Under the pieces are notes generated by a model that was given only the letters and a program-made list of their open reading frames with translations, had not been told where the DNA came from and made no database searches. Of a stretch of DNA of 51,602 bases, positions 1-51,602 are shown one piece after another. Position 1 is the stretch's first letter. Every line of letters starts with the position of its first letter. Source of the DNA: Candidatus Levybacteria bacterium CG2_30_37_29 (GTDB taxonomy: Bacteria > Patescibacteriota > Microgenomatia > Levybacterales > GWA1-39-11); the NCBI GenBank assembly GCA_001873215.1, contig MNYS01000006.1, positions 120,839 to 172,440 on the forward strand. The letters run 5' to 3'. Position numbers and translations under genes: made by a program.

Positions 1-1206
1 ATTATGCGCAATAGGTTTCACTTTATAATATGCATATGCATATGTCTCAACCCCTGTTCCAAAAATTGGATTTTGCCTAAAAATTTCCAGAGCTCCCTGC
101 CAGACAATAAGTCTAATTGTTCCGGAATCGCTTCCTCCAAGCTCTCCGGGCGCGGAAGGAGTTGGGGGTATTTTTGTTTGCGCGGATGATTTTTGCGCCT
201 CATTTTTTACAGAAGCATTTTTTGCAAGTTGAGCGGTAACAATGCCTTTTAAACCTTCAAATGTTGTATATTTATCAAATCTTTTTATCGGATTTCCAAG
301 AAAAAAACCTACCAGAAAAAAAATTATGTTTGCCACAAAAACATACTTAAAAAACTTGTCGCGCATAAGATTTTTTATTGAAAATTTATGCCGCCCTGTC
401 GTAAACATGAAAAGGAGAAAAAAATAAATTTGAATACCAACAAAAAATCCGCCGGATGAAGATTGTGAGTTTGCGTAAATCAGCCCAATATAAAAAAGAA
501 AAACCAGAATTAGATAAAAAGAAGATTTAAGTGAAATAAAATTATCTTTGCAGCGCACAGCAATTATTCCAAAACCAACCGCCAAAGGAATAAGTGTTGC
601 CATATATGTTCCCATCCAATTAGGTTGACCAAGAGTCGAGAAAATACGGATAGTCGGCTGAAATTGCGCGGTCCAACACGCGACGTCAAATGTTCCTCTG
701 AAAACAAGGCATGTCGGGTCATATCCAAAATGTGACGGGATTCCCCAAAGAGCAACAATAAGTCCTGAAATAAGACTTGTAAGCAATAATTTGTAACTTG
801 CAGGGTGTTTTTCTCCGTGTTCGTGGGTTACCATATTGCTTGCAAAAGCGTAGTACAAAAACACATAACTTAGAGTTGATGTAAGGCCTCCATTAAAACG
901 TGAGTAATAACCCCAGAAAGAAACGTGCTGATCAAGTGAAAATATTGTGGATATTACCTGACTTAAGGTAAAAAGTAAAAGCGGGATATCAAGCGGGGTT
1001 CGGCGGATTTTTATTTCTCCATTAATAATACATTTTGCGCTCCAAAGGAAAAAAATAAAAAGTGTAGCGCCAAAAACAAACCACATTTTATTAAATTCAA
1101 AAAGCTCAAAAGTCGCGGGATACATGAGGAGTGGAACGAGCGCGAAAATTGAATAAAAAGAAAAAGCAATAAGCCTATCGATAAGTTTGAGAAACTCGTT
1201 TTTCAT
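1..1206 (-). CDS. O-antigen ligase/polymerase-like membrane protein (partial, C-terminus outside window)
   Basis: The reading frame opens at the ATG at 1206 and runs off the left edge without a stop, so 402 residues are visible. It begins MKNEFLKLIDRLIAFSFYS and is made of successive hydrophobic helices separated by short polar loops, the layout of the Wzy_C / O-antigen ligase superfamily. A larger periplasmic loop appears near residue 300, and the last visible stretch contains NPIFGTGVETYAYAYY followed by KPIAHN. This resembles the F-G-x-G ... A-H-N signature of ligases that use undecaprenyl-linked glycans. It would act in the cytoplasmic membrane on surface polysaccharide or glycoprotein glycans. 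It is divergent from mreB. The exact acceptor cannot be told from the sequence; membrane topology is seen, the enzymatic role is inferred from the family. Confidence 0.75.
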   Translation of the reverse strand, partial: MKNEFLKLIDRLIAFSFYSIFALVPLLMYPATFELFEFNKMWFVFGATLFIFFLWSAKCIINGEIKIRRTPLDIPLLLFTLSQVISTIFSLDQHVSFWGYYSRFNGGLTSTLSYVFLYYAFASNMVTHEHGEKHPASYKLLLTSLISGLIVALWGIPSHFGYDPTCLVFRGTFDVACWTAQFQPTIRIFSTLGQPNWMGTYMATLIPLAVGFGIIAVRCKDNFISLKSSFYLILVFLFYIGLIYANSQSSSGGFFVGIQIYFFLLFMFTTGRHKFSIKNLMRDKFFKYVFVANIIFFLVGFFLGNPIKRFDKYTTFEGLKGIVTAQLAKNASVKNEAQKSSAQTKIPPTPSAPGELGGSDSGTIRLIVWQGALEIFRQNPIFGTGVETYAYAYYKVKPIAHN

Positions 1207-1427
1207 TTATAGAATTTTTGTAGCGATTTTAAAAGTTTAGCACAGGTGAAAAGAAACGACAAGAGAGAGATGCAGTTTAGAAAATAGAAAATTGAAAATG
1301 GAAACTAGAAACTGGAAGGTTGAAGATGAAGGGCAGAAAACGGAAATTGGAAACTGGTTTTTTCGACGCTTTCTTTGATATAATGACTTATGTTTAGCCT
1401 TTGAAAATTGGTTTAAGCATGTAAAGT
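1207..1427. promoter_or_regulatory. Divergent intergenic region with low-complexity GAAAATTGGAAACTGG-like tract and mreB -10
   Basis: The region between the ligase-like gene and mreB contains a purine-rich quasi-repeat (about 1265-1360) built from variants of GAAAATTGAAAATGGAAACT. Similar sequence recurs in other gaps of this window and inside the 16S rRNA. A perfect TATAAT at 1379-1384 preceded by TTTG is the likely mreB -10 element; no convincing -35 box is seen. The implied 5' leader before the mreB ATG is about 35-40 nt and has no clear Shine-Dalgarno sequence. Confidence 0.5.
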
Positions 1428-2609
1428 ATGTTTGATTCTTTCTTTTCATTATTTTCCCACGACCTCGGAATAGACTTGGGAACTGCGAACATTTTAGTTC
1501 ATGTAAGGGGTAAAGGAATTGCAATTCGCGAGCCCTCAATAGTTGCCCGCCACGTTAAAACAAAAAAAATAATTGCGGTAGGAATGGAAGCAAAAAAAAT
1601 GCTTGGTAAAACTCCAGGGACAATTTCTGCAATAAAACCTTTGGAGCACGGAGTAATTTCAGATTTTGACGCGGCGGAGTATATGCTTAAATACTACATT
1701 CAAAAAGTGCATGAATTCGGAAGTCCAATGGGGCGTTTTGCCAGACCCCGTGTCGTTGTAGGGATTCCAAGCGGAGTTACAGAAGTTGAAAGACGCGCTG
1801 TTTGGGAAGCGGCGCTTCAGGCGGGCGCGCGTGAATGCTATCTTATTGAGGAGCCGATGGCCGCGGCAATCGGATCAGGGGTTAGCGTTTTTGAGCCGAC
1901 CGGAGTTATGACAGTGGATGTAGGAGGAGGTACAACTGAAATTGCCGTAATTTCTTTGGGTGGAATTGTTGTCAACAGGTCTTTAAAAATTGCCGGAAAC
2001 GAGATGGACGCGGCAATTATTCACTATATTCGTCTGCGACACGGCCTTCTAATTGGTGAAAAAACCGCAGAGGAGGTAAAAATAAAAATAGGAAGCGCCT
2101 ACAATAAAAAACCCCGTCCCAAAACCACATCTATGGGCAGACAGGTCAAGATTAAAGAAGCAAAAGATGATATTTCTACAGCTCTTGATAATAAGGAAGA
2201 AGAAATACATACTGAGACAGATTTAATCGTGGAAGAAGGAAAAAAAGGAGAGAAAGTTGCAGTTATTCGCGGTCGGGATATTGAGTCCGGTCTACCAAAG
2301 AGTTTGCGAATCTCAGAAACAGAAATACGTGAGGCGATAGGACCGGTGATTTCTCAAATTGTTGATATGGTGATGGAGGTAATTGAGGAGACGCCGCCGG
2401 AGCTGACAAGTGATATTTTAGAACATGGAATTTTATTGACGGGCGGAGGCAGTCTTCTTCCCGGAGTTGACGATTTGATAATCGAGAGAACAAGAATTCC
2501 GGTGACAGTTGTTGATGATCCTCTTACAACAGTTGTTCGCGGAACCGCAAAACTTCTTGACGATGCCGCAATGCTTTCGCGTGTCAAAGTAACCGGCGGA
2601 CTTAGATAA
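1428..2609 (+). CDS. mreB: Rod shape-determining protein MreB with internal insertion
   Basis: Actin-like ATPase that polymerises under the membrane and directs cell-wall synthesis. The phosphate-1 motif is seen as GIDLGTANILV (residues 14-24), the phosphate-2 motif as DVGGGTTEIAV (164-174) and the adenosine motif as LTGGGSLLPG (337-346); EEPMAAAIGSG is also typical. The protein is 393 residues, about 50 longer than usual MreB. The excess lies between KIKIGSAY (218-225) and the conserved RGRDIESGLP (281-290), where a Lys/Glu-rich stretch (about 226-275) replaces the usual short turn. The C-terminus ends KVTGGLR. A decayed second copy of this C-terminus lies downstream at 3376-3423. Family assignment is firm; the role of the insertion is unknown. 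Confidence 0.97.
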   Translation: MFDSFFSLFSHDLGIDLGTANILVHVRGKGIAIREPSIVARHVKTKKIIAVGMEAKKMLGKTPGTISAIKPLEHGVISDFDAAEYMLKYYIQKVHEFGSPMGRFARPRVVVGIPSGVTEVERRAVWEAALQAGARECYLIEEPMAAAIGSGVSVFEPTGVMTVDVGGGTTEIAVISLGGIVVNRSLKIAGNEMDAAIIHYIRLRHGLLIGEKTAEEVKIKIGSAYNKKPRPKTTSMGRQVKIKEAKDDISTALDNKEEEIHTETDLIVEEGKKGEKVAVIRGRDIESGLPKSLRISETEIREAIGPVISQIVDMVMEVIEETPPELTSDILEHGILLTGGGSLLPGVDDLIIERTRIPVTVVDDPLTTVVRGTAKLLDDAAMLSRVKVTGGLR

Positions 2610-2621
2610 AAATAAGTTTGG

Positions 2622-2627
2622 TATAAT
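2622..2627 (+). promoter_or_regulatory. -10 element for the JAMM-like gene
   Basis: TATAAT sits 10 nt upstream of the ATG at 2638, directly after the mreB stop codon. A transcript starting 6-8 nt after the hexamer would have a leader of only 2-4 nt, so this gene is probably expressed from a near-leaderless mRNA. Confidence 0.5.
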
Positions 2628-2637
2628 CGAATTATAT

Positions 2638-3333
2638 ATGGAAGACAACTATGACCATTTACAAATACCAGAGTCAAGAATCGAGGAAGTGGTTGTCTCT
2701 TCAGACGAATTTGCAGGAATAATAAATTCAGAAAAGTTTTCAAAAGCACTTGCTCTCGCTAGTAAAACAACTAAAAAAACGAGCCGCGAAACCGGGTTCA
2801 GCGTTAGAATTGATAACAACAATAAAGTGTTTATAGGAGAAATCACAGCAGGAGCATTTGATGAAATTTCAAATGAAGTCGATACTCAAATTATATCCAA
2901 GATGGATACAAATGAAATAGATATGGATTGGGAACAAAATATATGTTCGACTCCTTTATTAAATTTTCATTTTCATCCAGATTCGGAGGGTGCAGTAATA
3001 CCATCTAATGCCGATATAAGTAATTTTTTACGTGAAGAATCGCAAGCTTCTATAGGAGTAGGGCACGTGTTAAAAGACGGATCAGTAGACCTTCTTATAG
3101 TCAAACCTAAGAATTACCCTTTATATAGAGATCTACTCGAGGAATACGCTGATCAATTTGCCCACAGACCGACACAAGCAGAAATAATTCAGGGTCTTGA
3201 GAAAGCAGGGCTGTCCAGTATAGTTGTGCATTTTACTAATAAAAACGGGAAATTATCTCTCGACCCAGAGTCGGCAAAAAAAATTAATGAGTTGGGCAAG
3301 CTGAAGTTTAGTAAAGATAGTTTTTTATTTTAA
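2638..3333 (+). CDS. JAMM/MPN-like putative metalloprotease domain protein
   Basis: A 231-residue soluble protein with no signal peptide. Residues 111-126 contain H-F-H-P followed by P-S-N-A-D, which fits the JAMM zinc motif H-x-H-P-x(8)-S-x2-D. Glu68 in VFIGEITAG could supply the conserved upstream glutamate. JAMM domains cleave isopeptide or peptide bonds or act as scaffolds (RadC, Mov34, CysO peptidases). The domain call rests on this motif alone. The gene lies between mreB and a relic of a second mreB 3' end, so it may have arrived by insertion or duplication there. Its codon use is similar to that of its neighbours. A structural homologue search against PF14464/PF01398 would settle the family. 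Confidence 0.5.
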   Translation: MEDNYDHLQIPESRIEEVVVSSDEFAGIINSEKFSKALALASKTTKKTSRETGFSVRIDNNNKVFIGEITAGAFDEISNEVDTQIISKMDTNEIDMDWEQNICSTPLLNFHFHPDSEGAVIPSNADISNFLREESQASIGVGHVLKDGSVDLLIVKPKNYPLYRDLLEEYADQFAHRPTQAEIIQGLEKAGLSSIVVHFTNKNGKLSLDPESAKKINELGKLKFSKDSFLF

Positions 3334-3339
3334 GAATAA

Positions 3340-3423
3340 CTAAACAACTATCAATTCATTGATTTGTTGGTTGTTGACTCGGCATTCCTAAATCAGCTGA
3401 AAGTCACCGGTGGATTAAGATGA
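3340..3423 (+). pseudogene. Relic of a second mreB 3' end
   Basis: Reading in frame from 3340 to the TGA at 3421-3423 gives LLVVDSAFLNQLKVTGGLR as its last part. The intact MreB ends LLDDAAMLSRVKVTGGLR. The last seven residues and the stop position match exactly and several upstream residues are similar, although the nucleotide sequence has diverged. The frame is closed upstream by a TAA at 3337-3339, so only a stump remains. It is most simply a leftover from tandem mreB duplication, or from insertion of the JAMM-like gene with replacement of the original 3' end. Confidence 0.6.
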
Positions 3424-3430
3424 ATTTAAT

Positions 3431-4417
3431 ATGCGATATGAATATGTTTATGATACACACGCGTCTTCCCGTCGCCTAAGACAAAGGCGTCTTAAGAGAA
3501 TAAGGAAATTTTTTTTCTCCCTTTTTATACTTTTAATTTGTCTTGTAATTTTTTTATTTATTTTTAAAAAAGCTAGAAGTAACAATTTAAGCCAAGAAAT
3601 TATTTCTCCTCTTGCGCAATCTTTTAACGCATCAGTTGATACTGTCAAAAAAATTATTAATCCATCATCTCTGGATTCTGTTGTAAAAAAATCGCTTAAT
3701 AATACTAATGGAACATATGCTGTTGCTATAAAAAATCTAAAAACCGGCGAAGCGTATTATCTGTCTAAAAACAAAAAATTTGAATCGGCAAGTCTTTATA
3801 AGTTGTGGGTTATGGTAGTTGCTTTTCGGCTAATAGAAAAAGGTCAACTTGATCCTGATAAAGTTTTGGTCGAAGATATTACCGATTTAAATATCGAATT
3901 TAATATTGCAACCGATGATGCGGAATTAACAGAAGGAACGTTTGAGTTAAGCGTAGAAAGAGCAATTAAGCAAATGATAGTTGTCTCAAATAATTATGCG
4001 GCACTATCTTTGATAAACGAAATCAGATCTTCTAATATAGAAAAATTTTTGAAAGACGAAGGATTTATTAATTCCACGACTAACCCATTGCCTACAACTA
4101 CGGCTTCGGATATTGCGTCTTTTTTTGAAAAATTGTATGTTGGAAAACTTGCCGGTAAAGAGTCAACTGCAAAAATGATCGAAATTCTTAAAAATCAACA
4201 GATAAACGATAGGCTCCCAAAATATTTGCCTGAAAAAATTGAAGTAGCGCATAAAACAGGAGAGTTAGATAAAGTAAAACACGACGGCGGAATTGTATTT
4301 ACACAAAAAGGGGATTATGTAATTGTTGTATTGTCAGAAAGCGATTCTCCGAAAAAAGCAGCGGAACGCGAAGCCCAACTTTCAAAATCCGTATATGAAT
4401 ATTTTGAGAAGAGGTAA
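3431..4417 (+). CDS. Membrane-anchored class A beta-lactamase-fold serine hydrolase
   Basis: A 328-residue protein with a basic cytoplasmic N-terminus, one transmembrane helix (about residues 27-46) and an extracytoplasmic catalytic domain of the Beta-lactamase2 / penicillin-binding family. The catalytic motifs are in order: S-L-Y-K (121-124), S-N-N (186-188) and K-T-G (275-277). No obvious class A Glu166 loop is seen, so a D,D-peptidase or peptidoglycan-hydrolase-like role is as likely as antibiotic hydrolysis. The ATG lies 8 nt after the mreB relic. Its place next to mreB agrees with a job in cell-wall metabolism. Family assignment is firm; substrate is inferred. Confidence 0.85.
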   Translation: MRYEYVYDTHASSRRLRQRRLKRIRKFFFSLFILLICLVIFLFIFKKARSNNLSQEIISPLAQSFNASVDTVKKIINPSSLDSVVKKSLNNTNGTYAVAIKNLKTGEAYYLSKNKKFESASLYKLWVMVVAFRLIEKGQLDPDKVLVEDITDLNIEFNIATDDAELTEGTFELSVERAIKQMIVVSNNYAALSLINEIRSSNIEKFLKDEGFINSTTNPLPTTTASDIASFFEKLYVGKLAGKESTAKMIEILKNQQINDRLPKYLPEKIEVAHKTGELDKVKHDGGIVFTQKGDYVIVVLSESDSPKKAAEREAQLSKSVYEYFEKR

Positions 4418-4547
4418 GTTTAAAATACAGAAAATTTAACGGAGAATTCCGATAAATTAATACGCAAACCTCTAACTATCCGAACCATTAATTTCAAACA
4501 ACTAATAATTTGCATAACTAATCTTGTTATATTATATTTATATATAC

Positions 4548-4566
4548 GTAATTACATTGTAATTAC
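4548..4566. repeat. Two GTAATTAC palindromes one helical turn apart
   Basis: GTAATTAC occurs at 4548-4555 and again at 4559-4566. Each is self-complementary, and their starts are 11 bp apart. They lie in an AT-rich gap between convergent genes and directly follow a TATATTTATATATA tract. This could be a regulator site, but no gene obviously starts from it. Confidence 0.3.
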
Positions 4567-4629
4567 AAAAATACTAGGTTCTTAAAAGTTTGAATTCAGA
4601 GAATTGGGATAAAAAAATTACGAGGGGAT

Positions 4630-5457
4630 TTAGGAATAATCTGTTTTGTTTTGTGACCCCTTGAGAGTTTCATTATCGGGTACTTCGTTTCGAGTATCTT
4701 TCTCTACTTTTGTATTCTCTGCACTAGCAGTTCTTCCGTATTCTTGACCATGAAGTTTATATATGGCTTTTTTTACAGTTTCACTGTCCGCAGCTTTCGC
4801 TACGTCTTCTGCGCTTACCGAGAATTTGTCTCCAAGTCTAAAGATTGCTTCTTTTGTCGCTTCTTCGCTTTCTCCTATTTCTCTGCCTTCTTTCACTCTG
4901 GCAATAATAGCATCTTCTAAGGTTTGAGGAGTATCTTCTGTTGATCCTCCTTGATCGGAAGCGTCTTTTGTTCGCGGCAGCATTTTTTTCAACAGAGTAT
5001 TTATGTGATCAAGAGTGCCTTTTCCCGTAAATACATTTTTTTTATAAATTTCTTTTAATACATCAGGAAGTTTTTCCTCTTCTTCTTTTTCCATCATCCT
5101 TCTGTATTCAAAATCTTGTAATCGGGAACTAAGAAACATAAATCTTTCGAGAACAACTGGATCTGCATTTTTCAAGCCTTCACCCTGTGCGGCGGATTCG
5201 GCGGCAAGTTGGCGGATAAGATCAAGAGAGGCATTCATCATTTGGTCCCTTCTAATCTCAATGAGTTGATCCATTTCTTCATCTGTAAAAGGTGTGCCAT
5301 CAGGTTTGGATTGCGGAAACATTTCTTGCGCTTCAGCAAGCCATTGTTTTCTAATTTCAACCATCTCTTCAGGAGTTCGTGTTTTTGATAGTTCCGGCGC
5401 TCTGTCTGAAAGACTTGGATGTTCTGTGGGTGTTTGTTTTTCTCCTTCTTCTCCCAT
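4630..5457 (-). CDS. Hypothetical charged, helical cytoplasmic protein
   Basis: A 275-residue protein with no signal peptide or transmembrane helix. It is rich in Glu, Lys and Asp, with a Glu/Pro/Thr-rich disordered N-terminus (residues 1-30), a helical middle with an acidic run near residue 120 (MEKEEEEKLPDVLKEIYKK) and a polar disordered tail ending NKTDYS. I recognise no family. It is convergent with the serine hydrolase gene and stands alone upstream of the rRNA leader, transcribed away from it. An internal segment (about 190-240) with several short helices resembles a small helical bundle, but no function can be assigned. Confidence 0.65.
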   Translation of the reverse strand: MGEEGEKQTPTEHPSLSDRAPELSKTRTPEEMVEIRKQWLAEAQEMFPQSKPDGTPFTDEEMDQLIEIRRDQMMNASLDLIRQLAAESAAQGEGLKNADPVVLERFMFLSSRLQDFEYRRMMEKEEEEKLPDVLKEIYKKNVFTGKGTLDHINTLLKKMLPRTKDASDQGGSTEDTPQTLEDAIIARVKEGREIGESEEATKEAIFRLGDKFSVSAEDVAKAADSETVKKAIYKLHGQEYGRTASAENTKVEKDTRNEVPDNETLKGSQNKTDYS

Positions 5458-5532
5458 ATAATTCTATTTAAGTATATCAGTAAACAGTTTGTCAATTAGT
5501 AAAAGGTTTATATTTATAAGTTTTGTTTGTTG

Positions 5533-5561
5533 TTGACAAAACTTCACTGGTGGGATATCAT
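5533..5561 (+). promoter_or_regulatory. Consensus sigma-70 promoter of the 16S rRNA gene
   Basis: TTGACA at 5533-5538 and TATCAT at 5556-5561 are separated by exactly 17 bp. It points toward the 16S gene, with the likely start site near 5568. It is one of the two best promoters in the window, the other being that of rpsB. Confidence 0.75.
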
Positions 5562-5762
5562 ATATAGGTAAAGTTGCGAGATTTAAATATTTCTTGATTT
5601 TTAAGAAATGATACGAGCTATAACTACACAGTTTTCTTCGTAAAAGCGCTAGAAGCTTTTTTGCTTCTGACGTAAATCTCCCAACTCTGATATTTGAAGT
5701 TCGGTAACCCTTCGATATACTCAGGGTCATCGGTGCTTCGCACCTTGACAAGCAAGAAAAGA

Positions 5763-5782
5763 TGTTCAGACAGTGGTAGGAA
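5763..5782 (+). other. 5' arm of the 16S rRNA processing stem
   Basis: TGTTCAGACAGTGGTAGGAA here is complementary to 8738-8757 in the trailer, with 19 of 20 positions paired and a single C/A mismatch. Long-range pairing of leader and trailer sequences is the usual substrate of RNase III-type processing of precursor 16S rRNA. Because both arms flank only the 16S gene, the 16S appears to be matured as a stand-alone unit. Confidence 0.7.
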
Positions 5783-5998
5783 CCTCCGCCTTTGGCGGAG
5801 AACCCTGCCTCGCTTCGCGAGGTAGGAATTTTTCCGATTAATTTCGGAGTTCTTTCCCTGTTTCTTAGAAACAGGATTTTAAATTTAGCGGAGTTGTCCG
5901 CCTCTTCGGCGAATTTAACTTCGTTAAATTTTTTTGAGAATTTGATCCTGGTTCAGGATGAACGCTAGCGGCGTGCTTTAGGTATGCAAGTCGAACGG

Positions 5999-6312
5999 CT
6001 CACTCTTTTTGGTTAGTATTTGATACGATAGTTGTATGTACTACGTATATGTTTTAAAAAGCCAAAAATACAAAACTATTAAAATCTATATTGGATTTAC
6101 TTCAGATTTGAAAAGACGAGTTGAGCAGCATAATAGTTTAGAAACAAAATCAACAAGGTTTGGGATTCCCTGGAAGCTTGTTTATTATGAAGCGTTTTTA
6201 AACAAAATAGATGCTGTACAACGCGAATTACAATTAAAAACAGGAAGTGGTTCAATTGGCTTTTTAAAACGTAGAATTAAAAAGTCTTTGGATACTAGTT
6301 GAAAAGAGTGAG
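5999..6312 (+). mobile_element. ORF-bearing insertion in the V1 hairpin (helix 6) of 16S rRNA
   Basis: The V1 hairpin is closed by CTCACTCTTTT (5999-6009) and AAAAGAGTGAG (6302-6312), perfectly complementary, and is extended by TAGTAT (6014-6019) with ATACTA (6292-6297). The loop between holds a complete GIY-YIG gene whose stop codon overlaps the 3' arm. In ordinary 16S this loop is only a few nucleotides. Whether the insert is removed from the RNA, or the rRNA stays fragmented or extended, cannot be told from DNA alone. Confidence 0.8.
6036..6302 (+). CDS. GIY-YIG nuclease domain protein inside 16S V1 insertion
   Basis: An 88-residue single-domain GIY-YIG nuclease of the small UvrC-N-like (YhbQ-like) type. 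Visible motifs are YYVYVLKS (residues 2-9), IYIGFTSDLKRRVEQHN (17-33) holding the YIG half with the conserved Arg, and YYEAFLNKIDAVQRELQLK (50-68) holding the catalytic Glu region. GIY-YIG proteins cut DNA and are a classic homing-endonuclease class, so this one could have spread the insert into 16S genes. Free-standing relatives are common in Patescibacteria, so it may instead be a captured gene. It lies wholly inside the rRNA transcript, with no evident ribosome-binding site. Its stop codon (6300-6302) touches the closing stem of the V1 hairpin. Confidence 0.9.
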   Translation: MYYVYVLKSQKYKTIKIYIGFTSDLKRRVEQHNSLETKSTRFGIPWKLVYYEAFLNKIDAVQRELQLKTGSGSIGFLKRRIKKSLDTS

Positions 6313-7012
6313 CAGTGGCAGACGGGTGAGTAACGCGTAAGAATCTACCTTTCAGTGGGGCACAACAGTCCGAAAGGATTGCTAATTCCCCATAATATCT
6401 CCGGATTAAAGGACTTAACTGTCCGCTGAAAGAGGAGCTTGCGCCCTATCAGCTTGTTGGTGAGGTAAAGGCTCACCAAGGCTATGACGGGTAGCTGGAC
6501 TGAGAGGTCGGCCAGCCACAGGGGCACTGAGACACGGGCTCCACACCTACGGGTGGCAGCAACCAGGAATATTGGGCAATGGACGGAAGTCTGACCCAGC
6601 GACGCCGCGTGGAGGATGAAGGTTTTCGGATCGTAAACTCCTTTTGCCAAGCCTTTCACAGCTTGGAGAATAAGCATCTACTAACTACGTGCCAGAAGTC
6701 TCGGTAATACGTAGGATGCAAGCGTTATCCGGATTTATTGGGCGTAAAGAGTGTGTAGGCGGTTTTTTAAGTCGCGATTTAAAGCCTGTGGCTTAACCAC
6801 AGTGTTGGTCGCGATACTGAAAAACTAGAGGGATGTTTGGGGTACAGGAACAGTTGGTGTAGCGGTGAAATGCGTTGATATCAACTGGAACACCGAAGGC
6901 GAAGGCATGTACCTGTAACTCTCCTGACGCTGAGACACGAAAGCTAGGGTAGCGAAACAGATTAGAGACCTGTGTAGTCCTAGCCGTAAACTATGGATGC
7001 TAGATACCCCGG

Positions 7013-7150
7013 AACCAAGTGCATAAACTTGGAATTTTCAATTTTAAATTTTTAATTTACAATAAATGTTTCAATGTTTGAAAACTTCAAATTCACTGAA
7101 AATTGTAAATTGAGAATTGGAAATTTCCAAAAGCTGTGCTTTTGGTTTTG
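7013..7150 (+). repeat. AU-rich hairpin insertion in helix 26 of 16S rRNA
   Basis: After GATACCCCGG the rRNA departs from the normal short helix 26 loop and returns at GGGGTGTCGTAAGCTAACGCG. The insert holds CCAAGT...ACTTGG (7015-7032), a long imperfect stem between about 7029-7063 and 7102-7130, and CCAAAAGCTGTGCTTTTGG (7128-7146). There is no ORF. The AT-rich arms resemble low-complexity tracts found between genes here (for example 15166-15200). Confidence 0.7.
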
Positions 7151-7179
7151 GGGTGTCGTAAGCTAACGCGTTAAGCATC

Positions 7180-7239
<60 letters not shown>

Positions 7240-7363
7240 CCAGTGGAGCGTGTGGTTCAATTTGAGACGAAACAAAAAACCTCACCAAGGTTTGACATGC
7301 TATCGTTTTATACTTTATGAAAGTTTAGTAGATCTATAGAAATATAGATGATAGCACAGGTGT

Positions 7364-7398
<35 letters not shown>

Positions 7399-7695
7399 CC
7401 CTTAAGTGGGGAAACGAGTGCAACCCCTATCCTGTGTTACATATCACAGGAGACTGCCCCGACTTTGTCGGGGAGGAAGGCGGGGCGGACGTCAAGTCAG
7501 CATGACCCTTATACCTTGGGCTACACACACACTACAATGGCGAAAAACAATGGGTTGCAAGCTCGCAAGAGCAAGCTAATCCCTCAAATTTCGCCTCAGT
7601 TCAGATTGGGGTCTGAAACCCGACCCCATGAAGTCGGAATTGGTAGTAATCGCGGATCAGCGTGCCGCGGTGAATACGTTCTCGGGTCTTGTACA

Positions 7696-8550
7696 AATTA
7701 AATGCGCCTGGCAGTTTAATAAGTCTCGCTGATAGTTTTCAGTCGGGATCCCGCACGAATATGAAATTCGTCGGGGCAAGATGGTGGAAATCCATCTTAA
7801 TAGTTGAAGAACAGTCCCGATGGGTAACCAATCGGGATGAAGGGTTCGATGTATCGAAAAGCAGCCTAAAATAAAAAAAGCATTTCGACCTTTAAGTGTA
7901 CTAAGGGGAAGAAATATACAAAAAGCTTTTTAGGATGTTTGAAACTGTTTATTAAATGACCCAGGGAGATCCTATGTGCATCAGAACTATAATAGGCCAT
8001 AGGAAGTCAGCTGATTCCATAGTACCTTCAGATTATGTATAATTTTAATGTGGAGGGAAGGGATGAACTCTAAATTAAACCCTTATTATTTAGTAGGTTT
8101 AGTTGATGGCGAAGGTTGCTTTAGCGTAACCTTTAATAATCACAAAAGCAACCGCTTAATAGAAGTGAGATTGATTTTTGAGATTGAGCTAAGAGAGGAT
8201 GATAAAGAAATTTTAGAGAGAGTAAAAGAAACTTTTGAATGTGGGAATTTATACAATCTTCAATATGAGAGATACAAAAAATGGAGACCACATTATAAAT
8301 ACAAGGTTTCAAACTTGAGTGATATTACTAAAAAAGTAATATCTTTCTTTAAAAAATATCCTCTTCAGGCAAAGAAGAAAAAGAGTTTTGAGTTGTTTGC
8401 TCAAGTAGCAAAACTTATTACTCAGAAACGCCACTTAACCCGCGAAGGGGTAGAAGAAATTAGATTACTAAAAGAGGATTTAGCAAGAGACTCGCTGGAT
8501 GCGGGAAACCCGCACGTCCAGTGGGGAGCGGAATAGTTCTTAACCGCGAT
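7696..8550 (+). mobile_element. Intron with group II features and a LAGLIDADG ORF in the 16S decoding site
   Basis: The universal sequence TTGTACACACCGCCCG is split as TTGTACA (ending 7695) and CACCGCCCG (starting 8551), about E. coli 1396/1397. The insert has group II marks. A 31-nt domain V-like hairpin lies at 8493-8523: CGCTGGAT pairs with GTCCAGTG, a two-base AC bulge sits at 8514-8515, and the distal stem GCGGG/CCCGC caps it. A short domain VI-like GCGG/CCGC hairpin follows, and the 3' end is ...GAT, fitting the AY rule. The 5' consensus GUGCG appears as ATGCGCC starting at 7702, six nucleotides inside the intron rather than at its edge. Many hairpins fill 7705-7870. No reverse transcriptase is present. 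Confidence 0.7.
8063..8536 (+). CDS. LAGLIDADG homing endonuclease, intron-encoded
   Basis: A 157-residue single-motif LAGLIDADG protein. The motif is seen as YYLVGLVDGEGCFSV near the N-terminus, with the acidic catalytic position in VDGEG; the rest alternates strands and helices as in the family. The ATG at 8063 is preferred over 8048 because GGAGG (8052-8056) lies 6 nt before it. One-motif enzymes work as homodimers and cut intronless alleles, here presumably the 16S decoding site. The C-terminal codons (reading DSLDAGNPHVQWGAE) overlap the domain V-like hairpin, so protein and ribozyme share sequence. LAGLIDADG ORFs in group II introns, instead of reverse transcriptase, are known chiefly from rRNA genes. 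It may also assist splicing; that is inference. Confidence 0.93.
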   Translation: MNSKLNPYYLVGLVDGEGCFSVTFNNHKSNRLIEVRLIFEIELREDDKEILERVKETFECGNLYNLQYERYKKWRPHYKYKVSNLSDITKKVISFFKKYPLQAKKKKSFELFAQVAKLITQKRHLTREGVEEIRLLKEDLARDSLDAGNPHVQWGAE

Positions 8551-8737
8551 CACCGCCCGTCAAGGCAGCAAAGTCGGTAGCTATTGAACCCCGATTATTC
8601 GGGGGAGATAGAGATCGGTGATGAAGCTTAAGTCGTAACAAGGTATCCCTAGCCGAAGCTGGGGATGGATCACCTCCTTTCTAAAAAAACTTTTCTTCCC
8701 GATTTATTTGGAAAGAAGTTTAAATTTTTAGATTTCT

Positions 8738-8757
8738 TTCCTACCACTATCTGAACA
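8738..8757 (+). other. 3' arm of the 16S rRNA processing stem
   Basis: TTCCTACCACTATCTGAACA pairs with the leader at 5763-5782. A partial second copy, CTACCACTATCT, follows at 8796-8807 and could compete for the same leader arm. Confidence 0.7.
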
Positions 8758-8827
8758 CCTTTGAAATTTAATGCGATGATAAGGGCAGCCTTTGGCTACC
8801 ACTATCTAAGCATCTTTTTATTAAAAA

Positions 8828-8851
8828 AACCCGATTAACTCGGGTTTTTTT
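8828..8851 (+). terminator. Rho-independent terminator after 16S rRNA
   Basis: AACCCGA-TTAAC-TCGGGTT followed by a run of T forms a compact stem with a U-tract about 150 nt after the mature 16S end. It supports a transcription unit that contains only the 16S gene. Confidence 0.85.
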
Positions 8852-8954
8852 GTAGAAAAATAAGCGTTTAAAAATAGCTTAGTTAAAACTCCTAACTACG
8901 CATTTCGTTGAATTTGTATTGCTTCTATGAGACACTAAGTAAGTATTTATTTTT

Positions 8955-9794
8955 ATGGATGTTCTTTTTTTAGTTTTCTCTGTATTAGCTTTTTGGATTA
9001 TTATAGGGTCTTTATATATTAGATTCATCATTTATCCTTTTCGGTTACTGAAACCTTTCCGTTTATCGAAAATGTTCTTAATATCTGTAATAATTTCTAC
9101 AAGTCTTTTTCTTTTGAATTTTTTCCGTCTAACTTACCTATTGAGCCGAATTAGTGGGGGATACGGACAAGATTGGGTTGGTCTTGGTCTTGGTATCGAG
9201 CTTTTAGTTTCAACACCCTTATTAATACCCCTAATTTTATTAGCGAATCTCGCTGGTAAAATGGCTCGCGATACAAAAGAGAGTAGTAAAGTTAGGTCTA
9301 CAAGTTTACTAATTAAAAGGGTCGCTACTAAATTCATTATTTTTATATTAATTATGTTAATCATCACGCCTTATTTAGTTGGATTTTATGAAAGTCTGGC
9401 AAAATACAAATCTCTATTTTCTTCAAATAAACAATCAACACCAATAGAACGTTTTGATGACACAACTGGATATAAATACGTTGGAGAAATGTTATGGATG
9501 AAAATAGAATCATTTAAAATTGAAGAAGGAGGGGCAGCAAAGATTAGAGTTGATACTATTCTCAAGGGGAGCTTTGAAAAAGATATAGATTTATCATATA
9601 TCCATATGGATTTTACACCCCCTGGTGGAAAGCCGGTTTCCAATGCTCCCATACCAACAGTTACAAAATATCATATGAAACCGCCGCAAAAATTAACAAT
9701 GGATTTAGAGTATAATGCGATTGGAAAAGGTCCAAATTATACATTTAATTACAATAATTTTGGTTCTACTGTTTCGTTGGGAACGTTTCGTTAA
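8955..9794 (+). CDS. Hypothetical membrane protein with extracytoplasmic C-terminal domain
   Basis: A 279-residue protein with hydrophobic segments at about residues 3-25, 37-58, 80-98 and 125-148, then a soluble beta-rich C-terminal region of about 120 residues (GYKYVGEMLWMKIESF ... LGTFR). The first three helices are followed by a Lys/Arg-rich loop (MARDTKESSKVR), which suggests a cytoplasmic face there and an outside C-terminus. I recognise no family. It follows the 16S terminator and is followed by a terminator-like hairpin at 9853-9878, so it is probably a single-gene transcript. No Cys or metal-binding pattern is evident. Confidence 0.7.
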   Translation: MDVLFLVFSVLAFWIIIGSLYIRFIIYPFRLLKPFRLSKMFLISVIISTSLFLLNFFRLTYLLSRISGGYGQDWVGLGLGIELLVSTPLLIPLILLANLAGKMARDTKESSKVRSTSLLIKRVATKFIIFILIMLIITPYLVGFYESLAKYKSLFSSNKQSTPIERFDDTTGYKYVGEMLWMKIESFKIEEGGAAKIRVDTILKGSFEKDIDLSYIHMDFTPPGGKPVSNAPIPTVTKYHMKPPQKLTMDLEYNAIGKGPNYTFNYNNFGSTVSLGTFR

Positions 9795-9855
9795 AAAACC
9801 TATTAGTTTTTCCTGACACTTTTCAAGCATCCAAATACTTAGTTAAAAACACGAC

Positions 9856-9883
9856 CCCCGATTCTATTGGGTTTTTTTGTGGC
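9856..9883 (+). terminator. Terminator-like hairpin; left copy of a 28-bp direct repeat
   Basis: CCCCGATTCTATTGGG followed by seven T and GTGGC forms a short CCC/GGG stem with a U-tract at the end of the preceding plus-strand gene. The same 28 bp occurs at 13442-13469 in the same orientation, on the other side of the large glycoside hydrolase gene. Confidence 0.6.
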
Positions 9884-9922
9884 CTGCCCGCTAATGCCTG
9901 AACATAGCGATTGCAGGCGGGG
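9882..9922. repeat. GC-rich imperfect palindrome
   Basis: GCCTGCCCGC at the left and GCAGGCGGGG at the right surround CTAATGCCTGAACATAGCGATT, making an imperfect GC-rich hairpin. It contrasts strongly with the AT-rich surroundings and looks like a dispersed intergenic repeat of the REP/MITE kind, without a recognised transposase partner here. Confidence 0.5.
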
Positions 9923-9952
9923 GAAAAACTTGTATCTACTACTTTTCAAACA

Positions 9953-12900
9953 TTAAAGATGAAAGCTTATATCCCTTAACTTATTAAAGTCAAAAATATC
10001 AATTATATTATCTTGTTTGCAATCTGAGTCTTTACTAGTTTTTGTTGTTCCCAAGAATTCATCTTTCCACCAATCAAAGTCAAGATTGTCGACTTTTCCT
10101 GACGATTCACCCTTGGCAGGGTCACAGGTGGGGATTAATGTTGGTGTTGCGACAGAAGGGGTAGCTGTAGGTGTTGCGATGGGACCGGTTGTGGGTGTAG
10201 CGGTAGGTACAGGAGTGTTTGTTGGGAATGAAGTCGGGGTAGGAGTTGGAGTGGCTGTGGGGTTTATAGATGAAAAATTGCGCCCAAAATACCAAACAGA
10301 TTTACCAGAAGTAAAAGGACTTCTTGTTATATGAACCGTTTCAAACCAATTTTTTCCAGGTGCAGGTTGTGTTGTTAGCCATGGTGTAAAGCGAATTTCA
10401 GCTATAATTTCATCTTGGTCACCAAGCGGGGCTTCAACGGATTGGTACTGTGCGACTTCGCTATCTCCCCAGAACGTTACTTTGTTATCAAGTGGATGTT
10501 CAAGACCAATAAATCTTCCTAAAGTTAGGTATCCATCAGGATTGGGTTTTGGATAGGTAAGAGCATCGTATGTCATATTGTTTATTTTAATATATCTGAC
10601 CAAGTCAACAAGTCCGTAATAATTTCCTAGAGCTAACGCCTCAACCGGACTGGAATCATCGTTAAGGACGACCTGAAATTTAACTTTTTGTTCGCCGTTG
10701 TTAATTGTCATCAATAGATAAAAATGTGCTCCGTTTGGAAAACGAGAAAATTGATATTTAGCAACGGTTTGCGTAGAAGTTTGAGAAACAATGCTTTGGA
10801 TTATGGTTGCTCCATCAATTTCGGCATTTCCCCATACTCCTCCAACTCGGGCAATTGGGACTATATTATTATATTGTTGCCAGCTTCCGCTTGAAGTCTT
10901 GTAGAAAAGATCAATGATTCCGGTAATAGATGGAGAAGGTATAATGCGGATATATTCATTTTCATAATATGGTGGAGGTGTGGGTGTAGGACTTGCGACA
11001 TTTACTCCAAAAAGCTTCTTTGCGAGATTAAAATTTTCTTCTCCATCCTCAGTTGTTGGAGCAAAGGCATATCCCTCTGTGAACCCGTTCCAAATATCAA
11101 GAGTAATTCCTGCAGTTTCATATTTTTTGGCAAGATTTTCGACCGAACTTCTCCATGCAGAATTATCTCCATAAACAGTGCCTGGTGGACGAACTAGATG
11201 ATCATCATAACCGGGTAGGACATTTGCCATTAAAGGAATGTTTGAAGATTTCCACCTTTCAAGGATTTCTTCCGCTTTAGTTAATCTTTCATTCTCGGTA
11301 TTACCGTCGGAAGTAATATTAAAAGGATTTATTGCAAGAAGCGATTGGGTATTTTGCAATGCATTTACATCGGGACCTTCATATGACCCGTTTGCGGGAA
11401 GCGGGGTAGGGTCGATAATAAAACCGATTTTCTGTCCTGTTTCAGACTCAATTTTGTTTGCTACTGTATCAAATGCTTGGGCAAATTCTTGTGTATTTAC
11501 AGAACCGGCATGGATTGTTTCGATTAGCCAAATTACTTTCCTCTCCTGTCCATTTTTATCATATATTTTTAACCAATTTAAGTATGTTCCGTAAGTTGAG
11601 AGCAGCGATTTAATTCTTGCTTCCAGTTTTGATGTATCTTGCGGAAAGTCTTTCCAGAACTCAAAACTTTGCATTGGATTGTCTGTATTTGTAACTACTT
11701 CAATGAGAGGTGCAACCATGAGTTGTCTTGCAGCAGCTTTTTCAAAGGTTTTTTTGTTAGCGTCGATTGTGCTTTGGGTCGGAGCATACTGCAAATTTTC
11801 ATTGTTTGGCCCCCACCATGAAAGTTTTATTGTATTTGCGCCTGCGTTTTTTATCTGGTCAAAAGTTTGGTTAAGATACGATTCTTCTGTCGTGTAAGGA
11901 GGATAATATTGGAGTAGAGGATGTCTGGTATAAAATTGTTTAACATTGTTATTTGGTAATCCGCCAAAAAAGAAAACGCCTTTAACTTTTTGCCCTGAAA
12001 ATTCTGTGTTTGCAATTCTCCCCCAGTTATTTGTCGGTGATGGAGTAGGAGCAGCCTCACATCTATTTGTTGCTGGATTACAAAAAGTACAATTATTTTG
12101 AGCTACATTGCAATCAGTCGGGCAACTCGCTAAAGTTTCGCCAGCATCACAAATTCCATTGCCGCAGTAAGATGCAAATAACAAGGTATTCATAACAGTT
12201 GAATATGATGCTTTAGGAGTTCCATCCTTTTTCATAATGCCAAACGTATTTTCACAATTGTATAGAGGATCAGCAAAAGCAGGGTTATCTCTATATTCAA
12301 AAATGAGCACTGAATCCGCGCCACCTTGCCTTGCTCGTTCAATGTATTGCGGTAGTAATCTTTTCTGATCTTCCTCAGTCCATGTAGAGCTTCCAGTGCA
12401 TAAACCTGTCTCAGTAACTATTACAGGTTTGCCATATGTGGCTTTTAGGTCTGCAGTATTCGCAGTTATAGCTTGTATTTCTGCTGAATCATTGTCAGGG
12501 TAAATATCAACAGAAATAACATCTAGATTAGAACCGATGGAATTAAAGTACAATTTCCAGCGGTCACGAAGAGCGGAATTGTAAGGCCAGCCTCCGCTAG
12601 TTGTTGTGATTTGAGCATTCGGATCTATGCTTCGAAGAGTAGTTCTTGCCTGGCCTAATACTGCATTTAGCTGGGAAAGATACGCATCACTTAGGGGAGA
12701 TTTGCTGACATCATTGCTGAATTTATCAAATGCATGCAAATCAGATTCGCCTAATACTAGCCAAAGTCTCAATTTAGCTGTAAATCGAATGCCAAGCTCG
12801 CGATAATATGCGTCAGTTATTGTAAGATATTGAGATTGCGTATATTTGGTTTCATGCGAGCCAGACGCGTCAGAATAAAGTTTTGCCCACTGCGGAACGT

Positions 12901-13393
12901 TAGTTACAAGTTCAACCTGGAATCCTTTGCCGCGAGCATAATCGATTGCCTGGCTATATTGATCAAGACGACTAGGATTGCAGTTTATTGGTGAAGCGAC
13001 TGAACAATCGATGGTTGCAGATGACGGGTCTGTTCTTGGGAAAGCCTCCCAGTCCCAGATGGGGAACCGTATTAGAATCGGTTTTAATCCGGCTGCAGCT
13101 TTTATGGCGTCGATATCCTGCTTAAAAACCTCATAAGTGAGAGGATTAGGATCATTGATAAAAGAAGTATCGAAATTAATGTGAGTGTTGAAACCAGCTG
13201 ATGCCAGTGGAGGCAAAGCACAATCCGCCTGCTTATTGCATAGTGCATTGCATGCATTAAATTCTTGTGCTGCTCTTTGCCTGATGTCTTGTGATTTTCG
13301 ATTAAGTAACAATGTAACCGGTATTGAGATGATAAGTAAGACAGTAAGCAGTGTGCCAATTACCTTCTTTTTGGATAATAAATTCATATACAA
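9953..13393 (-). CDS. Large secreted glycoside hydrolase with two barrel domains and dockerin-like C-terminus
   Basis: A 1146-residue exported protein. An N-terminal transmembrane helix (10-30) is followed by KSQDIRQRAA. Residues about 60-390 look like a clan-A TIM barrel: LVLGES (E216 as acid/base) and VIVTETG (E328 as nucleophile) sit where cellulase-like families have theirs. A Cys-rich CGNGICDAGE...CPTDC motif and CTFCNPATNRC follow. A second barrel-like domain (about 460-790, GVFFFGGLPNNN ... WLIETIHAG) and a beta-rich domain (about 810-1040) come next. A Thr/Pro linker then leads to a C-terminal module with DNLDFDWWKDEF and DCKQDNIIDIFDFNKLRD, which resembles duplicated dockerin calcium loops. 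It would act at the cell surface on a polysaccharide. Fold calls are from motifs; substrate is unknown. Confidence 0.85.
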   Translation of the reverse strand: MYMNLLSKKKVIGTLLTVLLIISIPVTLLLNRKSQDIRQRAAQEFNACNALCNKQADCALPPLASAGFNTHINFDTSFINDPNPLTYEVFKQDIDAIKAAAGLKPILIRFPIWDWEAFPRTDPSSATIDCSVASPINCNPSRLDQYSQAIDYARGKGFQVELVTNVPQWAKLYSDASGSHETKYTQSQYLTITDAYYRELGIRFTAKLRLWLVLGESDLHAFDKFSNDVSKSPLSDAYLSQLNAVLGQARTTLRSIDPNAQITTTSGGWPYNSALRDRWKLYFNSIGSNLDVISVDIYPDNDSAEIQAITANTADLKATYGKPVIVTETGLCTGSSTWTEEDQKRLLPQYIERARQGGADSVLIFEYRDNPAFADPLYNCENTFGIMKKDGTPKASYSTVMNTLLFASYCGNGICDAGETLASCPTDCNVAQNNCTFCNPATNRCEAAPTPSPTNNWGRIANTEFSGQKVKGVFFFGGLPNNNVKQFYTRHPLLQYYPPYTTEESYLNQTFDQIKNAGANTIKLSWWGPNNENLQYAPTQSTIDANKKTFEKAAARQLMVAPLIEVVTNTDNPMQSFEFWKDFPQDTSKLEARIKSLLSTYGTYLNWLKIYDKNGQERKVIWLIETIHAGSVNTQEFAQAFDTVANKIESETGQKIGFIIDPTPLPANGSYEGPDVNALQNTQSLLAINPFNITSDGNTENERLTKAEEILERWKSSNIPLMANVLPGYDDHLVRPPGTVYGDNSAWRSSVENLAKKYETAGITLDIWNGFTEGYAFAPTTEDGEENFNLAKKLFGVNVASPTPTPPPYYENEYIRIIPSPSITGIIDLFYKTSSGSWQQYNNIVPIARVGGVWGNAEIDGATIIQSIVSQTSTQTVAKYQFSRFPNGAHFYLLMTINNGEQKVKFQVVLNDDSSPVEALALGNYYGLVDLVRYIKINNMTYDALTYPKPNPDGYLTLGRFIGLEHPLDNKVTFWGDSEVAQYQSVEAPLGDQDEIIAEIRFTPWLTTQPAPGKNWFETVHITRSPFTSGKSVWYFGRNFSSINPTATPTPTPTSFPTNTPVPTATPTTGPIATPTATPSVATPTLIPTCDPAKGESSGKVDNLDFDWWKDEFLGTTKTSKDSDCKQDNIIDIFDFNKLRDISFHL

Positions 13394-13441
13394 AGATAAT
13401 TAATAATACCACTTTTAAACATATGCAGGCTTAGATCAAAA

Positions 13442-13469
13442 CCCCGATTCTATTGGGTTTTTTTGTGGC
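13442..13469. repeat. Right copy of the 28-bp terminator-like direct repeat
   Basis: Identical to 9856-9883 over 28 bp. Here AAACCC pairs with GGGTTT, giving a better stem. It lies upstream of the minus-strand hydrolase start and follows no evident plus-strand gene. As a pair of direct repeats flanking one large gene it may mark an inserted or duplicated segment. Confidence 0.6.
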
Positions 13470-13536
13470 TAAAAAATGTAGTTTAAAACTTTTAATCAGC
13501 CACGTTTTATGCTAAACTTCTATTCATGGCGCGGTG

Positions 13537-13582
13537 GCCTACCTGCCGGCAGGCAGGCGAAGTTCCGCCAAGGGCGGACAGG
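13537..13582. repeat. GC-rich dispersed repeat (CCTGCCGGCAGGCAGG type)
   Basis: CTACCTGCCGGCAGGCAGG and GTTCCGCCAAGGGCGGA form two adjacent hairpins of very high GC content. It lies inside the disrupted tRNA and probably caused the break. Confidence 0.55.
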
Positions 13583-13614
13583 GTTCATGCGAGAGTTGGG
13601 AATTTTCTAAACTT

Positions 13615-13686
13615 GGTGCGATGGCGAAGTGGTAACGCGGCGGTCTGCAAAACCGCTATGCACGGGTTCGAATCCCGTTCGCACCT
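13615..13686 (+). tRNA. tRNA-Cys (GCA)
   Basis: Acceptor GGTGCGA pairs with TCGCACC. The D-arm is GCGAAGTGGTAACGC. The anticodon stem GCGGT/ACCGC encloses CTGCAAA with anticodon GCA. The T-arm is ACGGG-TTCGAAT-CCCGT. Discriminator U73 is the cysteine identity base. CCA is not encoded. Confidence 0.93.
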
Positions 13687-13847
13687 CATTAAGAAAAGTG
13701 CGGGACAAAACTTTTACTCCGATAAAATCGGAGGTAGCTGAAAGCGTTAGCGAGGGTTCAATTCCCTTCCGCGCCTCAAAACTGTTACATATTTATGAGT
13801 CTTTTGTAAAGAAGAATTTCCTCTTCGTGCTATAATAAACCTCAGAT

Positions 13848-14021
13848 ATGCCAAACGCAGAAAGACAGCTCGGATATTTCAGAAAAGTTGAAGCAGATGT
13901 AGAAAAAGCAGGAGGACTTGTATTGGCAGTTTTTGGTATTTTTACACATGAGCTTCAGCCCGTTGCAATGGGATTGCTAATACATTTAATAGGTAAATGG
14001 CGGACTCCTAAAACTGCATGA
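13848..14021 (+). CDS. Small hypothetical protein (57 aa)
   Basis: A 57-residue ORF beginning MPNAERQLGYFRKVEADVEK and ending GKWRTPKTA, with one hydrophobic segment (about residues 22-47). TATAAT at 13831-13836 lies 11 nt before the ATG. Its TGA overlaps the ATG of the next gene (ATGA at 14018-14021), which suggests translational coupling. I recognise no family; the organisation rather than the sequence supports it as a gene. Confidence 0.6.
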   Translation: MPNAERQLGYFRKVEADVEKAGGLVLAVFGIFTHELQPVAMGLLIHLIGKWRTPKTA

Positions 14022-14389
14022 TGGAAGAAAATCAAAAAAATTCAGAGCAGCAAAATTCCGGTCAAGAAAATAGAAAAGCAGAATCCCGTCTTCAAGAAGA
14101 AATACAAGCCGGTGAATGGCAGCGTTTGAGTAACTTTGAAATCTACAGAACCCGAAGCCGTCAAGGGAAAATTATCGCAACGCATCAGGCGCTTGCAAAT
14201 AGAATAAAGCAACTCGAAACATTATTCTATCAGTTGGTAAAAAATCATCCGCAAAAATCAGTAAAACTACTCGCGGAAATAAAACGTTTGAGAATTTTGC
14301 TTGAATATCTTCTCCAAGCACTTATTTGGGAAGAAAAAGGAGAGCTTGAAGAACACCGGAGCCCTGAAGAATTGGAAGGGATGATTTAA
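14018..14389 (+). CDS. Hypothetical helical protein coupled to the 57-aa gene
   Basis: A 123-residue protein with a Gln/Asn/Glu-rich disordered N-terminus (1-30) and then two or three amphipathic helices (about 37-110) with basic segments such as FEIYRTRSRQGK. It ends in an acidic tail, EEHRSPEELEGMI. No signal peptide or membrane helix. The start overlaps the stop of the upstream 57-aa ORF by ATGA, so the two are probably made from one mRNA. No family is recognised. The pair lies between tRNA-Cys and tRNA-Ile. Confidence 0.65.
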   Translation: MMEENQKNSEQQNSGQENRKAESRLQEEIQAGEWQRLSNFEIYRTRSRQGKIIATHQALANRIKQLETLFYQLVKNHPQKSVKLLAEIKRLRILLEYLLQALIWEEKGELEEHRSPEELEGMI

Positions 14390-14437
14390 TCCTTATTATT
14401 GTTTTCAAGCTTACATCTCTGGTAAAATATAATGTCT

Positions 14438-14510
14438 GGGCATCTAGTTCATCGGTTAGAACGCTTTCCTGATAAGAAAGAGGTGCATGGTTCGATTCCA
14501 TGGATGCCCA
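14438..14510 (+). tRNA. tRNA-Ile (GAT)
   Basis: Acceptor GGGCATC pairs with GATGCCC, D-arm is GTTCATCGGTTAGAAC, and anticodon stem CTTTC/GAAAG encloses CTGATAA with anticodon GAT. The T-arm is CATGG-TTCGATT-CCATG, discriminator A. CCA is not encoded. It lies between a plus-strand gene and the convergent cohesin gene. Confidence 0.95.
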
Positions 14511-14569
14511 CAATTTTTTTCTAAACCCCGTTTAAACTTTTCTCAGAAACCTTTTGTTCGTTCAAGATG

Positions 14570-15160
14570 TTATTTCGCTGGCTGTTGGAGTGTAATTTCC
14601 AGAGGAGTTGTTTGTTTTAATACCGATTCTGAGACTCCAAATTTTGTAACCATTGTTTTATTAACAAAGCTGATAAACGTTTGGGCGGGAAGGAGAGCAG
14701 TTGTTGCTTTTTGAAATGTCACTGTTGCAATTTTTCCGGCACCCTTTATTCCTTTTTGATTGGAGTTGGTAAAAAAGAAATATGATACTCTTCCAAGCGT
14801 AGGGTCAACTTCAGACAAAAGAACTTTGCCAAGCCCAAAAAACGAGGCGTCAAGTGGGGCGGCAATCTTAACGTTTGTTATAACTTTTGGATCGTAAGTC
14901 AATTCTACTTGAATACCTGAAATCTCATCATTTGACGTATCGGCAAGGATATCTACGCTTACCGGAGTTGAGCCGGAAGCATCAATAAGCGCGGGCGCAA
15001 AAGACAGTGTTGTTGATTTTACAACGGCGGCGATTGTTGGTGCAATAGAAGGTTTCTGAACAACCGGTTTTATTGATTGATCTGATGTTATTGCAAGAAT
15101 TACCAAAACTGTTGTAGTAATTGCAAGAATAATTATAAGAAGTGTAGTTTTTTTGGGCAT
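14570..15160 (-). CDS. Membrane-anchored cohesin-domain protein
   Basis: A 196-residue protein with an N-terminal transmembrane anchor (residues 6-25), a short Pro-containing linker and one cohesin-like beta-sandwich (about 48-192). Cohesin marks are TLSFAPA at the first strand, ISGIQVELTYDPKVITNVKI in the middle and GKIATVTFQ near the end; the dockerin-free C-terminus ends LEITLQQPAK. Cohesins bind dockerin modules through calcium-dependent pairing, so it could tether the dockerin-like proteins encoded downstream. It is the first gene in the minus-strand direction after tRNA-Ile and is separated from the cohesin/dockerin gene by about 50 nt. Domain fold is inferred from sequence pattern. Confidence 0.75.
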   Translation of the reverse strand: MPKKTTLLIIILAITTTVLVILAITSDQSIKPVVQKPSIAPTIAAVVKSTTLSFAPALIDASGSTPVSVDILADTSNDEISGIQVELTYDPKVITNVKIAAPLDASFFGLGKVLLSEVDPTLGRVSYFFFTNSNQKGIKGAGKIATVTFQKATTALLPAQTFISFVNKTMVTKFGVSESVLKQTTPLEITLQQPAK

Positions 15161-15165
15161 ATACT

Positions 15166-15200
15166 ATCAATTATCAATTATCAATTTTAAATTTTCAAGT
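15166..15200. repeat. AT-rich low-complexity tract (TCAATTATCAATTTTAAATTTTCAA type)
   Basis: ATCAATT is repeated three times in tandem and followed by TTAAATTTTCAA in the short gap between two minus-strand genes. The same flavour of sequence appears in other gaps and in the helix 26 insert of the 16S rRNA. Confidence 0.5.
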
Positions 15201-15212
15201 ACTCAATTTAGT

Positions 15213-16496
15213 TTAGTCGCCTTTTCTTCTCGAAAATCCTGTATAGAGAATACTCAAGTCAATTGAATCAACAAGCCCATCGTCATTAATATCAGCTCTT
15301 GATTTTATGGCAGCTGTACAGTTGTCGCGGGAATTTGTACAATCAAGCATCGCGTTGTAGTCTGCCAAATTAAGCTCGTTATCGTGGGCAGAATCAATAT
15401 CTCCCGTTATAAGTTCTACTGTTGAGGTTGGTGTATAAACGGCCTTAGCAAGATTTACGATTACAGGAAGTACTTTTCGCAAAGAATTTGTAGTTCGAAT
15501 TTTTACAAGATAAGGCTTTGCTGGTATTGGACCAAGATTTACCGACGCTTCGTATTTGCCGTTAATGTAAAACGCGACTGTTTCTTTGGCTAAAATTGCG
15601 TCTCCGTCAATTACCTCAATTTCAGTATTCCGTCCAAAAGCTTGCGGATTATTATTTTGTCCCCCACTTGTATTTGTACCAATTCCGGGAAGTGTGTATT
15701 CAATCTTAATTCCGACATCATTCTGGCCAAGCACTGGAGTTGGAGTAGGAGTTTTTGGCGTCGTCGGTGTGACGCTGGGACCTGATGTTGGTGTTGGAGT
15801 CGCGGTCGGTGTTGGAGTTAGTGTTGGTGTTGGTGTTGGGCAATTGCCGTTGAAGTCTCCAGGTGTACATGTTGGTGTTGGATTACCAGTTACCGTAGGT
15901 GTTAGGGTTGGTGTTGGGGTGGTGTTTGTGTCAACGACAGTAATATTTGCAACGCCGGGGAGACCCGTGACCGGTATATTTCCTGAAATTCCTGAAGCTG
16001 CAATTTTCACAGCCACTTGATGGCTAAAGGCGATAGCCATACTTCCTGTATCCAGAGCCTTAAATTTAAAAATTACGACATTAACATTTTCACCGGAGAT
16101 AGGGGTGGAAGTTTGATTGATAAGAATTATTCTTTGCAATCTGGTAGTACTTTGTTGAGAATTTGCTCCATCAATTAATGTATAACTTTCGTGGGCCTTT
16201 GTGCCAATAAGTTCAAACTTTGTTGAATTATATTCCAGTACACCATCTATTGCAGAAATATCATTTCCTTTAGTATCCATGGTAAGCGTAAGTTCAAAAT
16301 CTTCCCCCTTATTTACTGTTTTTGAACTTGGTGAAAAAGATAAAGTTACCGGAGCTCCGGTTGATGCTCTTTGGCGGATATCTTGTTGTTTTAGAACTTG
16401 GGAAACAATAATGGGAATTGATAATACTAAAATTCCCAAAGCCGCGAGAGTAATTGGCCTTTTATGTGTTTTGTAAAATTCAATTATTTTTTCCAT
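15213..16496 (-). CDS. Secreted cohesin plus dockerin protein with Thr-Pro linker
   Basis: A 427-residue exported protein. The N-terminal helix (15-32) is followed by KQQDIRQRAS. A cohesin-like domain (about 44-185) starts VTLSFSPSSKTVNKGEDFELTL and contains ISAIDGVLEYNSTKFELIG. A linker of T-P repeats (about 190-260) follows, then a small beta domain (about 262-350). The C-terminus is a clear type I dockerin: first calcium loop GDIDSAHDNELNLADYNAML, second ADINDDGLVDSIDLSILYTG. Having both modules, it could act as an adaptor between cohesin-bearing and dockerin-bearing partners. It is flanked on the minus strand by the cohesin-only and dockerin-only genes with very small gaps, so an operon is likely. 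Confidence 0.85.
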   Translation of the reverse strand: MEKIIEFYKTHKRPITLAALGILVLSIPIIVSQVLKQQDIRQRASTGAPVTLSFSPSSKTVNKGEDFELTLTMDTKGNDISAIDGVLEYNSTKFELIGTKAHESYTLIDGANSQQSTTRLQRIILINQTSTPISGENVNVVIFKFKALDTGSMAIAFSHQVAVKIAASGISGNIPVTGLPGVANITVVDTNTTPTPTLTPTVTGNPTPTCTPGDFNGNCPTPTPTLTPTPTATPTPTSGPSVTPTTPKTPTPTPVLGQNDVGIKIEYTLPGIGTNTSGGQNNNPQAFGRNTEIEVIDGDAILAKETVAFYINGKYEASVNLGPIPAKPYLVKIRTTNSLRKVLPVIVNLAKAVYTPTSTVELITGDIDSAHDNELNLADYNAMLDCTNSRDNCTAAIKSRADINDDGLVDSIDLSILYTGFSRRKGD

Positions 16497-16498
16497 AC

Positions 16499-17650
16499 TT
16501 AATACAAAAGCCCCGGCCAGCGCAAATCCCTCATTTTATTAAAGTCAAAAATATCAATTATATTATCTTGTTTGCAGTCTGAAAGTTTGTTGGTATATGT
16601 GGAAACACCTAGTAATTCATTTTTCCACCATGCAAAGTCAAGATCATTAATTATATGATTCGAGGCATCACTTTTATCAGGATCACAGGTAGAAGGTAGT
16701 GGTGCAGTTGTTGGTGTTGGTGTTGTGGTGGACACCCTCATCCTGTAAAGATATCCATTATTAGGCCATGCCGTCCAGGGAATAGTTGCATCAACTAAGT
16801 TGTAAGTTGTTGTGCCGGAAGGCGGAGGTGAGGTTGTTATAATATATCCAAAACCGTCATCCTGTGTTTCTGTAGGTCCGGGCTGATAAGAGCTTTTCAT
16901 GCAAAGACCAACATTAGTACCCATAGGCGCGCTGGCGCATAGGAGGTCATTAGTTTCGATAAAGACTAAGTCTGATGTCATGTTCGATGGTCTATACCAA
17001 CTTTTCCAAGTTCCCGCTGGGAAATTTCCCCTTGAAAGTGCTGAAACGCCAGAGGCAAGTGTTGTTGCAAAGTTGGATACAGGGATGGTCTGGCCGCTGT
17101 ATGCAAAACAATATTTACCGTTATTTGTGGCGGTTACAACTACGGGCACGCTTCCAGTGGTACAGTTTAAGGGGGCTAAAGTGGGGGTTGGGGTTATTGT
17201 AGGGGTGGGTGTGGTGGTAGGCGTTGAAGTAGGGGGAGGGGGGTTTGCGCATATATGCGAATCATTACAGTACATACTTGAACAATTGCTGTTGGCATCG
17301 CATTGACATCCAATCGCCCGCCCCCACTGACTAGTGATGCAGTAGTTGGGTGGTGGATCATAAACAACTCCGGGATTGCAAAACTGACAAGTAGATGTGG
17401 CGATGTTGCATTCTCCTCCCATTGGAGACCAGGATCCCGTTCCTCCCTGTACCGTGGTACATGTTTCTCCTAAGCTACCGGGGCGGCATGATACGAAAAC
17501 CTCACCAACAGCGGAATTGTACTTGATTTGTCTTTCGTCTGGATTCGGGCACGTAGCTGCATAAACCTTAGAAGAATAGATATTGCTAAAGATAAATAAA
17601 GTAAAAATAAATGAACTTAACAATAACAACCTCAATAATTTATTTCCCAT
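16499..17650 (-). CDS. Secreted Cys-rich protein with Thr-Pro linkers and dockerin-like C-terminus
   Basis: From the preferred ATG at 17650 the protein is 383 residues and begins with a Sec signal peptide ending SSKVYAATCP (A-x-A cleavage site). An upstream in-frame ATG at 17701 would bury the signal peptide and is not preferred. A Cys-rich region (CQFCNPG..., CQCDANSNCSSMYC) precedes a T-P linker, a beta-rich domain of about 130 residues and a second linker. The C-terminal module has DLDFAWWKNELLG and DCKQDNIIDIFDFNKMRDL, nearly the same as the end of the large hydrolase. This shared dockerin-like end suggests both bind the same partner. The stop lies 2 nt from the start codon of the next minus-strand gene (ATG at 16496), so the genes are almost contiguous. 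Confidence 0.8.
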   Translation of the reverse strand: MGNKLLRLLLLSSFIFTLFIFSNIYSSKVYAATCPNPDERQIKYNSAVGEVFVSCRPGSLGETCTTVQGGTGSWSPMGGECNIATSTCQFCNPGVVYDPPPNYCITSQWGRAIGCQCDANSNCSSMYCNDSHICANPPPPTSTPTTTPTPTITPTPTLAPLNCTTGSVPVVVTATNNGKYCFAYSGQTIPVSNFATTLASGVSALSRGNFPAGTWKSWYRPSNMTSDLVFIETNDLLCASAPMGTNVGLCMKSSYQPGPTETQDDGFGYIITTSPPPSGTTTYNLVDATIPWTAWPNNGYLYRMRVSTTTPTPTTAPLPSTCDPDKSDASNHIINDLDFAWWKNELLGVSTYTNKLSDCKQDNIIDIFDFNKMRDLRWPGLLY

Positions 17651-17773
17651 AATAAATACAGCAATTATTCTAATAATAGAAGTATTTAATGTGGTTGTCA
17701 ATCCTTATTTCAAGCAATTTAATAACAAGATTTTTTTCCGGTCTGGTAGTTATGTCTTCAATTCTGCAGTTCT

Positions 17774-17790
17774 GCAGGGTCGGACCCTGC
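17774..17790. repeat. REP-like palindrome, family 1
   Basis: GCAGGGTCGGACCCTGC, a near-perfect palindrome, lies just downstream of the RAYT gene (in its direction). Other copies are at 18007-18021, 18527-18558 and 27639-27653. Confidence 0.8.
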
Positions 17791-17824
17791 AAGAACTATT
17801 TGGAACTTGTCGATTACAAAAAAG

Positions 17825-18487
17825 TTAATCGATAATTAGTTCTTTGGGTAAGATTTTTAAATTATCTTTAAGATCCATAAAATCTTTATAAAGAGGTATT
17901 CTTCTCAAGCGCTTATCGCTTAAAAGTTCAAGAACGAAACTTGGTTTTACCCATACTGCTTTTTTACTACCAATATAATATTGATAGCTGGAATACGGAT
18001 ATTCTACAGGGTCCGACCCTGCAAACAGATGTTGCGGATTTAAGTGAATATATTTAGAAAGATAAAGAAGATAATTGTCGTCTAGCACTAGCGATGCTTT
18101 GTAATTTCCCTGAAATAAAGAACCTACCCTTTCGTATTTTTTGTTAAAGTACATAGTATATGAAGTTGAAGCCGCCCTCATAAACTCCGTAATTGAGTTT
18201 TTATTTTTTTGGTGAACGAGAAGATGAAAATGATTTGGCATAAGACAAAAAGCCAAAAGATCAACTTCTTCATGAAATGTTTTTTTTATTCTAAAATTGA
18301 AATCAACACCGTTTTTTGCCAAAGGGTGGGGTAAGTTAAATAAGGGGGAAAGATAGAATTTTAAAAGACCGAGGAATACAATGTAATCTTGTGTATCGAC
18401 ATAAATAATTCTTTTTTCTACACCTCTGTTGTAAATATGATAATAGCCATTTTCAATATATGTTTTTATTCGATTTTTTGCCGGCAT
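17825..18487 (-). CDS. REP-associated tyrosine transposase (RAYT, Y1/IS200-like)
   Basis: Y1-type single-strand DNA nuclease of the RAYT group. Starting at the ATG at 18487 it is 220 residues; the open frame continues upstream to 18568, but that part only reads through the palindromes and is not preferred. Motifs: YYHIYNRGVEKRII near the N-terminus, the metal-binding H-x-H as MPNHFHLL, a helix with FMRAASTSYTMYFNKKY holding the likely catalytic Tyr, and GSLFQGNYKASLV with YIHLNPQ. RAYTs nick and move REP hairpins. Here palindromes flank both ends, and one copy lies inside the coding sequence (18007-18021, encoding AGSDPV), so the gene is tightly tied to its repeat. Confidence 0.93.
   Translation of the reverse strand: MPAKNRIKTYIENGYYHIYNRGVEKRIIYVDTQDYIVFLGLLKFYLSPLFNLPHPLAKNGVDFNFRIKKTFHEEVDLLAFCLMPNHFHLLVHQKNKNSITEFMRAASTSYTMYFNKKYERVGSLFQGNYKASLVLDDNYLLYLSKYIHLNPQHLFAGSDPVEYPYSSYQYYIGSKKAVWVKPSFVLELLSDKRLRRIPLYKDFMDLKDNLKILPKELIID
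18007..18021. repeat. REP-like palindrome, family 1, inside the RAYT coding region
   Basis: CAGGGTCCGACCCTG is the reverse complement of the 17774 core. It lies in frame in the transposase gene and encodes part of FAGSDPVEY. Confidence 0.75.
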
Positions 18488-18526
18488 ACCTAGAAAGAGT
18501 GTAGTACTTCTTTTTTCTCTTGTCAA

Positions 18527-18558
18527 CAGGGTCCGACCCTGGCAGGGTCGGACCCTGC
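18527..18558. repeat. Inverted pair of family 1 REP-like palindromes
   Basis: CAGGGTCCGACCCTG (18527-18541) is followed at once by GCAGGGTCGGACCCTGC (18542-18558). The two are in opposite orientation, the arrangement of a bacterial BIME, directly upstream of the RAYT start. Confidence 0.8.
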
Positions 18559-18605
18559 AAGCAAGCATTTACAAATGTGAAAGTTTTGGGTATCATCTTT
18601 GTTGC

Positions 18606-19154
18606 ATGTTATTGTCTGACCGCGATATTAAAAAAGCCCTTGCCGAAAAGAAAATTATCATAAAACCCGCACCGGATATTGAAACTGCGCTTGGGTCGTG
18701 TTCTATTGATTTATGCTTAGGCAACAAATTTCGAATATTTGATTATAGCAAGCATTCTTTAGTAGACCCAAATAAAAAATCTATCGGCGTAGAAATTACA
18801 AGAAAGGTAAAAATAAAAAAGGGAGACGCATTTATTATGCAGCCGGGAGATTTTGTTTTGGCAGCAACTTTGGAAAGCGTTACTATTTCAGATGATCTTC
18901 TTGGAAGACTTGAGGGAAGGTCATCTCTTGGACGACTTGGAATCGTAGTGCATTCTACAGCGTCAATTTTTGATCCGGGATGGAGTGGAAATTGCGTTTT
19001 GGAATTGGGAAATTTAGGAAGAATTCCCGTTGCATTATATCCCGGAATGAGAATTTGCGCGATGACTTTTGAAGAGCTTTCGAGCAGAGCAGAAAGACCT
19101 TATAACAAAAAAAGGGGGGCAAAGTATCTTCTCCAAACAGGTCCCAAAATTTAA
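18606..19154 (+). CDS. dcd: dCTP deaminase
   Basis: A 182-residue member of the dCTP deaminase/dUTPase fold. It deaminates dCTP to dUTP (or, in the bifunctional type, to dUMP) for dTTP synthesis. Diagnostic motifs are LLSDRDIKKAL at the N-terminus, SCSIDLCLGNKF, LEGRSSLGRLGIVVHSTAS, FDPGWSGNCVLELGN with the catalytic Glu, and PGMRICAMTFEEL. Length agrees with the usual 170-200. The gene is divergent from the RAYT. The presence of a de novo dTTP step is notable in a reduced genome. Whether it is mono- or bifunctional cannot be told with confidence. Confidence 0.95.
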   Translation: MLLSDRDIKKALAEKKIIIKPAPDIETALGSCSIDLCLGNKFRIFDYSKHSLVDPNKKSIGVEITRKVKIKKGDAFIMQPGDFVLAATLESVTISDDLLGRLEGRSSLGRLGIVVHSTASIFDPGWSGNCVLELGNLGRIPVALYPGMRICAMTFEELSSRAERPYNKKRGAKYLLQTGPKI

Positions 19155-19179
19155 GTAACTATTAGTCCTTCAAGAAAGA

Positions 19180-19863
19180 TTATTTCTTTTTTAAGGCAAC
19201 CTTTTTTCCAGCTTTTTTTGCAACAGATTCTGTTGAAGATTTTTTTTCTCCCAATTTTCTATATACATAAACTTCTGCCATCATGCCCAAAGGAATAGTT
19301 ATAAAAAGTCCTACAATAAAAGCAATTGCTCCAAGAATATTTATTCCTCCAATAAAAAGACGAAGAAAAAATAAATTCCATTTTACTCCGTTTGTGATTT
19401 TTGCGGAGGATTTTAGCGCTTCTATTGGTCCTAGCTCTTTATCAACAATGAAGTAAGAAAAATATTGAAATTTTATAGCCCAAACAATTCCCGGAATAAT
19501 AAGAAGTATAAGTCCTACCACAACAATTAGGCCATACAAAAAACTTGACGCTATATATTTTAAAAGGAGATGAGCGCCATAAAAAAGGTCGCTAAATTTT
19601 TTTCTTTTGTTGTCATGTATCTCAAGGGCAATTTTTATAACTCCCATTGCAACGATGAGTTCTAAAATCCAGCCCAAAATACTTATCACAAAAGAGAGAA
19701 TAGACGCGCCATTTTTCGAAGGGTCAAAAAGATTTTGTAGGATTCCCGGCAAGATTTGGACGAGAAATAAAAGTAGAAGCAGTGGGATAAAAAATCCCAA
19801 ATGTTTTTTTGACTCACCAAAACCATACGACAGTGCAGCTTTTTTTGAAAATGATTTCTTCAC
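19180..19863 (-). CDS. Polytopic membrane protein, DUF975/glycerophosphoryl-diesterase membrane-domain-like
   Basis: A 227-residue integral membrane protein with about six hydrophobic segments (residues about 22-42, 54-75, 103-135, 165-185 and others). The pattern LIIPGIVWAIKFQYFSYFIVD and the following ALKSSAKITNGVKWNLFFL resemble the DUF975/GDPD-membrane-domain group, in which a P-G-I-x-W-x-x motif is typical. The tail is basic (SVAKKAGKKVALKKK). No enzymatic residues are evident. It is convergent with dcd. Function is unknown; similar proteins are often described as general membrane-organising or transport accessory proteins. Confidence 0.7.
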   Translation of the reverse strand: MKKSFSKKAALSYGFGESKKHLGFFIPLLLLLFLVQILPGILQNLFDPSKNGASILSFVISILGWILELIVAMGVIKIALEIHDNKRKKFSDLFYGAHLLLKYIASSFLYGLIVVVGLILLIIPGIVWAIKFQYFSYFIVDKELGPIEALKSSAKITNGVKWNLFFLRLFIGGINILGAIAFIVGLFITIPLGMMAEVYVYRKLGEKKSSTESVAKKAGKKVALKKK

Positions 19864-19909
19864 TAATTCTATTATTATTTATCAAAATAAAAATTTCAAG
19901 AGGTTAGTG

Positions 19910-21160
19910 CTAACTGCGGGTCGCGATGACATTGAGCCAGTCACTTTCAATGGGATTGAAAGGATTTTTAAAAAGTGTGCCGCCAAATTGTCCACCATAA
20001 AACTCAATTTTGTTAAATCCGTGTTGTTTTAATAATTTCTCAATTTTTTCTTGTGTTATGTGTGCAATGCTTGTTGAATTTAAAGCTCTATGTTTCCATT
20101 TTTTTCCGTCAAAATCCAAAATTTCCATATTAAGAGTAAGCATTTCTTTTGAGTTATCCGGGCTGTAGAATTCCAAAAATGCGTGGTCAAATTTCATGCC
20201 AGCTTTTGATGTGCCGTAATTTACTTCAAGAAACCCTTTTTTTTCTCTAAAAACTTTTTCATAATTTATTATTTGAAATACCAATACGGGATTTTTTGGA
20301 TCAAGTGCACCAACAACAGAAGAGAGAATTTTTATGTAGTTTTCTGCTGTATGCGCAAATGCATTTCCCAAAAAAATTGCGGCTTGAAATTCTCCCTTTT
20401 TATTTTTTAAAATTTCGTCATATTTACCGTGGACAAATTCTAATTTTTCAGATATATTTTTTGGTAATTTTTCAAGTTTTTGTTTTGCGGCATTAAGCAT
20501 CAGACGGCTTGCTTCAACCCCCAAAACGCTAAAGCCATTTTTTACCAAAGCTATATCATGTTCTCCGGTTCCAAAACCTATGTCAAGAATATTTGTCACT
20601 TTCTCTTTTTTAAATAACGAAACCAAGTCAGGTATTTCGTTTCCAAGACGTTTTTCCCAATCAACAAAGACATCATAATGTCTTGAAAGCCAGTCGTGAT
20701 ATTCTTCTTCGGAGTTTACGGGTATTTGATCTCCGACGGCAGCTCTAAAAATATCGCTGGTTGTGATAATTCCTTTTAAATTTCCATCTTCGTCAACGAC
20801 GGAAAGTCTTCTGACAGCATTAATCAGCATCAAAGATTGAGCTTTCATAAGAGGTGTATCAGCGGTTACCGTGACAGGTTTACTCATTATCTTTTTTGCA
20901 GGAAAATTTAGAATATCTTTTATCTTTTTCTCCATCTCTTCGAAGTCTCCGGAGATAAGAGGTTCTTCTACGAACTCTTTAATGCTGGGGAAAAATTGCC
21001 TGAGGATATCGCTTTCTGAAATAAAACCAACGACTTTTTTATTTTCACAAACAGGAACACCATTTATTCCAGCTCCAAAAATAAGTTTGGCAGCGTCCTT
21101 GAGTTTTACGTTGACAGATACGTAGCTTACCTTATGTGACATCGCGTCTGCTACTTTCAT
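19910..21160 (-). CDS. CBS-pair protein fused to a SAM-dependent methyltransferase
   Basis: A 416-residue soluble protein from the preferred ATG at 21160 (one more ATG lies four codons upstream). The N-terminal half (about 1-150) is a tandem CBS pair: [12 protein letters not shown] ... [15 protein letters not shown], then [14 protein letters not shown] ... [16 protein letters not shown]. The C-terminal half is a class I methyltransferase: motif [16 protein letters not shown], then [17 protein letters not shown], and [14 protein letters not shown] in the motif IV place. CBS pairs bind adenosine nucleotides, so the methyltransferase may be controlled by AMP/ATP or SAM. The fusion is unusual; the acceptor is unknown. 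Confidence 0.85.
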
Positions 21161-21220
21161 AATTCGAAGCAAAATCTATGCTACTTTAACATCAAAAAGA
21201 AGAAATAGCAAGAGAATTAG

Positions 21221-21979
21221 TTAATTTGTGTCTGTTATTGTTCCCTGGAGCATATTAAGTTGCTGTCTCATTTCCCATTGCTTTCTTCTTAAATAATATC
21301 TTTCGACCGGTTTATCGAAATCCTTTCCTTTAATTTTTATAACTGCTTGCTCTGGGAGTCTCATTTTCCCATCGAAGTCTGAGTTTTCTAATAAGTGAAT
21401 CATTCTTTCATGATTTGGAACTTCCATAATTACCGCTGCGTGAAGGCTTTTTCTTTGCCGCCCGTCGTACATTGGCGTTGTGAAGGCCCACCTGACAACT
21501 TTATCAAGAGCTTGTTTTCCAACATGTTTTGGTCCGTCTTCTTGTTTTCTGTTTTGCAAACTATTGACTATAACAAATTTATTAAGCCAGCTGTCATTTT
21601 GGTCTCTTTCAGCATCGCCTATAATCGCAAATCCGGCAATCTGACCGAGTTTATTAAATACTGCGAGCCCATGATTTCCGTCTATTTTAAGATAAGTTTT
21701 AAATTCCTCAACGTTTTCCGGAATTCCAGTAAAGTGATGTTTGTTTGATTCTGTGTTAAGAACTGCCAGATATAATTTTGCATATTCAGAAAGTGCCTCG
21801 TCATTATCTGTATCAATTTCATCAACTCTATCTATGATTGCTCTTTGTCTTTCTTGCACGGGATCCTGCACCGGTTCGCTTAATTGAAAATAGGGAATTC
21901 CTAGCATAGATTTTAATTCACCTGTTGAAAAAAATTCTTCAGGAAACCTATTTTGTACTGGAAATTCAGGTGTTGCCAT
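21221..21979 (-). CDS. Hypothetical protein, possibly GNAT-like
   Basis: 252 residues from the ATG at 21979 (MATPEFPVQNRFPEEFF); an upstream ATG at 22039 adds 20 residues of doubtful sequence. A central alpha/beta region (about 95-210) reads GLAVFNKLGQIAGFAIIGD ... SWLNKFVIVNS ... VGKQALDKVVRWAF, with the strand-turn-strand and following helix expected of an N-acetyltransferase fold, but the acetyl-CoA loop is not clear. The C-terminus is basic and Gln-rich. I recognise no specific family. It lies between the CBS-methyltransferase and glyA, all on the minus strand. Confidence 0.6.
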   Translation of the reverse strand: MATPEFPVQNRFPEEFFSTGELKSMLGIPYFQLSEPVQDPVQERQRAIIDRVDEIDTDNDEALSEYAKLYLAVLNTESNKHHFTGIPENVEEFKTYLKIDGNHGLAVFNKLGQIAGFAIIGDAERDQNDSWLNKFVIVNSLQNRKQEDGPKHVGKQALDKVVRWAFTTPMYDGRQRKSLHAAVIMEVPNHERMIHLLENSDFDGKMRLPEQAVIKIKGKDFDKPVERYYLRRKQWEMRQQLNMLQGTITDTN

Positions 21980-22057
21980 GTTTTTTTTAAATACAAATGT
22001 TGCGAGCCTTATTATATAGGATGTATTATGAGTTGTCAAAGAATGGGGAGGATTAAG

Positions 22058-23380
22058 TCAGGGTAAAGGAAACTTTGAAGTGAAAGATTTTACCTCATTA
22101 CAAATTTTTAAAAGTTCTTGGTTTTTCAAAGCCCGTTTTTTAAAGTCTTTCATGAATACCGAACGTTCTTCTTTGTTTTCCGGAAGTCTCTCATTCTTTA
22201 CTTGCTCAATCGCGCGATTTATCCAAGCAGCAACCCTTATCATGTCTTTTTCCTTCATACCTCGGGTTGTAATCGCGGGCGTTCCAAGCCTTATTCCGCC
22301 CGGATAGAACGGGGGATTGGTATCAAAGGGAATACCGTTTTTATTAACAACAATGCCTGCAACTTCAAGCGCAAAGGCGGCTATCGCACCGTTGACGCCT
22401 TTGTTTGATAAATCTATAAGAATAAGGTGGTTATCGGTTCCGTTTGAAACAAGTTTAAACTTAAATTTTATTAATTCATCCGAAAGAGCTTTTGCATTTT
22501 TTACAATTTGTTTTGCATATTGTTTAAACTTAAGACTTGACGCTTCAAGAAGCGCAACAGCAATTGCTGCTGTTTGATTATCATGAGGTCCGCCCTGAAG
22601 TCCCGGAATAATTGCAGTGTCAATTTTTTTTGAAAGCTCGGGATCTTTTTCCAAACCCTTTTTTGTTACCATAATAAGCGCGCCGCGGGGCCCGCGAAGT
22701 GTTTTATGTGTTGTTGTTGTGACAATATGAGCATAGGGAACAGGGCTTGGGTGAGCGCCTCCTACAATAAGTCCTGCAATATGAGATATGTCAGCAAGGA
22801 GAATTGCCCCCGCCTTATCCGCTATTTGAGCGAATTGTTTGAAATCAACAATCCGTGGATATGCTGTAAAACCACAAACTATAATGTCTGGTTTTTCGGC
22901 TATTGCTTGCTGTTCGATTTTCTCATAATCCAATTTTCCGTCTTCTCCAAGCGTATACAAAACAGATTTAAAAAATTTTCCGCTTGCTGACATCTTTTGT
23001 CCGTGAGTAAGATGTCCTCCGAAGGCAAGCGATAGTCCCATTATTTTCCCCTTCAATGGTTCAAGTGTTGCAAAATAAACAGCAAGATTCATAACAGATC
23101 CTGACAGTGCTTGAACATTTACATAAGGAACGCCAAACAATTTTTTTGCGCGGTCCTGCGCAAGAAGTTCAACTGAGTCCGCAACCGCATTTCCCTGGTA
23201 ATATCTTTTTTTGGGATAACCTTCGGAATATTTATTGTTTAGTACCGTTCCAAGCGCTTCCAAGACAGCAGAGGAAGCATAATTTTCAGACGGAATCATT
23301 TCCAAAACCTCTTTTTGCCGCTTCTCTTCAAGTTTTATTAGATTATAAATTTGTGGATCAATCTTCCTAAGCGTTTTCAT
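22058..23380 (-). CDS. glyA: Serine hydroxymethyltransferase
   Basis: PLP enzyme that interconverts serine and glycine with tetrahydrofolate, supplying one-carbon units. At 440 residues it has full family length. Seen motifs: EMIPSENYASSAVLEALG near the N-terminus, NVQALSGSVMNLAVY, DISHIAGLIVGG, the PLP-lysine motif TTTTHKTLRGPRGA with Lys226, and PGLQGGPHDNQTAAIAVAL. The C-terminal domain includes GIRLGTPAITTRGM. It is the most upstream gene of a minus-strand group and is divergent from uppS. The assignment is firm. Confidence 0.98.
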   Translation of the reverse strand: MKTLRKIDPQIYNLIKLEEKRQKEVLEMIPSENYASSAVLEALGTVLNNKYSEGYPKKRYYQGNAVADSVELLAQDRAKKLFGVPYVNVQALSGSVMNLAVYFATLEPLKGKIMGLSLAFGGHLTHGQKMSASGKFFKSVLYTLGEDGKLDYEKIEQQAIAEKPDIIVCGFTAYPRIVDFKQFAQIADKAGAILLADISHIAGLIVGGAHPSPVPYAHIVTTTTHKTLRGPRGALIMVTKKGLEKDPELSKKIDTAIIPGLQGGPHDNQTAAIAVALLEASSLKFKQYAKQIVKNAKALSDELIKFKFKLVSNGTDNHLILIDLSNKGVNGAIAAFALEVAGIVVNKNGIPFDTNPPFYPGGIRLGTPAITTRGMKEKDMIRVAAWINRAIEQVKNERLPENKEERSVFMKDFKKRALKNQELLKICNEVKSFTSKFPLP

Positions 23381-23512
23381 TACGACCTATTATATATAGG
23401 TAGGTTTCAAATTCCAAGAGGAAGTTTGCGAATAAGTTTGGGAAGCTGTTATTTGCTTTCACAATGTTTGTGTTTTAAAATATAACAATTCGGGCAAACT
23501 AAGCCCAATTAT

Positions 23513-23578
23513 ATGGATAAGCAAAGCTTTCCGTTGGATAAGAAAATCTTTCTGTTAGATAAGAAAATCTTTCCGATG
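23513..23578 (+). repeat. 21-nt tandem repeat at the start of uppS
   Basis: Three units of 21 nt, ATGGATAAGCAAAGCTTTCCG and its variants at 23513, 23534 and 23555, are followed by a fourth ATGGATAA. They encode MDKQSFP, LDKKIFL, LDKKIFP and then MDKSEIP. Each unit starts with ATG, TTG or TTA, as if the start region had been duplicated. Confidence 0.85.
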
Positions 23579-24271
23579 GATAAATCAGAAATACCCGCGC
23601 ATGTCGCAATTATTCCTGATGGGAATAGGCGATGGGCAAAAGCGCATAAGCTTTCATCTCTTCAAGGCCACAAAAAGGGATTTGATATTGCCGTAATTTT
23701 ATGCAGAAAACTTAGGGAGCTTGGAGTCTCTACTGTAACCCTCTGGGCTTTTTCGACTGAAAATTGGAGCAGGACGCCCCGGGAAGTTTCTTACCTTATG
23801 CGTTTGTACGGATTTCTTGCGGATAAATATCTGTCAGAGGCAATGAAAGACAAAATAAAAATAACACATCTTGGAAGAAAAGATAGATTGCCAAAAAACC
23901 TTCTTAACAAAATTATTAACATGGAAGAAAAAACAAAAAATTTCACCAATTACTTTATAAATATTGCGCTTGATTACGGAGGGCGGGATGAGATAATTCG
24001 AGGCATAAAAAAAGCGGGCGAAAAAGGAGTGGCGCAAGAAATATCGGTTGAAAATTTCAACAACTTTTTAGATACTTCAGGCCAGCCTTATCCTGACCCC
24101 GATTTAATAATAAGGACAAGCGGTGAATTTAGGACTTCAGGATTTATGCCATGGCAGGGAGCATACTCCGAATATTTATATTTGGATAAATATTTTCCCG
24201 CGCTTTTGCCACGCGACATGGAAGATGCCCTGCAAGAATATGCAAGCCGGAAAAGAAGATTTGGAAAGTAA
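23513..24271 (+). CDS. uppS: Isoprenyl transferase (undecaprenyl diphosphate synthase)
   Basis: Cis-prenyltransferase that makes the polyprenyl carrier lipid for cell-wall and surface glycans. Motifs: HVAIIPDGNRRWAK with catalytic Asp36, LWAFSTENWSR, YGGRDEI and DLIIRTSGE. Usual RLSNFLLWQ is replaced by RTSGFMPWQGAYSEYLY. Length is 252 residues, but the first 21 derive from a 21-nt tandem repeat, so translation may instead begin at the ATG at 23576 (MDKSEIP). The gene is divergent from glyA. Its product would feed the ligase-like gene at the left end of the window and peptidoglycan synthesis. Confidence 0.95.
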   Translation: MDKQSFPLDKKIFLLDKKIFPMDKSEIPAHVAIIPDGNRRWAKAHKLSSLQGHKKGFDIAVILCRKLRELGVSTVTLWAFSTENWSRTPREVSYLMRLYGFLADKYLSEAMKDKIKITHLGRKDRLPKNLLNKIINMEEKTKNFTNYFINIALDYGGRDEIIRGIKKAGEKGVAQEISVENFNNFLDTSGQPYPDPDLIIRTSGEFRTSGFMPWQGAYSEYLYLDKYFPALLPRDMEDALQEYASRKRRFGK

Positions 24272-24329
24272 CACCTTCCAGTTAAAACGCCTTGACGAAT
24301 AATAACCGCTGTGAAATACTTATTTTAGA

Positions 24330-24533
24330 ATGGAAAAAATAATTGAGAGGTTTGGATGGTTAAAAACCTCAATAATTCTTATAATAATAGGTGTTATCTT
24401 TTTGGTTTATTCAATATATTCTACAATGCAGATAGCAAGAATTTATACTGCAAAAAAACCACCGCAGTCCCCGGCGCAAAAAACACCCGAAATTAAGCAA
24501 AATATTAATATTTTTCCGAGTATCACAAAGTAA
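24330..24533 (+). CDS. Small single-pass membrane protein
   Basis: A 67-residue protein with one transmembrane helix (about 13-36, SIILIIIGVIFLVYSIYSTM) after a short charged N-terminus, and a Pro/Gln/Lys-rich tail. No family is recognised. It follows uppS by about 60 nt on the same strand and is convergent with the surface-protein block. Compact size, clear ATG and a plausible membrane helix support it as a gene. Confidence 0.6.
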   Translation: MEKIIERFGWLKTSIILIIIGVIFLVYSIYSTMQIARIYTAKKPPQSPAQKTPEIKQNINIFPSITK

Positions 24534-24542
24534 ATTAAGGAC

Positions 24543-24752
24543 TTAAATTATTGGAGTTGGTGTAGGAGTGGGCGTTGCGCCTCCGGGTAAAAGAATAGGT
24601 ACAGGAGTGATAGTTGGTGTTGCATCAGAGCCTACCCGTTTTAGTTCTGTAATTTTAAAAAGAGATTTGCCGGAAACAAAAAAAACGGCAAAAACAAGGA
24701 CAACAAGAAGTAAATAAATTTCCGTATCTCCGCGGGTACTATTTTTTTTCAT
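24543..24752 (-). CDS. Small Thr-Pro-rich membrane-anchored protein
   Basis: A 69-residue protein: basic N-terminus MKKNSTRGDTEIY, one transmembrane helix (about 12-28) and a short extracellular tail that ends in T-P repeats. The start RGDTEIYLLLV resembles the N-termini of four other genes in this block (24759, 26217, 26613 and 30734). It ends the minus-strand surface block and starts 6 nt from the stop of the 475-aa gene, so it is probably cotranscribed with it. Confidence 0.65.
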   Translation of the reverse strand: MKKNSTRGDTEIYLLLVVLVFAVFFVSGKSLFKITELKRVGSDATPTITPVPILLPGGATPTPTPTPII

Positions 24753-24758
24753 AATCTT

Positions 24759-26186
24759 TTACATGAAGCAGGAGAAAGGATGATTTTTGTCTTTTTTAAA
24801 TATTCCTCCCCATTCAACGACCGTGAATCCACTTCTTTTAATTGGCGTAATTACCGGCTGGGTAATATCAATTTTATTTTCCAGCGCTTCAAAATAAAGA
24901 GTAACGCGGATAACAGTATTTGGGGTGGGGGAGATAGAAAGTGGAGCAATTGAATTTAGGTTTGATTGTGAGACAATACCTATAAAATAATAAGGAGAAT
25001 CGGGCAAAGCTTTTATCCAGTAATTTTTAAATTCATCAGCTTCTTTTTTATTCAATGAAAGCTTGGGAAGAATTTCCGTCAAAAAGCTGGCAAGATCATT
25101 TTTTGCAACAACAAATCCTTTATCCGGTTTTTCTATATTACTATCAGGAATTTCCGCCTCGTAGTAAAGATAGTCATAACTCTTGTTTTGGTATGAAAGA
25201 ATTCCATTTGGCTGGGCTTGTACGTCCCAGCCGCTTTGTGGATATTGTGGGTCCGTATACAACATTTTTCCAACCGGCGCAACTTTTACATTTACATTTG
25301 TTGTGGTTGTGGGATACAGGTAGATTGCGGGCTTGCAAAGAGGCGAAAGCCATGGAATCGAAATGCCCTCCTGTTCTACTGTAAAAGTCCGTAATTGGAG
25401 GTTCGTTTTCCCGGGATAATCCGTAGGTAGTATTATTTTCTGGCCCGACCCTTTTGCAGGAGTATCGGGCCCAAAATTTTTATCGCAGTTTTTAATAAAA
25501 TCCGGCATTCCGGAAGAATCATATTCTGATATTTTATAATAAGCATCATAAACTGTTTTATCTGTTCCATAGCAAGATATATCAGCCGCAGGATTGGGCC
25601 ACGTGCATGCAGCGGCAGTACAATTTTGCTTGCAGATAAAAATAAGGTTGTCGTTTGGAATTGCGTCGCAGTATTTTTGTATATCAGCATTTGTATAGTT
25701 TCGTTTCATAAACATATATGGATCAGGCGGATTTTTTTTAAAGTACAAATCTTTTGGATGACCGATAGGATCTGGTCTGTTACAAAAGCTTTTTACAGCA
25801 GGATTATCAACGGCATGTGTATCTGAAGAGTTAAGGATAATTGGTTTTCCGTCAGGTGTTGTTATTCCGCTGTCTTTTAAGTGAAGATTCCCTTCGGTAA
25901 GAACACTGTTTGTTCTAAGAAGTCCGTATCTTTCTCCATTGAACGTTATTACCTGGTTTTTGCTCTCGTCTCTTTGTGGTTGGCAGGCGTCTCCGTCTCC
26001 GGTATCACAGCATGTTGTTGAAGTGCTAAATCCAATCGGAGAATTTCCACGATTTTGACCGAAAAGTCCGCCTCCAATAATAAATCCGAAAATAACCGCG
26101 AAAATCAGGATAATAATTTCAACCCCGCCTCTCGTGGTTAAGCGCTTCTTTTGAATTTTCTTTCTTTTTTTTATTTTTGGCATCAC
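24759..26186 (-). CDS. Membrane-anchored extracellular protein with KPAIYLYP motif
   Basis: A 475-residue protein with a very basic N-terminus (KIKKRKKIQKKR), the block-typical TTRGGVEIIILIF and one transmembrane helix (about 22-45). The ectodomain has several Cys (CCDTGDGDAC, CNRPD, CKQNCTAAAC) and a C-terminal domain from about 285 starting LCKPAIYLYPTTTTNVNVKV. That K-P-A-I-Y-L-Y-P motif marks a family of uncharacterised bacterial surface proteins that I recognise by pattern but cannot name. The C-terminus (VEWGGIFKK) is beta-rich. It sits inside the surface-protein operon; a structural or substrate-binding role is inferred only. Confidence 0.75.
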   Translation of the reverse strand: MMPKIKKRKKIQKKRLTTRGGVEIIILIFAVIFGFIIGGGLFGQNRGNSPIGFSTSTTCCDTGDGDACQPQRDESKNQVITFNGERYGLLRTNSVLTEGNLHLKDSGITTPDGKPIILNSSDTHAVDNPAVKSFCNRPDPIGHPKDLYFKKNPPDPYMFMKRNYTNADIQKYCDAIPNDNLIFICKQNCTAAACTWPNPAADISCYGTDKTVYDAYYKISEYDSSGMPDFIKNCDKNFGPDTPAKGSGQKIILPTDYPGKTNLQLRTFTVEQEGISIPWLSPLCKPAIYLYPTTTTNVNVKVAPVGKMLYTDPQYPQSGWDVQAQPNGILSYQNKSYDYLYYEAEIPDSNIEKPDKGFVVAKNDLASFLTEILPKLSLNKKEADEFKNYWIKALPDSPYYFIGIVSQSNLNSIAPLSISPTPNTVIRVTLYFEALENKIDITQPVITPIKRSGFTVVEWGGIFKKDKNHPFSCFM

Positions 26187-26216
26187 TAATTATAGTATGG
26201 CTAACTAATCGTTGTG

Positions 26217-26603
26217 TCAACTGCCATAATCAGGTGTTGGTGTGGGTGGAGGAGGGGTAGGAGTATGGGTTGGTCCACTTCCAGGCGGAGGAGTCGGAGT
26301 TGGAGTCGGTGTAGGGCCGGGAGGATTTGTGGGGGTAGGTGTTGTCGGCGGCAAAGTAGGTGGGATAGGAGTCGGAGTGGGGGAAATAAATTTCAGGGTT
26401 CCGATTTGGAGATTTTTTTTAGGACCAATAATCCCTGAGTCAACAGGAATACCGGCCGGTTCAGTTGAATTAGGGGTAATTTTTCGGGTATAAACGCCGC
26501 CGACTAAAAATATGCTTCCTACAACAACTGCCGCAACAATTAAATAAATAATCCCCTGACCTTGTGTTTTTAAAAAAAATTGTTGCCTCTTCTTTCTTAG
26601 CAT
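26217..26603 (-). CDS. Short membrane-anchored protein with long Thr-Pro tail
   Basis: A 128-residue protein: basic start, transmembrane helix (about 16-37, GIIYLIVAAVVVGSIFLVGG) and then a tail that is almost wholly T-P and P-P repeats from about residue 74. Such a tail is likely extended and a possible glycosylation target. The head GQGIIYLIVAAVV resembles other members of the block. It lies between the KPAIYLYP protein and the vWA protein with gaps of about 10-30 nt, which points to an operon. Confidence 0.7.
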   Translation of the reverse strand: MLRKKRQQFFLKTQGQGIIYLIVAAVVVGSIFLVGGVYTRKITPNSTEPAGIPVDSGIIGPKKNLQIGTLKFISPTPTPIPPTLPPTTPTPTNPPGPTPTPTPTPPPGSGPTHTPTPPPPTPTPDYGS

Positions 26604-26612
26604 GAGAAATTA

Positions 26613-27584
26613 TCAGGTGCAAATTTTCTGGGAAATACTTTTGAAAATAGCTTTAAAATCGGTAGCGTCGTTTGCTAAGAAATAGTCGGTAGCGGGATCT
26701 GTGGTAATAGTTTTCATCATATTTTCGATTTTGCTTCTGAAATGTTCATCTGCAGCACTAATAATAACTATTGAGAATATTCTGACATTTTTACCGCCAC
26801 CGCTTACTAAGCTTTTTATTTCCGCTGATATATTGCTACCGGCTGTTGGGTCTTCATTTGGATCAAAACACCTGCATTTTCCGGTGGTCGGACTTGCGGT
26901 GCATGACGGTCCTCCTATGCTCCCCGGACAAATTTTGTTATTTTCTCCTGTTTCCGGTATTCCGTCAGTAAAGAAAATAAGATTGAAATTGTAGGTATTA
27001 AATTTAGTATTTGCCACAGCTGCCCTAAGGTCATCAAGCTCAGCGCTAAAAGCTGTTCTTGTCATCGTACCGAAATTGGCTGAAAGTGAATTTACTGTTT
27101 GGTTATATGCGCTTCTATTTTTTGAATAAAAATCAATTGGGACAAGACGGGACGTAGGAGGCAATCCAGAATCATTCGTGCTGCTGAAACGCCTTATGCC
27201 TACAGCTGTTTTGTCGTTAAAATTGGCGGCAAAATTTTGCATAGCTTGTTTTAGATTTGCAAGCTTTACTCCTCCATCAAAAGCCATGGATCCGGATGTG
27301 TCTATAAGAAAATCGATTGCCGCTTGATCGCTGCATTTTTTAAATTTGAATGTTTCAATTTTAAGGGATTTGCCATTTTGATTTGTCGGGACAGAGGTTA
27401 AGTCTACTTCCCCGACATCATCCATATTTACTTTTGAGTCGTCAAGTTCCGGAAAAATGCCCCCTGCCAAAATAATCGCGCCGAGAACAACGACACCCAA
27501 GATAAGCGTAATTGCGATATCCCCACGCCTCAAAAAACTAAAAAAAGATTTTTTCCTTTGACGTACAACCCGTTTTTTCCTCAT
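26613..27584 (-). CDS. Membrane-anchored von Willebrand factor A domain protein
   Basis: A 323-residue protein with a basic N-terminus, the block-typical RRGDIAITLIL, one transmembrane helix (about 23-45) and an external vWA domain (about 86-320). The metal-ion-dependent adhesion site is seen as DFLIDTSGSMAF (D95, S97, S99), with NFNDKTAVGIRRFSS and LIFFTDGIPETG as the later MIDAS loops. A Cys-rich insert (CPGSIGGPSCTASPTTGKCRC) follows. vWA domains with an intact MIDAS bind protein ligands, so adhesion to a host or partner cell is a fair inference. It lies in the middle of the surface operon. Confidence 0.88.
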   Translation of the reverse strand: MRKKRVVRQRKKSFFSFLRRGDIAITLILGVVVLGAIILAGGIFPELDDSKVNMDDVGEVDLTSVPTNQNGKSLKIETFKFKKCSDQAAIDFLIDTSGSMAFDGGVKLANLKQAMQNFAANFNDKTAVGIRRFSSTNDSGLPPTSRLVPIDFYSKNRSAYNQTVNSLSANFGTMTRTAFSAELDDLRAAVANTKFNTYNFNLIFFTDGIPETGENNKICPGSIGGPSCTASPTTGKCRCFDPNEDPTAGSNISAEIKSLVSGGGKNVRIFSIVIISAADEHFRSKIENMMKTITTDPATDYFLANDATDFKAIFKSISQKICT

Positions 27585-27638
27585 ATACTCTAAGTGTAAT
27601 ACATATTTTTTTCGCGTGTCAAGGAAAAAAATAGCTTA

Positions 27639-27653
27639 CAGGGTCCGACCCTG
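27639..27653. repeat. Orphan REP-like palindrome, family 1
   Basis: CAGGGTCCGACCCTG, the same core as beside the RAYT at 17825, lies in the gap between the vWA gene and the cohesin gene, about 9 kb from that transposase. It shows that the element has spread in this chromosome. Confidence 0.75.
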
Positions 27654-27700
27654 CTATTCCAAATGTAAATTATGAGTCAATGCACGGTTTCGTATTATGT

Positions 27701-28351
27701 TTATCGTGGAATAGAGGTGCTGTCTTGGAGAAAGGTGATTTCAAGGTCTGTTTTCTCAAATTTTACTTGTTTACCCAAATTAATAAGGGCGGTTAATGAA
27801 GTTATCTGGATTCCAAACTTTTCTTTATTTGATAAATTTACAACATCATATTTTATTGTCGCCAATTTCCCTTTTCCTGTTTTTGGCGTATCAGTATTAG
27901 TATTATTTAAGGCAAGAGTGATGAAAGCTTTTCCTTTTTCCTGATTTACGATTGTCTGGTCAACCCTGAATTCTGAAAATGGAGAAGTTAGATCATCTGT
28001 TTTATTTACGCTTACATTTGAAATCATACTTGGGTCAAATGACAATTCCATTTGTACTATCGCAACACCTTTTCCTTGTGTGTCAAGAACAATATCAGAC
28101 GAGATCCCATTCTGTTTTTTCTGAAGTAGCTTTATTGACGGAGGAGAGAAGTAGAGAAATGCAGGGTTTTTTCTAATCACAGTTTCCGAAGTTTTATTTG
28201 GTTTCGTAAAATCATTTTTATCCGTTTTTAATTGTGAAAGCACAACAACAATTACGGTTAGCAAAACCAAAATTCCCACACAAACAAGAGCAATAATTAT
28301 ATTTTTTTTACTCAAAATCTGTTTTTCTTCTATTTCTATATCATTTTCCAT
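27701..28351 (-). CDS. Membrane-anchored cohesin-domain protein
   Basis: A 216-residue protein with an acidic cytoplasmic start, one transmembrane helix (about 18-40) and a cohesin-like domain (about 70-210). Marks: LYFSPPSIKLLQKKQNGISSDIVL, then VAIVQMELSFDPSMISNVSV, VDQTIVNQEKGKAFITLAL and GKLATIKYDVV. The architecture matches the cohesin protein at 14570, so it is a second potential docking site for the dockerin-like proteins. It starts 4 nt from the stop of the DUF192 protein upstream and is probably in the same transcript. Confidence 0.75.
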   Translation of the reverse strand: MENDIEIEEKQILSKKNIIIALVCVGILVLLTVIVVVLSQLKTDKNDFTKPNKTSETVIRKNPAFLYFSPPSIKLLQKKQNGISSDIVLDTQGKGVAIVQMELSFDPSMISNVSVNKTDDLTSPFSEFRVDQTIVNQEKGKAFITLALNNTNTDTPKTGKGKLATIKYDVVNLSNKEKFGIQITSLTALINLGKQVKFEKTDLEITFLQDSTSIPR

Positions 28352-28354
28352 AAT

Positions 28355-30607
28355 TTAGTTACACTTCCAATCATGTGCAAAGTCAGTACATGTTCCGTTT
28401 GGACACCATCTTGAAGATGCTCCGTCACAGCAGCCGCTACCCGAACCTGGTGGTACTTGAATTACACATGCAAGATTATTATTACAATTACCCATCTTAC
28501 ATGGACCTCCAAGAACAGATGAATATGGTTCCGTAGTCGGTGTTGGGGTAGGAGTTGGTGTTTTGGTCGGCGTGGCAGTAGCACTAGGAACTGTTGTTGG
28601 GGTAGGAGTTGGTGTTCCCGTTGTGTGCGGTGCGGGGGTTAATGTTGTATTTGGTCTTAGACAACAGGCTTTATATTTATTACCCGTAAACGGATTTGTT
28701 GTATCTTTGCATGCTTGGTCAGCAGCGTTATTCTTTGCATTTTCTGCAGGAGGATAAGGCTTGCCTCTTTGTGGTGAAAATTCCGTGCAGAGTTTTTCTT
28801 CACAAGAACTTGAAGAAGGTGGGCAGTATCTGTAATCCGGCGTTGGTGTCGGGGTTCCCGGACCAGGAGTAGGTCCAAGGCACCAAGGAGACTTCCAGCA
28901 GGGATTTTGATCCTTATCATTATCATCCCAGCCGTATTCTCTAGGATCTGTTCCGCTAACGCATTGGTATACGTCAGTGTAATGCTTACCACAGTATTTT
29001 CCGGCGTAGGCATCTGCCATATCGTAAGGCTGGCCGTCGCATTTTGGAATTAGCGGATGGGGGTTATCTTCAGGTTTGGGAAGTCCCCCAGCGTTTTTAC
29101 ATACCTGTGAATCTTCAAGAATTATTGTTAGATCTTTGCAAACCCAACATACGCTGTTAGCCCCATTCTTTGCTTTACAATCTGCGCTACCTTTATCATC
29201 TGTATATCTATGCCATGTTTTTGGGTAAGTGGGGCATGCATCGTTTTCGTTGTGGGCTGTTAGAGGTTCACAAGAGCCAGAACAAGGCTTAGGAGTTGGA
29301 GTTGGGGTAGGGGATGACGTCGGCGTTGCCGTCGCACCACCAGGCGTCGTACTCACAGGTGTTGGTGTTGGTGTTGGAGATGAGGAGATTGCGCAAACAA
29401 CTTTATATTTGCACGTACCAGTGTTGTCAGAGTAGTTATTAGGATCAAAATCTGAAGAGAATGATAATTTGTCAGCAGAAATTATAATAGGCTGGAGTCC
29501 TCCTCCTGGATCATTGACCTGAGGACATTCTAGAGGACATCTACTTGAATTTGTATTGTCGGCGCTCCAAGCGCACCATCCTCCGGAGTCTTTAGTTGCT
29601 GAGCTAATAGGGCCATTTGTTGTAGCATTAATAGGTTTCTTCATGTCGAAACTTACAAAAGCCCCAACATCTCCATTACATGTTATGGGTATATTATTTC
29701 CAGATGTCGGGGTTGGCGTCGGTGTTCCGGTCGTATTAGGCGTGGGGGTTGGTGTTTTGCTCGGGGCTGGAGTTGTGTTGGAATCCGTAACATCAACGCT
29801 TGCATCTTTTTCTATGATTTGACCATCAGCATCAACAGTGACTTTTGTATGAATAGTAATCTTTGGTTTATCTGAATCTTCGACTTTATATGAAGGAGTG
29901 CAGTCACCTCCGCCTACACCGTTATTAGATTCGTTAAAAAACGGTGTTGTTTGTGGTGGCGCTGGAGCTGTTTGTGTCATTTTTATATGAAACGGAGTAT
30001 TTGCAGGAGTTAGATTGTAGCAGATCATTATATCATCACCGACCTTATAAGATGCTTCTTTATCAAAGGATACAACTAAGGTGTAATTTCCTGCGGCGCT
30101 TTGCGTTACTTTCGCTCCCTCCCCCAAGTTGTGGCGTTGGAACCAACCTTGGTTTACCTCAAGTGCGCGTCGGTAGGGAGCCTTTGGTGTAATGGGCGTT
30201 AAATCATTTGGTATTCCATCTTTTAGCTCGAGGATTTTTCCCGAAGCGTCAAGGAAGGCAATTGTCAGCGGAATTTTGGTATTTTTCATGTGGAACGCGA
30301 AGCTTACATCATCGGGAAAGACAAAAAGCATTCCGTGATCTTCAGGCATGCTGGTACGGTTCATAAGCCCATTCTCCCATTCAGCCTGTGTTGTAGCTAG
30401 CTCAACATAGATTTTTTCCGAAACGCCCGCATCAGTAATAGTTAGCGTACTACTACCGGCTGCTTGTTGGCGGGTGTCCTGCTGTTGACCCACCAGTTTT
30501 AGTGTTATCGGTATTGCCAGAAGTGTTATTGCGGCAATAATAATTGGAATCGGCGCAAACCCTCGGTTGGAGTTAAATTTGTTAAAATATTTAAACACAC
30601 CACTCAT
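28355..30607 (-). CDS. Secreted DUF192 protein with multiple Cys-rich and Thr-Pro regions
   Basis: A 750-residue exported protein. After the N-terminal helix (about 20-39) comes QQQDTRQQAA, the motif shared with other secreted proteins here. Residues about 55-180 are a DUF192 domain: GLMNRTSMPEDHGMLFVFPD and FHMKNTKIPLTIAFLDASGKILE are typical. The rest alternates T-P linkers (about 280-300, 400-440, 590-600, 660-700) with small Cys-rich domains, ending CCDGASSRWCPNGTCTDFAHDWKC. DUF192 function is not established. It is among the first genes of the surface block and could be a major surface protein. Confidence 0.8.
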   Translation of the reverse strand: MSGVFKYFNKFNSNRGFAPIPIIIAAITLLAIPITLKLVGQQQDTRQQAAGSSTLTITDAGVSEKIYVELATTQAEWENGLMNRTSMPEDHGMLFVFPDDVSFAFHMKNTKIPLTIAFLDASGKILELKDGIPNDLTPITPKAPYRRALEVNQGWFQRHNLGEGAKVTQSAAGNYTLVVSFDKEASYKVGDDIMICYNLTPANTPFHIKMTQTAPAPPQTTPFFNESNNGVGGGDCTPSYKVEDSDKPKITIHTKVTVDADGQIIEKDASVDVTDSNTTPAPSKTPTPTPNTTGTPTPTPTSGNNIPITCNGDVGAFVSFDMKKPINATTNGPISSATKDSGGWCAWSADNTNSSRCPLECPQVNDPGGGLQPIIISADKLSFSSDFDPNNYSDNTGTCKYKVVCAISSSPTPTPTPVSTTPGGATATPTSSPTPTPTPKPCSGSCEPLTAHNENDACPTYPKTWHRYTDDKGSADCKAKNGANSVCWVCKDLTIILEDSQVCKNAGGLPKPEDNPHPLIPKCDGQPYDMADAYAGKYCGKHYTDVYQCVSGTDPREYGWDDNDKDQNPCWKSPWCLGPTPGPGTPTPTPDYRYCPPSSSSCEEKLCTEFSPQRGKPYPPAENAKNNAADQACKDTTNPFTGNKYKACCLRPNTTLTPAPHTTGTPTPTPTTVPSATATPTKTPTPTPTPTTEPYSSVLGGPCKMGNCNNNLACVIQVPPGSGSGCCDGASSRWCPNGTCTDFAHDWKCN

Positions 30608-30733
30608 ATACGATAAGTTCGCAATTAAGTAAATAATATATCTTAAGACAGGCCAGTGTCAATTAGGGGTTTGAACCAGAGCTCCGAGGATGAAAATCAA
30701 CTATTAACTAATCCCTATTCACTATTGACTAAT

Positions 30734-31204
30734 TTACGGGCAGGGGTGTGATGTATTATCGGTTTTAGCTTTTTCGTCTCCGTCCGGTCTTTGTCCTCCG
30801 CTGTTTGCTCCCTGAAAAAGCCTCACTCTCCAAGGTTTTGTATTAAATTCAGAACTCTTTGGTAGGGTCATAGCCGCCCAAACAGAAGGGTTGTGTGTAA
30901 ATTCATCAGATGACATTGTTTGAAATCCGCTTCCTTTATTAATCTCGAGAGTAATGTATCCCGTATCCGGTCCTTTTGCAGTAATTTCTATTTGTTCGCC
31001 AAGAGGTGCGCAGCCTTTTGTAACATAACTAATGTCCCATGTGGCGGTTCCACCGCCCGGAGTTGGAGTAGGGGTCGAAGAACTGCCGCCTGGTGTCGAA
31101 GATGAGGGAAGGACGTAATCGTTTCCTTGATAAGTTGCGCCGCCAATCAAGAAAGCCCCCAGAATAATAATTATAAGAATAACAATCTCACCGCCGACCT
31201 TCAT
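30734..31204 (-). CDS. Membrane-anchored extracellular protein, uncharacterised
   Basis: A 156-residue protein that begins MKVGGEIVILIIIILGAFLIGG, so the hydrophobic helix comes right at the N-terminus with the block-typical G-x-E-I pattern. A Ser/Pro/Thr linker (about 35-55) is followed by a small beta-rich domain (about 56-140: TWDISYVTKGCAPLGEQIEI ...) with two Cys (CAPL and the final HPCP) that may form a disulfide. No family is recognised. It is upstream of the DUF192 gene in the minus-strand block, separated by about 126 nt. Confidence 0.65.
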   Translation of the reverse strand: MKVGGEIVILIIIILGAFLIGGATYQGNDYVLPSSSTPGGSSSTPTPTPGGGTATWDISYVTKGCAPLGEQIEITAKGPDTGYITLEINKGSGFQTMSSDEFTHNPSVWAAMTLPKSSEFNTKPWRVRLFQGANSGGQRPDGDEKAKTDNTSHPCP

Positions 31205-31246
31205 ATATATAAAGTATATCTCAATTAATTGAAAATTGAAAACCCG

Positions 31247-31287
31247 TTAATACATACCGTTAATAATTAATACACCCCGAAGGTGTT
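31247..31287. repeat. Left end of the second RAYT element (family 2 palindrome)
   Basis: TTAATACATA (31247-31256) is followed by the palindrome ACACCCCGAAGGTGT (31273-31287). Inverted counterparts lie right of the transposase at 32012-32039. Confidence 0.7.
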
Positions 31288-31327
31288 TATTGTTGACACA
31301 TGACGAAATATTTGCTTTATTGAATAT

Positions 31328-31972
31328 ATGGCTTCAAGAAAAGTACCTTTAGCAACCGGAGAACACTATCATGTCTTTAACCGCGGCGTTGCCAAAATGC
31401 GTATTTTCAATAATGTTTATGATTGCAACAGATTTTTAAGATGTGTTCTCTATTACCAAATCGATGGATCTAAGCCAAGATTCTCTGTATTTACACCCGA
31501 AACTCATGAGTTAAATTCGGCCAAAAAGATCGTCGATATAATTTCTTATTGCTTTATGCCGAATCATTTTCATTTCTTGCTGAAACAAGTAAGAGACGGT
31601 GGGATTTCTGAATTTATTAGCAAAATAAGTAATAGCTACACCAAATATTTCAATATCAAAAATGATCGAATTGGCCCACTTTTACAAGGGGATTTCAAAG
31701 CCGTACACATTGAATCAAACGAGCAATTGCTCCATGTTGGACGGTATATTCATCTTAATCCCGTGATTGGTTTTGTGACAAAAGATTTAGAATTATATAA
31801 GTGGTCTTCGTATCCAGAATATATTGATCTTATTAAAGATAGCATCTGTGAAAAAGAAATCATTCTTAGCCAGTTCGAAACCAAAAACGACTATAAACAA
31901 TTTGTTTTAAACCACGTTGACTATGCACAGAAACACGACCAGGTAAAACATCTTTTGTTAGACTTTGAATAA
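31328..31972 (+). CDS. REP-associated tyrosine transposase (RAYT), second type
   Basis: A 214-residue Y1-type transposase. Motifs: GEHYHVFNRGVAKMRIF at the N-terminus, H-x-H as YCFMPNHFHFLLKQ, ISNSYTKYFNIKNDRIGPLLQGDFKAVHI with the likely catalytic Tyr, and YIHLNP. It differs from the RAYT at 17825 in sequence and in its associated palindrome (ACACC-CCGAA-GGTGT rather than CAGGGTC-GACCCTG). Both flanks carry that palindrome plus inverted TTAATACATA / TATGTATTAA, which define an element of about 0.8 kb. TTGACA at 31293-31298 may be its -35 box. Confidence 0.93.
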   Translation: MASRKVPLATGEHYHVFNRGVAKMRIFNNVYDCNRFLRCVLYYQIDGSKPRFSVFTPETHELNSAKKIVDIISYCFMPNHFHFLLKQVRDGGISEFISKISNSYTKYFNIKNDRIGPLLQGDFKAVHIESNEQLLHVGRYIHLNPVIGFVTKDLELYKWSSYPEYIDLIKDSICEKEIILSQFETKNDYKQFVLNHVDYAQKHDQVKHLLLDFE

Positions 31973-32011
31973 GAGAGGGTTTGACTATTAATCCCCGCGT
32001 GCAATCGTAAG

Positions 32012-32039
32012 ACACCCCGAAGGTGTTGTTATGTATTAA
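32012..32039. repeat. Right end of the second RAYT element (family 2 palindrome)
   Basis: ACACCCCGAAGGTGT (32012-32026) followed by TATGTATTAA (32030-32039), the inverted complement of TTAATACATA at the left end. Confidence 0.7.
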
Positions 32040-32084
32040 TCAGTTTCGTTAGAAACAAATTGGAAGCTAGCTACGAAGTGGGGG

Positions 32085-32393
32085 TTAGTGGATTTCAAGC
32101 GCAGCAATTCTTTTCTCGTGGTTGTCAGTTGTAACTGTTAATCTTCTCATCTGAAGTGTTCCGGCGGCATTCTCCGCATCAAGATCATCAAGACGTTTCA
32201 TAATTTTATCTGCAGATGTAAGAATCTTGTCGTTTATTTCATTAAACCTTTCATCAACACGTTCAATAATTGTTTCGCTCATGTCAAAAATGTTATCCTT
32301 AGTAGCAAATTTCTTTTCAAGTTTTTTTTCGAATTCGTCAAACTCTTTCTTTAGTTCATTATTGGATACTGGTTTGTCGGTTTGTTTTTTCAT
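32085..32393 (-). CDS. Small coiled-coil protein
   Basis: A 102-residue protein, almost all predicted helix with heptad-like hydrophobic spacing: KKEFDEFEKKLEKKFATKDNIF, then ETIIERVDERFNEINDKILT and KIMKRLDDLDAENA. No signal peptide or membrane segment. Similar short coiled-coil proteins are common in Patescibacteria, but no function is known to me. It is divergent from rpsB and lies next to the RAYT element. Confidence 0.65.
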   Translation of the reverse strand: MKKQTDKPVSNNELKKEFDEFEKKLEKKFATKDNIFDMSETIIERVDERFNEINDKILTSADKIMKRLDDLDAENAAGTLQMRRLTVTTDNHEKRIAALEIH

Positions 32394-32434
32394 ATTAAAA
32401 CATATTAAAAATAGAATAACATTTCACTTGCGGT

Positions 32435-32463
32435 TTGACAATATGACAAACTATTTATATAAT
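32435..32463 (+). promoter_or_regulatory. Consensus sigma-70 promoter of rpsB
   Basis: TTGACA (32435-32440) and TATAAT (32458-32463) are separated by exactly 17 bp, a full-consensus promoter. The likely start near 32470 gives a leader of about 77 nt before rpsB. Confidence 0.85.
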
Positions 32464-32477
32464 AGTCAGATCAGACA

Positions 32478-32530
32478 CACTTGGGGCATTTGTCCTGAAT
32501 CTTACGGCTCAAGTGGGTGGTTAAGGACAA
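32478..32530 (+). ncRNA. Putative rpsB leader RNA with H-type pseudoknot
   Basis: CACTTGGGGC (32478-32487) can pair with GGCTCAAGTG (32506-32515), 9 of 10 positions including one G-U pair. Its loop contains TTGTCCT (32490-32496), fully complementary to AGGACAA (32524-32530) beyond the stem. The order of arms gives an H-type pseudoknot that ends 16 nt before the rpsB ATG. Autoregulation by ribosomal protein S2 is known in other bacteria; that this RNA does it is inference. Confidence 0.5.
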
Positions 32531-32546
32531 TTAAATCTTTAAATAT

Positions 32547-33398
32547 ATGAGAGATATTACACTTGAAGAATTGCTCGAAGCAGGTTGCCATTTTGGCCAC
32601 CAAGTAAATAGACGAAATCCCAAAGCGGATGAGTATATTTTTGAGGAACGATCCGGAGTTCATATCATTGATCTTGATAAAACTCGCGACGGAATCGTAT
32701 CCGCAGGAAAATATATGAAAGACCTTTCCCGTTCAGGCGGATATGTTGTTTTGGTCGGGACCAAAAGGCAGGCAAAGCAAATTGTAAAAGACGAAGTTGA
32801 GCGCGCAAGAAATGCTGGAACAAAAGGAATTTTTTACGTTATAACTCGTTGGGTCGGTGGAACTCTCACCAATTTTTCAGAAGTTTCAAAAAACTTCAAA
32901 AAGCTCCGTGACCTAAATGATTTTCTTTCAGGTGATAAAAAAAGCGAATACACAAAAAGAGAAATTCTTCTTATGGAAAGAGAAAGGGATAAGCTAAGAC
33001 ATTTATATGAGGGAATTATTGATATGGATAGAATTCCCGATGCTCTTTGTATTATCGGAACACAACTTGAGAAAACTGCTGTTTCTGAAGCAAAAAGCAA
33101 TGGAATAGAGGTTGTGGGAATTGTTGATACAAATTCAGATCCGACGCAAATTCAATATCCGATTCCGGCAAATGACGATGCTGTCGGTTCTATAAAACTA
33201 ATTACAGCATATTTGACAGATGCTTGGATAGAAGGAGCTTCTCAAAAGCAAGAACAAGAGGAAAAGGATGCAAAAACAGAAGCGGAAAAAGCAGCAAAAC
33301 CGGCAGTTGAAAAAAAAGAGGTAAAACCAAAAAAAGAAGTCGTGAAAGTAAAAAAGCAAAAGCCTCCAAAGAAAAAAGCAAAGAAAGCGTCTAGTTAG
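32547..33398 (+). CDS. rpsB: 30S ribosomal protein S2
   Basis: Ribosomal protein S2 of the small subunit head. Motifs: EELLEAGCHFGHQVNRRNPK at the N-terminus, VVLVGTKRQAKQIVK, YVITRWVGGTLTNF and IVDTNSDPTQIQYPIPANDDAVGSIKLI near the C-terminal core. The core ends near residue 235. The remaining part (about 236-283) is a Lys/Glu/Ala-rich extension ending KKKAKKASS, which probably contacts rRNA. The gene is led by a consensus promoter and a structured leader and is followed by tsf, the classic rpsB-tsf order. Confidence 0.98.
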   Translation: MRDITLEELLEAGCHFGHQVNRRNPKADEYIFEERSGVHIIDLDKTRDGIVSAGKYMKDLSRSGGYVVLVGTKRQAKQIVKDEVERARNAGTKGIFYVITRWVGGTLTNFSEVSKNFKKLRDLNDFLSGDKKSEYTKREILLMERERDKLRHLYEGIIDMDRIPDALCIIGTQLEKTAVSEAKSNGIEVVGIVDTNSDPTQIQYPIPANDDAVGSIKLITAYLTDAWIEGASQKQEQEEKDAKTEAEKAAKPAVEKKEVKPKKEVVKVKKQKPPKKKAKKASS

Positions 33399-33400
33399 GA

Positions 33401-33456
33401 AGCGTTTAGGGTTTAGTTAATTTAAGGTAAACTAAACGCTAAGTCCTAAACCCTAA
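33401..33456. repeat. Inverted telomere-like TTTAGGG/CCCTAAA repeat between rpsB and tsf
   Basis: AGCGTTTAGGGTTTAGTT and AACTAAACGCT form a hairpin (33401-33440), and CCTAAACCCTAA (33445-33456) gives an alternative partner for GGGTTTAG. It could attenuate transcription between rpsB and tsf, or be one of the low-complexity tracts common in this genome. Confidence 0.45.
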
Positions 33457-33468
33457 TAACTTTTGAAT

Positions 33469-33924
33469 ATGGTTAATACTAATTTAATTAAGGAATTGCG
33501 GGATAAAACCAGCGCAGGAATTGCGGATTGCCGTGTTGCTCTGGAAGAGGCAAATGGTGATATTAAAAAAGCAACAGAAATTTTGCAAAAAAAGGGATTT
33601 GAAAAAGCGGCAAAAAAATCCGACAGGCAAACAGGAGAAGGATTGGTTGAAAGTTATATTCATCAAACAGGAAAAGTCGGCGTTTTAATTTCATTATTGT
33701 GCGAAACGGATTTCGTAGCAAGAACTGACGAATTCAAAACTTTGGCTCATGAAATAGCGATGCAAATTGCCGCAATGAATCCAAAAGATTCTAAGAGTTT
33801 ACTTTCACAAGAATATATAAGAGACGGATCAAAAACAATCAATGATTTGATTCAGGAAACAATAGCAAAACTGGGTGAGAATATTAAGATTGGAACGTTC
33901 TCCCGGATACAAATTTCCAAATAG
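33469..33924 (+). CDS. tsf: Elongation factor Ts (short form)
   Basis: Nucleotide-exchange factor for EF-Tu. From the ATG at 33469 it has 151 residues (a TTG two codons upstream is also open). The N-terminal UBA-like domain reads LIKELRDKTSAGIADCRVALEEANGDIKKATEILQ, and the core has GLVESYIHQTGKVGVLI and ETDFVARTDEFKTLAHEIAMQIAA with the TDFVAR motif that touches EF-Tu. It lacks the second half of the E. coli core and the coiled-coil, like compact EF-Ts of other reduced or Thermus-like types. It is the second gene of the rpsB-tsf pair. Confidence 0.96.
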   Translation: MVNTNLIKELRDKTSAGIADCRVALEEANGDIKKATEILQKKGFEKAAKKSDRQTGEGLVESYIHQTGKVGVLISLLCETDFVARTDEFKTLAHEIAMQIAAMNPKDSKSLLSQEYIRDGSKTINDLIQETIAKLGENIKIGTFSRIQISK

Positions 33925-33967
33925 CAGGAATAATTAAGGGTAATTTTGATTTTTTCCATCACTTCTG

Positions 33968-33973
33968 TATAAT
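33968..33973 (+). promoter_or_regulatory. -10 element giving a leaderless rseP-like mRNA
   Basis: TATAAT ends 8 nt before the ATG at 33982, so the transcript should start at or next to the start codon. Confidence 0.5.
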
Positions 33974-33981
33974 AACTTGAT

Positions 33982-35091
33982 ATGCTTATAACAACCATTT
34001 TAGCTTTTATTGCTATCCTCTCGGTTTTGGTCATTATCCATGAATTAGGACATTTTATTCTCGCAAAAAAATTCGGTGTAAAAGTTGAAGAGTTTGGTTT
34101 TGGATTTCCCCCGCGTATTTTTGGAATTAAAAAAGGTGAAACTCTTTATTCGATAAATCTTTTGCCGGTTGGCGGTTTTGTAAAACTTTATGGGGAAGAT
34201 GCCGCAGGAGGAGGGCAAGTTAAAAGTTCAAAGTTAAAAGTTAAAAGTCATGATTTGAAGCGCGCTTTTTTTGCGCGCAGCGCAGGGCAGCGCGCCGCAA
34301 TTGTTCTGGCAGGGGTTGTTATGAATTTTTTGCTTGCTGTTGTTTTGATATCTTTTCTTTTTGCAACTCAAGGCGTTTCTATTCCGACAAAAAATATTCG
34401 CGTTGTCGAAGTCCTTTCTGACGGACCGTCATTTGTCTCGGGTATTAAGATAGACGACATAATTCTATCGCTAAATTCTAAACCAATTCAAAAGACAGAA
34501 GATTTTATTTCTCAAACCAAATCACATCTGGGAGAGCAAGTTATTCTTAAAATCAAACGTGGTGAAAAAATCATGACTATAATGCTTATTCCCCGTAAAG
34601 TATTTCCAAAAGGTGAGGGGCCTTTGGGTATTGCGATTACTAATATCGAGATTAAAAAATATTCTATTATAGAGGCGCCTTTTTTTGGAACGCTGGAAGC
34701 ATTCAAATTTTCTTATCTTATAGGGAATGGTCTTTTGGATATGGTTGTTAATCTTGTTTTGCATGGACAAAAACCAACGGGAATTGCAGGACCCATTGGA
34801 GTTGCCCAGCTTACAGGTCAAGCAGTATCTTACGGTATTGGTGCAACGCTGTGGTTTGCAGCGCTTCTTTCTCTTAATTTAGCCGTATTAAATGTTTTGC
34901 CTATTCCGGCTCTTGACGGTGGTAGACTCTTTTTTATTTTAATAGAACTTGTAACGGGTAAAAAAGTTAACCAAAAATATGAAACCTATGCACACGCAAT
35001 AGGTCTTATTGCCCTCTTGGGTTTGATTGTATTAGTTACTGTTCTTGACGTATTGCGTATTTTTTCAGGAAAAAGTATACTACAGCCGTAA
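33982..35091 (+). CDS. rseP: Site-2 intramembrane zinc metalloprotease (RseP/M50 family)
   Basis: A 369-residue polytopic membrane protease. The catalytic H-E-L-G-H (20-24) lies in the first transmembrane helix, and the third zinc ligand is in NVLPIPALDGGRLFFI near the C-terminus. GFGFPPRIFG and NLLPVGGFVKLYGEDA are family hallmarks. A PDZ domain (about 130-215: IRVVEVLSDGPSFVSGIKIDDIILSLN) lies between. It would cut membrane-spanning regulators or leftover signal peptides. A short insertion encoded by repeats of AAAGTTAAAAGT (KSSKLKVKSHD) near residue 80 is odd. It directly abuts the next gene (TAA then ATG). Confidence 0.95.
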   Translation: MLITTILAFIAILSVLVIIHELGHFILAKKFGVKVEEFGFGFPPRIFGIKKGETLYSINLLPVGGFVKLYGEDAAGGGQVKSSKLKVKSHDLKRAFFARSAGQRAAIVLAGVVMNFLLAVVLISFLFATQGVSIPTKNIRVVEVLSDGPSFVSGIKIDDIILSLNSKPIQKTEDFISQTKSHLGEQVILKIKRGEKIMTIMLIPRKVFPKGEGPLGIAITNIEIKKYSIIEAPFFGTLEAFKFSYLIGNGLLDMVVNLVLHGQKPTGIAGPIGVAQLTGQAVSYGIGATLWFAALLSLNLAVLNVLPIPALDGGRLFFILIELVTGKKVNQKYETYAHAIGLIALLGLIVLVTVLDVLRIFSGKSILQP

Positions 35092-35529
35092 ATGCGAAAC
35101 GAAGCTCCTCCTTATACTTCTTCCATCCGTCCGCATGAAGACTCAAAAGACTGGAATCCCATACTTGAAATTTTTGAAACCGCTCATGCCCTGGCGCGTC
35201 ACATGAAGGATAAAACAAGAGATTCTAAGCACGAAAAGGAAGACGCAGAAAGCGCAAATAAGAAATTCAGAGACCATCATATAGACGAAATAATTGATGT
35301 TGTAATTAATGATGTTTTGTATTTAATTCAGGGGAAAGAAGACGAGGGATTGCAGAGACACGAGTTGCCGCACAAGGGAGAATATGAAGGATTTAGGGAG
35401 ATCGAAATTAATGGAGCAGCTGGTTGGTTTGTGGGGTTAAAAGGTGATACTGGAATATTGATTCCTGTCGGAGAGTTAAAAAGCACCGCACAAATTGTAT
35501 CTTTTAAGCCTACCCCAAAGGACAAATAA
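35092..35529 (+). CDS. Hypothetical protein abutting rseP
   Basis: A 145-residue soluble protein whose ATG follows the rseP stop codon directly, so translational coupling is likely. The first half is helical and highly charged (HMKDKTRDSKHEKEDAESANKKFRDHH); the second half is beta-rich (INGAAGWFVGLKGDTGILIPVGELKSTAQIVSF). No signal peptide or membrane segment. I recognise no family and no catalytic pattern. Confidence 0.65.
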   Translation: MRNEAPPYTSSIRPHEDSKDWNPILEIFETAHALARHMKDKTRDSKHEKEDAESANKKFRDHHIDEIIDVVINDVLYLIQGKEDEGLQRHELPHKGEYEGFREIEINGAAGWFVGLKGDTGILIPVGELKSTAQIVSFKPTPKDK

Positions 35530-35575
35530 AACACTTGCCAAATGACCTAATTTTTGATACTCTTGTTAACAACAG

Positions 35576-36136
35576 ATGGATCCTCAAATAAAAATTGTCC
35601 ACGATAAAATGCAGAGAGCATTTGAAGTTTTGCATCAGGATTTTGCGACTGTTAGAACCGGAAAAGCCTCGCCGTCTCTTATTGAAAATATAACCATAAA
35701 CGCTTACGGCGGGACAACTCCTCTAAAAGTTTTGGAGTTGGCAACTATTCATGCATCAGATCCGCAAACGCTTGTTATAACCCCTTTTGATAGCAGTATT
35801 ATTTCTGAAATTGAAAGAGGAATTGCCAATGCGGACGTAGGCCTTAATCCGATTGTTGACGGAAATATATTAAGAATAAATCTTCCACCTCTTACCGAAG
35901 AGAGAAGACTTGAATTTACAAAAGTTATAGCTCAAAAAGCCGAAAACGGAAAAGTAATGATAAGGCAAATTCGGCATGAAGCAATGGAAACAATTAAAAA
36001 AAATGCAGAGGTTAGTGGTCTATCGGAAGATTCGGTTACGCGCCTTGAAAAAGAAGTTCAAAAAACAACAGATGACTATATGGAAAAAATAGATACTTTA
36101 CGAAGTGAAAAAGAAAAAGAATTGATGAAATTATAG
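35576..36136 (+). CDS. frr: Ribosome recycling factor
   Basis: Releases the ribosome from mRNA after termination, with EF-G. At 186 residues it has standard length. Motifs: MQRAFEVLHQDFATVRTGKASPSLIENI at the N-terminus, YGGTTPLKVLELATI in domain II, and NLPPLTEERRLEFTKVIAQKAENGKVMIRQIRHEA in the returning helices; the C-terminus is the expected long coiled helix. It belongs to the housekeeping run rpsB-tsf-rseP-frr-recR. The assignment is firm. Confidence 0.98.
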   Translation: MDPQIKIVHDKMQRAFEVLHQDFATVRTGKASPSLIENITINAYGGTTPLKVLELATIHASDPQTLVITPFDSSIISEIERGIANADVGLNPIVDGNILRINLPPLTEERRLEFTKVIAQKAENGKVMIRQIRHEAMETIKKNAEVSGLSEDSVTRLEKEVQKTTDDYMEKIDTLRSEKEKELMKL

Positions 36137-36203
36137 TTTTGGTTTAGGAAATTAGGAAAGCAAACATAGGTCAACCTTCCTATATATAATATATCTTTGC
36201 ATC

Positions 36204-36806
36204 ATGAGACTTCCCAAAGCCATTGAAAAAGTTATTGAAAGTTTTGAAAGACTCCCCGGAGTGGGACCAAAAACAGCACAGCGCCTGACTTTTTATCTGC
36301 TTCACGTTCCGCAAAGCGATTTGGAAGACATGGCAGAAGCGCTAACAATGCTTAAAAAAGAAACAGTTATGTGTTCTGTATGCGCAAATATCGGAGAGAA
36401 TGATCCATGCTGGATTTGTACAGATAGCAGCCGGGATAGGGATACGATATGTATTGTTGAAGACCCACTTGATGTTTTGGCTATCGAAAAAGGGGGAAAG
36501 TATAAAGGCGTATATCATGTTCTTCATGGAGTGATAGATCCGCTGAATAGCATGGGGCCTGATGACATTTATATTCCCCAACTCATAGTGCGTCTTAAAA
36601 AAGATAAAGCGAGCGAGCTTATTCTGGCGACAAATCCTACAGTTGAGGGAGAGGCAACAGCTCTTTATATTGTGCGGGAAGTTGGAAAAATGTTTGATGG
36701 TATAAAGATTACTCGCATAGGCCGGGGGCTCCCCATTGGCGCAGATTTAGAGTATGCGGATGAAACAACAATCGAGCGGGCGCTTGAAGGGAGAAGAGAG
36801 TATTAG
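36204..36806 (+). CDS. recR: Recombination mediator protein RecR
   Basis: DNA-binding ring protein of the RecFOR pathway that helps load RecA. It has 200 residues, the usual length. Seen in order: a helix-hairpin-helix LPGVGPKTAQRLTFYLL, the zinc finger C-S-V-C ... CWIC, a Toprim domain with ICIVEDPLDVLAIEK and YKGVYHVLHG, and the C-terminal LILATNPTVEGEATALYI and RIGRGLPIGADLEYADE. TATAAT at 36185-36190 lies 13 nt before the ATG, so the leader is very short. Confidence 0.98.
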   Translation: MRLPKAIEKVIESFERLPGVGPKTAQRLTFYLLHVPQSDLEDMAEALTMLKKETVMCSVCANIGENDPCWICTDSSRDRDTICIVEDPLDVLAIEKGGKYKGVYHVLHGVIDPLNSMGPDDIYIPQLIVRLKKDKASELILATNPTVEGEATALYIVREVGKMFDGIKITRIGRGLPIGADLEYADETTIERALEGRREY

Positions 36807-36860
36807 GTTTTAGGTAATAGGTTATAGGGGAATAGTGAATAGTGAATAGGTTTAGTTTAT
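36807..36860. repeat. Low-complexity AATAGTGAATAG / TAGGTAATAGG tract
   Basis: Tandem variants of AATAGTGAATAG and TAGGTAATAGG directly follow recR. They resemble the tract at 30692-30735 (CTATTCACTATTGACTAAT) in inverse orientation. Confidence 0.45.
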
Positions 36861-36916
36861 ATGGCATAGATATGTGGGTTTAGTAGGCTGTTGCTTTACT
36901 TCGGGATATATTTTGA

Positions 36917-36922
36917 TATAAT
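36917..36922 (+). promoter_or_regulatory. -10 element giving a leaderless mRNA
   Basis: TATAAT ends 8 nt before the ATG at 36931, so the mRNA should begin at or beside the start codon. Confidence 0.5.
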
Positions 36923-36930
36923 ACCGGTTA

Positions 36931-37398
36931 ATGAAACAGATTTTCCTTATTACTGCGGGTATACTTGCTTTTGTTATTATAGTTTTTGTTATTTCAAGCG
37001 CTTTGCGTCCGGTTTTATCACCAATTTTTAGAATAGGGCGTTCTAGTATTACTCCAACTCCAACAATTCAAAAGTTACCTTCAACAGAAGAAAAACAAAA
37101 ATCACCTCAGATATCCGGACTTGAAGGGCAAACTGTTTTTCTGACCCAGACAAAAATACAGAGTATTATATCAGGAGTTGCATTTTGGACAGGACCGATA
37201 AGCAGTAAGGAAAAGTCGCTTTTGGTAATAACAAGTAACGGAGGCGCAAAGAATTTTCGGCCGGGACAAATCGTAAAAGTTACGGGAACACTTCGAAAAT
37301 ATAGCGAAAATAGCGTTTGGGGTCTTTCCGGCGAAGATATTAAAAAAGTTAAAACACAAGGAATGTATCTTGACGCGACCTTAATCCAAAACCCCTAA
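36931..37398 (+). CDS. Membrane-anchored protein with OB-fold-like domain
   Basis: A 155-residue protein with an N-terminal transmembrane helix (about 4-26), a Thr/Pro/Ser/Lys linker (about 40-62) and a C-terminal beta-rich domain (about 65-150). The stretch RPGQIVKVTGTLRKYSENSVWGL is typical of an OB fold strand-turn-strand of nucleic-acid-binding-like domains, but no binding residues can be named. No family is recognised. It stands alone with its own promoter. Confidence 0.7.
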   Translation: MKQIFLITAGILAFVIIVFVISSALRPVLSPIFRIGRSSITPTPTIQKLPSTEEKQKSPQISGLEGQTVFLTQTKIQSIISGVAFWTGPISSKEKSLLVITSNGGAKNFRPGQIVKVTGTLRKYSENSVWGLSGEDIKKVKTQGMYLDATLIQNP

Positions 37399-37500
37399 AC
37401 AATAACTCATTTGTTTTAATCTCTTTTATCTCTTGATAAGACAATCTTTTTTGTGTTACATTAAATATATATTAACTAGTTTGAAAGGAGGTGAAAAATA

Positions 37501-37746
37501 ATGCAAGACGATAACAATTCAAATCAGCCAACAATGCCGGGTGCGGGTGGACAACCTGTAACTCCGGTAACACCGGTGAATCCGGTAACACCAGTGACGC
37601 CAGTTGTACCGCCAACCCCAGAACCAGCAATGCCGGCGCCGGAAGTGCCAACAGTAGAGGCTCCAGTAGTGGGTGTGTCAACGCCGCCATCTACACAACC
37701 AACAGCTCCAACAGGTATCACAACGCCTGAAGAGCCAAAAATGTAA
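37501..37746 (+). CDS. Proline-rich small protein with very strong ribosome-binding site
   Basis: An 81-residue protein with no hydrophobic segment, made largely of V-T-P repeats (PVTPVTPVNPVTPVTPVV) and other Pro/Thr/Ala-rich sequence. AAAGGAGGTGAAAA (37484-37497) ends a few nucleotides before the ATG and is a perfect match to the 16S anti-Shine-Dalgarno end. A terminator follows at 37763-37793, so it is a well-defined single-gene unit and probably highly expressed. The same ribosome-binding sequence precedes two tiny genes at 39024 and 39135. No function is known. Confidence 0.65.
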   Translation: MQDDNNSNQPTMPGAGGQPVTPVTPVNPVTPVTPVVPPTPEPAMPAPEVPTVEAPVVGVSTPPSTQPTAPTGITTPEEPKM

Positions 37747-37762
37747 AACTTGAAATTTTGCA

Positions 37763-37793
37763 ATATATCCCCGTTTTAAACGGGGATATATTT
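37763..37793 (+). terminator. Rho-independent terminator after the proline-rich gene
   Basis: ATATATCCCCG-TTTTAAA-CGGGGATATAT forms a perfect 11-bp stem followed by TT. Confidence 0.75.
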
Positions 37794-37846
37794 GTTGTGT
37801 GACGTGAATCACTGCACGAAGAAAAAAAACAAATTACAGTAAAGTA

Positions 37847-38218
37847 GTGGTTAGACTTATTTTAAAGGGTGATTATAAACTAATTGAAACCAAAAGAGGG
37901 ACAAATATTTTGATTTTGGATAAAAGGAGAAAATTTGTTTGGATTAATGCGGCGCGAATAGGGGAAATTCTTGTTGCAGCTCACGAAGCCCATAAAACAG
38001 ATCATCAGCTCGCAAACGGACAGTATAGATTGTATTCAGTCGAGGATGAGCCAGATCTTTCTGACCTTATTCATTTAGAATTGCATACAGGAAAAGGACA
38101 ATGGCAGGGATATATTTTACCTCTCGGTTTTCCGTCTAGAAAAAAAATACGCAGAAAAATTATTCCAACCGAGGAAACGATAACGTATTCTTCAAATAAT
38201 ATAAAAATTGTTATATAG
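37847..38218 (+). CDS. Conserved hypothetical protein
   Basis: A 123-residue soluble protein starting at GTG (37847). The N-terminal half is beta-rich (VRLILKGDYKLIETKRGTNILIL); a helix follows (IGEILVAAHEAHK); and the second half has ANGQYRLYSVEDEPDLSDLIHLEL and GKGQWQGYILPLGFPS, a pattern I associate with an uncharacterised family common in Patescibacteria. No catalytic or binding residues can be named. Its stop overlaps the stop region of the convergent Crp/Fnr-like gene by a few bases. Confidence 0.7.
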   Translation: MVRLILKGDYKLIETKRGTNILILDKRRKFVWINAARIGEILVAAHEAHKTDHQLANGQYRLYSVEDEPDLSDLIHLELHTGKGQWQGYILPLGFPSRKKIRRKIIPTEETITYSSNNIKIVI

Positions 38219-38879
38219 GAATACGTTCGTAATTTTTGTAAAGTTCACGCTCTAATTTTTTTAAATCATTTATTACTATTTTCCTATCCTCGTAGCCCGC
38301 AAGTCCCTTATTCTTCAGTTTTTCAAACTCTCTGCTTGCGGTTTCTCTTGTCATATTTATTGAGTTTGCAATGTCTTTATGCGTGATTGGAATATTAATA
38401 ATTGTTTTCCCATATTTTTTTATTCCAAAACGTTCTGCTAAAAATAAAAGCATTGAGACAAACCTTGGGTAAGCTTTAGTTATCTCAAGACTGTTGACTC
38501 TTTCAACAAAAATGTTAACCACGCCTGCCAGGTAAGTAGTAATAAAAATAAGCGTATCGGGATCGGATTTTAAGAAATCCAGAAATTCATCTTTTTTAGC
38601 ACACCTTAAAATTGAAGATTCAAGAGCTTCATAATAAACGTTTTTCAAAGTACCTTTAAATATCCATGTTAATGGAAAAAATTCTCCAACTGCATAAATA
38701 ATATGTAATTTTTCTTCTCCGTCTTCAGTAATATAATAGACTTTTATGCTTCCTTTTTGTATATAAAAAACTCCTGGGGGGCTCTGGTCCGGACGAAGGA
38801 TTATTTCATTTTTTTTTAAGAAAATAGGTTTTTTTTCTTCAAAGAATTTCTCAATCTTTTTAAGAGAATTTTGCGTCAT
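38211..38879 (-). CDS. Crp/Fnr-family transcriptional regulator
   Basis: From the preferred ATG at 38879 (MTQNSLKKIEKFF) it has 222 residues; an ATG at 38918 adds 13 doubtful residues. The N-terminal half is a cyclic-nucleotide-binding-fold beta-roll: RPDQSPPGVFYIQKGSIKVYY and LHIIYAVGEFFPLTWIF. It lacks the Arg-Glu phosphate-binding cassette of CRP and the Cys cluster of Fnr. The C-terminal half has a winged helix: ITHKDIANSINMTRETASREFEKLKNKGL. The divergent intergenic region holds the CRP-like palindrome AGTGA-TTATAC-TCACA (38932-38947), which may be its operator. The effector is unknown. Confidence 0.9.
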   Translation of the reverse strand: MTQNSLKKIEKFFEEKKPIFLKKNEIILRPDQSPPGVFYIQKGSIKVYYITEDGEEKLHIIYAVGEFFPLTWIFKGTLKNVYYEALESSILRCAKKDEFLDFLKSDPDTLIFITTYLAGVVNIFVERVNSLEITKAYPRFVSMLLFLAERFGIKKYGKTIINIPITHKDIANSINMTRETASREFEKLKNKGLAGYEDRKIVINDLKKLERELYKNYERIPI

Positions 38880-38931
38880 GTTGTTGATATATATCCAGTT
38901 TAAGAAATGGTAATACATTATATCAAATTTT

Positions 38932-38974
38932 AGTGATTATACTCACACACATTTTGTATTTTTTGTCACTGACA
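38932..38974. promoter_or_regulatory. CRP-like operator and second palindrome in divergent promoter
   Basis: AGTGATTATACTCACA (38932-38947) matches TGTGA-N6-TCACA at nine of ten positions. TGTCA-C-TGACA (38964-38974) is a second perfect odd palindrome. Both lie between the Crp/Fnr-like gene (minus) and the tiny plus-strand genes, so one or both may be bound by that regulator. Confidence 0.5.
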
Positions 38975-39023
38975 TAAATTATTTATTTTAATAAACTCTT
39001 ACAAGAAAGATGGGAGGTGAAAA

Positions 39024-39116
39024 ATGAAAATTTTATTAATACTCTTGGAAGAAATAAAAGAGGAAATAAAAATGATATTAGATCCTTGGAAAAAAATTTT
39101 AAATGCCAATCTTTAA
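39024..39116 (+). CDS. Tiny protein (30 aa) with strong ribosome-binding site
   Basis: GGGAGGTGAAAA lies just before ATG at 39024. The ORF reads MKILLILLEEIKEEIKMIL and ends KKILNANL, a short amphipathic, Leu/Ile/Glu-rich helix. A second tiny gene with the same ribosome-binding site follows 18 nt later. It may be a leader peptide or a small regulatory or membrane-active protein under control of the divergent Crp/Fnr-like regulator. Support comes from the site, not from homology. Confidence 0.5.
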   Translation: MKILLILLEEIKEEIKMILDPWKKILNANL

Positions 39117-39134
39117 AAAAAGGAGGTGAAAAGC

Positions 39135-39284
39135 GTGAAGATAAAAGAGGAGGCGGGATATAGTAGGGGAAGAGATTTGGAAAAAGTAGAAAAGAAAAAT
39201 GAAATATTGGAAGATGAATTATGGAAAGAAAAAGTGGTTATGGATTCAATAATGCTTCCCCGAAGAATGTATAGGTGGGTTTAA
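39135..39284 (+). CDS. Tiny protein (49 aa) with strong ribosome-binding site
   Basis: AAAGGAGGTGAAAA precedes a GTG start at 39135 by a few nucleotides. The 49-residue product is basic/acidic and helical (RDLEKVEKKNEILEDELWKEK) and ends MLPRRMYRWV. It follows the 30-aa gene and probably shares its mRNA. No family is recognised. Confidence 0.5.
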   Translation: MKIKEEAGYSRGRDLEKVEKKNEILEDELWKEKVVMDSIMLPRRMYRWV

Positions 39285-39303
39285 CAAAAAAAACAATGAT
39301 GAA

Positions 39304-39642
39304 TTATTGTTGTATTTTGAGAAGTTCTACTTCAAAGACCAGAGTTGCGTCCGGAGGAATTATGTTTCCTGCTCCAGATGAGCCATATCCAAATATAGGT
39401 GGAATAGTAAGTTTTCGGATGCCTCCGACTTTTATTCCGCAAACACCCATGTCCCAACCCTTTATTACATGTCCTACTCCGATTATTGTTTCAAAAGGTT
39501 CTTTTCTGTCACGTGATGAGTCAAATTTTGTTCCGTCCAGAAGCCATCCGGTATAGTGCATGATAACCGTATTTCCGGAAACAACTTCTTGGCCTGTTCC
39601 AACTTTTATATCTTCTATTTTAAAACCTGATGCATCCTGCAT
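39304..39642 (-). CDS. FKBP-type peptidyl-prolyl cis-trans isomerase
   Basis: A 112-residue single-domain FKBP in the cytoplasm (no signal peptide). Family marks: [54 protein letters not shown] and [29 protein letters not shown]; the aromatic pocket residues Tyr, Phe, Trp and the GYG loop are present. It catalyses proline isomerisation in protein folding. It is convergent with the tiny genes. The assignment is firm; the substrate range is unknown. Confidence 0.95.
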
Positions 39643-39713
39643 TGTTAAGAGTATAGCAGATTTTGTTAATAAGATTATTGACTAACCGCTTATCAAAGTT
39701 TAGAATTACAAAC

Positions 39714-40283
39714 ATGTTAGAAAGAAGAATAGATATATTTACGGAGGATGATAGAAAAGCATTAAGGCAATTTCTCGGTTTGCCTCCTTTTGATATTACT
39801 TCTGACGCGGCCGATGATTTTGTCCGATGTCTACCAATACCGGAAATTAAAGATTCTCCCGATGTTACTCCTTCTGAAGATTTAAATTTTATTTTGAACG
39901 GTGAAATCTTTATGAAACATTTTTTGGAAGACTATTTTTCCTTTGAGAGCAATCATAGCTTAAAAAAAGAAGCACAGTTGATGTATGGGAGTTTTTATAT
40001 TTGGCAGGAAAGTTGCGTTCAAGACTTTATTAATAAAGGTGATCCTATTTCTATGGAAGCGGCGGATATTATTTTTTCGCTGACTCTTCAAAAAATTTAT
40101 GAGTTTACAAATAACCAAGAAGCAAAATACAGGGAAGTAAGCGGGAATGTGTCATATGGAACAACGGAACACACAGAATTAAAAAATAAAACACATAGAT
40201 GGGCTAAATATAGGCGCATAAGTATGGGAGCTGCAAATATAGAAAAGCACCAATTTGAAAAAGACAATGGATTATCTCTCTGA
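39714..40283 (+). CDS. Hypothetical helical protein
   Basis: From the preferred ATG at 39714 (MLERRIDIFTEDDRKALRQFLGL) it has 189 residues; an upstream ATG at 39663 is weaker. The protein is acidic and helical, without signal peptide or membrane segment. A middle part reads FMKHFLEDYFSFESNHSLKKEAQ and the C-terminal part is basic (NKTHRWAKYRRISMGAANIEKHQ). I recognise no family. Its 3' end overlaps the start of the AlkD-like gene by 17 nt, so the two are probably cotranscribed. Confidence 0.6.
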   Translation: MLERRIDIFTEDDRKALRQFLGLPPFDITSDAADDFVRCLPIPEIKDSPDVTPSEDLNFILNGEIFMKHFLEDYFSFESNHSLKKEAQLMYGSFYIWQESCVQDFINKGDPISMEAADIIFSLTLQKIYEFTNNQEAKYREVSGNVSYGTTEHTELKNKTHRWAKYRRISMGAANIEKHQFEKDNGLSL

Positions 40284-40986
40284 TCTACATCATGAAGTGC
40301 GATCAATCGCAAATCCCGGAAAAGCTAAAATTCTTTCCGGGTTTTTTAAAACAGGAAAAGGTGAATATGGAGAAGGAGATATTTTTTTAGGACTTACTGT
40401 TCCACAGTCGCGGAAAATAGTATTTAAGTATAAAAATTTATCTATTAACGAAGTTAAAATTCTTTTAAGTTCGAAAATTCACGAAGAACGGCTAATTGCA
40501 CTTTTAATTTTGGTTCATAATTTTGAAAAAGGATCGGATAAAGAAAAAGAAGCAGCATATAAGATTTATCTTCAAAATACACAATACATAAACAATTGGG
40601 ATCTGGTAGATTTGACGGCACCAAAAATCGTTGGTGAATGGTTAATAAATAAAAATCGTTCAATTCTTACAAAGCTTGCTCGCTCAAAAAACCTTTGGGA
40701 GAGGCGTATTGCAATGATCGCAACACACCAGTTTATTTGTAAAAATAAAACAGAAAAGGACACGTTTGAAATTGCAGAAATTTTGATTGACGACAAACAT
40801 GATCTTATACAAAAAGCAGTAGGATGGATGCTTCGCGAAGTTGGTAAGCGCATTGGTCAAGGAGTAGAGGAAGAGTTTTTAAAAAAACATTACAAGAAAA
40901 TGGGTAGAACATCTCTTCGGTACGCAATAGAGCGTTTCCCCGAAAAGATCCGCAAACAATACCTTCTCTCAAAAATTCAAGCTTGA
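40267..40986 (+). CDS. DNA alkylation repair protein, AlkD-like
   Basis: A HEAT-like-repeat DNA glycosylase of the AlkD group, 239 residues from the ATG at 40267. Marks: FFKTGKGEYGEGDIFLGLTVPQ near the N-terminus, HEERLIALLILVHNFEKG, NNWDLVDLTAPKIVG with the Trp and Asp of the active site, LWERRIAMIATHQFI and LIQKAVGWMLREVGKR. AlkD removes 3- and 7-alkylated purines. The gene overlaps the preceding one by 17 nt and is followed on the same strand by a small membrane protein gene. Confidence 0.92.
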   Translation: MDYLSDLHHEVRSIANPGKAKILSGFFKTGKGEYGEGDIFLGLTVPQSRKIVFKYKNLSINEVKILLSSKIHEERLIALLILVHNFEKGSDKEKEAAYKIYLQNTQYINNWDLVDLTAPKIVGEWLINKNRSILTKLARSKNLWERRIAMIATHQFICKNKTEKDTFEIAEILIDDKHDLIQKAVGWMLREVGKRIGQGVEEEFLKKHYKKMGRTSLRYAIERFPEKIRKQYLLSKIQA

Positions 40987-41018
40987 CAAGCATTTACTTT
41001 TTCTGCATTAATTTACCT

Positions 41019-41192
41019 ATGGCAAGAAAATGGGAAGGTAGAAAATTTAGCAAAAATAAACTTGTTACTTTTTATTGGATAATTGCGGCGCTTACCGTTT
41101 TTTTTATTCAAGGAGCCAATGCTAGGGGTGTTATGTGGGTTTTTTTGGTTTTTGCTTTTTTTACTTATTACACCCTCAAAAACTACAAGTAA
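41019..41192 (+). CDS. Small two-helix membrane protein
   Basis: A 57-residue protein from the ATG at 41019: MARKWEGRKFSKNK, then two hydrophobic segments (about 15-30 and 34-52) joined by GANARG. An upstream start at 40983 would overlap the AlkD-like stop and is not preferred. No family is recognised. It is convergent with the bactofilin-like gene, with only 2 nt between the stops. Confidence 0.6.
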   Translation: MARKWEGRKFSKNKLVTFYWIIAALTVFFIQGANARGVMWVFLVFAFFTYYTLKNYK

Positions 41193-41194
41193 TT

Positions 41195-42352
41195 TTATAT
41201 CTGTTTTTTTGATCGCATCTTTTGGTAATAATCTTTTTCAGAAACCAAAAATGCGCCCATTGCCATAAGTCCTAATACTGTATTAACAATCCATCCTACA
41301 ACTGGGACATATGACAGAAGCGAAAAAATTACTACGCCAAGCACATACATCCAAGCAAGAGAAATTTTCTTTCCCAAATATGGAGCAACTCTTTTACCAA
41401 TAGCCATTGCAGCAAGAATTTTGGAGTAGGAAAGAAGCAGAAAAAAGAAAATAAGAGTAAGAAATGCAAGCGGTATTCCAAGAATTGTTGCAAAAAATAA
41501 CACAAAAAGTATTGGTGTAATAATTATTGCAACAAGTCCTACGATAAATGTTCTGCCCGGAGATCCCCAGACAAGCGCCGCTGTTTTTTCAGTATACACT
41601 GGCATAAAATAAATAAGAAGAAGCCCCACAATTAAAAGTGCTAAAAATCCTACTATTTTTGACCAAAGTAAAAATGCGGTAAGCGATTTGTTTATTGAAA
41701 TTTTAGCTTTTTCTATTTCCGGCGGGGGAGAGTGCTTTTCTATTTTCCCCGTGATAGCAGCGTCTTTTGAAATAGTTGCTTTGTTGTTGCTCCAGTAAAT
41801 AACACTGCCTCCTACTTTTGCATTTTTTCCAAAAGAAAGTGTGCCAACTGCGCCTCTTATGTCTTGTGAAACAGAGTTTTCAAATGTTGCATTCGCTACT
41901 ACAAGATGTACTCCCTTACCGATTGGCGATTTTACTTCAAGTTTTTCTGCTATGGCCACAAGGCTTCCGGTAATATCTGCGGGATCTGTAATTTTTACGT
42001 TTTGGGCGACAAGAGTTATATTTCCTCCGACTTTTGACGTAATGATAACATTACCACCAATTGCTCTAATATTTCCCTTGACGTCTCCTTTTACGGTTAT
42101 TGTTGCGCCGGTTGCAAGGAGATCACCATTTACAGCACCGTTTACAACTACTGTTTTTCCAGCAAGATATGCGTCGCCATTTACACTACCGTTAAGAGTT
42201 ACAGAATTTCCTGCTGCAAAATAGTCCTTTTCAATAGTTAACTCGCTTGGTAATAAAATTGGTTTGGTTGGTGAATATTGAGCAAAAGCAGGAAAAGAGA
42301 ATTGTGTTAGTAGGGCAAGAGTAAAAATAAAAACATAAAGAATTTTTTTCAT
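41195..42352 (-). CDS. Secreted/membrane bactofilin-like polymer-forming protein
   Basis: From the ATG at 42352 the protein has 385 residues and starts with a Sec signal peptide (MKKILYVFIFTLALLTQF ... PAFAQ). Residues about 40-205 form short hydrophobic repeats typical of a right-handed beta-helix: GNSVTLNGSVNGDAYLAGKTVVV, NGDLLATGATITVKGDVKGNI. These resemble the polymer-forming (bactofilin/DUF583) domain, but here outside the membrane. Four or five transmembrane helices follow (about 225-370), ending in a basic KMRSKKQI tail. It may anchor an extracellular scaffold. The open frame extends upstream to 42469 but adds no sensible signal. Confidence 0.85.
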   Translation of the reverse strand: MKKILYVFIFTLALLTQFSFPAFAQYSPTKPILLPSELTIEKDYFAAGNSVTLNGSVNGDAYLAGKTVVVNGAVNGDLLATGATITVKGDVKGNIRAIGGNVIITSKVGGNITLVAQNVKITDPADITGSLVAIAEKLEVKSPIGKGVHLVVANATFENSVSQDIRGAVGTLSFGKNAKVGGSVIYWSNNKATISKDAAITGKIEKHSPPPEIEKAKISINKSLTAFLLWSKIVGFLALLIVGLLLIYFMPVYTEKTAALVWGSPGRTFIVGLVAIIITPILFVLFFATILGIPLAFLTLIFFFLLLSYSKILAAMAIGKRVAPYLGKKISLAWMYVLGVVIFSLLSYVPVVGWIVNTVLGLMAMGAFLVSEKDYYQKMRSKKQI

Positions 42353-42524
42353 CCGAAATCTTTCAGTCTTTGTATACCAAATAAAAAATTCCTTGTCAAG
42401 ACAGAACTTTTTGAAATGTTTAAATAAACGGTGAGGAACTGGTTTATTTGTTCCTATTTGAGGTGCCACCTCAATTACGCACGAATTTTAAAAGTGTTGC
42501 AAAAAGTGCTTGTTAATCGTTGAA

Positions 42525-43067
42525 TTATTCTTCCTTTTCTTCCGGGGGTAAAAATTCTTCGCCTGTTTTTTCGTATTCTCCAGGGCGCAACCACTGTACA
42601 TAATCGCATCCTGTTGCGTGTTTATTTTCTCTATCCCATCCTGAAGTGCTGCATTTTTTCATTCGTTTTCCTGAAGCCGTTGTATAAAGTACTAGCTTTT
42701 TTCCGCATTGAGGACAATCTTCATCAAGTTCTTCGGTTGTTCCGTTTATCCATTCTACAAAATCACATCCTGTTGCGGTTTTGGTTGCCGCATCCCATCC
42801 CCCCGTCGTACATTTTTTCATCTTTTTACCAAACCTTGTCATTGCCATGACCAAAGGAGAACCGCATTTTGGACATTTTTCATCCAATGTTTGAGGTTCA
42901 AAAGGCAGCCATTTTACATAATCGCAGCCTTCTGTTTTTCTGGTTGTCGGGTTCCATGATCCTGCGGTGCATCTTTGTAATTTTCTTCCGTTTGCGGTTG
43001 TTGTGACATCCGAAAGTGCGCTTCCGCATTTTGGACAAACTTCTTTTTCGACTTTTTCTTCTGGCAT
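42525..43067 (-). CDS. Triple C4 zinc-ribbon protein (topoisomerase C-terminal type)
   Basis: A 180-residue protein made of three copies of a zinc ribbon of the type found at the C-terminus of topoisomerase I: C-P-K-C-G-S ... C-T ... C-D-Y, C-P-K-C-G-S ... C-T ... C-D-F, and C-P-Q-C-G-K ... C-S ... C-D-Y. Each ends near YVKW, FVEW or YVQW. There is no catalytic topoisomerase part. Such ribbons bind single-stranded DNA. As a free-standing protein it may assist DNA unwinding or repair. The acidic tail is EEFLPPEEKEE. Confidence 0.9.
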   Translation of the reverse strand: MPEEKVEKEVCPKCGSALSDVTTTANGRKLQRCTAGSWNPTTRKTEGCDYVKWLPFEPQTLDEKCPKCGSPLVMAMTRFGKKMKKCTTGGWDAATKTATGCDFVEWINGTTEELDEDCPQCGKKLVLYTTASGKRMKKCSTSGWDRENKHATGCDYVQWLRPGEYEKTGEEFLPPEEKEE

Positions 43068-43167
43068 AGACTTTATACTAACTTAAATAATAAAGGGTTG
43101 TCAATACATAATTTTCCATCAAAAGTTTCAAGAGTTTTGCCAAGTTGCATTTTCTGTCTTATTCTTC

Positions 43168-43173
43168 TATATT
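43168..43173 (+). promoter_or_regulatory. -10 element giving a leaderless CofE-like mRNA
   Basis: TATATT ends 6 nt before the GTG at 43180. The nearby ATG at 43178 is followed at once by TGA, so GTG is the start. Confidence 0.45.
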
Positions 43174-43179
43174 CATCAT

Positions 43180-43914
43180 GTGAAAGTACGCGCTATCAAA
43201 ACCGAAAAAGTTACATCAAAAAGTATAAGCTTAGAACTTCTTTTAAATAAATATCTTCCCAAAATTTTTGAGAACTCCATTGTTGTTATAACTTCAAAAA
43301 TTGTATCGCTTTGCGAGGGTAGAGTTGTCGCGATCGAAGATGTTGACAAAAATGAATTAATAAAAAAAGAAGCAAACTTTTTTATTCCTCCTGAAAAAAA
43401 TCAGTACGGAATTACTCTTACTTTAAAAAACGGAATGCTTGTTGCAACAGCAGGAATTGACGAGTCAAATGGTAACGGGTATTACATCTTGTGGCCGGAA
43501 AGCGCGCAGAAAACGGCAAACAATATACGTTCTTATTTATGCAAAAGATTTGGGCTAACAAATATCGGCGTTATAATTTCCGACAGTAGAACTACGCCTC
43601 TCCGGTGGGGGACAACAGGTTTTGGGCTCGCGTATAGCGGTTTTAACCCCATTAAAAATTATATTGGAACGCCGGATTTATTTGGGAAAATTCTAAAAAT
43701 TACTAAAAGCAATGTTTTGGATGCGCTTTCAGTTGCAGCAGTAATGGAAATGGGGGAAGGGCTGGAGCAAACCCCAATTGCCCTTATAACAAATATCCCT
43801 TATGTTGAATTTTTGTCACGCAATCCTACAAAAAAAGAGCTTGACCAGATGCGAGTTAAGCTCGACGAGGATTTATATTCTATTTTTTTTGAAAACGCTC
43901 CGTGGGAAACTTGA
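43180..43914 (+). CDS. CofE-like (coenzyme F420:gamma-glutamyl ligase family) protein
   Basis: A 244-residue protein of the F420-0 gamma-glutamyl ligase family, starting at GTG (43180). Marks: VITSKIVSLCEGRVVAIEDVD, GMLVATAGIDESNGNGYYILWPE, LGxIISDSRTTPLRWGTTG and GEGLEQTPIALITNIPY. These match the GTP- and metal-binding parts of the fold. No other F420 gene is seen nearby and Patescibacteria are not known to make F420, so it probably ligates Glu or another amino acid to a different substrate. The gene stands alone. Confidence 0.85.
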   Translation: MKVRAIKTEKVTSKSISLELLLNKYLPKIFENSIVVITSKIVSLCEGRVVAIEDVDKNELIKKEANFFIPPEKNQYGITLTLKNGMLVATAGIDESNGNGYYILWPESAQKTANNIRSYLCKRFGLTNIGVIISDSRTTPLRWGTTGFGLAYSGFNPIKNYIGTPDLFGKILKITKSNVLDALSVAAVMEMGEGLEQTPIALITNIPYVEFLSRNPTKKELDQMRVKLDEDLYSIFFENAPWET

Positions 43915-43926
43915 TATAATATTTCA

Positions 43927-44007
43927 ATGGAGCAAAAAGATAAAAATGGATCAAGCAATAAGATTGTTTTTATAGTTCAGATAAAATTTGAAATGTCTTC
44001 GAAATAA
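43927..44007 (+). CDS. Possible leaderless micro-ORF (26 aa)
   Basis: TATAAT (43915-43920) lies 6 nt before an ATG that opens a 26-codon frame, MEQKDKNGSSNKIVF and so on, ending in TAA at 44005. It is polar then hydrophobic, with no homology I can see. It overlaps the end region of the CofE-like gene promoter-wise but not its coding part. Low confidence. Confidence 0.3.
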   Translation: MEQKDKNGSSNKIVFIVQIKFEMSSK

Positions 44008-44048
44008 TTTATCTAATTTGCTGCGGTGTGGTAAACTATAATTCTGAC

Positions 44049-44582
44049 ATGAATGCTTTTCTTAAAGAACTTAAATTTCCTTCGACAAAACACACATACA
44101 TAAAAGATATTACCGGTGTGGTAAACAAGAGCATAAAAAAAGTTGGTGCAAAACAAGGTTTTGTAATTATAAATAGTAAGCATACGACATTGGGAGTAAT
44201 TGTTAATGAAATCGCAGAGCCAAATCTTTTACAGGATATGATAGAGCATACTCTAAAACATATACCTGAAGATAGGCGTTCAACAAAAGTCCACAAAAAC
44301 TACGTACACCCCACAGTTGACTACAAACACCGTTGTCAGGATAATCCATATTGCAATGAAATAGATGAAGATTATAATGCGGCGGCTCACATCCGCGCGT
44401 TAACATTCTCTCACGCGAGTGTTACGCTTCCTGTTCGGAATGGGAAACTTGAATTAGGAAAATACCAGCAGGTTGCGATTTTTGAACACGATGGGCGAGA
44501 CGGAAAAGGGAAAAATCCAATCAGACAAAGAACAGTCCAAATATGGATTTATCCAGCTAATGATTTTTCCGTCTTATCTTAA
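44049..44582 (+). CDS. YjbQ/UPF0047 family protein
   Basis: From the ATG at 44049 it has 177 residues and belongs to the YjbQ (UPF0047, thiamine phosphate synthase-like) family. Marks: VNKSIKKVGAKQGFVIINSKHTTLGVIVNEIAEPNLL with the H-T-T and N-E residues, NAAAHIRALTFSHASVTLPVRNGKLELGKYQQV and the basic end RQRTVQIWIYP. Length is slightly above the usual 130-140 because of an insert (HRCQDNPYCNE) near residue 95. TATAAT ends 6 nt before the ATG. Some members complement thiamine phosphate synthesis; the true role is unknown. Confidence 0.9.
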   Translation: MNAFLKELKFPSTKHTYIKDITGVVNKSIKKVGAKQGFVIINSKHTTLGVIVNEIAEPNLLQDMIEHTLKHIPEDRRSTKVHKNYVHPTVDYKHRCQDNPYCNEIDEDYNAAAHIRALTFSHASVTLPVRNGKLELGKYQQVAIFEHDGRDGKGKNPIRQRTVQIWIYPANDFSVLS

Positions 44583-44598
44583 GAGGTAAGGAAATGTT

Positions 44599-45153
44599 AT
44601 GGTAATGAACAAGATCACATTGACACATTTAAATATTAGACAAAGTGTTTCTATACTTATAGCAAAACTTTTTTTGACCGATTTATTATCAGTAATAATT
44701 ATTATTTCTTTTTATTTTGCGCTTGTACGGGGTGAACAAATTATTAATTTTGCCTTTTCAAGCGCCCCAATTTTTTTGACAGTTTTTATACTTCTTGGAT
44801 TTTTTAAAGTTTTAACCGGTATATATATAATTCTTTCGTGGCTTAACGAATACTATGAAATAACTTCTGAGTGCATTTTTCATAAAAAAGGGATAATCTT
44901 TAAAAAAACAGAACAGTATAGATTGGATCATTTAAGAGTGATGCATGTTCAAGATAGTTTGATTGGGGAACTACTTAATTTTGGAACCATATCGCTTTTT
45001 GACATAAGATTAAATAAATATCTTGATATGTACCTGATTCATAATCCGAAAAGATATGCTCGCATAATTAAAGAATTAAGACCGGAGCTTGAAACAAAAC
45101 AAGAACGTACAAACCTACCATTTGTTCCCAAAGAGGACGAAGAGGAATGGTAA
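44599..45153 (+). CDS. Membrane protein with bacterial PH (YdbS-like) domain
   Basis: A 184-residue protein with two transmembrane helices (about 20-43 and 53-79) followed by a bacterial Pleckstrin-homology (bPH2/YdbS-like) domain: YYEITSECIFHKKGIIFKKTEQYRLDHLRVMHVQDSLIGELLNFGTISL. The AAGGA sequence 7 nt before the ATG at 44599 is a usable ribosome-binding site. The C-terminus is acidic (KEDEEEW). bPH2 proteins are thought to work in membrane stress or lipid homeostasis. Function here is unknown. Confidence 0.85.
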   Translation: MVMNKITLTHLNIRQSVSILIAKLFLTDLLSVIIIISFYFALVRGEQIINFAFSSAPIFLTVFILLGFFKVLTGIYIILSWLNEYYEITSECIFHKKGIIFKKTEQYRLDHLRVMHVQDSLIGELLNFGTISLFDIRLNKYLDMYLIHNPKRYARIIKELRPELETKQERTNLPFVPKEDEEEW

Positions 45154-45209
45154 TCATTAAGATTAGTATTTTTTTATTTTTAAAGTTGAGAAAACCTTAG
45201 GCGTAAAAA

Positions 45210-45878
45210 TTATTTAACAAATACAAATATTGCACTTTTATTATCATGTTCCCATCTGCGATTAAATTCCGCGTTTGGAAGAATTCTTTTTTCTCCAATT
45301 TTTGGATCGTAAATTGTTGTTTCTGTTGAATTTATTTCTTGTAGGGTAACCATGTGTCCGCCGTCAGCCCTGGTCCAGGAAGAAAAAGGAAGAAACACAA
45401 ATAATTTATAAGAAGGATTTGTTTTATTTTTTGTCGTTTTAATTATGTCTGACATTTCAGCAAGAGAAAGAGTTCTTCTATATGCTACTGTGATATCAGA
45501 AGAAGGAAATTTTTGCTTAAATTCAGGCGTGGAAAATACATTTAAAACAAAAGGTAAAACCTTTATTCCCTCGCTATCTCTTTCTGTAAGCCTGTGTTTT
45601 AAAGCGGTTTGCAAAAATCCTTCATATAGTTCCGGTGTGATAGAGGCTCCTGTTATTTCACTGAAAACACTCATAACTGCTGCGCCGACACAATCAGAAC
45701 CATTTCTCTGCATAACTTCATTTATAGGACCAAGAGTAACAGGAATAACGTTCTGATCAGAAGATTTGTGAGATAATTTTTGAACCAATTTTCTTCCCGT
45801 ACCCAATTTCCATGGGGGCATACCGAAAGGAAAGTTTCCTTCAAATCTGTTGTCCATTCCTCCATACATTTTTGGCAA
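45210..45878 (-). CDS. C39-like papain-fold cysteine peptidase domain protein
   Basis: A 222-residue soluble protein without a signal peptide. Catalytic pattern: MQRNGSDCVGAAVMSVFSEITG with the likely Cys, GGHMVTLQEIN with the His and TIYDPKIGEKR with the Asp, in the order expected of Peptidase_C39 or C39-like (DUF3335-like) domains. As it has neither export signal nor ABC transporter partner, it may process a cytoplasmic protein. It is convergent with the PH-domain gene. The call rests on these motifs. Confidence 0.65.
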   Translation of the reverse strand: MPKMYGGMDNRFEGNFPFGMPPWKLGTGRKLVQKLSHKSSDQNVIPVTLGPINEVMQRNGSDCVGAAVMSVFSEITGASITPELYEGFLQTALKHRLTERDSEGIKVLPFVLNVFSTPEFKQKFPSSDITVAYRRTLSLAEMSDIIKTTKNKTNPSYKLFVFLPFSSWTRADGGHMVTLQEINSTETTIYDPKIGEKRILPNAEFNRRWEHDNKSAIFVFVK

Positions 45879-46039
45879 TCTTATGAATCCTTTATTAAAT
45901 AGATTAAGCAGGGAAGTAACATCATTAGGATCTGAATTTTCCTAATTTTTTTCAGCCGTAAAATTTGTAGATAAATTGCCGAGGGTTATTTCTGAAGATT
46001 CACCTGTTATTGTTTTATAATAACATAAAGCATGGTTTG

Positions 46040-46270
46040 TTAATTTTCAATAATCTCAAAAAGCTTGTTCTTCGATTTTCGTCCTGATATGAAGTTTATA
46101 TTCCTCTTTTTTACTTTAAAATGTTTTGCCAGTGCTTCAATGACCGCGATGTTGGCCCGATTTTCAAGCGGCGGTTCACTGACATAGACATGCAAAGTCC
46201 CCAGCAAATCCGGTTCGACTCTTGGCTTTTTACTATTCACATGCGCGATAACGGAAATTTTCACATACAT
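46040..46270 (-). CDS. DUF167 family protein (YggU-like)
   Basis: A 76-residue DUF167 protein: ISVIAHVNSKKPRVEPD at the N-terminus, then the diagnostic LHVYVSEPPLENRANIAVIEALAKHFKV and NFISGRKSKNKLFEI. Full length for the family. DUF167 proteins are found in almost all bacteria, often beside YggT, but have no known activity. It is isolated here and divergent from the next gene. Confidence 0.9.
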   Translation of the reverse strand: MYVKISVIAHVNSKKPRVEPDLLGTLHVYVSEPPLENRANIAVIEALAKHFKVKKRNINFISGRKSKNKLFEIIEN

Positions 46271-46321
46271 ATTATAACTAATATATTGATATGAAAAAGC
46301 AGTTGTGATAGTTTATCGGTA

Positions 46322-46612
46322 ATGAGCGTAGAAATTGAAGGAACGGAAAGTTCAGAAAAACCAAACATAATAAACTCCACCGTTTTGATAGATGAAAAGG
46401 AAGTTGTAATTCCAACGCTTAATGGTAGAGCATATAGAGAAAAAGTAGTGGCTCAATTGGGAAAAAGATTTGTCTGCAAGCAGACAATAGAAACTACTTC
46501 AACCCGCGAAGAGACCGACCCTCAAACAGGAAAGACTAGAGTAGCAACATCAAAAACAGTAAATTATTTTGGTGGGTTAATGGAAGACGTGAACGGAATG
46601 GTGTTTATTTAG
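46322..46612 (+). CDS. Small hypothetical protein
   Basis: A 96-residue soluble protein that is Thr/Glu/Lys-rich: KPNIINSTVLIDEKEVVIPTLNG, then LGKRFVCKQTIETTSTREE and SKTVNYFGGLMEDVNGMVF. It has beta-rich segments and no membrane helix. I recognise no family. It is divergent from the DUF167 gene, and 46613-46854 downstream holds nothing that I can identify. Confidence 0.6.
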   Translation: MSVEIEGTESSEKPNIINSTVLIDEKEVVIPTLNGRAYREKVVAQLGKRFVCKQTIETTSTREETDPQTGKTRVATSKTVNYFGGLMEDVNGMVFI

Positions 46613-46854
46613 GATGCGGCACGGAAGTTTTAACAATAAAACCTTCTTCTGAAGCAAAATTACTTTGTTGCGGTATCGCCATGTCTTTATTGCAGCCGCA
46701 AACTCTCCCCACCGCGGATTAAAATTTTAAAAACTATTCATAGATTTTGAATTGCTTCTGGTTCTGTTCAGTCTATTTAAAAAACGGTGATTATGATCAC
46801 TGTTGTTTAATATATATAATAATCTTATTAAGAAGAACGAAGTGAGATGAGATA

Positions 46855-47121
46855 ATGAAAGAGCTTGATATACAAAAGACTGCATTAACTTTCGGCGTAT
46901 TTATCGGCGCATGGCATCTTGTTTGGAGTATTCTCATCCTTACAGGTTTTGCACAACAACTCTTAAATTTTGTTTTTTGGATGCATATGATTATATCGCC
47001 ATACCAAGTCACTGCATTTACCCTGACCCAATCACTTATTCTTATCGTTGTGACATTTGTGATGGGTTATGTTGGAGGATGGGTATTTGCTACGATTTGG
47101 AACAGAATGCACCATAAGTAA
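46855..47121 (+). CDS. Small two-helix membrane protein (DUF5676-like)
   Basis: An 88-residue protein with two or three hydrophobic segments (about 10-32, 35-50 and 58-82). The N-terminus MKELDIQKTALTFGVFIGAWHLVWS and the end VMGYVGGWVFATIWNRMHHK resemble the DUF5676 type of small inner-membrane proteins. No function is known. It appears to be a single-gene unit with an AT-rich upstream region (TATATATAATAATC). Confidence 0.65.
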   Translation: MKELDIQKTALTFGVFIGAWHLVWSILILTGFAQQLLNFVFWMHMIISPYQVTAFTLTQSLILIVVTFVMGYVGGWVFATIWNRMHHK

Positions 47122-47216
47122 ATAAAGAAATCTAATGCCTAATAAAGTTTGGGTTAAGATGTTCGATAGTTTTTAGATTGATTATTTAAAAAACCGAGAG
47201 TATAATTCTTGCAAAT

Positions 47217-47504
47217 ATGTTAAAAGAACAACTGTTGCCAATTGCTATCGAATTTACACCTTTAGAATACTTTAGGGAAATGAGAGTTGTTGCAGCTGCA
47301 AATGAACAGCAGGCGGAGAACCTACAAGCGCGTTTGCAAAGTGGAGTTATAAAACGCTTTGGAAAAGATTTTCCGTTAACCCCAAGACAAAGATTAAGAA
47401 GAGAAAGACATTTGTGGGATCTAAAAGTCAGGGTTGAAGAAGACGTAATATCTATAAATATAGCGTTTGGTGTACCTCACAGGAAAAAATTGAGAAATAG
47501 TTGA
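47217..47504 (+). CDS. Small basic hypothetical protein
   Basis: A 95-residue basic, helical protein: EYFREMRVVAAANEQQAENLQARLQ, then a very basic FPLTPRQRLRRERHLWDLKVRVEED and a beta-like end. Arg-rich middle suggests nucleic-acid contact, but that is only suggestive. No family recognised. It precedes the large GHKL-HExxH gene by about 130 nt. Confidence 0.55.
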   Translation: MLKEQLLPIAIEFTPLEYFREMRVVAAANEQQAENLQARLQSGVIKRFGKDFPLTPRQRLRRERHLWDLKVRVEEDVISINIAFGVPHRKKLRNS

Positions 47505-47633
47505 AAGATAAGATCGGAATAATAATATCCTCAAGACCATTATAAATCCAACTTGTAACAACCATAAGTAAATAGTTCAAGGCTTATATTTTCAGTATGA
47601 TTTTTGATACACTGGTATATAGGTAAAGAGAAT

Positions 47634-50603
47634 ATGGATGAAGAACCGCAACCATCATCACCATCAAAATTTAGTGGATTAAAAAGAGTGTTTGGTAGGG
47701 CAGAACCTACCAAACCAAATTCTGGCGGTGAAATAAAAGCACCCGCAGTAGAAAATGGCAAGAAGATTGAGGGAGTTGCAACAGACCAGAAATTACTGCA
47801 GTTTTTCTATGAGCTGAAAGGCGTTGATGCTCATGCTATTGCTACTGATAGTTTTCTAGATAAATCCCGTGACGAGTATAATGCAGCATGGTTAACACGG
47901 GAGTTGGTGCAAAATTTTGTTGACCATAACCCTCAATATCCAGGAACACTTGACGGAGTTAGTTTTACTAGCGAGCCTCTGAAAAGTGGTGGAAGAAGAT
48001 TTCGTATTGAAGGTGGTTGGCCTTTTGAAGATCCTACAGGCGTTTTAAGTCCGCATTCGGATAAGCCAGAAGATAGAAATACTGCAGGGGGAAATGGTAT
48101 TGGTCTCAAGCAAACCGCTATTCGTCTGATAAGAGATTTTGGTGTACAAAGATTTGAAATTGATGGTGAAGGCTGGGTTGCTAATTATCGTTTGGCCAAA
48201 GCAGCTGACGTAAATGATGATTGGGCAAATATGCCCGGACAAGTCCCTTTGCATAAAGTTAAACACGACTGGTTATTAGCAGACATTAAAAAGAGCAAAC
48301 CTACGGGTAGAAACGCATATATTATTGAAACAGCTAACCCTGATGTAATCAAAGCACTTGAACAATTACCTACGCTTGGAGTATCTAACGAGAACCCCTA
48401 TCTACAGAATATGGATTTCCAAAATAAGTTTGGAGGTATTAAGTGGCTTCCTAAATCTGAAGGAATTGAGCCAGATAAAGGACGCCTTTTTATTAATGGG
48501 CAGGTCATGAATTATAAAGAAAAAGGCGCTACTGCAGAAGATTATTGGGTAGGTCCTGAATCCGCTACGATTCAGCTTAACAACTTAAAATACAAAATGA
48601 GTATCGATAGACCTCCAGTTAATCCATTTGAACTAAGTCGCTATCTGGATGATATGGTTCAAGCTATGTCAAAAGATGAAATGGTAGAGCAGTTAAAACG
48701 CTCCGAACATTTGTGGGCAGGACATGTAGATTCTAAATATGGAACCGATAGGCAAGGAGCCTTTGTGGTTGTTGAGAAATTAGCAAGGACTCTTCCTTAT
48801 AAAGGTTACGACCGTGGAGAGTGGCAGAAACATTTTGCTGGTAAAAATTATATAGCGCGGGATAGAGGTGTAAGCGACAGCCAGGTAAGAGAATTAGAAG
48901 AGCAGGGATTTATTGTTTGCCCTGGATATTTGGAACAAGTAGGAATGCCGTCAGCTAGCAGTAAGTTAAGCAATGAAGAAACAGCCAGTAATGAAACCCC
49001 ACAAGTTCCTCAACACAAACGAGAACAATTTGTTCAAGAGTATGGTATGGAAGTAGCTTGTGAGGAATTTCCTGATATTAAAGACCCCTCTCAATTCATT
49101 AGCGTGATTAGTAAAAAGTTGGGTGGCCAAGTCACTGCAATAGAAGGAAATGGTAGCAATCCTAATGTTGTTCGTTTGATGTTAAAAGGAGACATACCGA
49201 GAGAATTACTATTTCATGCATTACCAAAGCCAAAAGAAGATAACCAGAAATTAGTATACCTATTAAGAGGAATGGCAGCTTACGGATTAGAGAAAGGTAT
49301 ATTTAAAAAAATATTCACATCACAAGGAGATTTTTTAACAACATTTGGTTTGAATTATGATTTTGTTACTAAAGAAAATAATCTGCTCGTGCGCAATATA
49401 CCAAACGGAAGCGACAAAGGTGTATTCGTAGAAATAGAGTTAAATGATAAATATTTGCAGAAGTTTCAAAATGCTTTTACGCAAGATGAGGCCGCAAGAG
49501 CAAGTGGAAAAACAAAGGAAATGGTATCTAGGGAAGCTCCGTTACCAACCGGAGAACTAAATATCTCCTCAACAGGCAGTGATAGCAAACAATCAGTAGA
49601 AGTAGATATCACTAGAGCGATTGAAGTTAAAGCATGGACTAATGAGCAAGAACAAATTTATCAAGCAGCTGTAAGAAAAAACCCTACAGAATTGTCAGAC
49701 CAAGAAAAACTTATTATTCAGAAACGAGAACAATTAAAACAAGAATTTGGTCGTGTGCCGGTGGCGCAACCTGAAATTCCCGATATTGAAAAGAAAGGAA
49801 ATATTATTCAAAAGGAAGCAACTATGTCTAACTCTGAAAAAACACGAGTATCACAAATGGAAGCTCAATTACCAGGAATACTTGAAGCAGTAAACAAGCT
49901 GGAGGAAATGGTACCAGAGCCAACTGTAGCAGAACTTACTGGACAAAGTCCTGTTGAAAAATACCTACAGTGGCGACAATCTGACCAATTTTATGGTCAA
50001 TTAGGAGATAATGCTGGATACTTAACAGGGAAACATTTAATCGAATTGATTGAAGAACAAAACCAAGCAGATATTTCAAGCGTAGAATCTATCCGTGAAG
50101 AATCACCAGAGGATATAATTCTTGGTGCTCTGCGAAGTAAGCTAAAGAAAATAGTAGAGAGAATGAATCCAGCTGAAGACGAAGTTGATGATTTTGAAAT
50201 TGTTCTTGAGCCAACAGAAAAGCAGCTGGCACAACTTGGGTTATTAAGATTATATTCACAGTTAACTACAAATGTTGCATTACCTAATGACCTTTTCGTT
50301 TATAAGGGAACTGGTAGTAAAGGAATAAATCTTGGTCAAAAGGCGATTGGTATACACGAATCTCTCTTTGGCGTTAAATTCACTGAAGCTATGAGAACAT
50401 TCACACATGAGGTAGCACATAATTATCCTGAAGCTGAAGATCATGGGAACATGTTCCGTCATGCTATGGAATCTTTGTTTGCAGCTACAATTGATAGAGT
50501 CACCAATATAGCCATAAAGTTAGATTCTGGTCAGGCTACGACATCCGAAGAAAGAGTAATTTTGGATATGCAAAGAGAATGGGATAGCATCCTTGCTACA
50601 TAA
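47634..50603 (+). CDS. GHKL-ATPase fused to HExxH metalloprotease-like domain
   Basis: From the ATG at 47634 (MDEEPQPSSPSKF) it has 989 residues; an ATG at 47604 is less likely. An N-terminal GHKL (HSP90/histidine-kinase-type) ATPase region (about 65-380) has the N-box WLTRELVQNFVDHNP and the G2 box AGGNGIGLKQTAIRL; the G1 Asp is not obvious (IEGGWPFED). A middle region follows, then a Gln/Glu/Lys-rich helical part. The C-terminal domain has THEVAHNYPEAEDHGNMFRH, that is, H-E-x-x-H plus a downstream Glu/His, as in zincin-like peptidases. No signal peptide or membrane helix. ATP-controlled proteolysis is a fair inference. Its codon use is somewhat richer in CAA/GAA than the neighbours. It lies next to transposase debris, so it may be a mobile or defence gene. 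Confidence 0.7.
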   Translation: MDEEPQPSSPSKFSGLKRVFGRAEPTKPNSGGEIKAPAVENGKKIEGVATDQKLLQFFYELKGVDAHAIATDSFLDKSRDEYNAAWLTRELVQNFVDHNPQYPGTLDGVSFTSEPLKSGGRRFRIEGGWPFEDPTGVLSPHSDKPEDRNTAGGNGIGLKQTAIRLIRDFGVQRFEIDGEGWVANYRLAKAADVNDDWANMPGQVPLHKVKHDWLLADIKKSKPTGRNAYIIETANPDVIKALEQLPTLGVSNENPYLQNMDFQNKFGGIKWLPKSEGIEPDKGRLFINGQVMNYKEKGATAEDYWVGPESATIQLNNLKYKMSIDRPPVNPFELSRYLDDMVQAMSKDEMVEQLKRSEHLWAGHVDSKYGTDRQGAFVVVEKLARTLPYKGYDRGEWQKHFAGKNYIARDRGVSDSQVRELEEQGFIVCPGYLEQVGMPSASSKLSNEETASNETPQVPQHKREQFVQEYGMEVACEEFPDIKDPSQFISVISKKLGGQVTAIEGNGSNPNVVRLMLKGDIPRELLFHALPKPKEDNQKLVYLLRGMAAYGLEKGIFKKIFTSQGDFLTTFGLNYDFVTKENNLLVRNIPNGSDKGVFVEIELNDKYLQKFQNAFTQDEAARASGKTKEMVSREAPLPTGELNISSTGSDSKQSVEVDITRAIEVKAWTNEQEQIYQAAVRKNPTELSDQEKLIIQKREQLKQEFGRVPVAQPEIPDIEKKGNIIQKEATMSNSEKTRVSQMEAQLPGILEAVNKLEEMVPEPTVAELTGQSPVEKYLQWRQSDQFYGQLGDNAGYLTGKHLIELIEEQNQADISSVESIREESPEDIILGALRSKLKKIVERMNPAEDEVDDFEIVLEPTEKQLAQLGLLRLYSQLTTNVALPNDLFVYKGTGSKGINLGQKAIGIHESLFGVKFTEAMRTFTHEVAHNYPEAEDHGNMFRHAMESLFAATIDRVTNIAIKLDSGQATTSEERVILDMQREWDSILAT

Positions 50604-50694
50604 ACTTATTTATTACCGCTATAATTTTTACCCACTCTCAAGCTCACTATTTTTTTCTATTTAATATTTAGCTTCAATAAGGTACAATAGTCAA

Positions 50695-50802
50695 ATGAAT
50701 CTATCTGTTGGAATTGTCGGGTTGCCGAATGTGGGGAAATCCACTTTGTTTAACGCGCTTTTGAAAAAGCAGCATATTATTATCTATGCAAGTATATGTT
50801 AA
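50695..50802 (+). pseudogene. ychF: Truncated 5' end of ychF (Obg-like GTPase)
   Basis: MNLSVGIVGLPNVGKSTLFN is the start of the YchF GTPase, with the P-loop G-L-P-N-V-G-K-S-T. After ALLKKQ (codon ending 50772) similarity stops: YchF would go on with a sequence like VLAANYPFATIEPN, but here HIIIYASIC and a stop follow. Only 35 codons remain, so the gene is broken, most simply by insertion of the sequence that follows. Confidence 0.75.
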
Positions 50803-51302
50803 GTGAAGAAGAGTTAAAATATTTAAAAAAAATCCCGCAAAATAAAAAGGTAAATTTTTTTCCTTACGATTCTAAAACTACACAACTTGTAGATAATATT
50901 ATTAAAAAAATTAAAATCAAAATTCTTGACCTAGAGATAAAATTTATAGGTGCCAGTGCGCTAAAAATTTCAGGTCAAGGAGATTTTGACATTTATGTTC
51001 TTTGTCAAAGAGAAAAATTTAAACATTATGTTACTAAGCTAATAGATATTTTTGGAAAACCTATTTTTCAGGGTGATTATATTCAATGGGAGTTTAAAGT
51101 TGGCAGTCACGACGTAGAGCTATATTTAACTGATCCGTCTGATGAAACTGTAAAAGACCAATTTAAGATATTTGAAATGTTAACAAAAGACAAAAAACTT
51201 CTTCTTAAATATGAACATCTAAAGGAAGCGGCAAAAGATTTGCCTTACAAAGAATATCAAAGAAAAAAATATGAATTTTATAATAAGTTACTTGATAAAT
51301 AA
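50796..51302 (+). CDS. GrpB-like nucleotidyltransferase-fold protein
   Basis: A 168-residue protein of the nucleotidyltransferase superfamily, GrpB-like: LEIKFIGASALKISGQGDFDIYVL with the G-A-S and D-x-D pattern, then KLIDIFGKPIFQGDYIQWEFKVGSHDVELYL and the helical end LLLKYEHLKEAAKDLPYKEYQRKKYEFYNKLL. Its ATG overlaps the end of the truncated ychF. GrpB-type proteins have no settled function; antitoxin-like and tRNA-related roles are suggested for relatives. It may be cargo carried by the element that broke ychF. Confidence 0.75.
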   Translation: MLSEEELKYLKKIPQNKKVNFFPYDSKTTQLVDNIIKKIKIKILDLEIKFIGASALKISGQGDFDIYVLCQREKFKHYVTKLIDIFGKPIFQGDYIQWEFKVGSHDVELYLTDPSDETVKDQFKIFEMLTKDKKLLLKYEHLKEAAKDLPYKEYQRKKYEFYNKLLDK

Positions 51303-51398
51303 ACTTTAAAGTACAATGTTTAAAAATAATACGCTTTTAAATTAGCGTTCAAAAGTGGTAGTATACAAGTATAATATTTACCTTGGGTCTAGACAACT

Positions 51399-51602
51399 TT
51401 AGAGCGAATTTTCTCTAAAGTTTTTCAGTAACTCCTTATACATAATACCACCTCTGTTATTAAAACGGAACTCTGATTCTTTTAAGTGGAGAAGAAATTT
51501 GGTTTTATGGATACCATTAAGTTTATTCATCCGTCTTTTAGTATATGACCAAAATGATTCAATCCCATTGACATGGTTTTTTCCTCGGGCAAATTCATTC
51601 TC
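51399..51602 (-). CDS. IS1595-family (ISXO2-like) transposase, partial
   Basis: The minus-strand frame runs in from the right edge and stops at 51399-51401. The 67 visible residues contain HVNGIESFWSYTKRRMNKLNG and LKESEFRFNNR, the C-terminal DDE-domain signature (with the third acidic residue in N-G-I-E-S-F-W) of ISXO2-like transposases. The rest of the gene is outside the window. The element end may be near 51384-51400, where GGGTCTAGACAACTTT follows the coding end. It could be the cause of the ychF disruption. Confidence 0.9.
   Translation of the reverse strand, partial: ENEFARGKNHVNGIESFWSYTKRRMNKLNGIHKTKFLLHLKESEFRFNNRGGIMYKELLKNFRENSL

Follow-up and report, generated by a model that had tools for sequence, protein, structure and literature searches.

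Little is known of how ultra-small CPR bacteria hold enzymes and adhesins at the cell surface, and the locus described here raises the question of whether one of them does so by cohesin-dockerin docking and, if so, whether the resulting assembly is a cellulosome. The window, i.e., the whole stretch of 51,602 nucleotides that was analysed, lies on contig 2 of a 1.0 Mb genome (99.6% complete), which belongs to a Levybacteria-type bacterium within the Microgenomates (CPR). An earlier note on this DNA had proposed that several of its genes build a cellulosome-like complex for binding or cutting polysaccharides of partner cells or of the environment. Cohesin and dockerin domains expressed in groundwater have been described in Microgenomates (Shapirobacterales/Roizmanbacterium), where the passages concerned read them as cellulosomes (PMC9123182). 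In a cultivated Saccharibacterium, the list of essential envelope proteins includes one with a dockerin domain, for which the authors suggest host-glycan targeting (PMC10633639).

Organization of the locus

The four cohesin and dockerin genes and the second anchored cohesin were all found where the earlier note had placed them (Table 1). Its description of the minus-strand genes as adjacent holds for a run of three but not for the glycoside hydrolase (GH) gene, which is separated from the run by tRNA-Cys, a plus-strand ORF and tRNA-Ile. Within the run, the adaptor gene begins 2 bases after the stop of the 16499-17650 gene, and the anchored cohesin gene follows after another 52 bases. A promoter-like element upstream of the run is a consensus match alone (11/12), and promoter-like sites in the region as a whole were no more numerous than in shuffled sequences. 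Because a longer TTG frame would start within this element, 17650 is the likely start of the first gene. An identical terminator-like hairpin, CCCGATTCTATTGGG, followed by T7 flanks the GH gene at 9857-9871 (+) and 13443-13457 (+).

Table 1. Features of the cohesin and dockerin genes in the window
Feature	Position	Strand	Remarks
Secreted multidomain (GH-like) protein	9953..13387	-	Partial GH53 match and simple dockerin tail
Simple dockerin tail of GH-like protein	9956..10129	-	Profile with relatives
SQDIRQRAA motif	13268..13294	-	After N-terminal transmembrane (TM) segment of GH-like protein
Membrane-anchored class I cohesin	14570..15160	-	Single N-terminal TM segment MPKKTTLLIIILAITTTVLVILA; no QQDxRQRA motif
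Cohesin domain of anchored protein	14591..15016	-	Predicted fold
Adaptor	15213..16496	-	Class III cohesin, Pro/Thr linker, Ig-like X-module and dockerin; C-terminus ..SRRKGD
Adaptor X-module and dockerin	15216..15725	-	PDB match to CipA X-dockerin
Adaptor cohesin domain	15933..16358	-	PF00963 match; predicted fold
QQDIRQRA motif, putative processing site	16365..16388	-	After N-terminal TM segment of adaptor
Secreted protein	16499..17650	-	383 aa from ATG 17650; AxA-type signal peptide (..SSKVYA/AT); C-terminal simple dockerin tail
Simple (type I-like) dockerin tail of secreted protein	16502..16690	-	60 residues; profile with relatives
Three-gene run	17650-14570	-	Tail-dockerin protein, cohesin-X-dockerin adaptor, anchored cohesin
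Promoter-like TTGACA-17-TATTAT	17673..17701	-	Upstream of three-gene run
Second membrane-anchored class I cohesin	27701..28351	-	Class I group, long branch in tree

Cohesin domains

The cohesin and X-dockerin domains are real, and the simple tails resemble type I dockerins when aligned with relatives. In single-protein scans with PF00963 (cut-off 24.1), which the earlier note had named as a check, the adaptor scored 27.4 bits, whereas the anchored cohesins at 27701-28351 (24.0 bits) and 14570-15160 (21.1 bits) both stayed just short. The predicted structure of the 14570-15160 protein (pLDDT 83) matched only cohesins or cohesin-containing chains among the 50 PDB matches listed by Foldseek. For the adaptor, overall pLDDT was 62, with values of about 75-90 over the greater part of the cohesin and about 45-75 in the X-dockerin half, and the Foldseek matches of its cohesin fold ranked 1-30 were all cohesins. 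The two predicted cohesin folds gave TM-scores (by target) of about 0.6-0.8 against solved cohesins at a sequence identity of 10-18% to characterised ones, and the cohesin assignments are also backed by profile matches. The identities that the earlier note had given to the adaptor and to both anchored cohesins are thus upheld by the PF00963 scores, by the predicted folds of the adaptor and the 14570-15160 protein and by the X-dockerin profile described below.

No X-dockerin gene adjoins that of the second anchored cohesin, which lies in a surface-type gene cluster (24543-31204, minus strand) whose products resemble one another in their N-terminal TM segments (RGxxEIxLLL..) and have Pro/Thr linkers; the cluster includes a VWA protein (26613-27584) and a protein of DUF192 plus linker (28355-30607) with a QQQDTRQQA motif and no dockerin. 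A fourth cohesin is encoded elsewhere in the genome (C3:484-720); its neighbour is an elongation factor 4-like gene, recognised by eye from the encoded protein. At least five genomes of the family encode, close to a gene resembling that of elongation factor 4 (lepA), a cohesin with an N-terminal TM segment, a QQxxRSRA-type motif and a C-terminal TM segment (L031 244-1482, L040 4562-5650, L042 4150-5349, L043 459-1313 and L044 5082-6284).

X-dockerins and simple dockerin tails

The last 170 residues of the adaptor, searched as a single sequence, matched the CipA X-dockerin (2b59_B, E=7e-5) over residues 55-167, which covers both the X-module and the dockerin. A profile with 12 relatives reached E=1.7e-11 against the PDB; its five best matches were all X-dockerins, the best being those of CipA and of an A. 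cellulolyticus scaffoldin. In the alignment of these proteins (A1) both dockerin loops are conserved and the X-module stands directly before the two-loop dockerin. The C-terminus of the adaptor is, judged by its sequence, a CipA-like type II X-dockerin. The aligned X-dockerins finish at the very C-terminus of their proteins in an RxGD-like tetrapeptide (RKGD, RRGD, RNGD or RFGD).

As reported in the earlier note, 9953-13393 (-) and 16499-17650 (-) both terminate in the string DCKQDNIIDIFDFNK. In both tails the calcium ligands of the first loop are lost and only the second loop is intact; in the tail at 16502-16690 this second loop reads DCKQDNIIDIFD beside a degenerate first loop. The PF00404 search proposed in the earlier note gave a sub-threshold 14.6 bits in the adaptor and no match in the two tails. 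Their relatives retain both calcium loops, and several of them score above the PF00404 cut-off. Taken alone, the two tails had a type I dockerin as best PDB match, weakly (E=0.1); aligned with the relatives that keep both loops (profile A6), they matched the type I dockerins 5nrm/5nrk at E=6e-10.

The GH-like protein shows a partial GH53/GH catalytic-core match at residues 242-352 (PF07745, 25.4 bits against a cut-off of 24), has additional unassigned regions and gave no match in a sequence search of the PDB, and the body of the 16499-17650 protein gave no match in a Pfam search. The tail at the syntenic position in G006, a genome of another genus, is 58% identical, while the protein bodies do not match each other. 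The simple dockerin tails hence behave as tags, i.e., a conserved tail on exchangeable cargo.

Occurrence and gene order across the order

We searched 82 genomes of the order, with genes taken from ORFs, small profiles and many of the genomes being fragmented drafts; X-dockerin matches were present in 62 and anchored-type cohesins in 69. The earlier note had called such a system unexpected in a small genome; the X-dockerin genes are indeed there, but the claim needs qualifying because X-dockerins match in 62 of the 82 genomes. Of the 75 anchored-cohesin genes listed, 51 have an X-dockerin gene that ends 3-249 bp upstream, and strand and gene order agree in every one of these pairs (51/51). About 0.2 such pairs would be expected by chance, assuming random gene placement and 1000 genes per genome, and 45 of the 51 lie outside the family that was used for profile building. 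A class-wide sample spoke against strong X-dockerins being common to all Microgenomates: outside the order the best match reached 60.7 bits, mostly in the dockerin part, against best scores of 100-220 bits inside it.

The trio of tail-dockerin protein, adaptor and anchored cohesin, in this order, occurs in four genomes of two families, namely in the window, in the same family but another genus (G006:C37) and in another family (G033:C41 and G074:C11). G074 was absent from all profiles and surfaced only in the order-wide search. Strong class III cohesin matches (at least 80 bits) were obtained in 10 genomes, all of which are among the 11 with strong simple dockerins (at least 45 bits). This association is partly circular, since simple dockerins served as the starting points for retrieving the loci that then supplied the profiles. 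Although absent from the cohesin profile, G040 had been known beforehand, which leaves G074 as the one clean new case; in G069, simple dockerins are accompanied by weak class III-like cohesins only. A strict rule that adaptors occur only with simple dockerins was ruled out, as cohesin-X-dockerin adaptors were also found in loci of G035, G056, G017, G073 and G058 that have none; adaptors are therefore not dedicated to simple dockerins.

For the cohesin tree, matches below 120 residues were removed beforehand because the first cohesin model also caught the shared N-terminal TM motif alone. The anchored proteins formed one group (18 rows, support 99/96), and the C-terminally anchored cohesins with some adaptors a second one (15 rows, 100/97), whose members come almost entirely from loci that lack simple dockerins. 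The weakly supported remainder holds the adaptor cohesin of the window and the cohesins beside simple dockerins, and comes from simple-dockerin genomes only. These tree groups, the G074 locus and the repeated gene order together suggest that the simple tail pairs with the adaptor cohesin and the X-dockerin with the anchored cohesin.

N-terminal motif and putative release from the membrane

A QQ(D/E)xRxxA motif follows the TM segment in 51 of 77 dockerin proteins, adaptors included, and in 5/6 cohesins with an additional anchor at the C-terminus. It was found in one of 23 anchored cohesins and in none of 198 ORFs that lack a TM segment. Where complete dockerin proteins do not have the motif, they mostly show AxA-like cleavage sites or motif variants, as read by eye. 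The simplest reading of this distribution suggests that the motif marks putative cleavage and release. Proteins released in this manner would need an anchor, which the uncleaved cohesin would supply.

Proposed docking mechanism and alternative interpretations

The genes of the window probably specify a two-step cohesin-dockerin docking system of the cell surface, in which cargo sits on the adaptor and the adaptor on the anchored cohesin. The two cargo proteins (9953-13387 and 16499-17650) and the adaptor would leave the membrane because their N-terminal signals are cleaved off. The simple tail of the cargo would then bind the adaptor cohesin, and the X-module-dockerin of the adaptor would bind the uncleaved class I cohesin 14570-15160 and perhaps 27701-28351 too. 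Two tandem X-dockerin proteins encoded elsewhere in the genome (C3:122351-122866 and C3:124477-124983), a CAP protein and an M64-type peptidase, would plug directly into the anchored cohesin. The probable outcome of these pairings and of signal cleavage is surface display of mixed enzymes or adhesins.

Identified same-family cargo, from the rest of this genome and from relatives, consists mostly of M64 and S8 peptidases, CAP proteins, VWA proteins with SdrD_B, PAN and beta-helix proteins; the wider order adds M4 peptidase, CBM4_9, CBM96/DUF5060 and GH79-type (GH79C) proteins. Such a mix speaks for general surface display rather than for a machine directed at cellulose. A scan of the genome for cohesins gave four single-cohesin proteins and no multi-cohesin scaffoldin, and Pfam searches gave no CBM match in the cohesin proteins of the window and no SLH domain, the anchor being an N-terminal TM helix. 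Although its anchoring recalls that of cellulosomes, the system itself does not qualify as one. Hence, of the surface complex envisaged in the earlier note, a cohesin/dockerin docking system with probable two-step assembly is well supported, whereas its cellulosome-like, polysaccharide-directed function is doubtful. A true miniature cellulosome, with the adaptor gathering glycoside hydrolases against plant or algal polymers, would agree with the GH53-like match of the 9953-13387 protein, with the CBM4_9, CBM96/DUF5060 and GH79C proteins among the cargo of relatives and with passages on cellulosomes in Microgenomates (PMC9123182). We consider it improbable, given that the only GH-like gene of the window system has a partial match barely above cut-off, that CBM and multi-cohesin scaffoldin are missing from the system and that most identified cargo of the family is of the protease, CAP, VWA, PAN and beta-helix kinds.

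The wiring itself could differ, with tails and X-dockerins both binding anchored cohesins and the adaptor cohesin binding something else, be it other X-dockerin proteins, dockerins of host cells or its own chain type, which would give polymers. Cohesin-type specificity is not readable from sequence, B. cellulosolvens has reversed cohesin roles (PMC5590126), and adaptors occur without simple dockerins in the genomes named above; yet the cohesins beside simple dockerins group apart from the anchored ones, albeit with weak tree support, and the trio order is common to four genomes, so that we regard other wiring as unlikely. Somewhat less plausible still is that the N-terminal TM segments are retained and that the contacts tie proteins which are anchored already into a lattice on the surface, or link one cell to the next. 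The TM segment is long and often lies 10-30 residues in, and QQDxRQRA is not a textbook signal peptidase site, but motif-less dockerin proteins such as 16499-17650 often have ordinary AxA-type signal peptides, the anchored cohesins are without the motif, and the C-terminal TM anchor of the motif-bearing cohesins would be needless if the N-terminal one stayed. That the cohesin-like and dockerin-like folds are stalk or calcium-stabilised domains with no mutual binding is very improbable; it would fit the low identity to characterised cohesins and the degenerate state of some dockerin loops in the window, but the order-wide linkage of the partner genes and the tag-like tails are hard to explain otherwise. 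As to the role of the two-step docking system, it is possible, and we offer it tentatively, that it acts as an order-wide plug-board that holds exchangeable proteases, adhesins and glycosidases on the surface of Levybacteria and perhaps other Microgenomates, for attachment to or feeding on partner cells and not for cellulose degradation.

Relation to known cohesin-dockerin systems

A close parallel is the X-dockerin II of C. thermocellum CipA with the type II cohesin of SdbA (2b59, 3kcp), where an X-module likewise stands directly before the dockerin, with similarity over both, and a scaffold is docked onto an anchored cohesin, as proposed here for Levybacteria. CipA/SdbA employs a large scaffoldin with anchoring of the SLH type (for the anchors of known cellulosomes see PMC5590126), whereas Levybacteria would use an adaptor with one cohesin and, as anchor, a small cohesin held by a TM segment. 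The suggested tail/adaptor and X-dockerin/anchor pairings would follow the logic by which type I and type II pairs work in clostridial cellulosomes. The solved structures closest to the simple tails are those of the Acetivibrio cellulolyticus Cel5 type I dockerin with ScaB cohesin 6 (5nrm, 5nrk), and they are also among the matches of the adaptor cohesin fold; unlike the Cel5 dockerin, the window tails are without the first-loop calcium ligands, and their type of cargo is not cellulosomal. Cohesin folds outside cellulosomes are known from Archaeoglobus fulgidus (2xdh) and Clostridium perfringens GH84C (2jh2), as in Levybacteria, where in contrast to these the cohesins are organised as anchor, adaptor and cargo with conserved gene order.

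The passages of PMC9123182 deal with the domains alone and assume cellulose degradation; the Levybacteria locus adds architecture, synteny, a proposed pairing and an anchoring logic. The open-access literature (subscription journals were outside its scope) gave no account of the adaptor and the anchored cohesin that partners it, nor of the gene order across the order or of the mix of cargo; within this literature the two-step architecture, the order-wide synteny and the cargo mix appear to be new, the domains in Microgenomates being already known. An anchor-adaptor-cargo logic with named partner genes provides directly testable protein pairs, and these small putative cohesin-dockerin pairs are available for comparison with cellulosomes. 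Dockerin genes are also suggested as a handle for finding surface cargo of uncultured CPR bacteria.

Other elements in the window

Two IS200-like (Y1_Tnp type) transposase genes were recognised, one at 17825-18568 (-) by PF01797 and one at 31328-31972 (+) by eye. In the region 5930-8550 (+), the 16S rRNA match spans 1814 bases against a model of 1533 positions, i.e., about 280 bases extra. Downstream of the 16S, at 7988-8550, there are two group II intron matches, RF01998 above and RF00029 below cut-off; between them and outside the modelled 16S, ORF 8048-8536 encodes a LAGLIDADG_1 homing endonuclease (PF00961, 1.8e-22).
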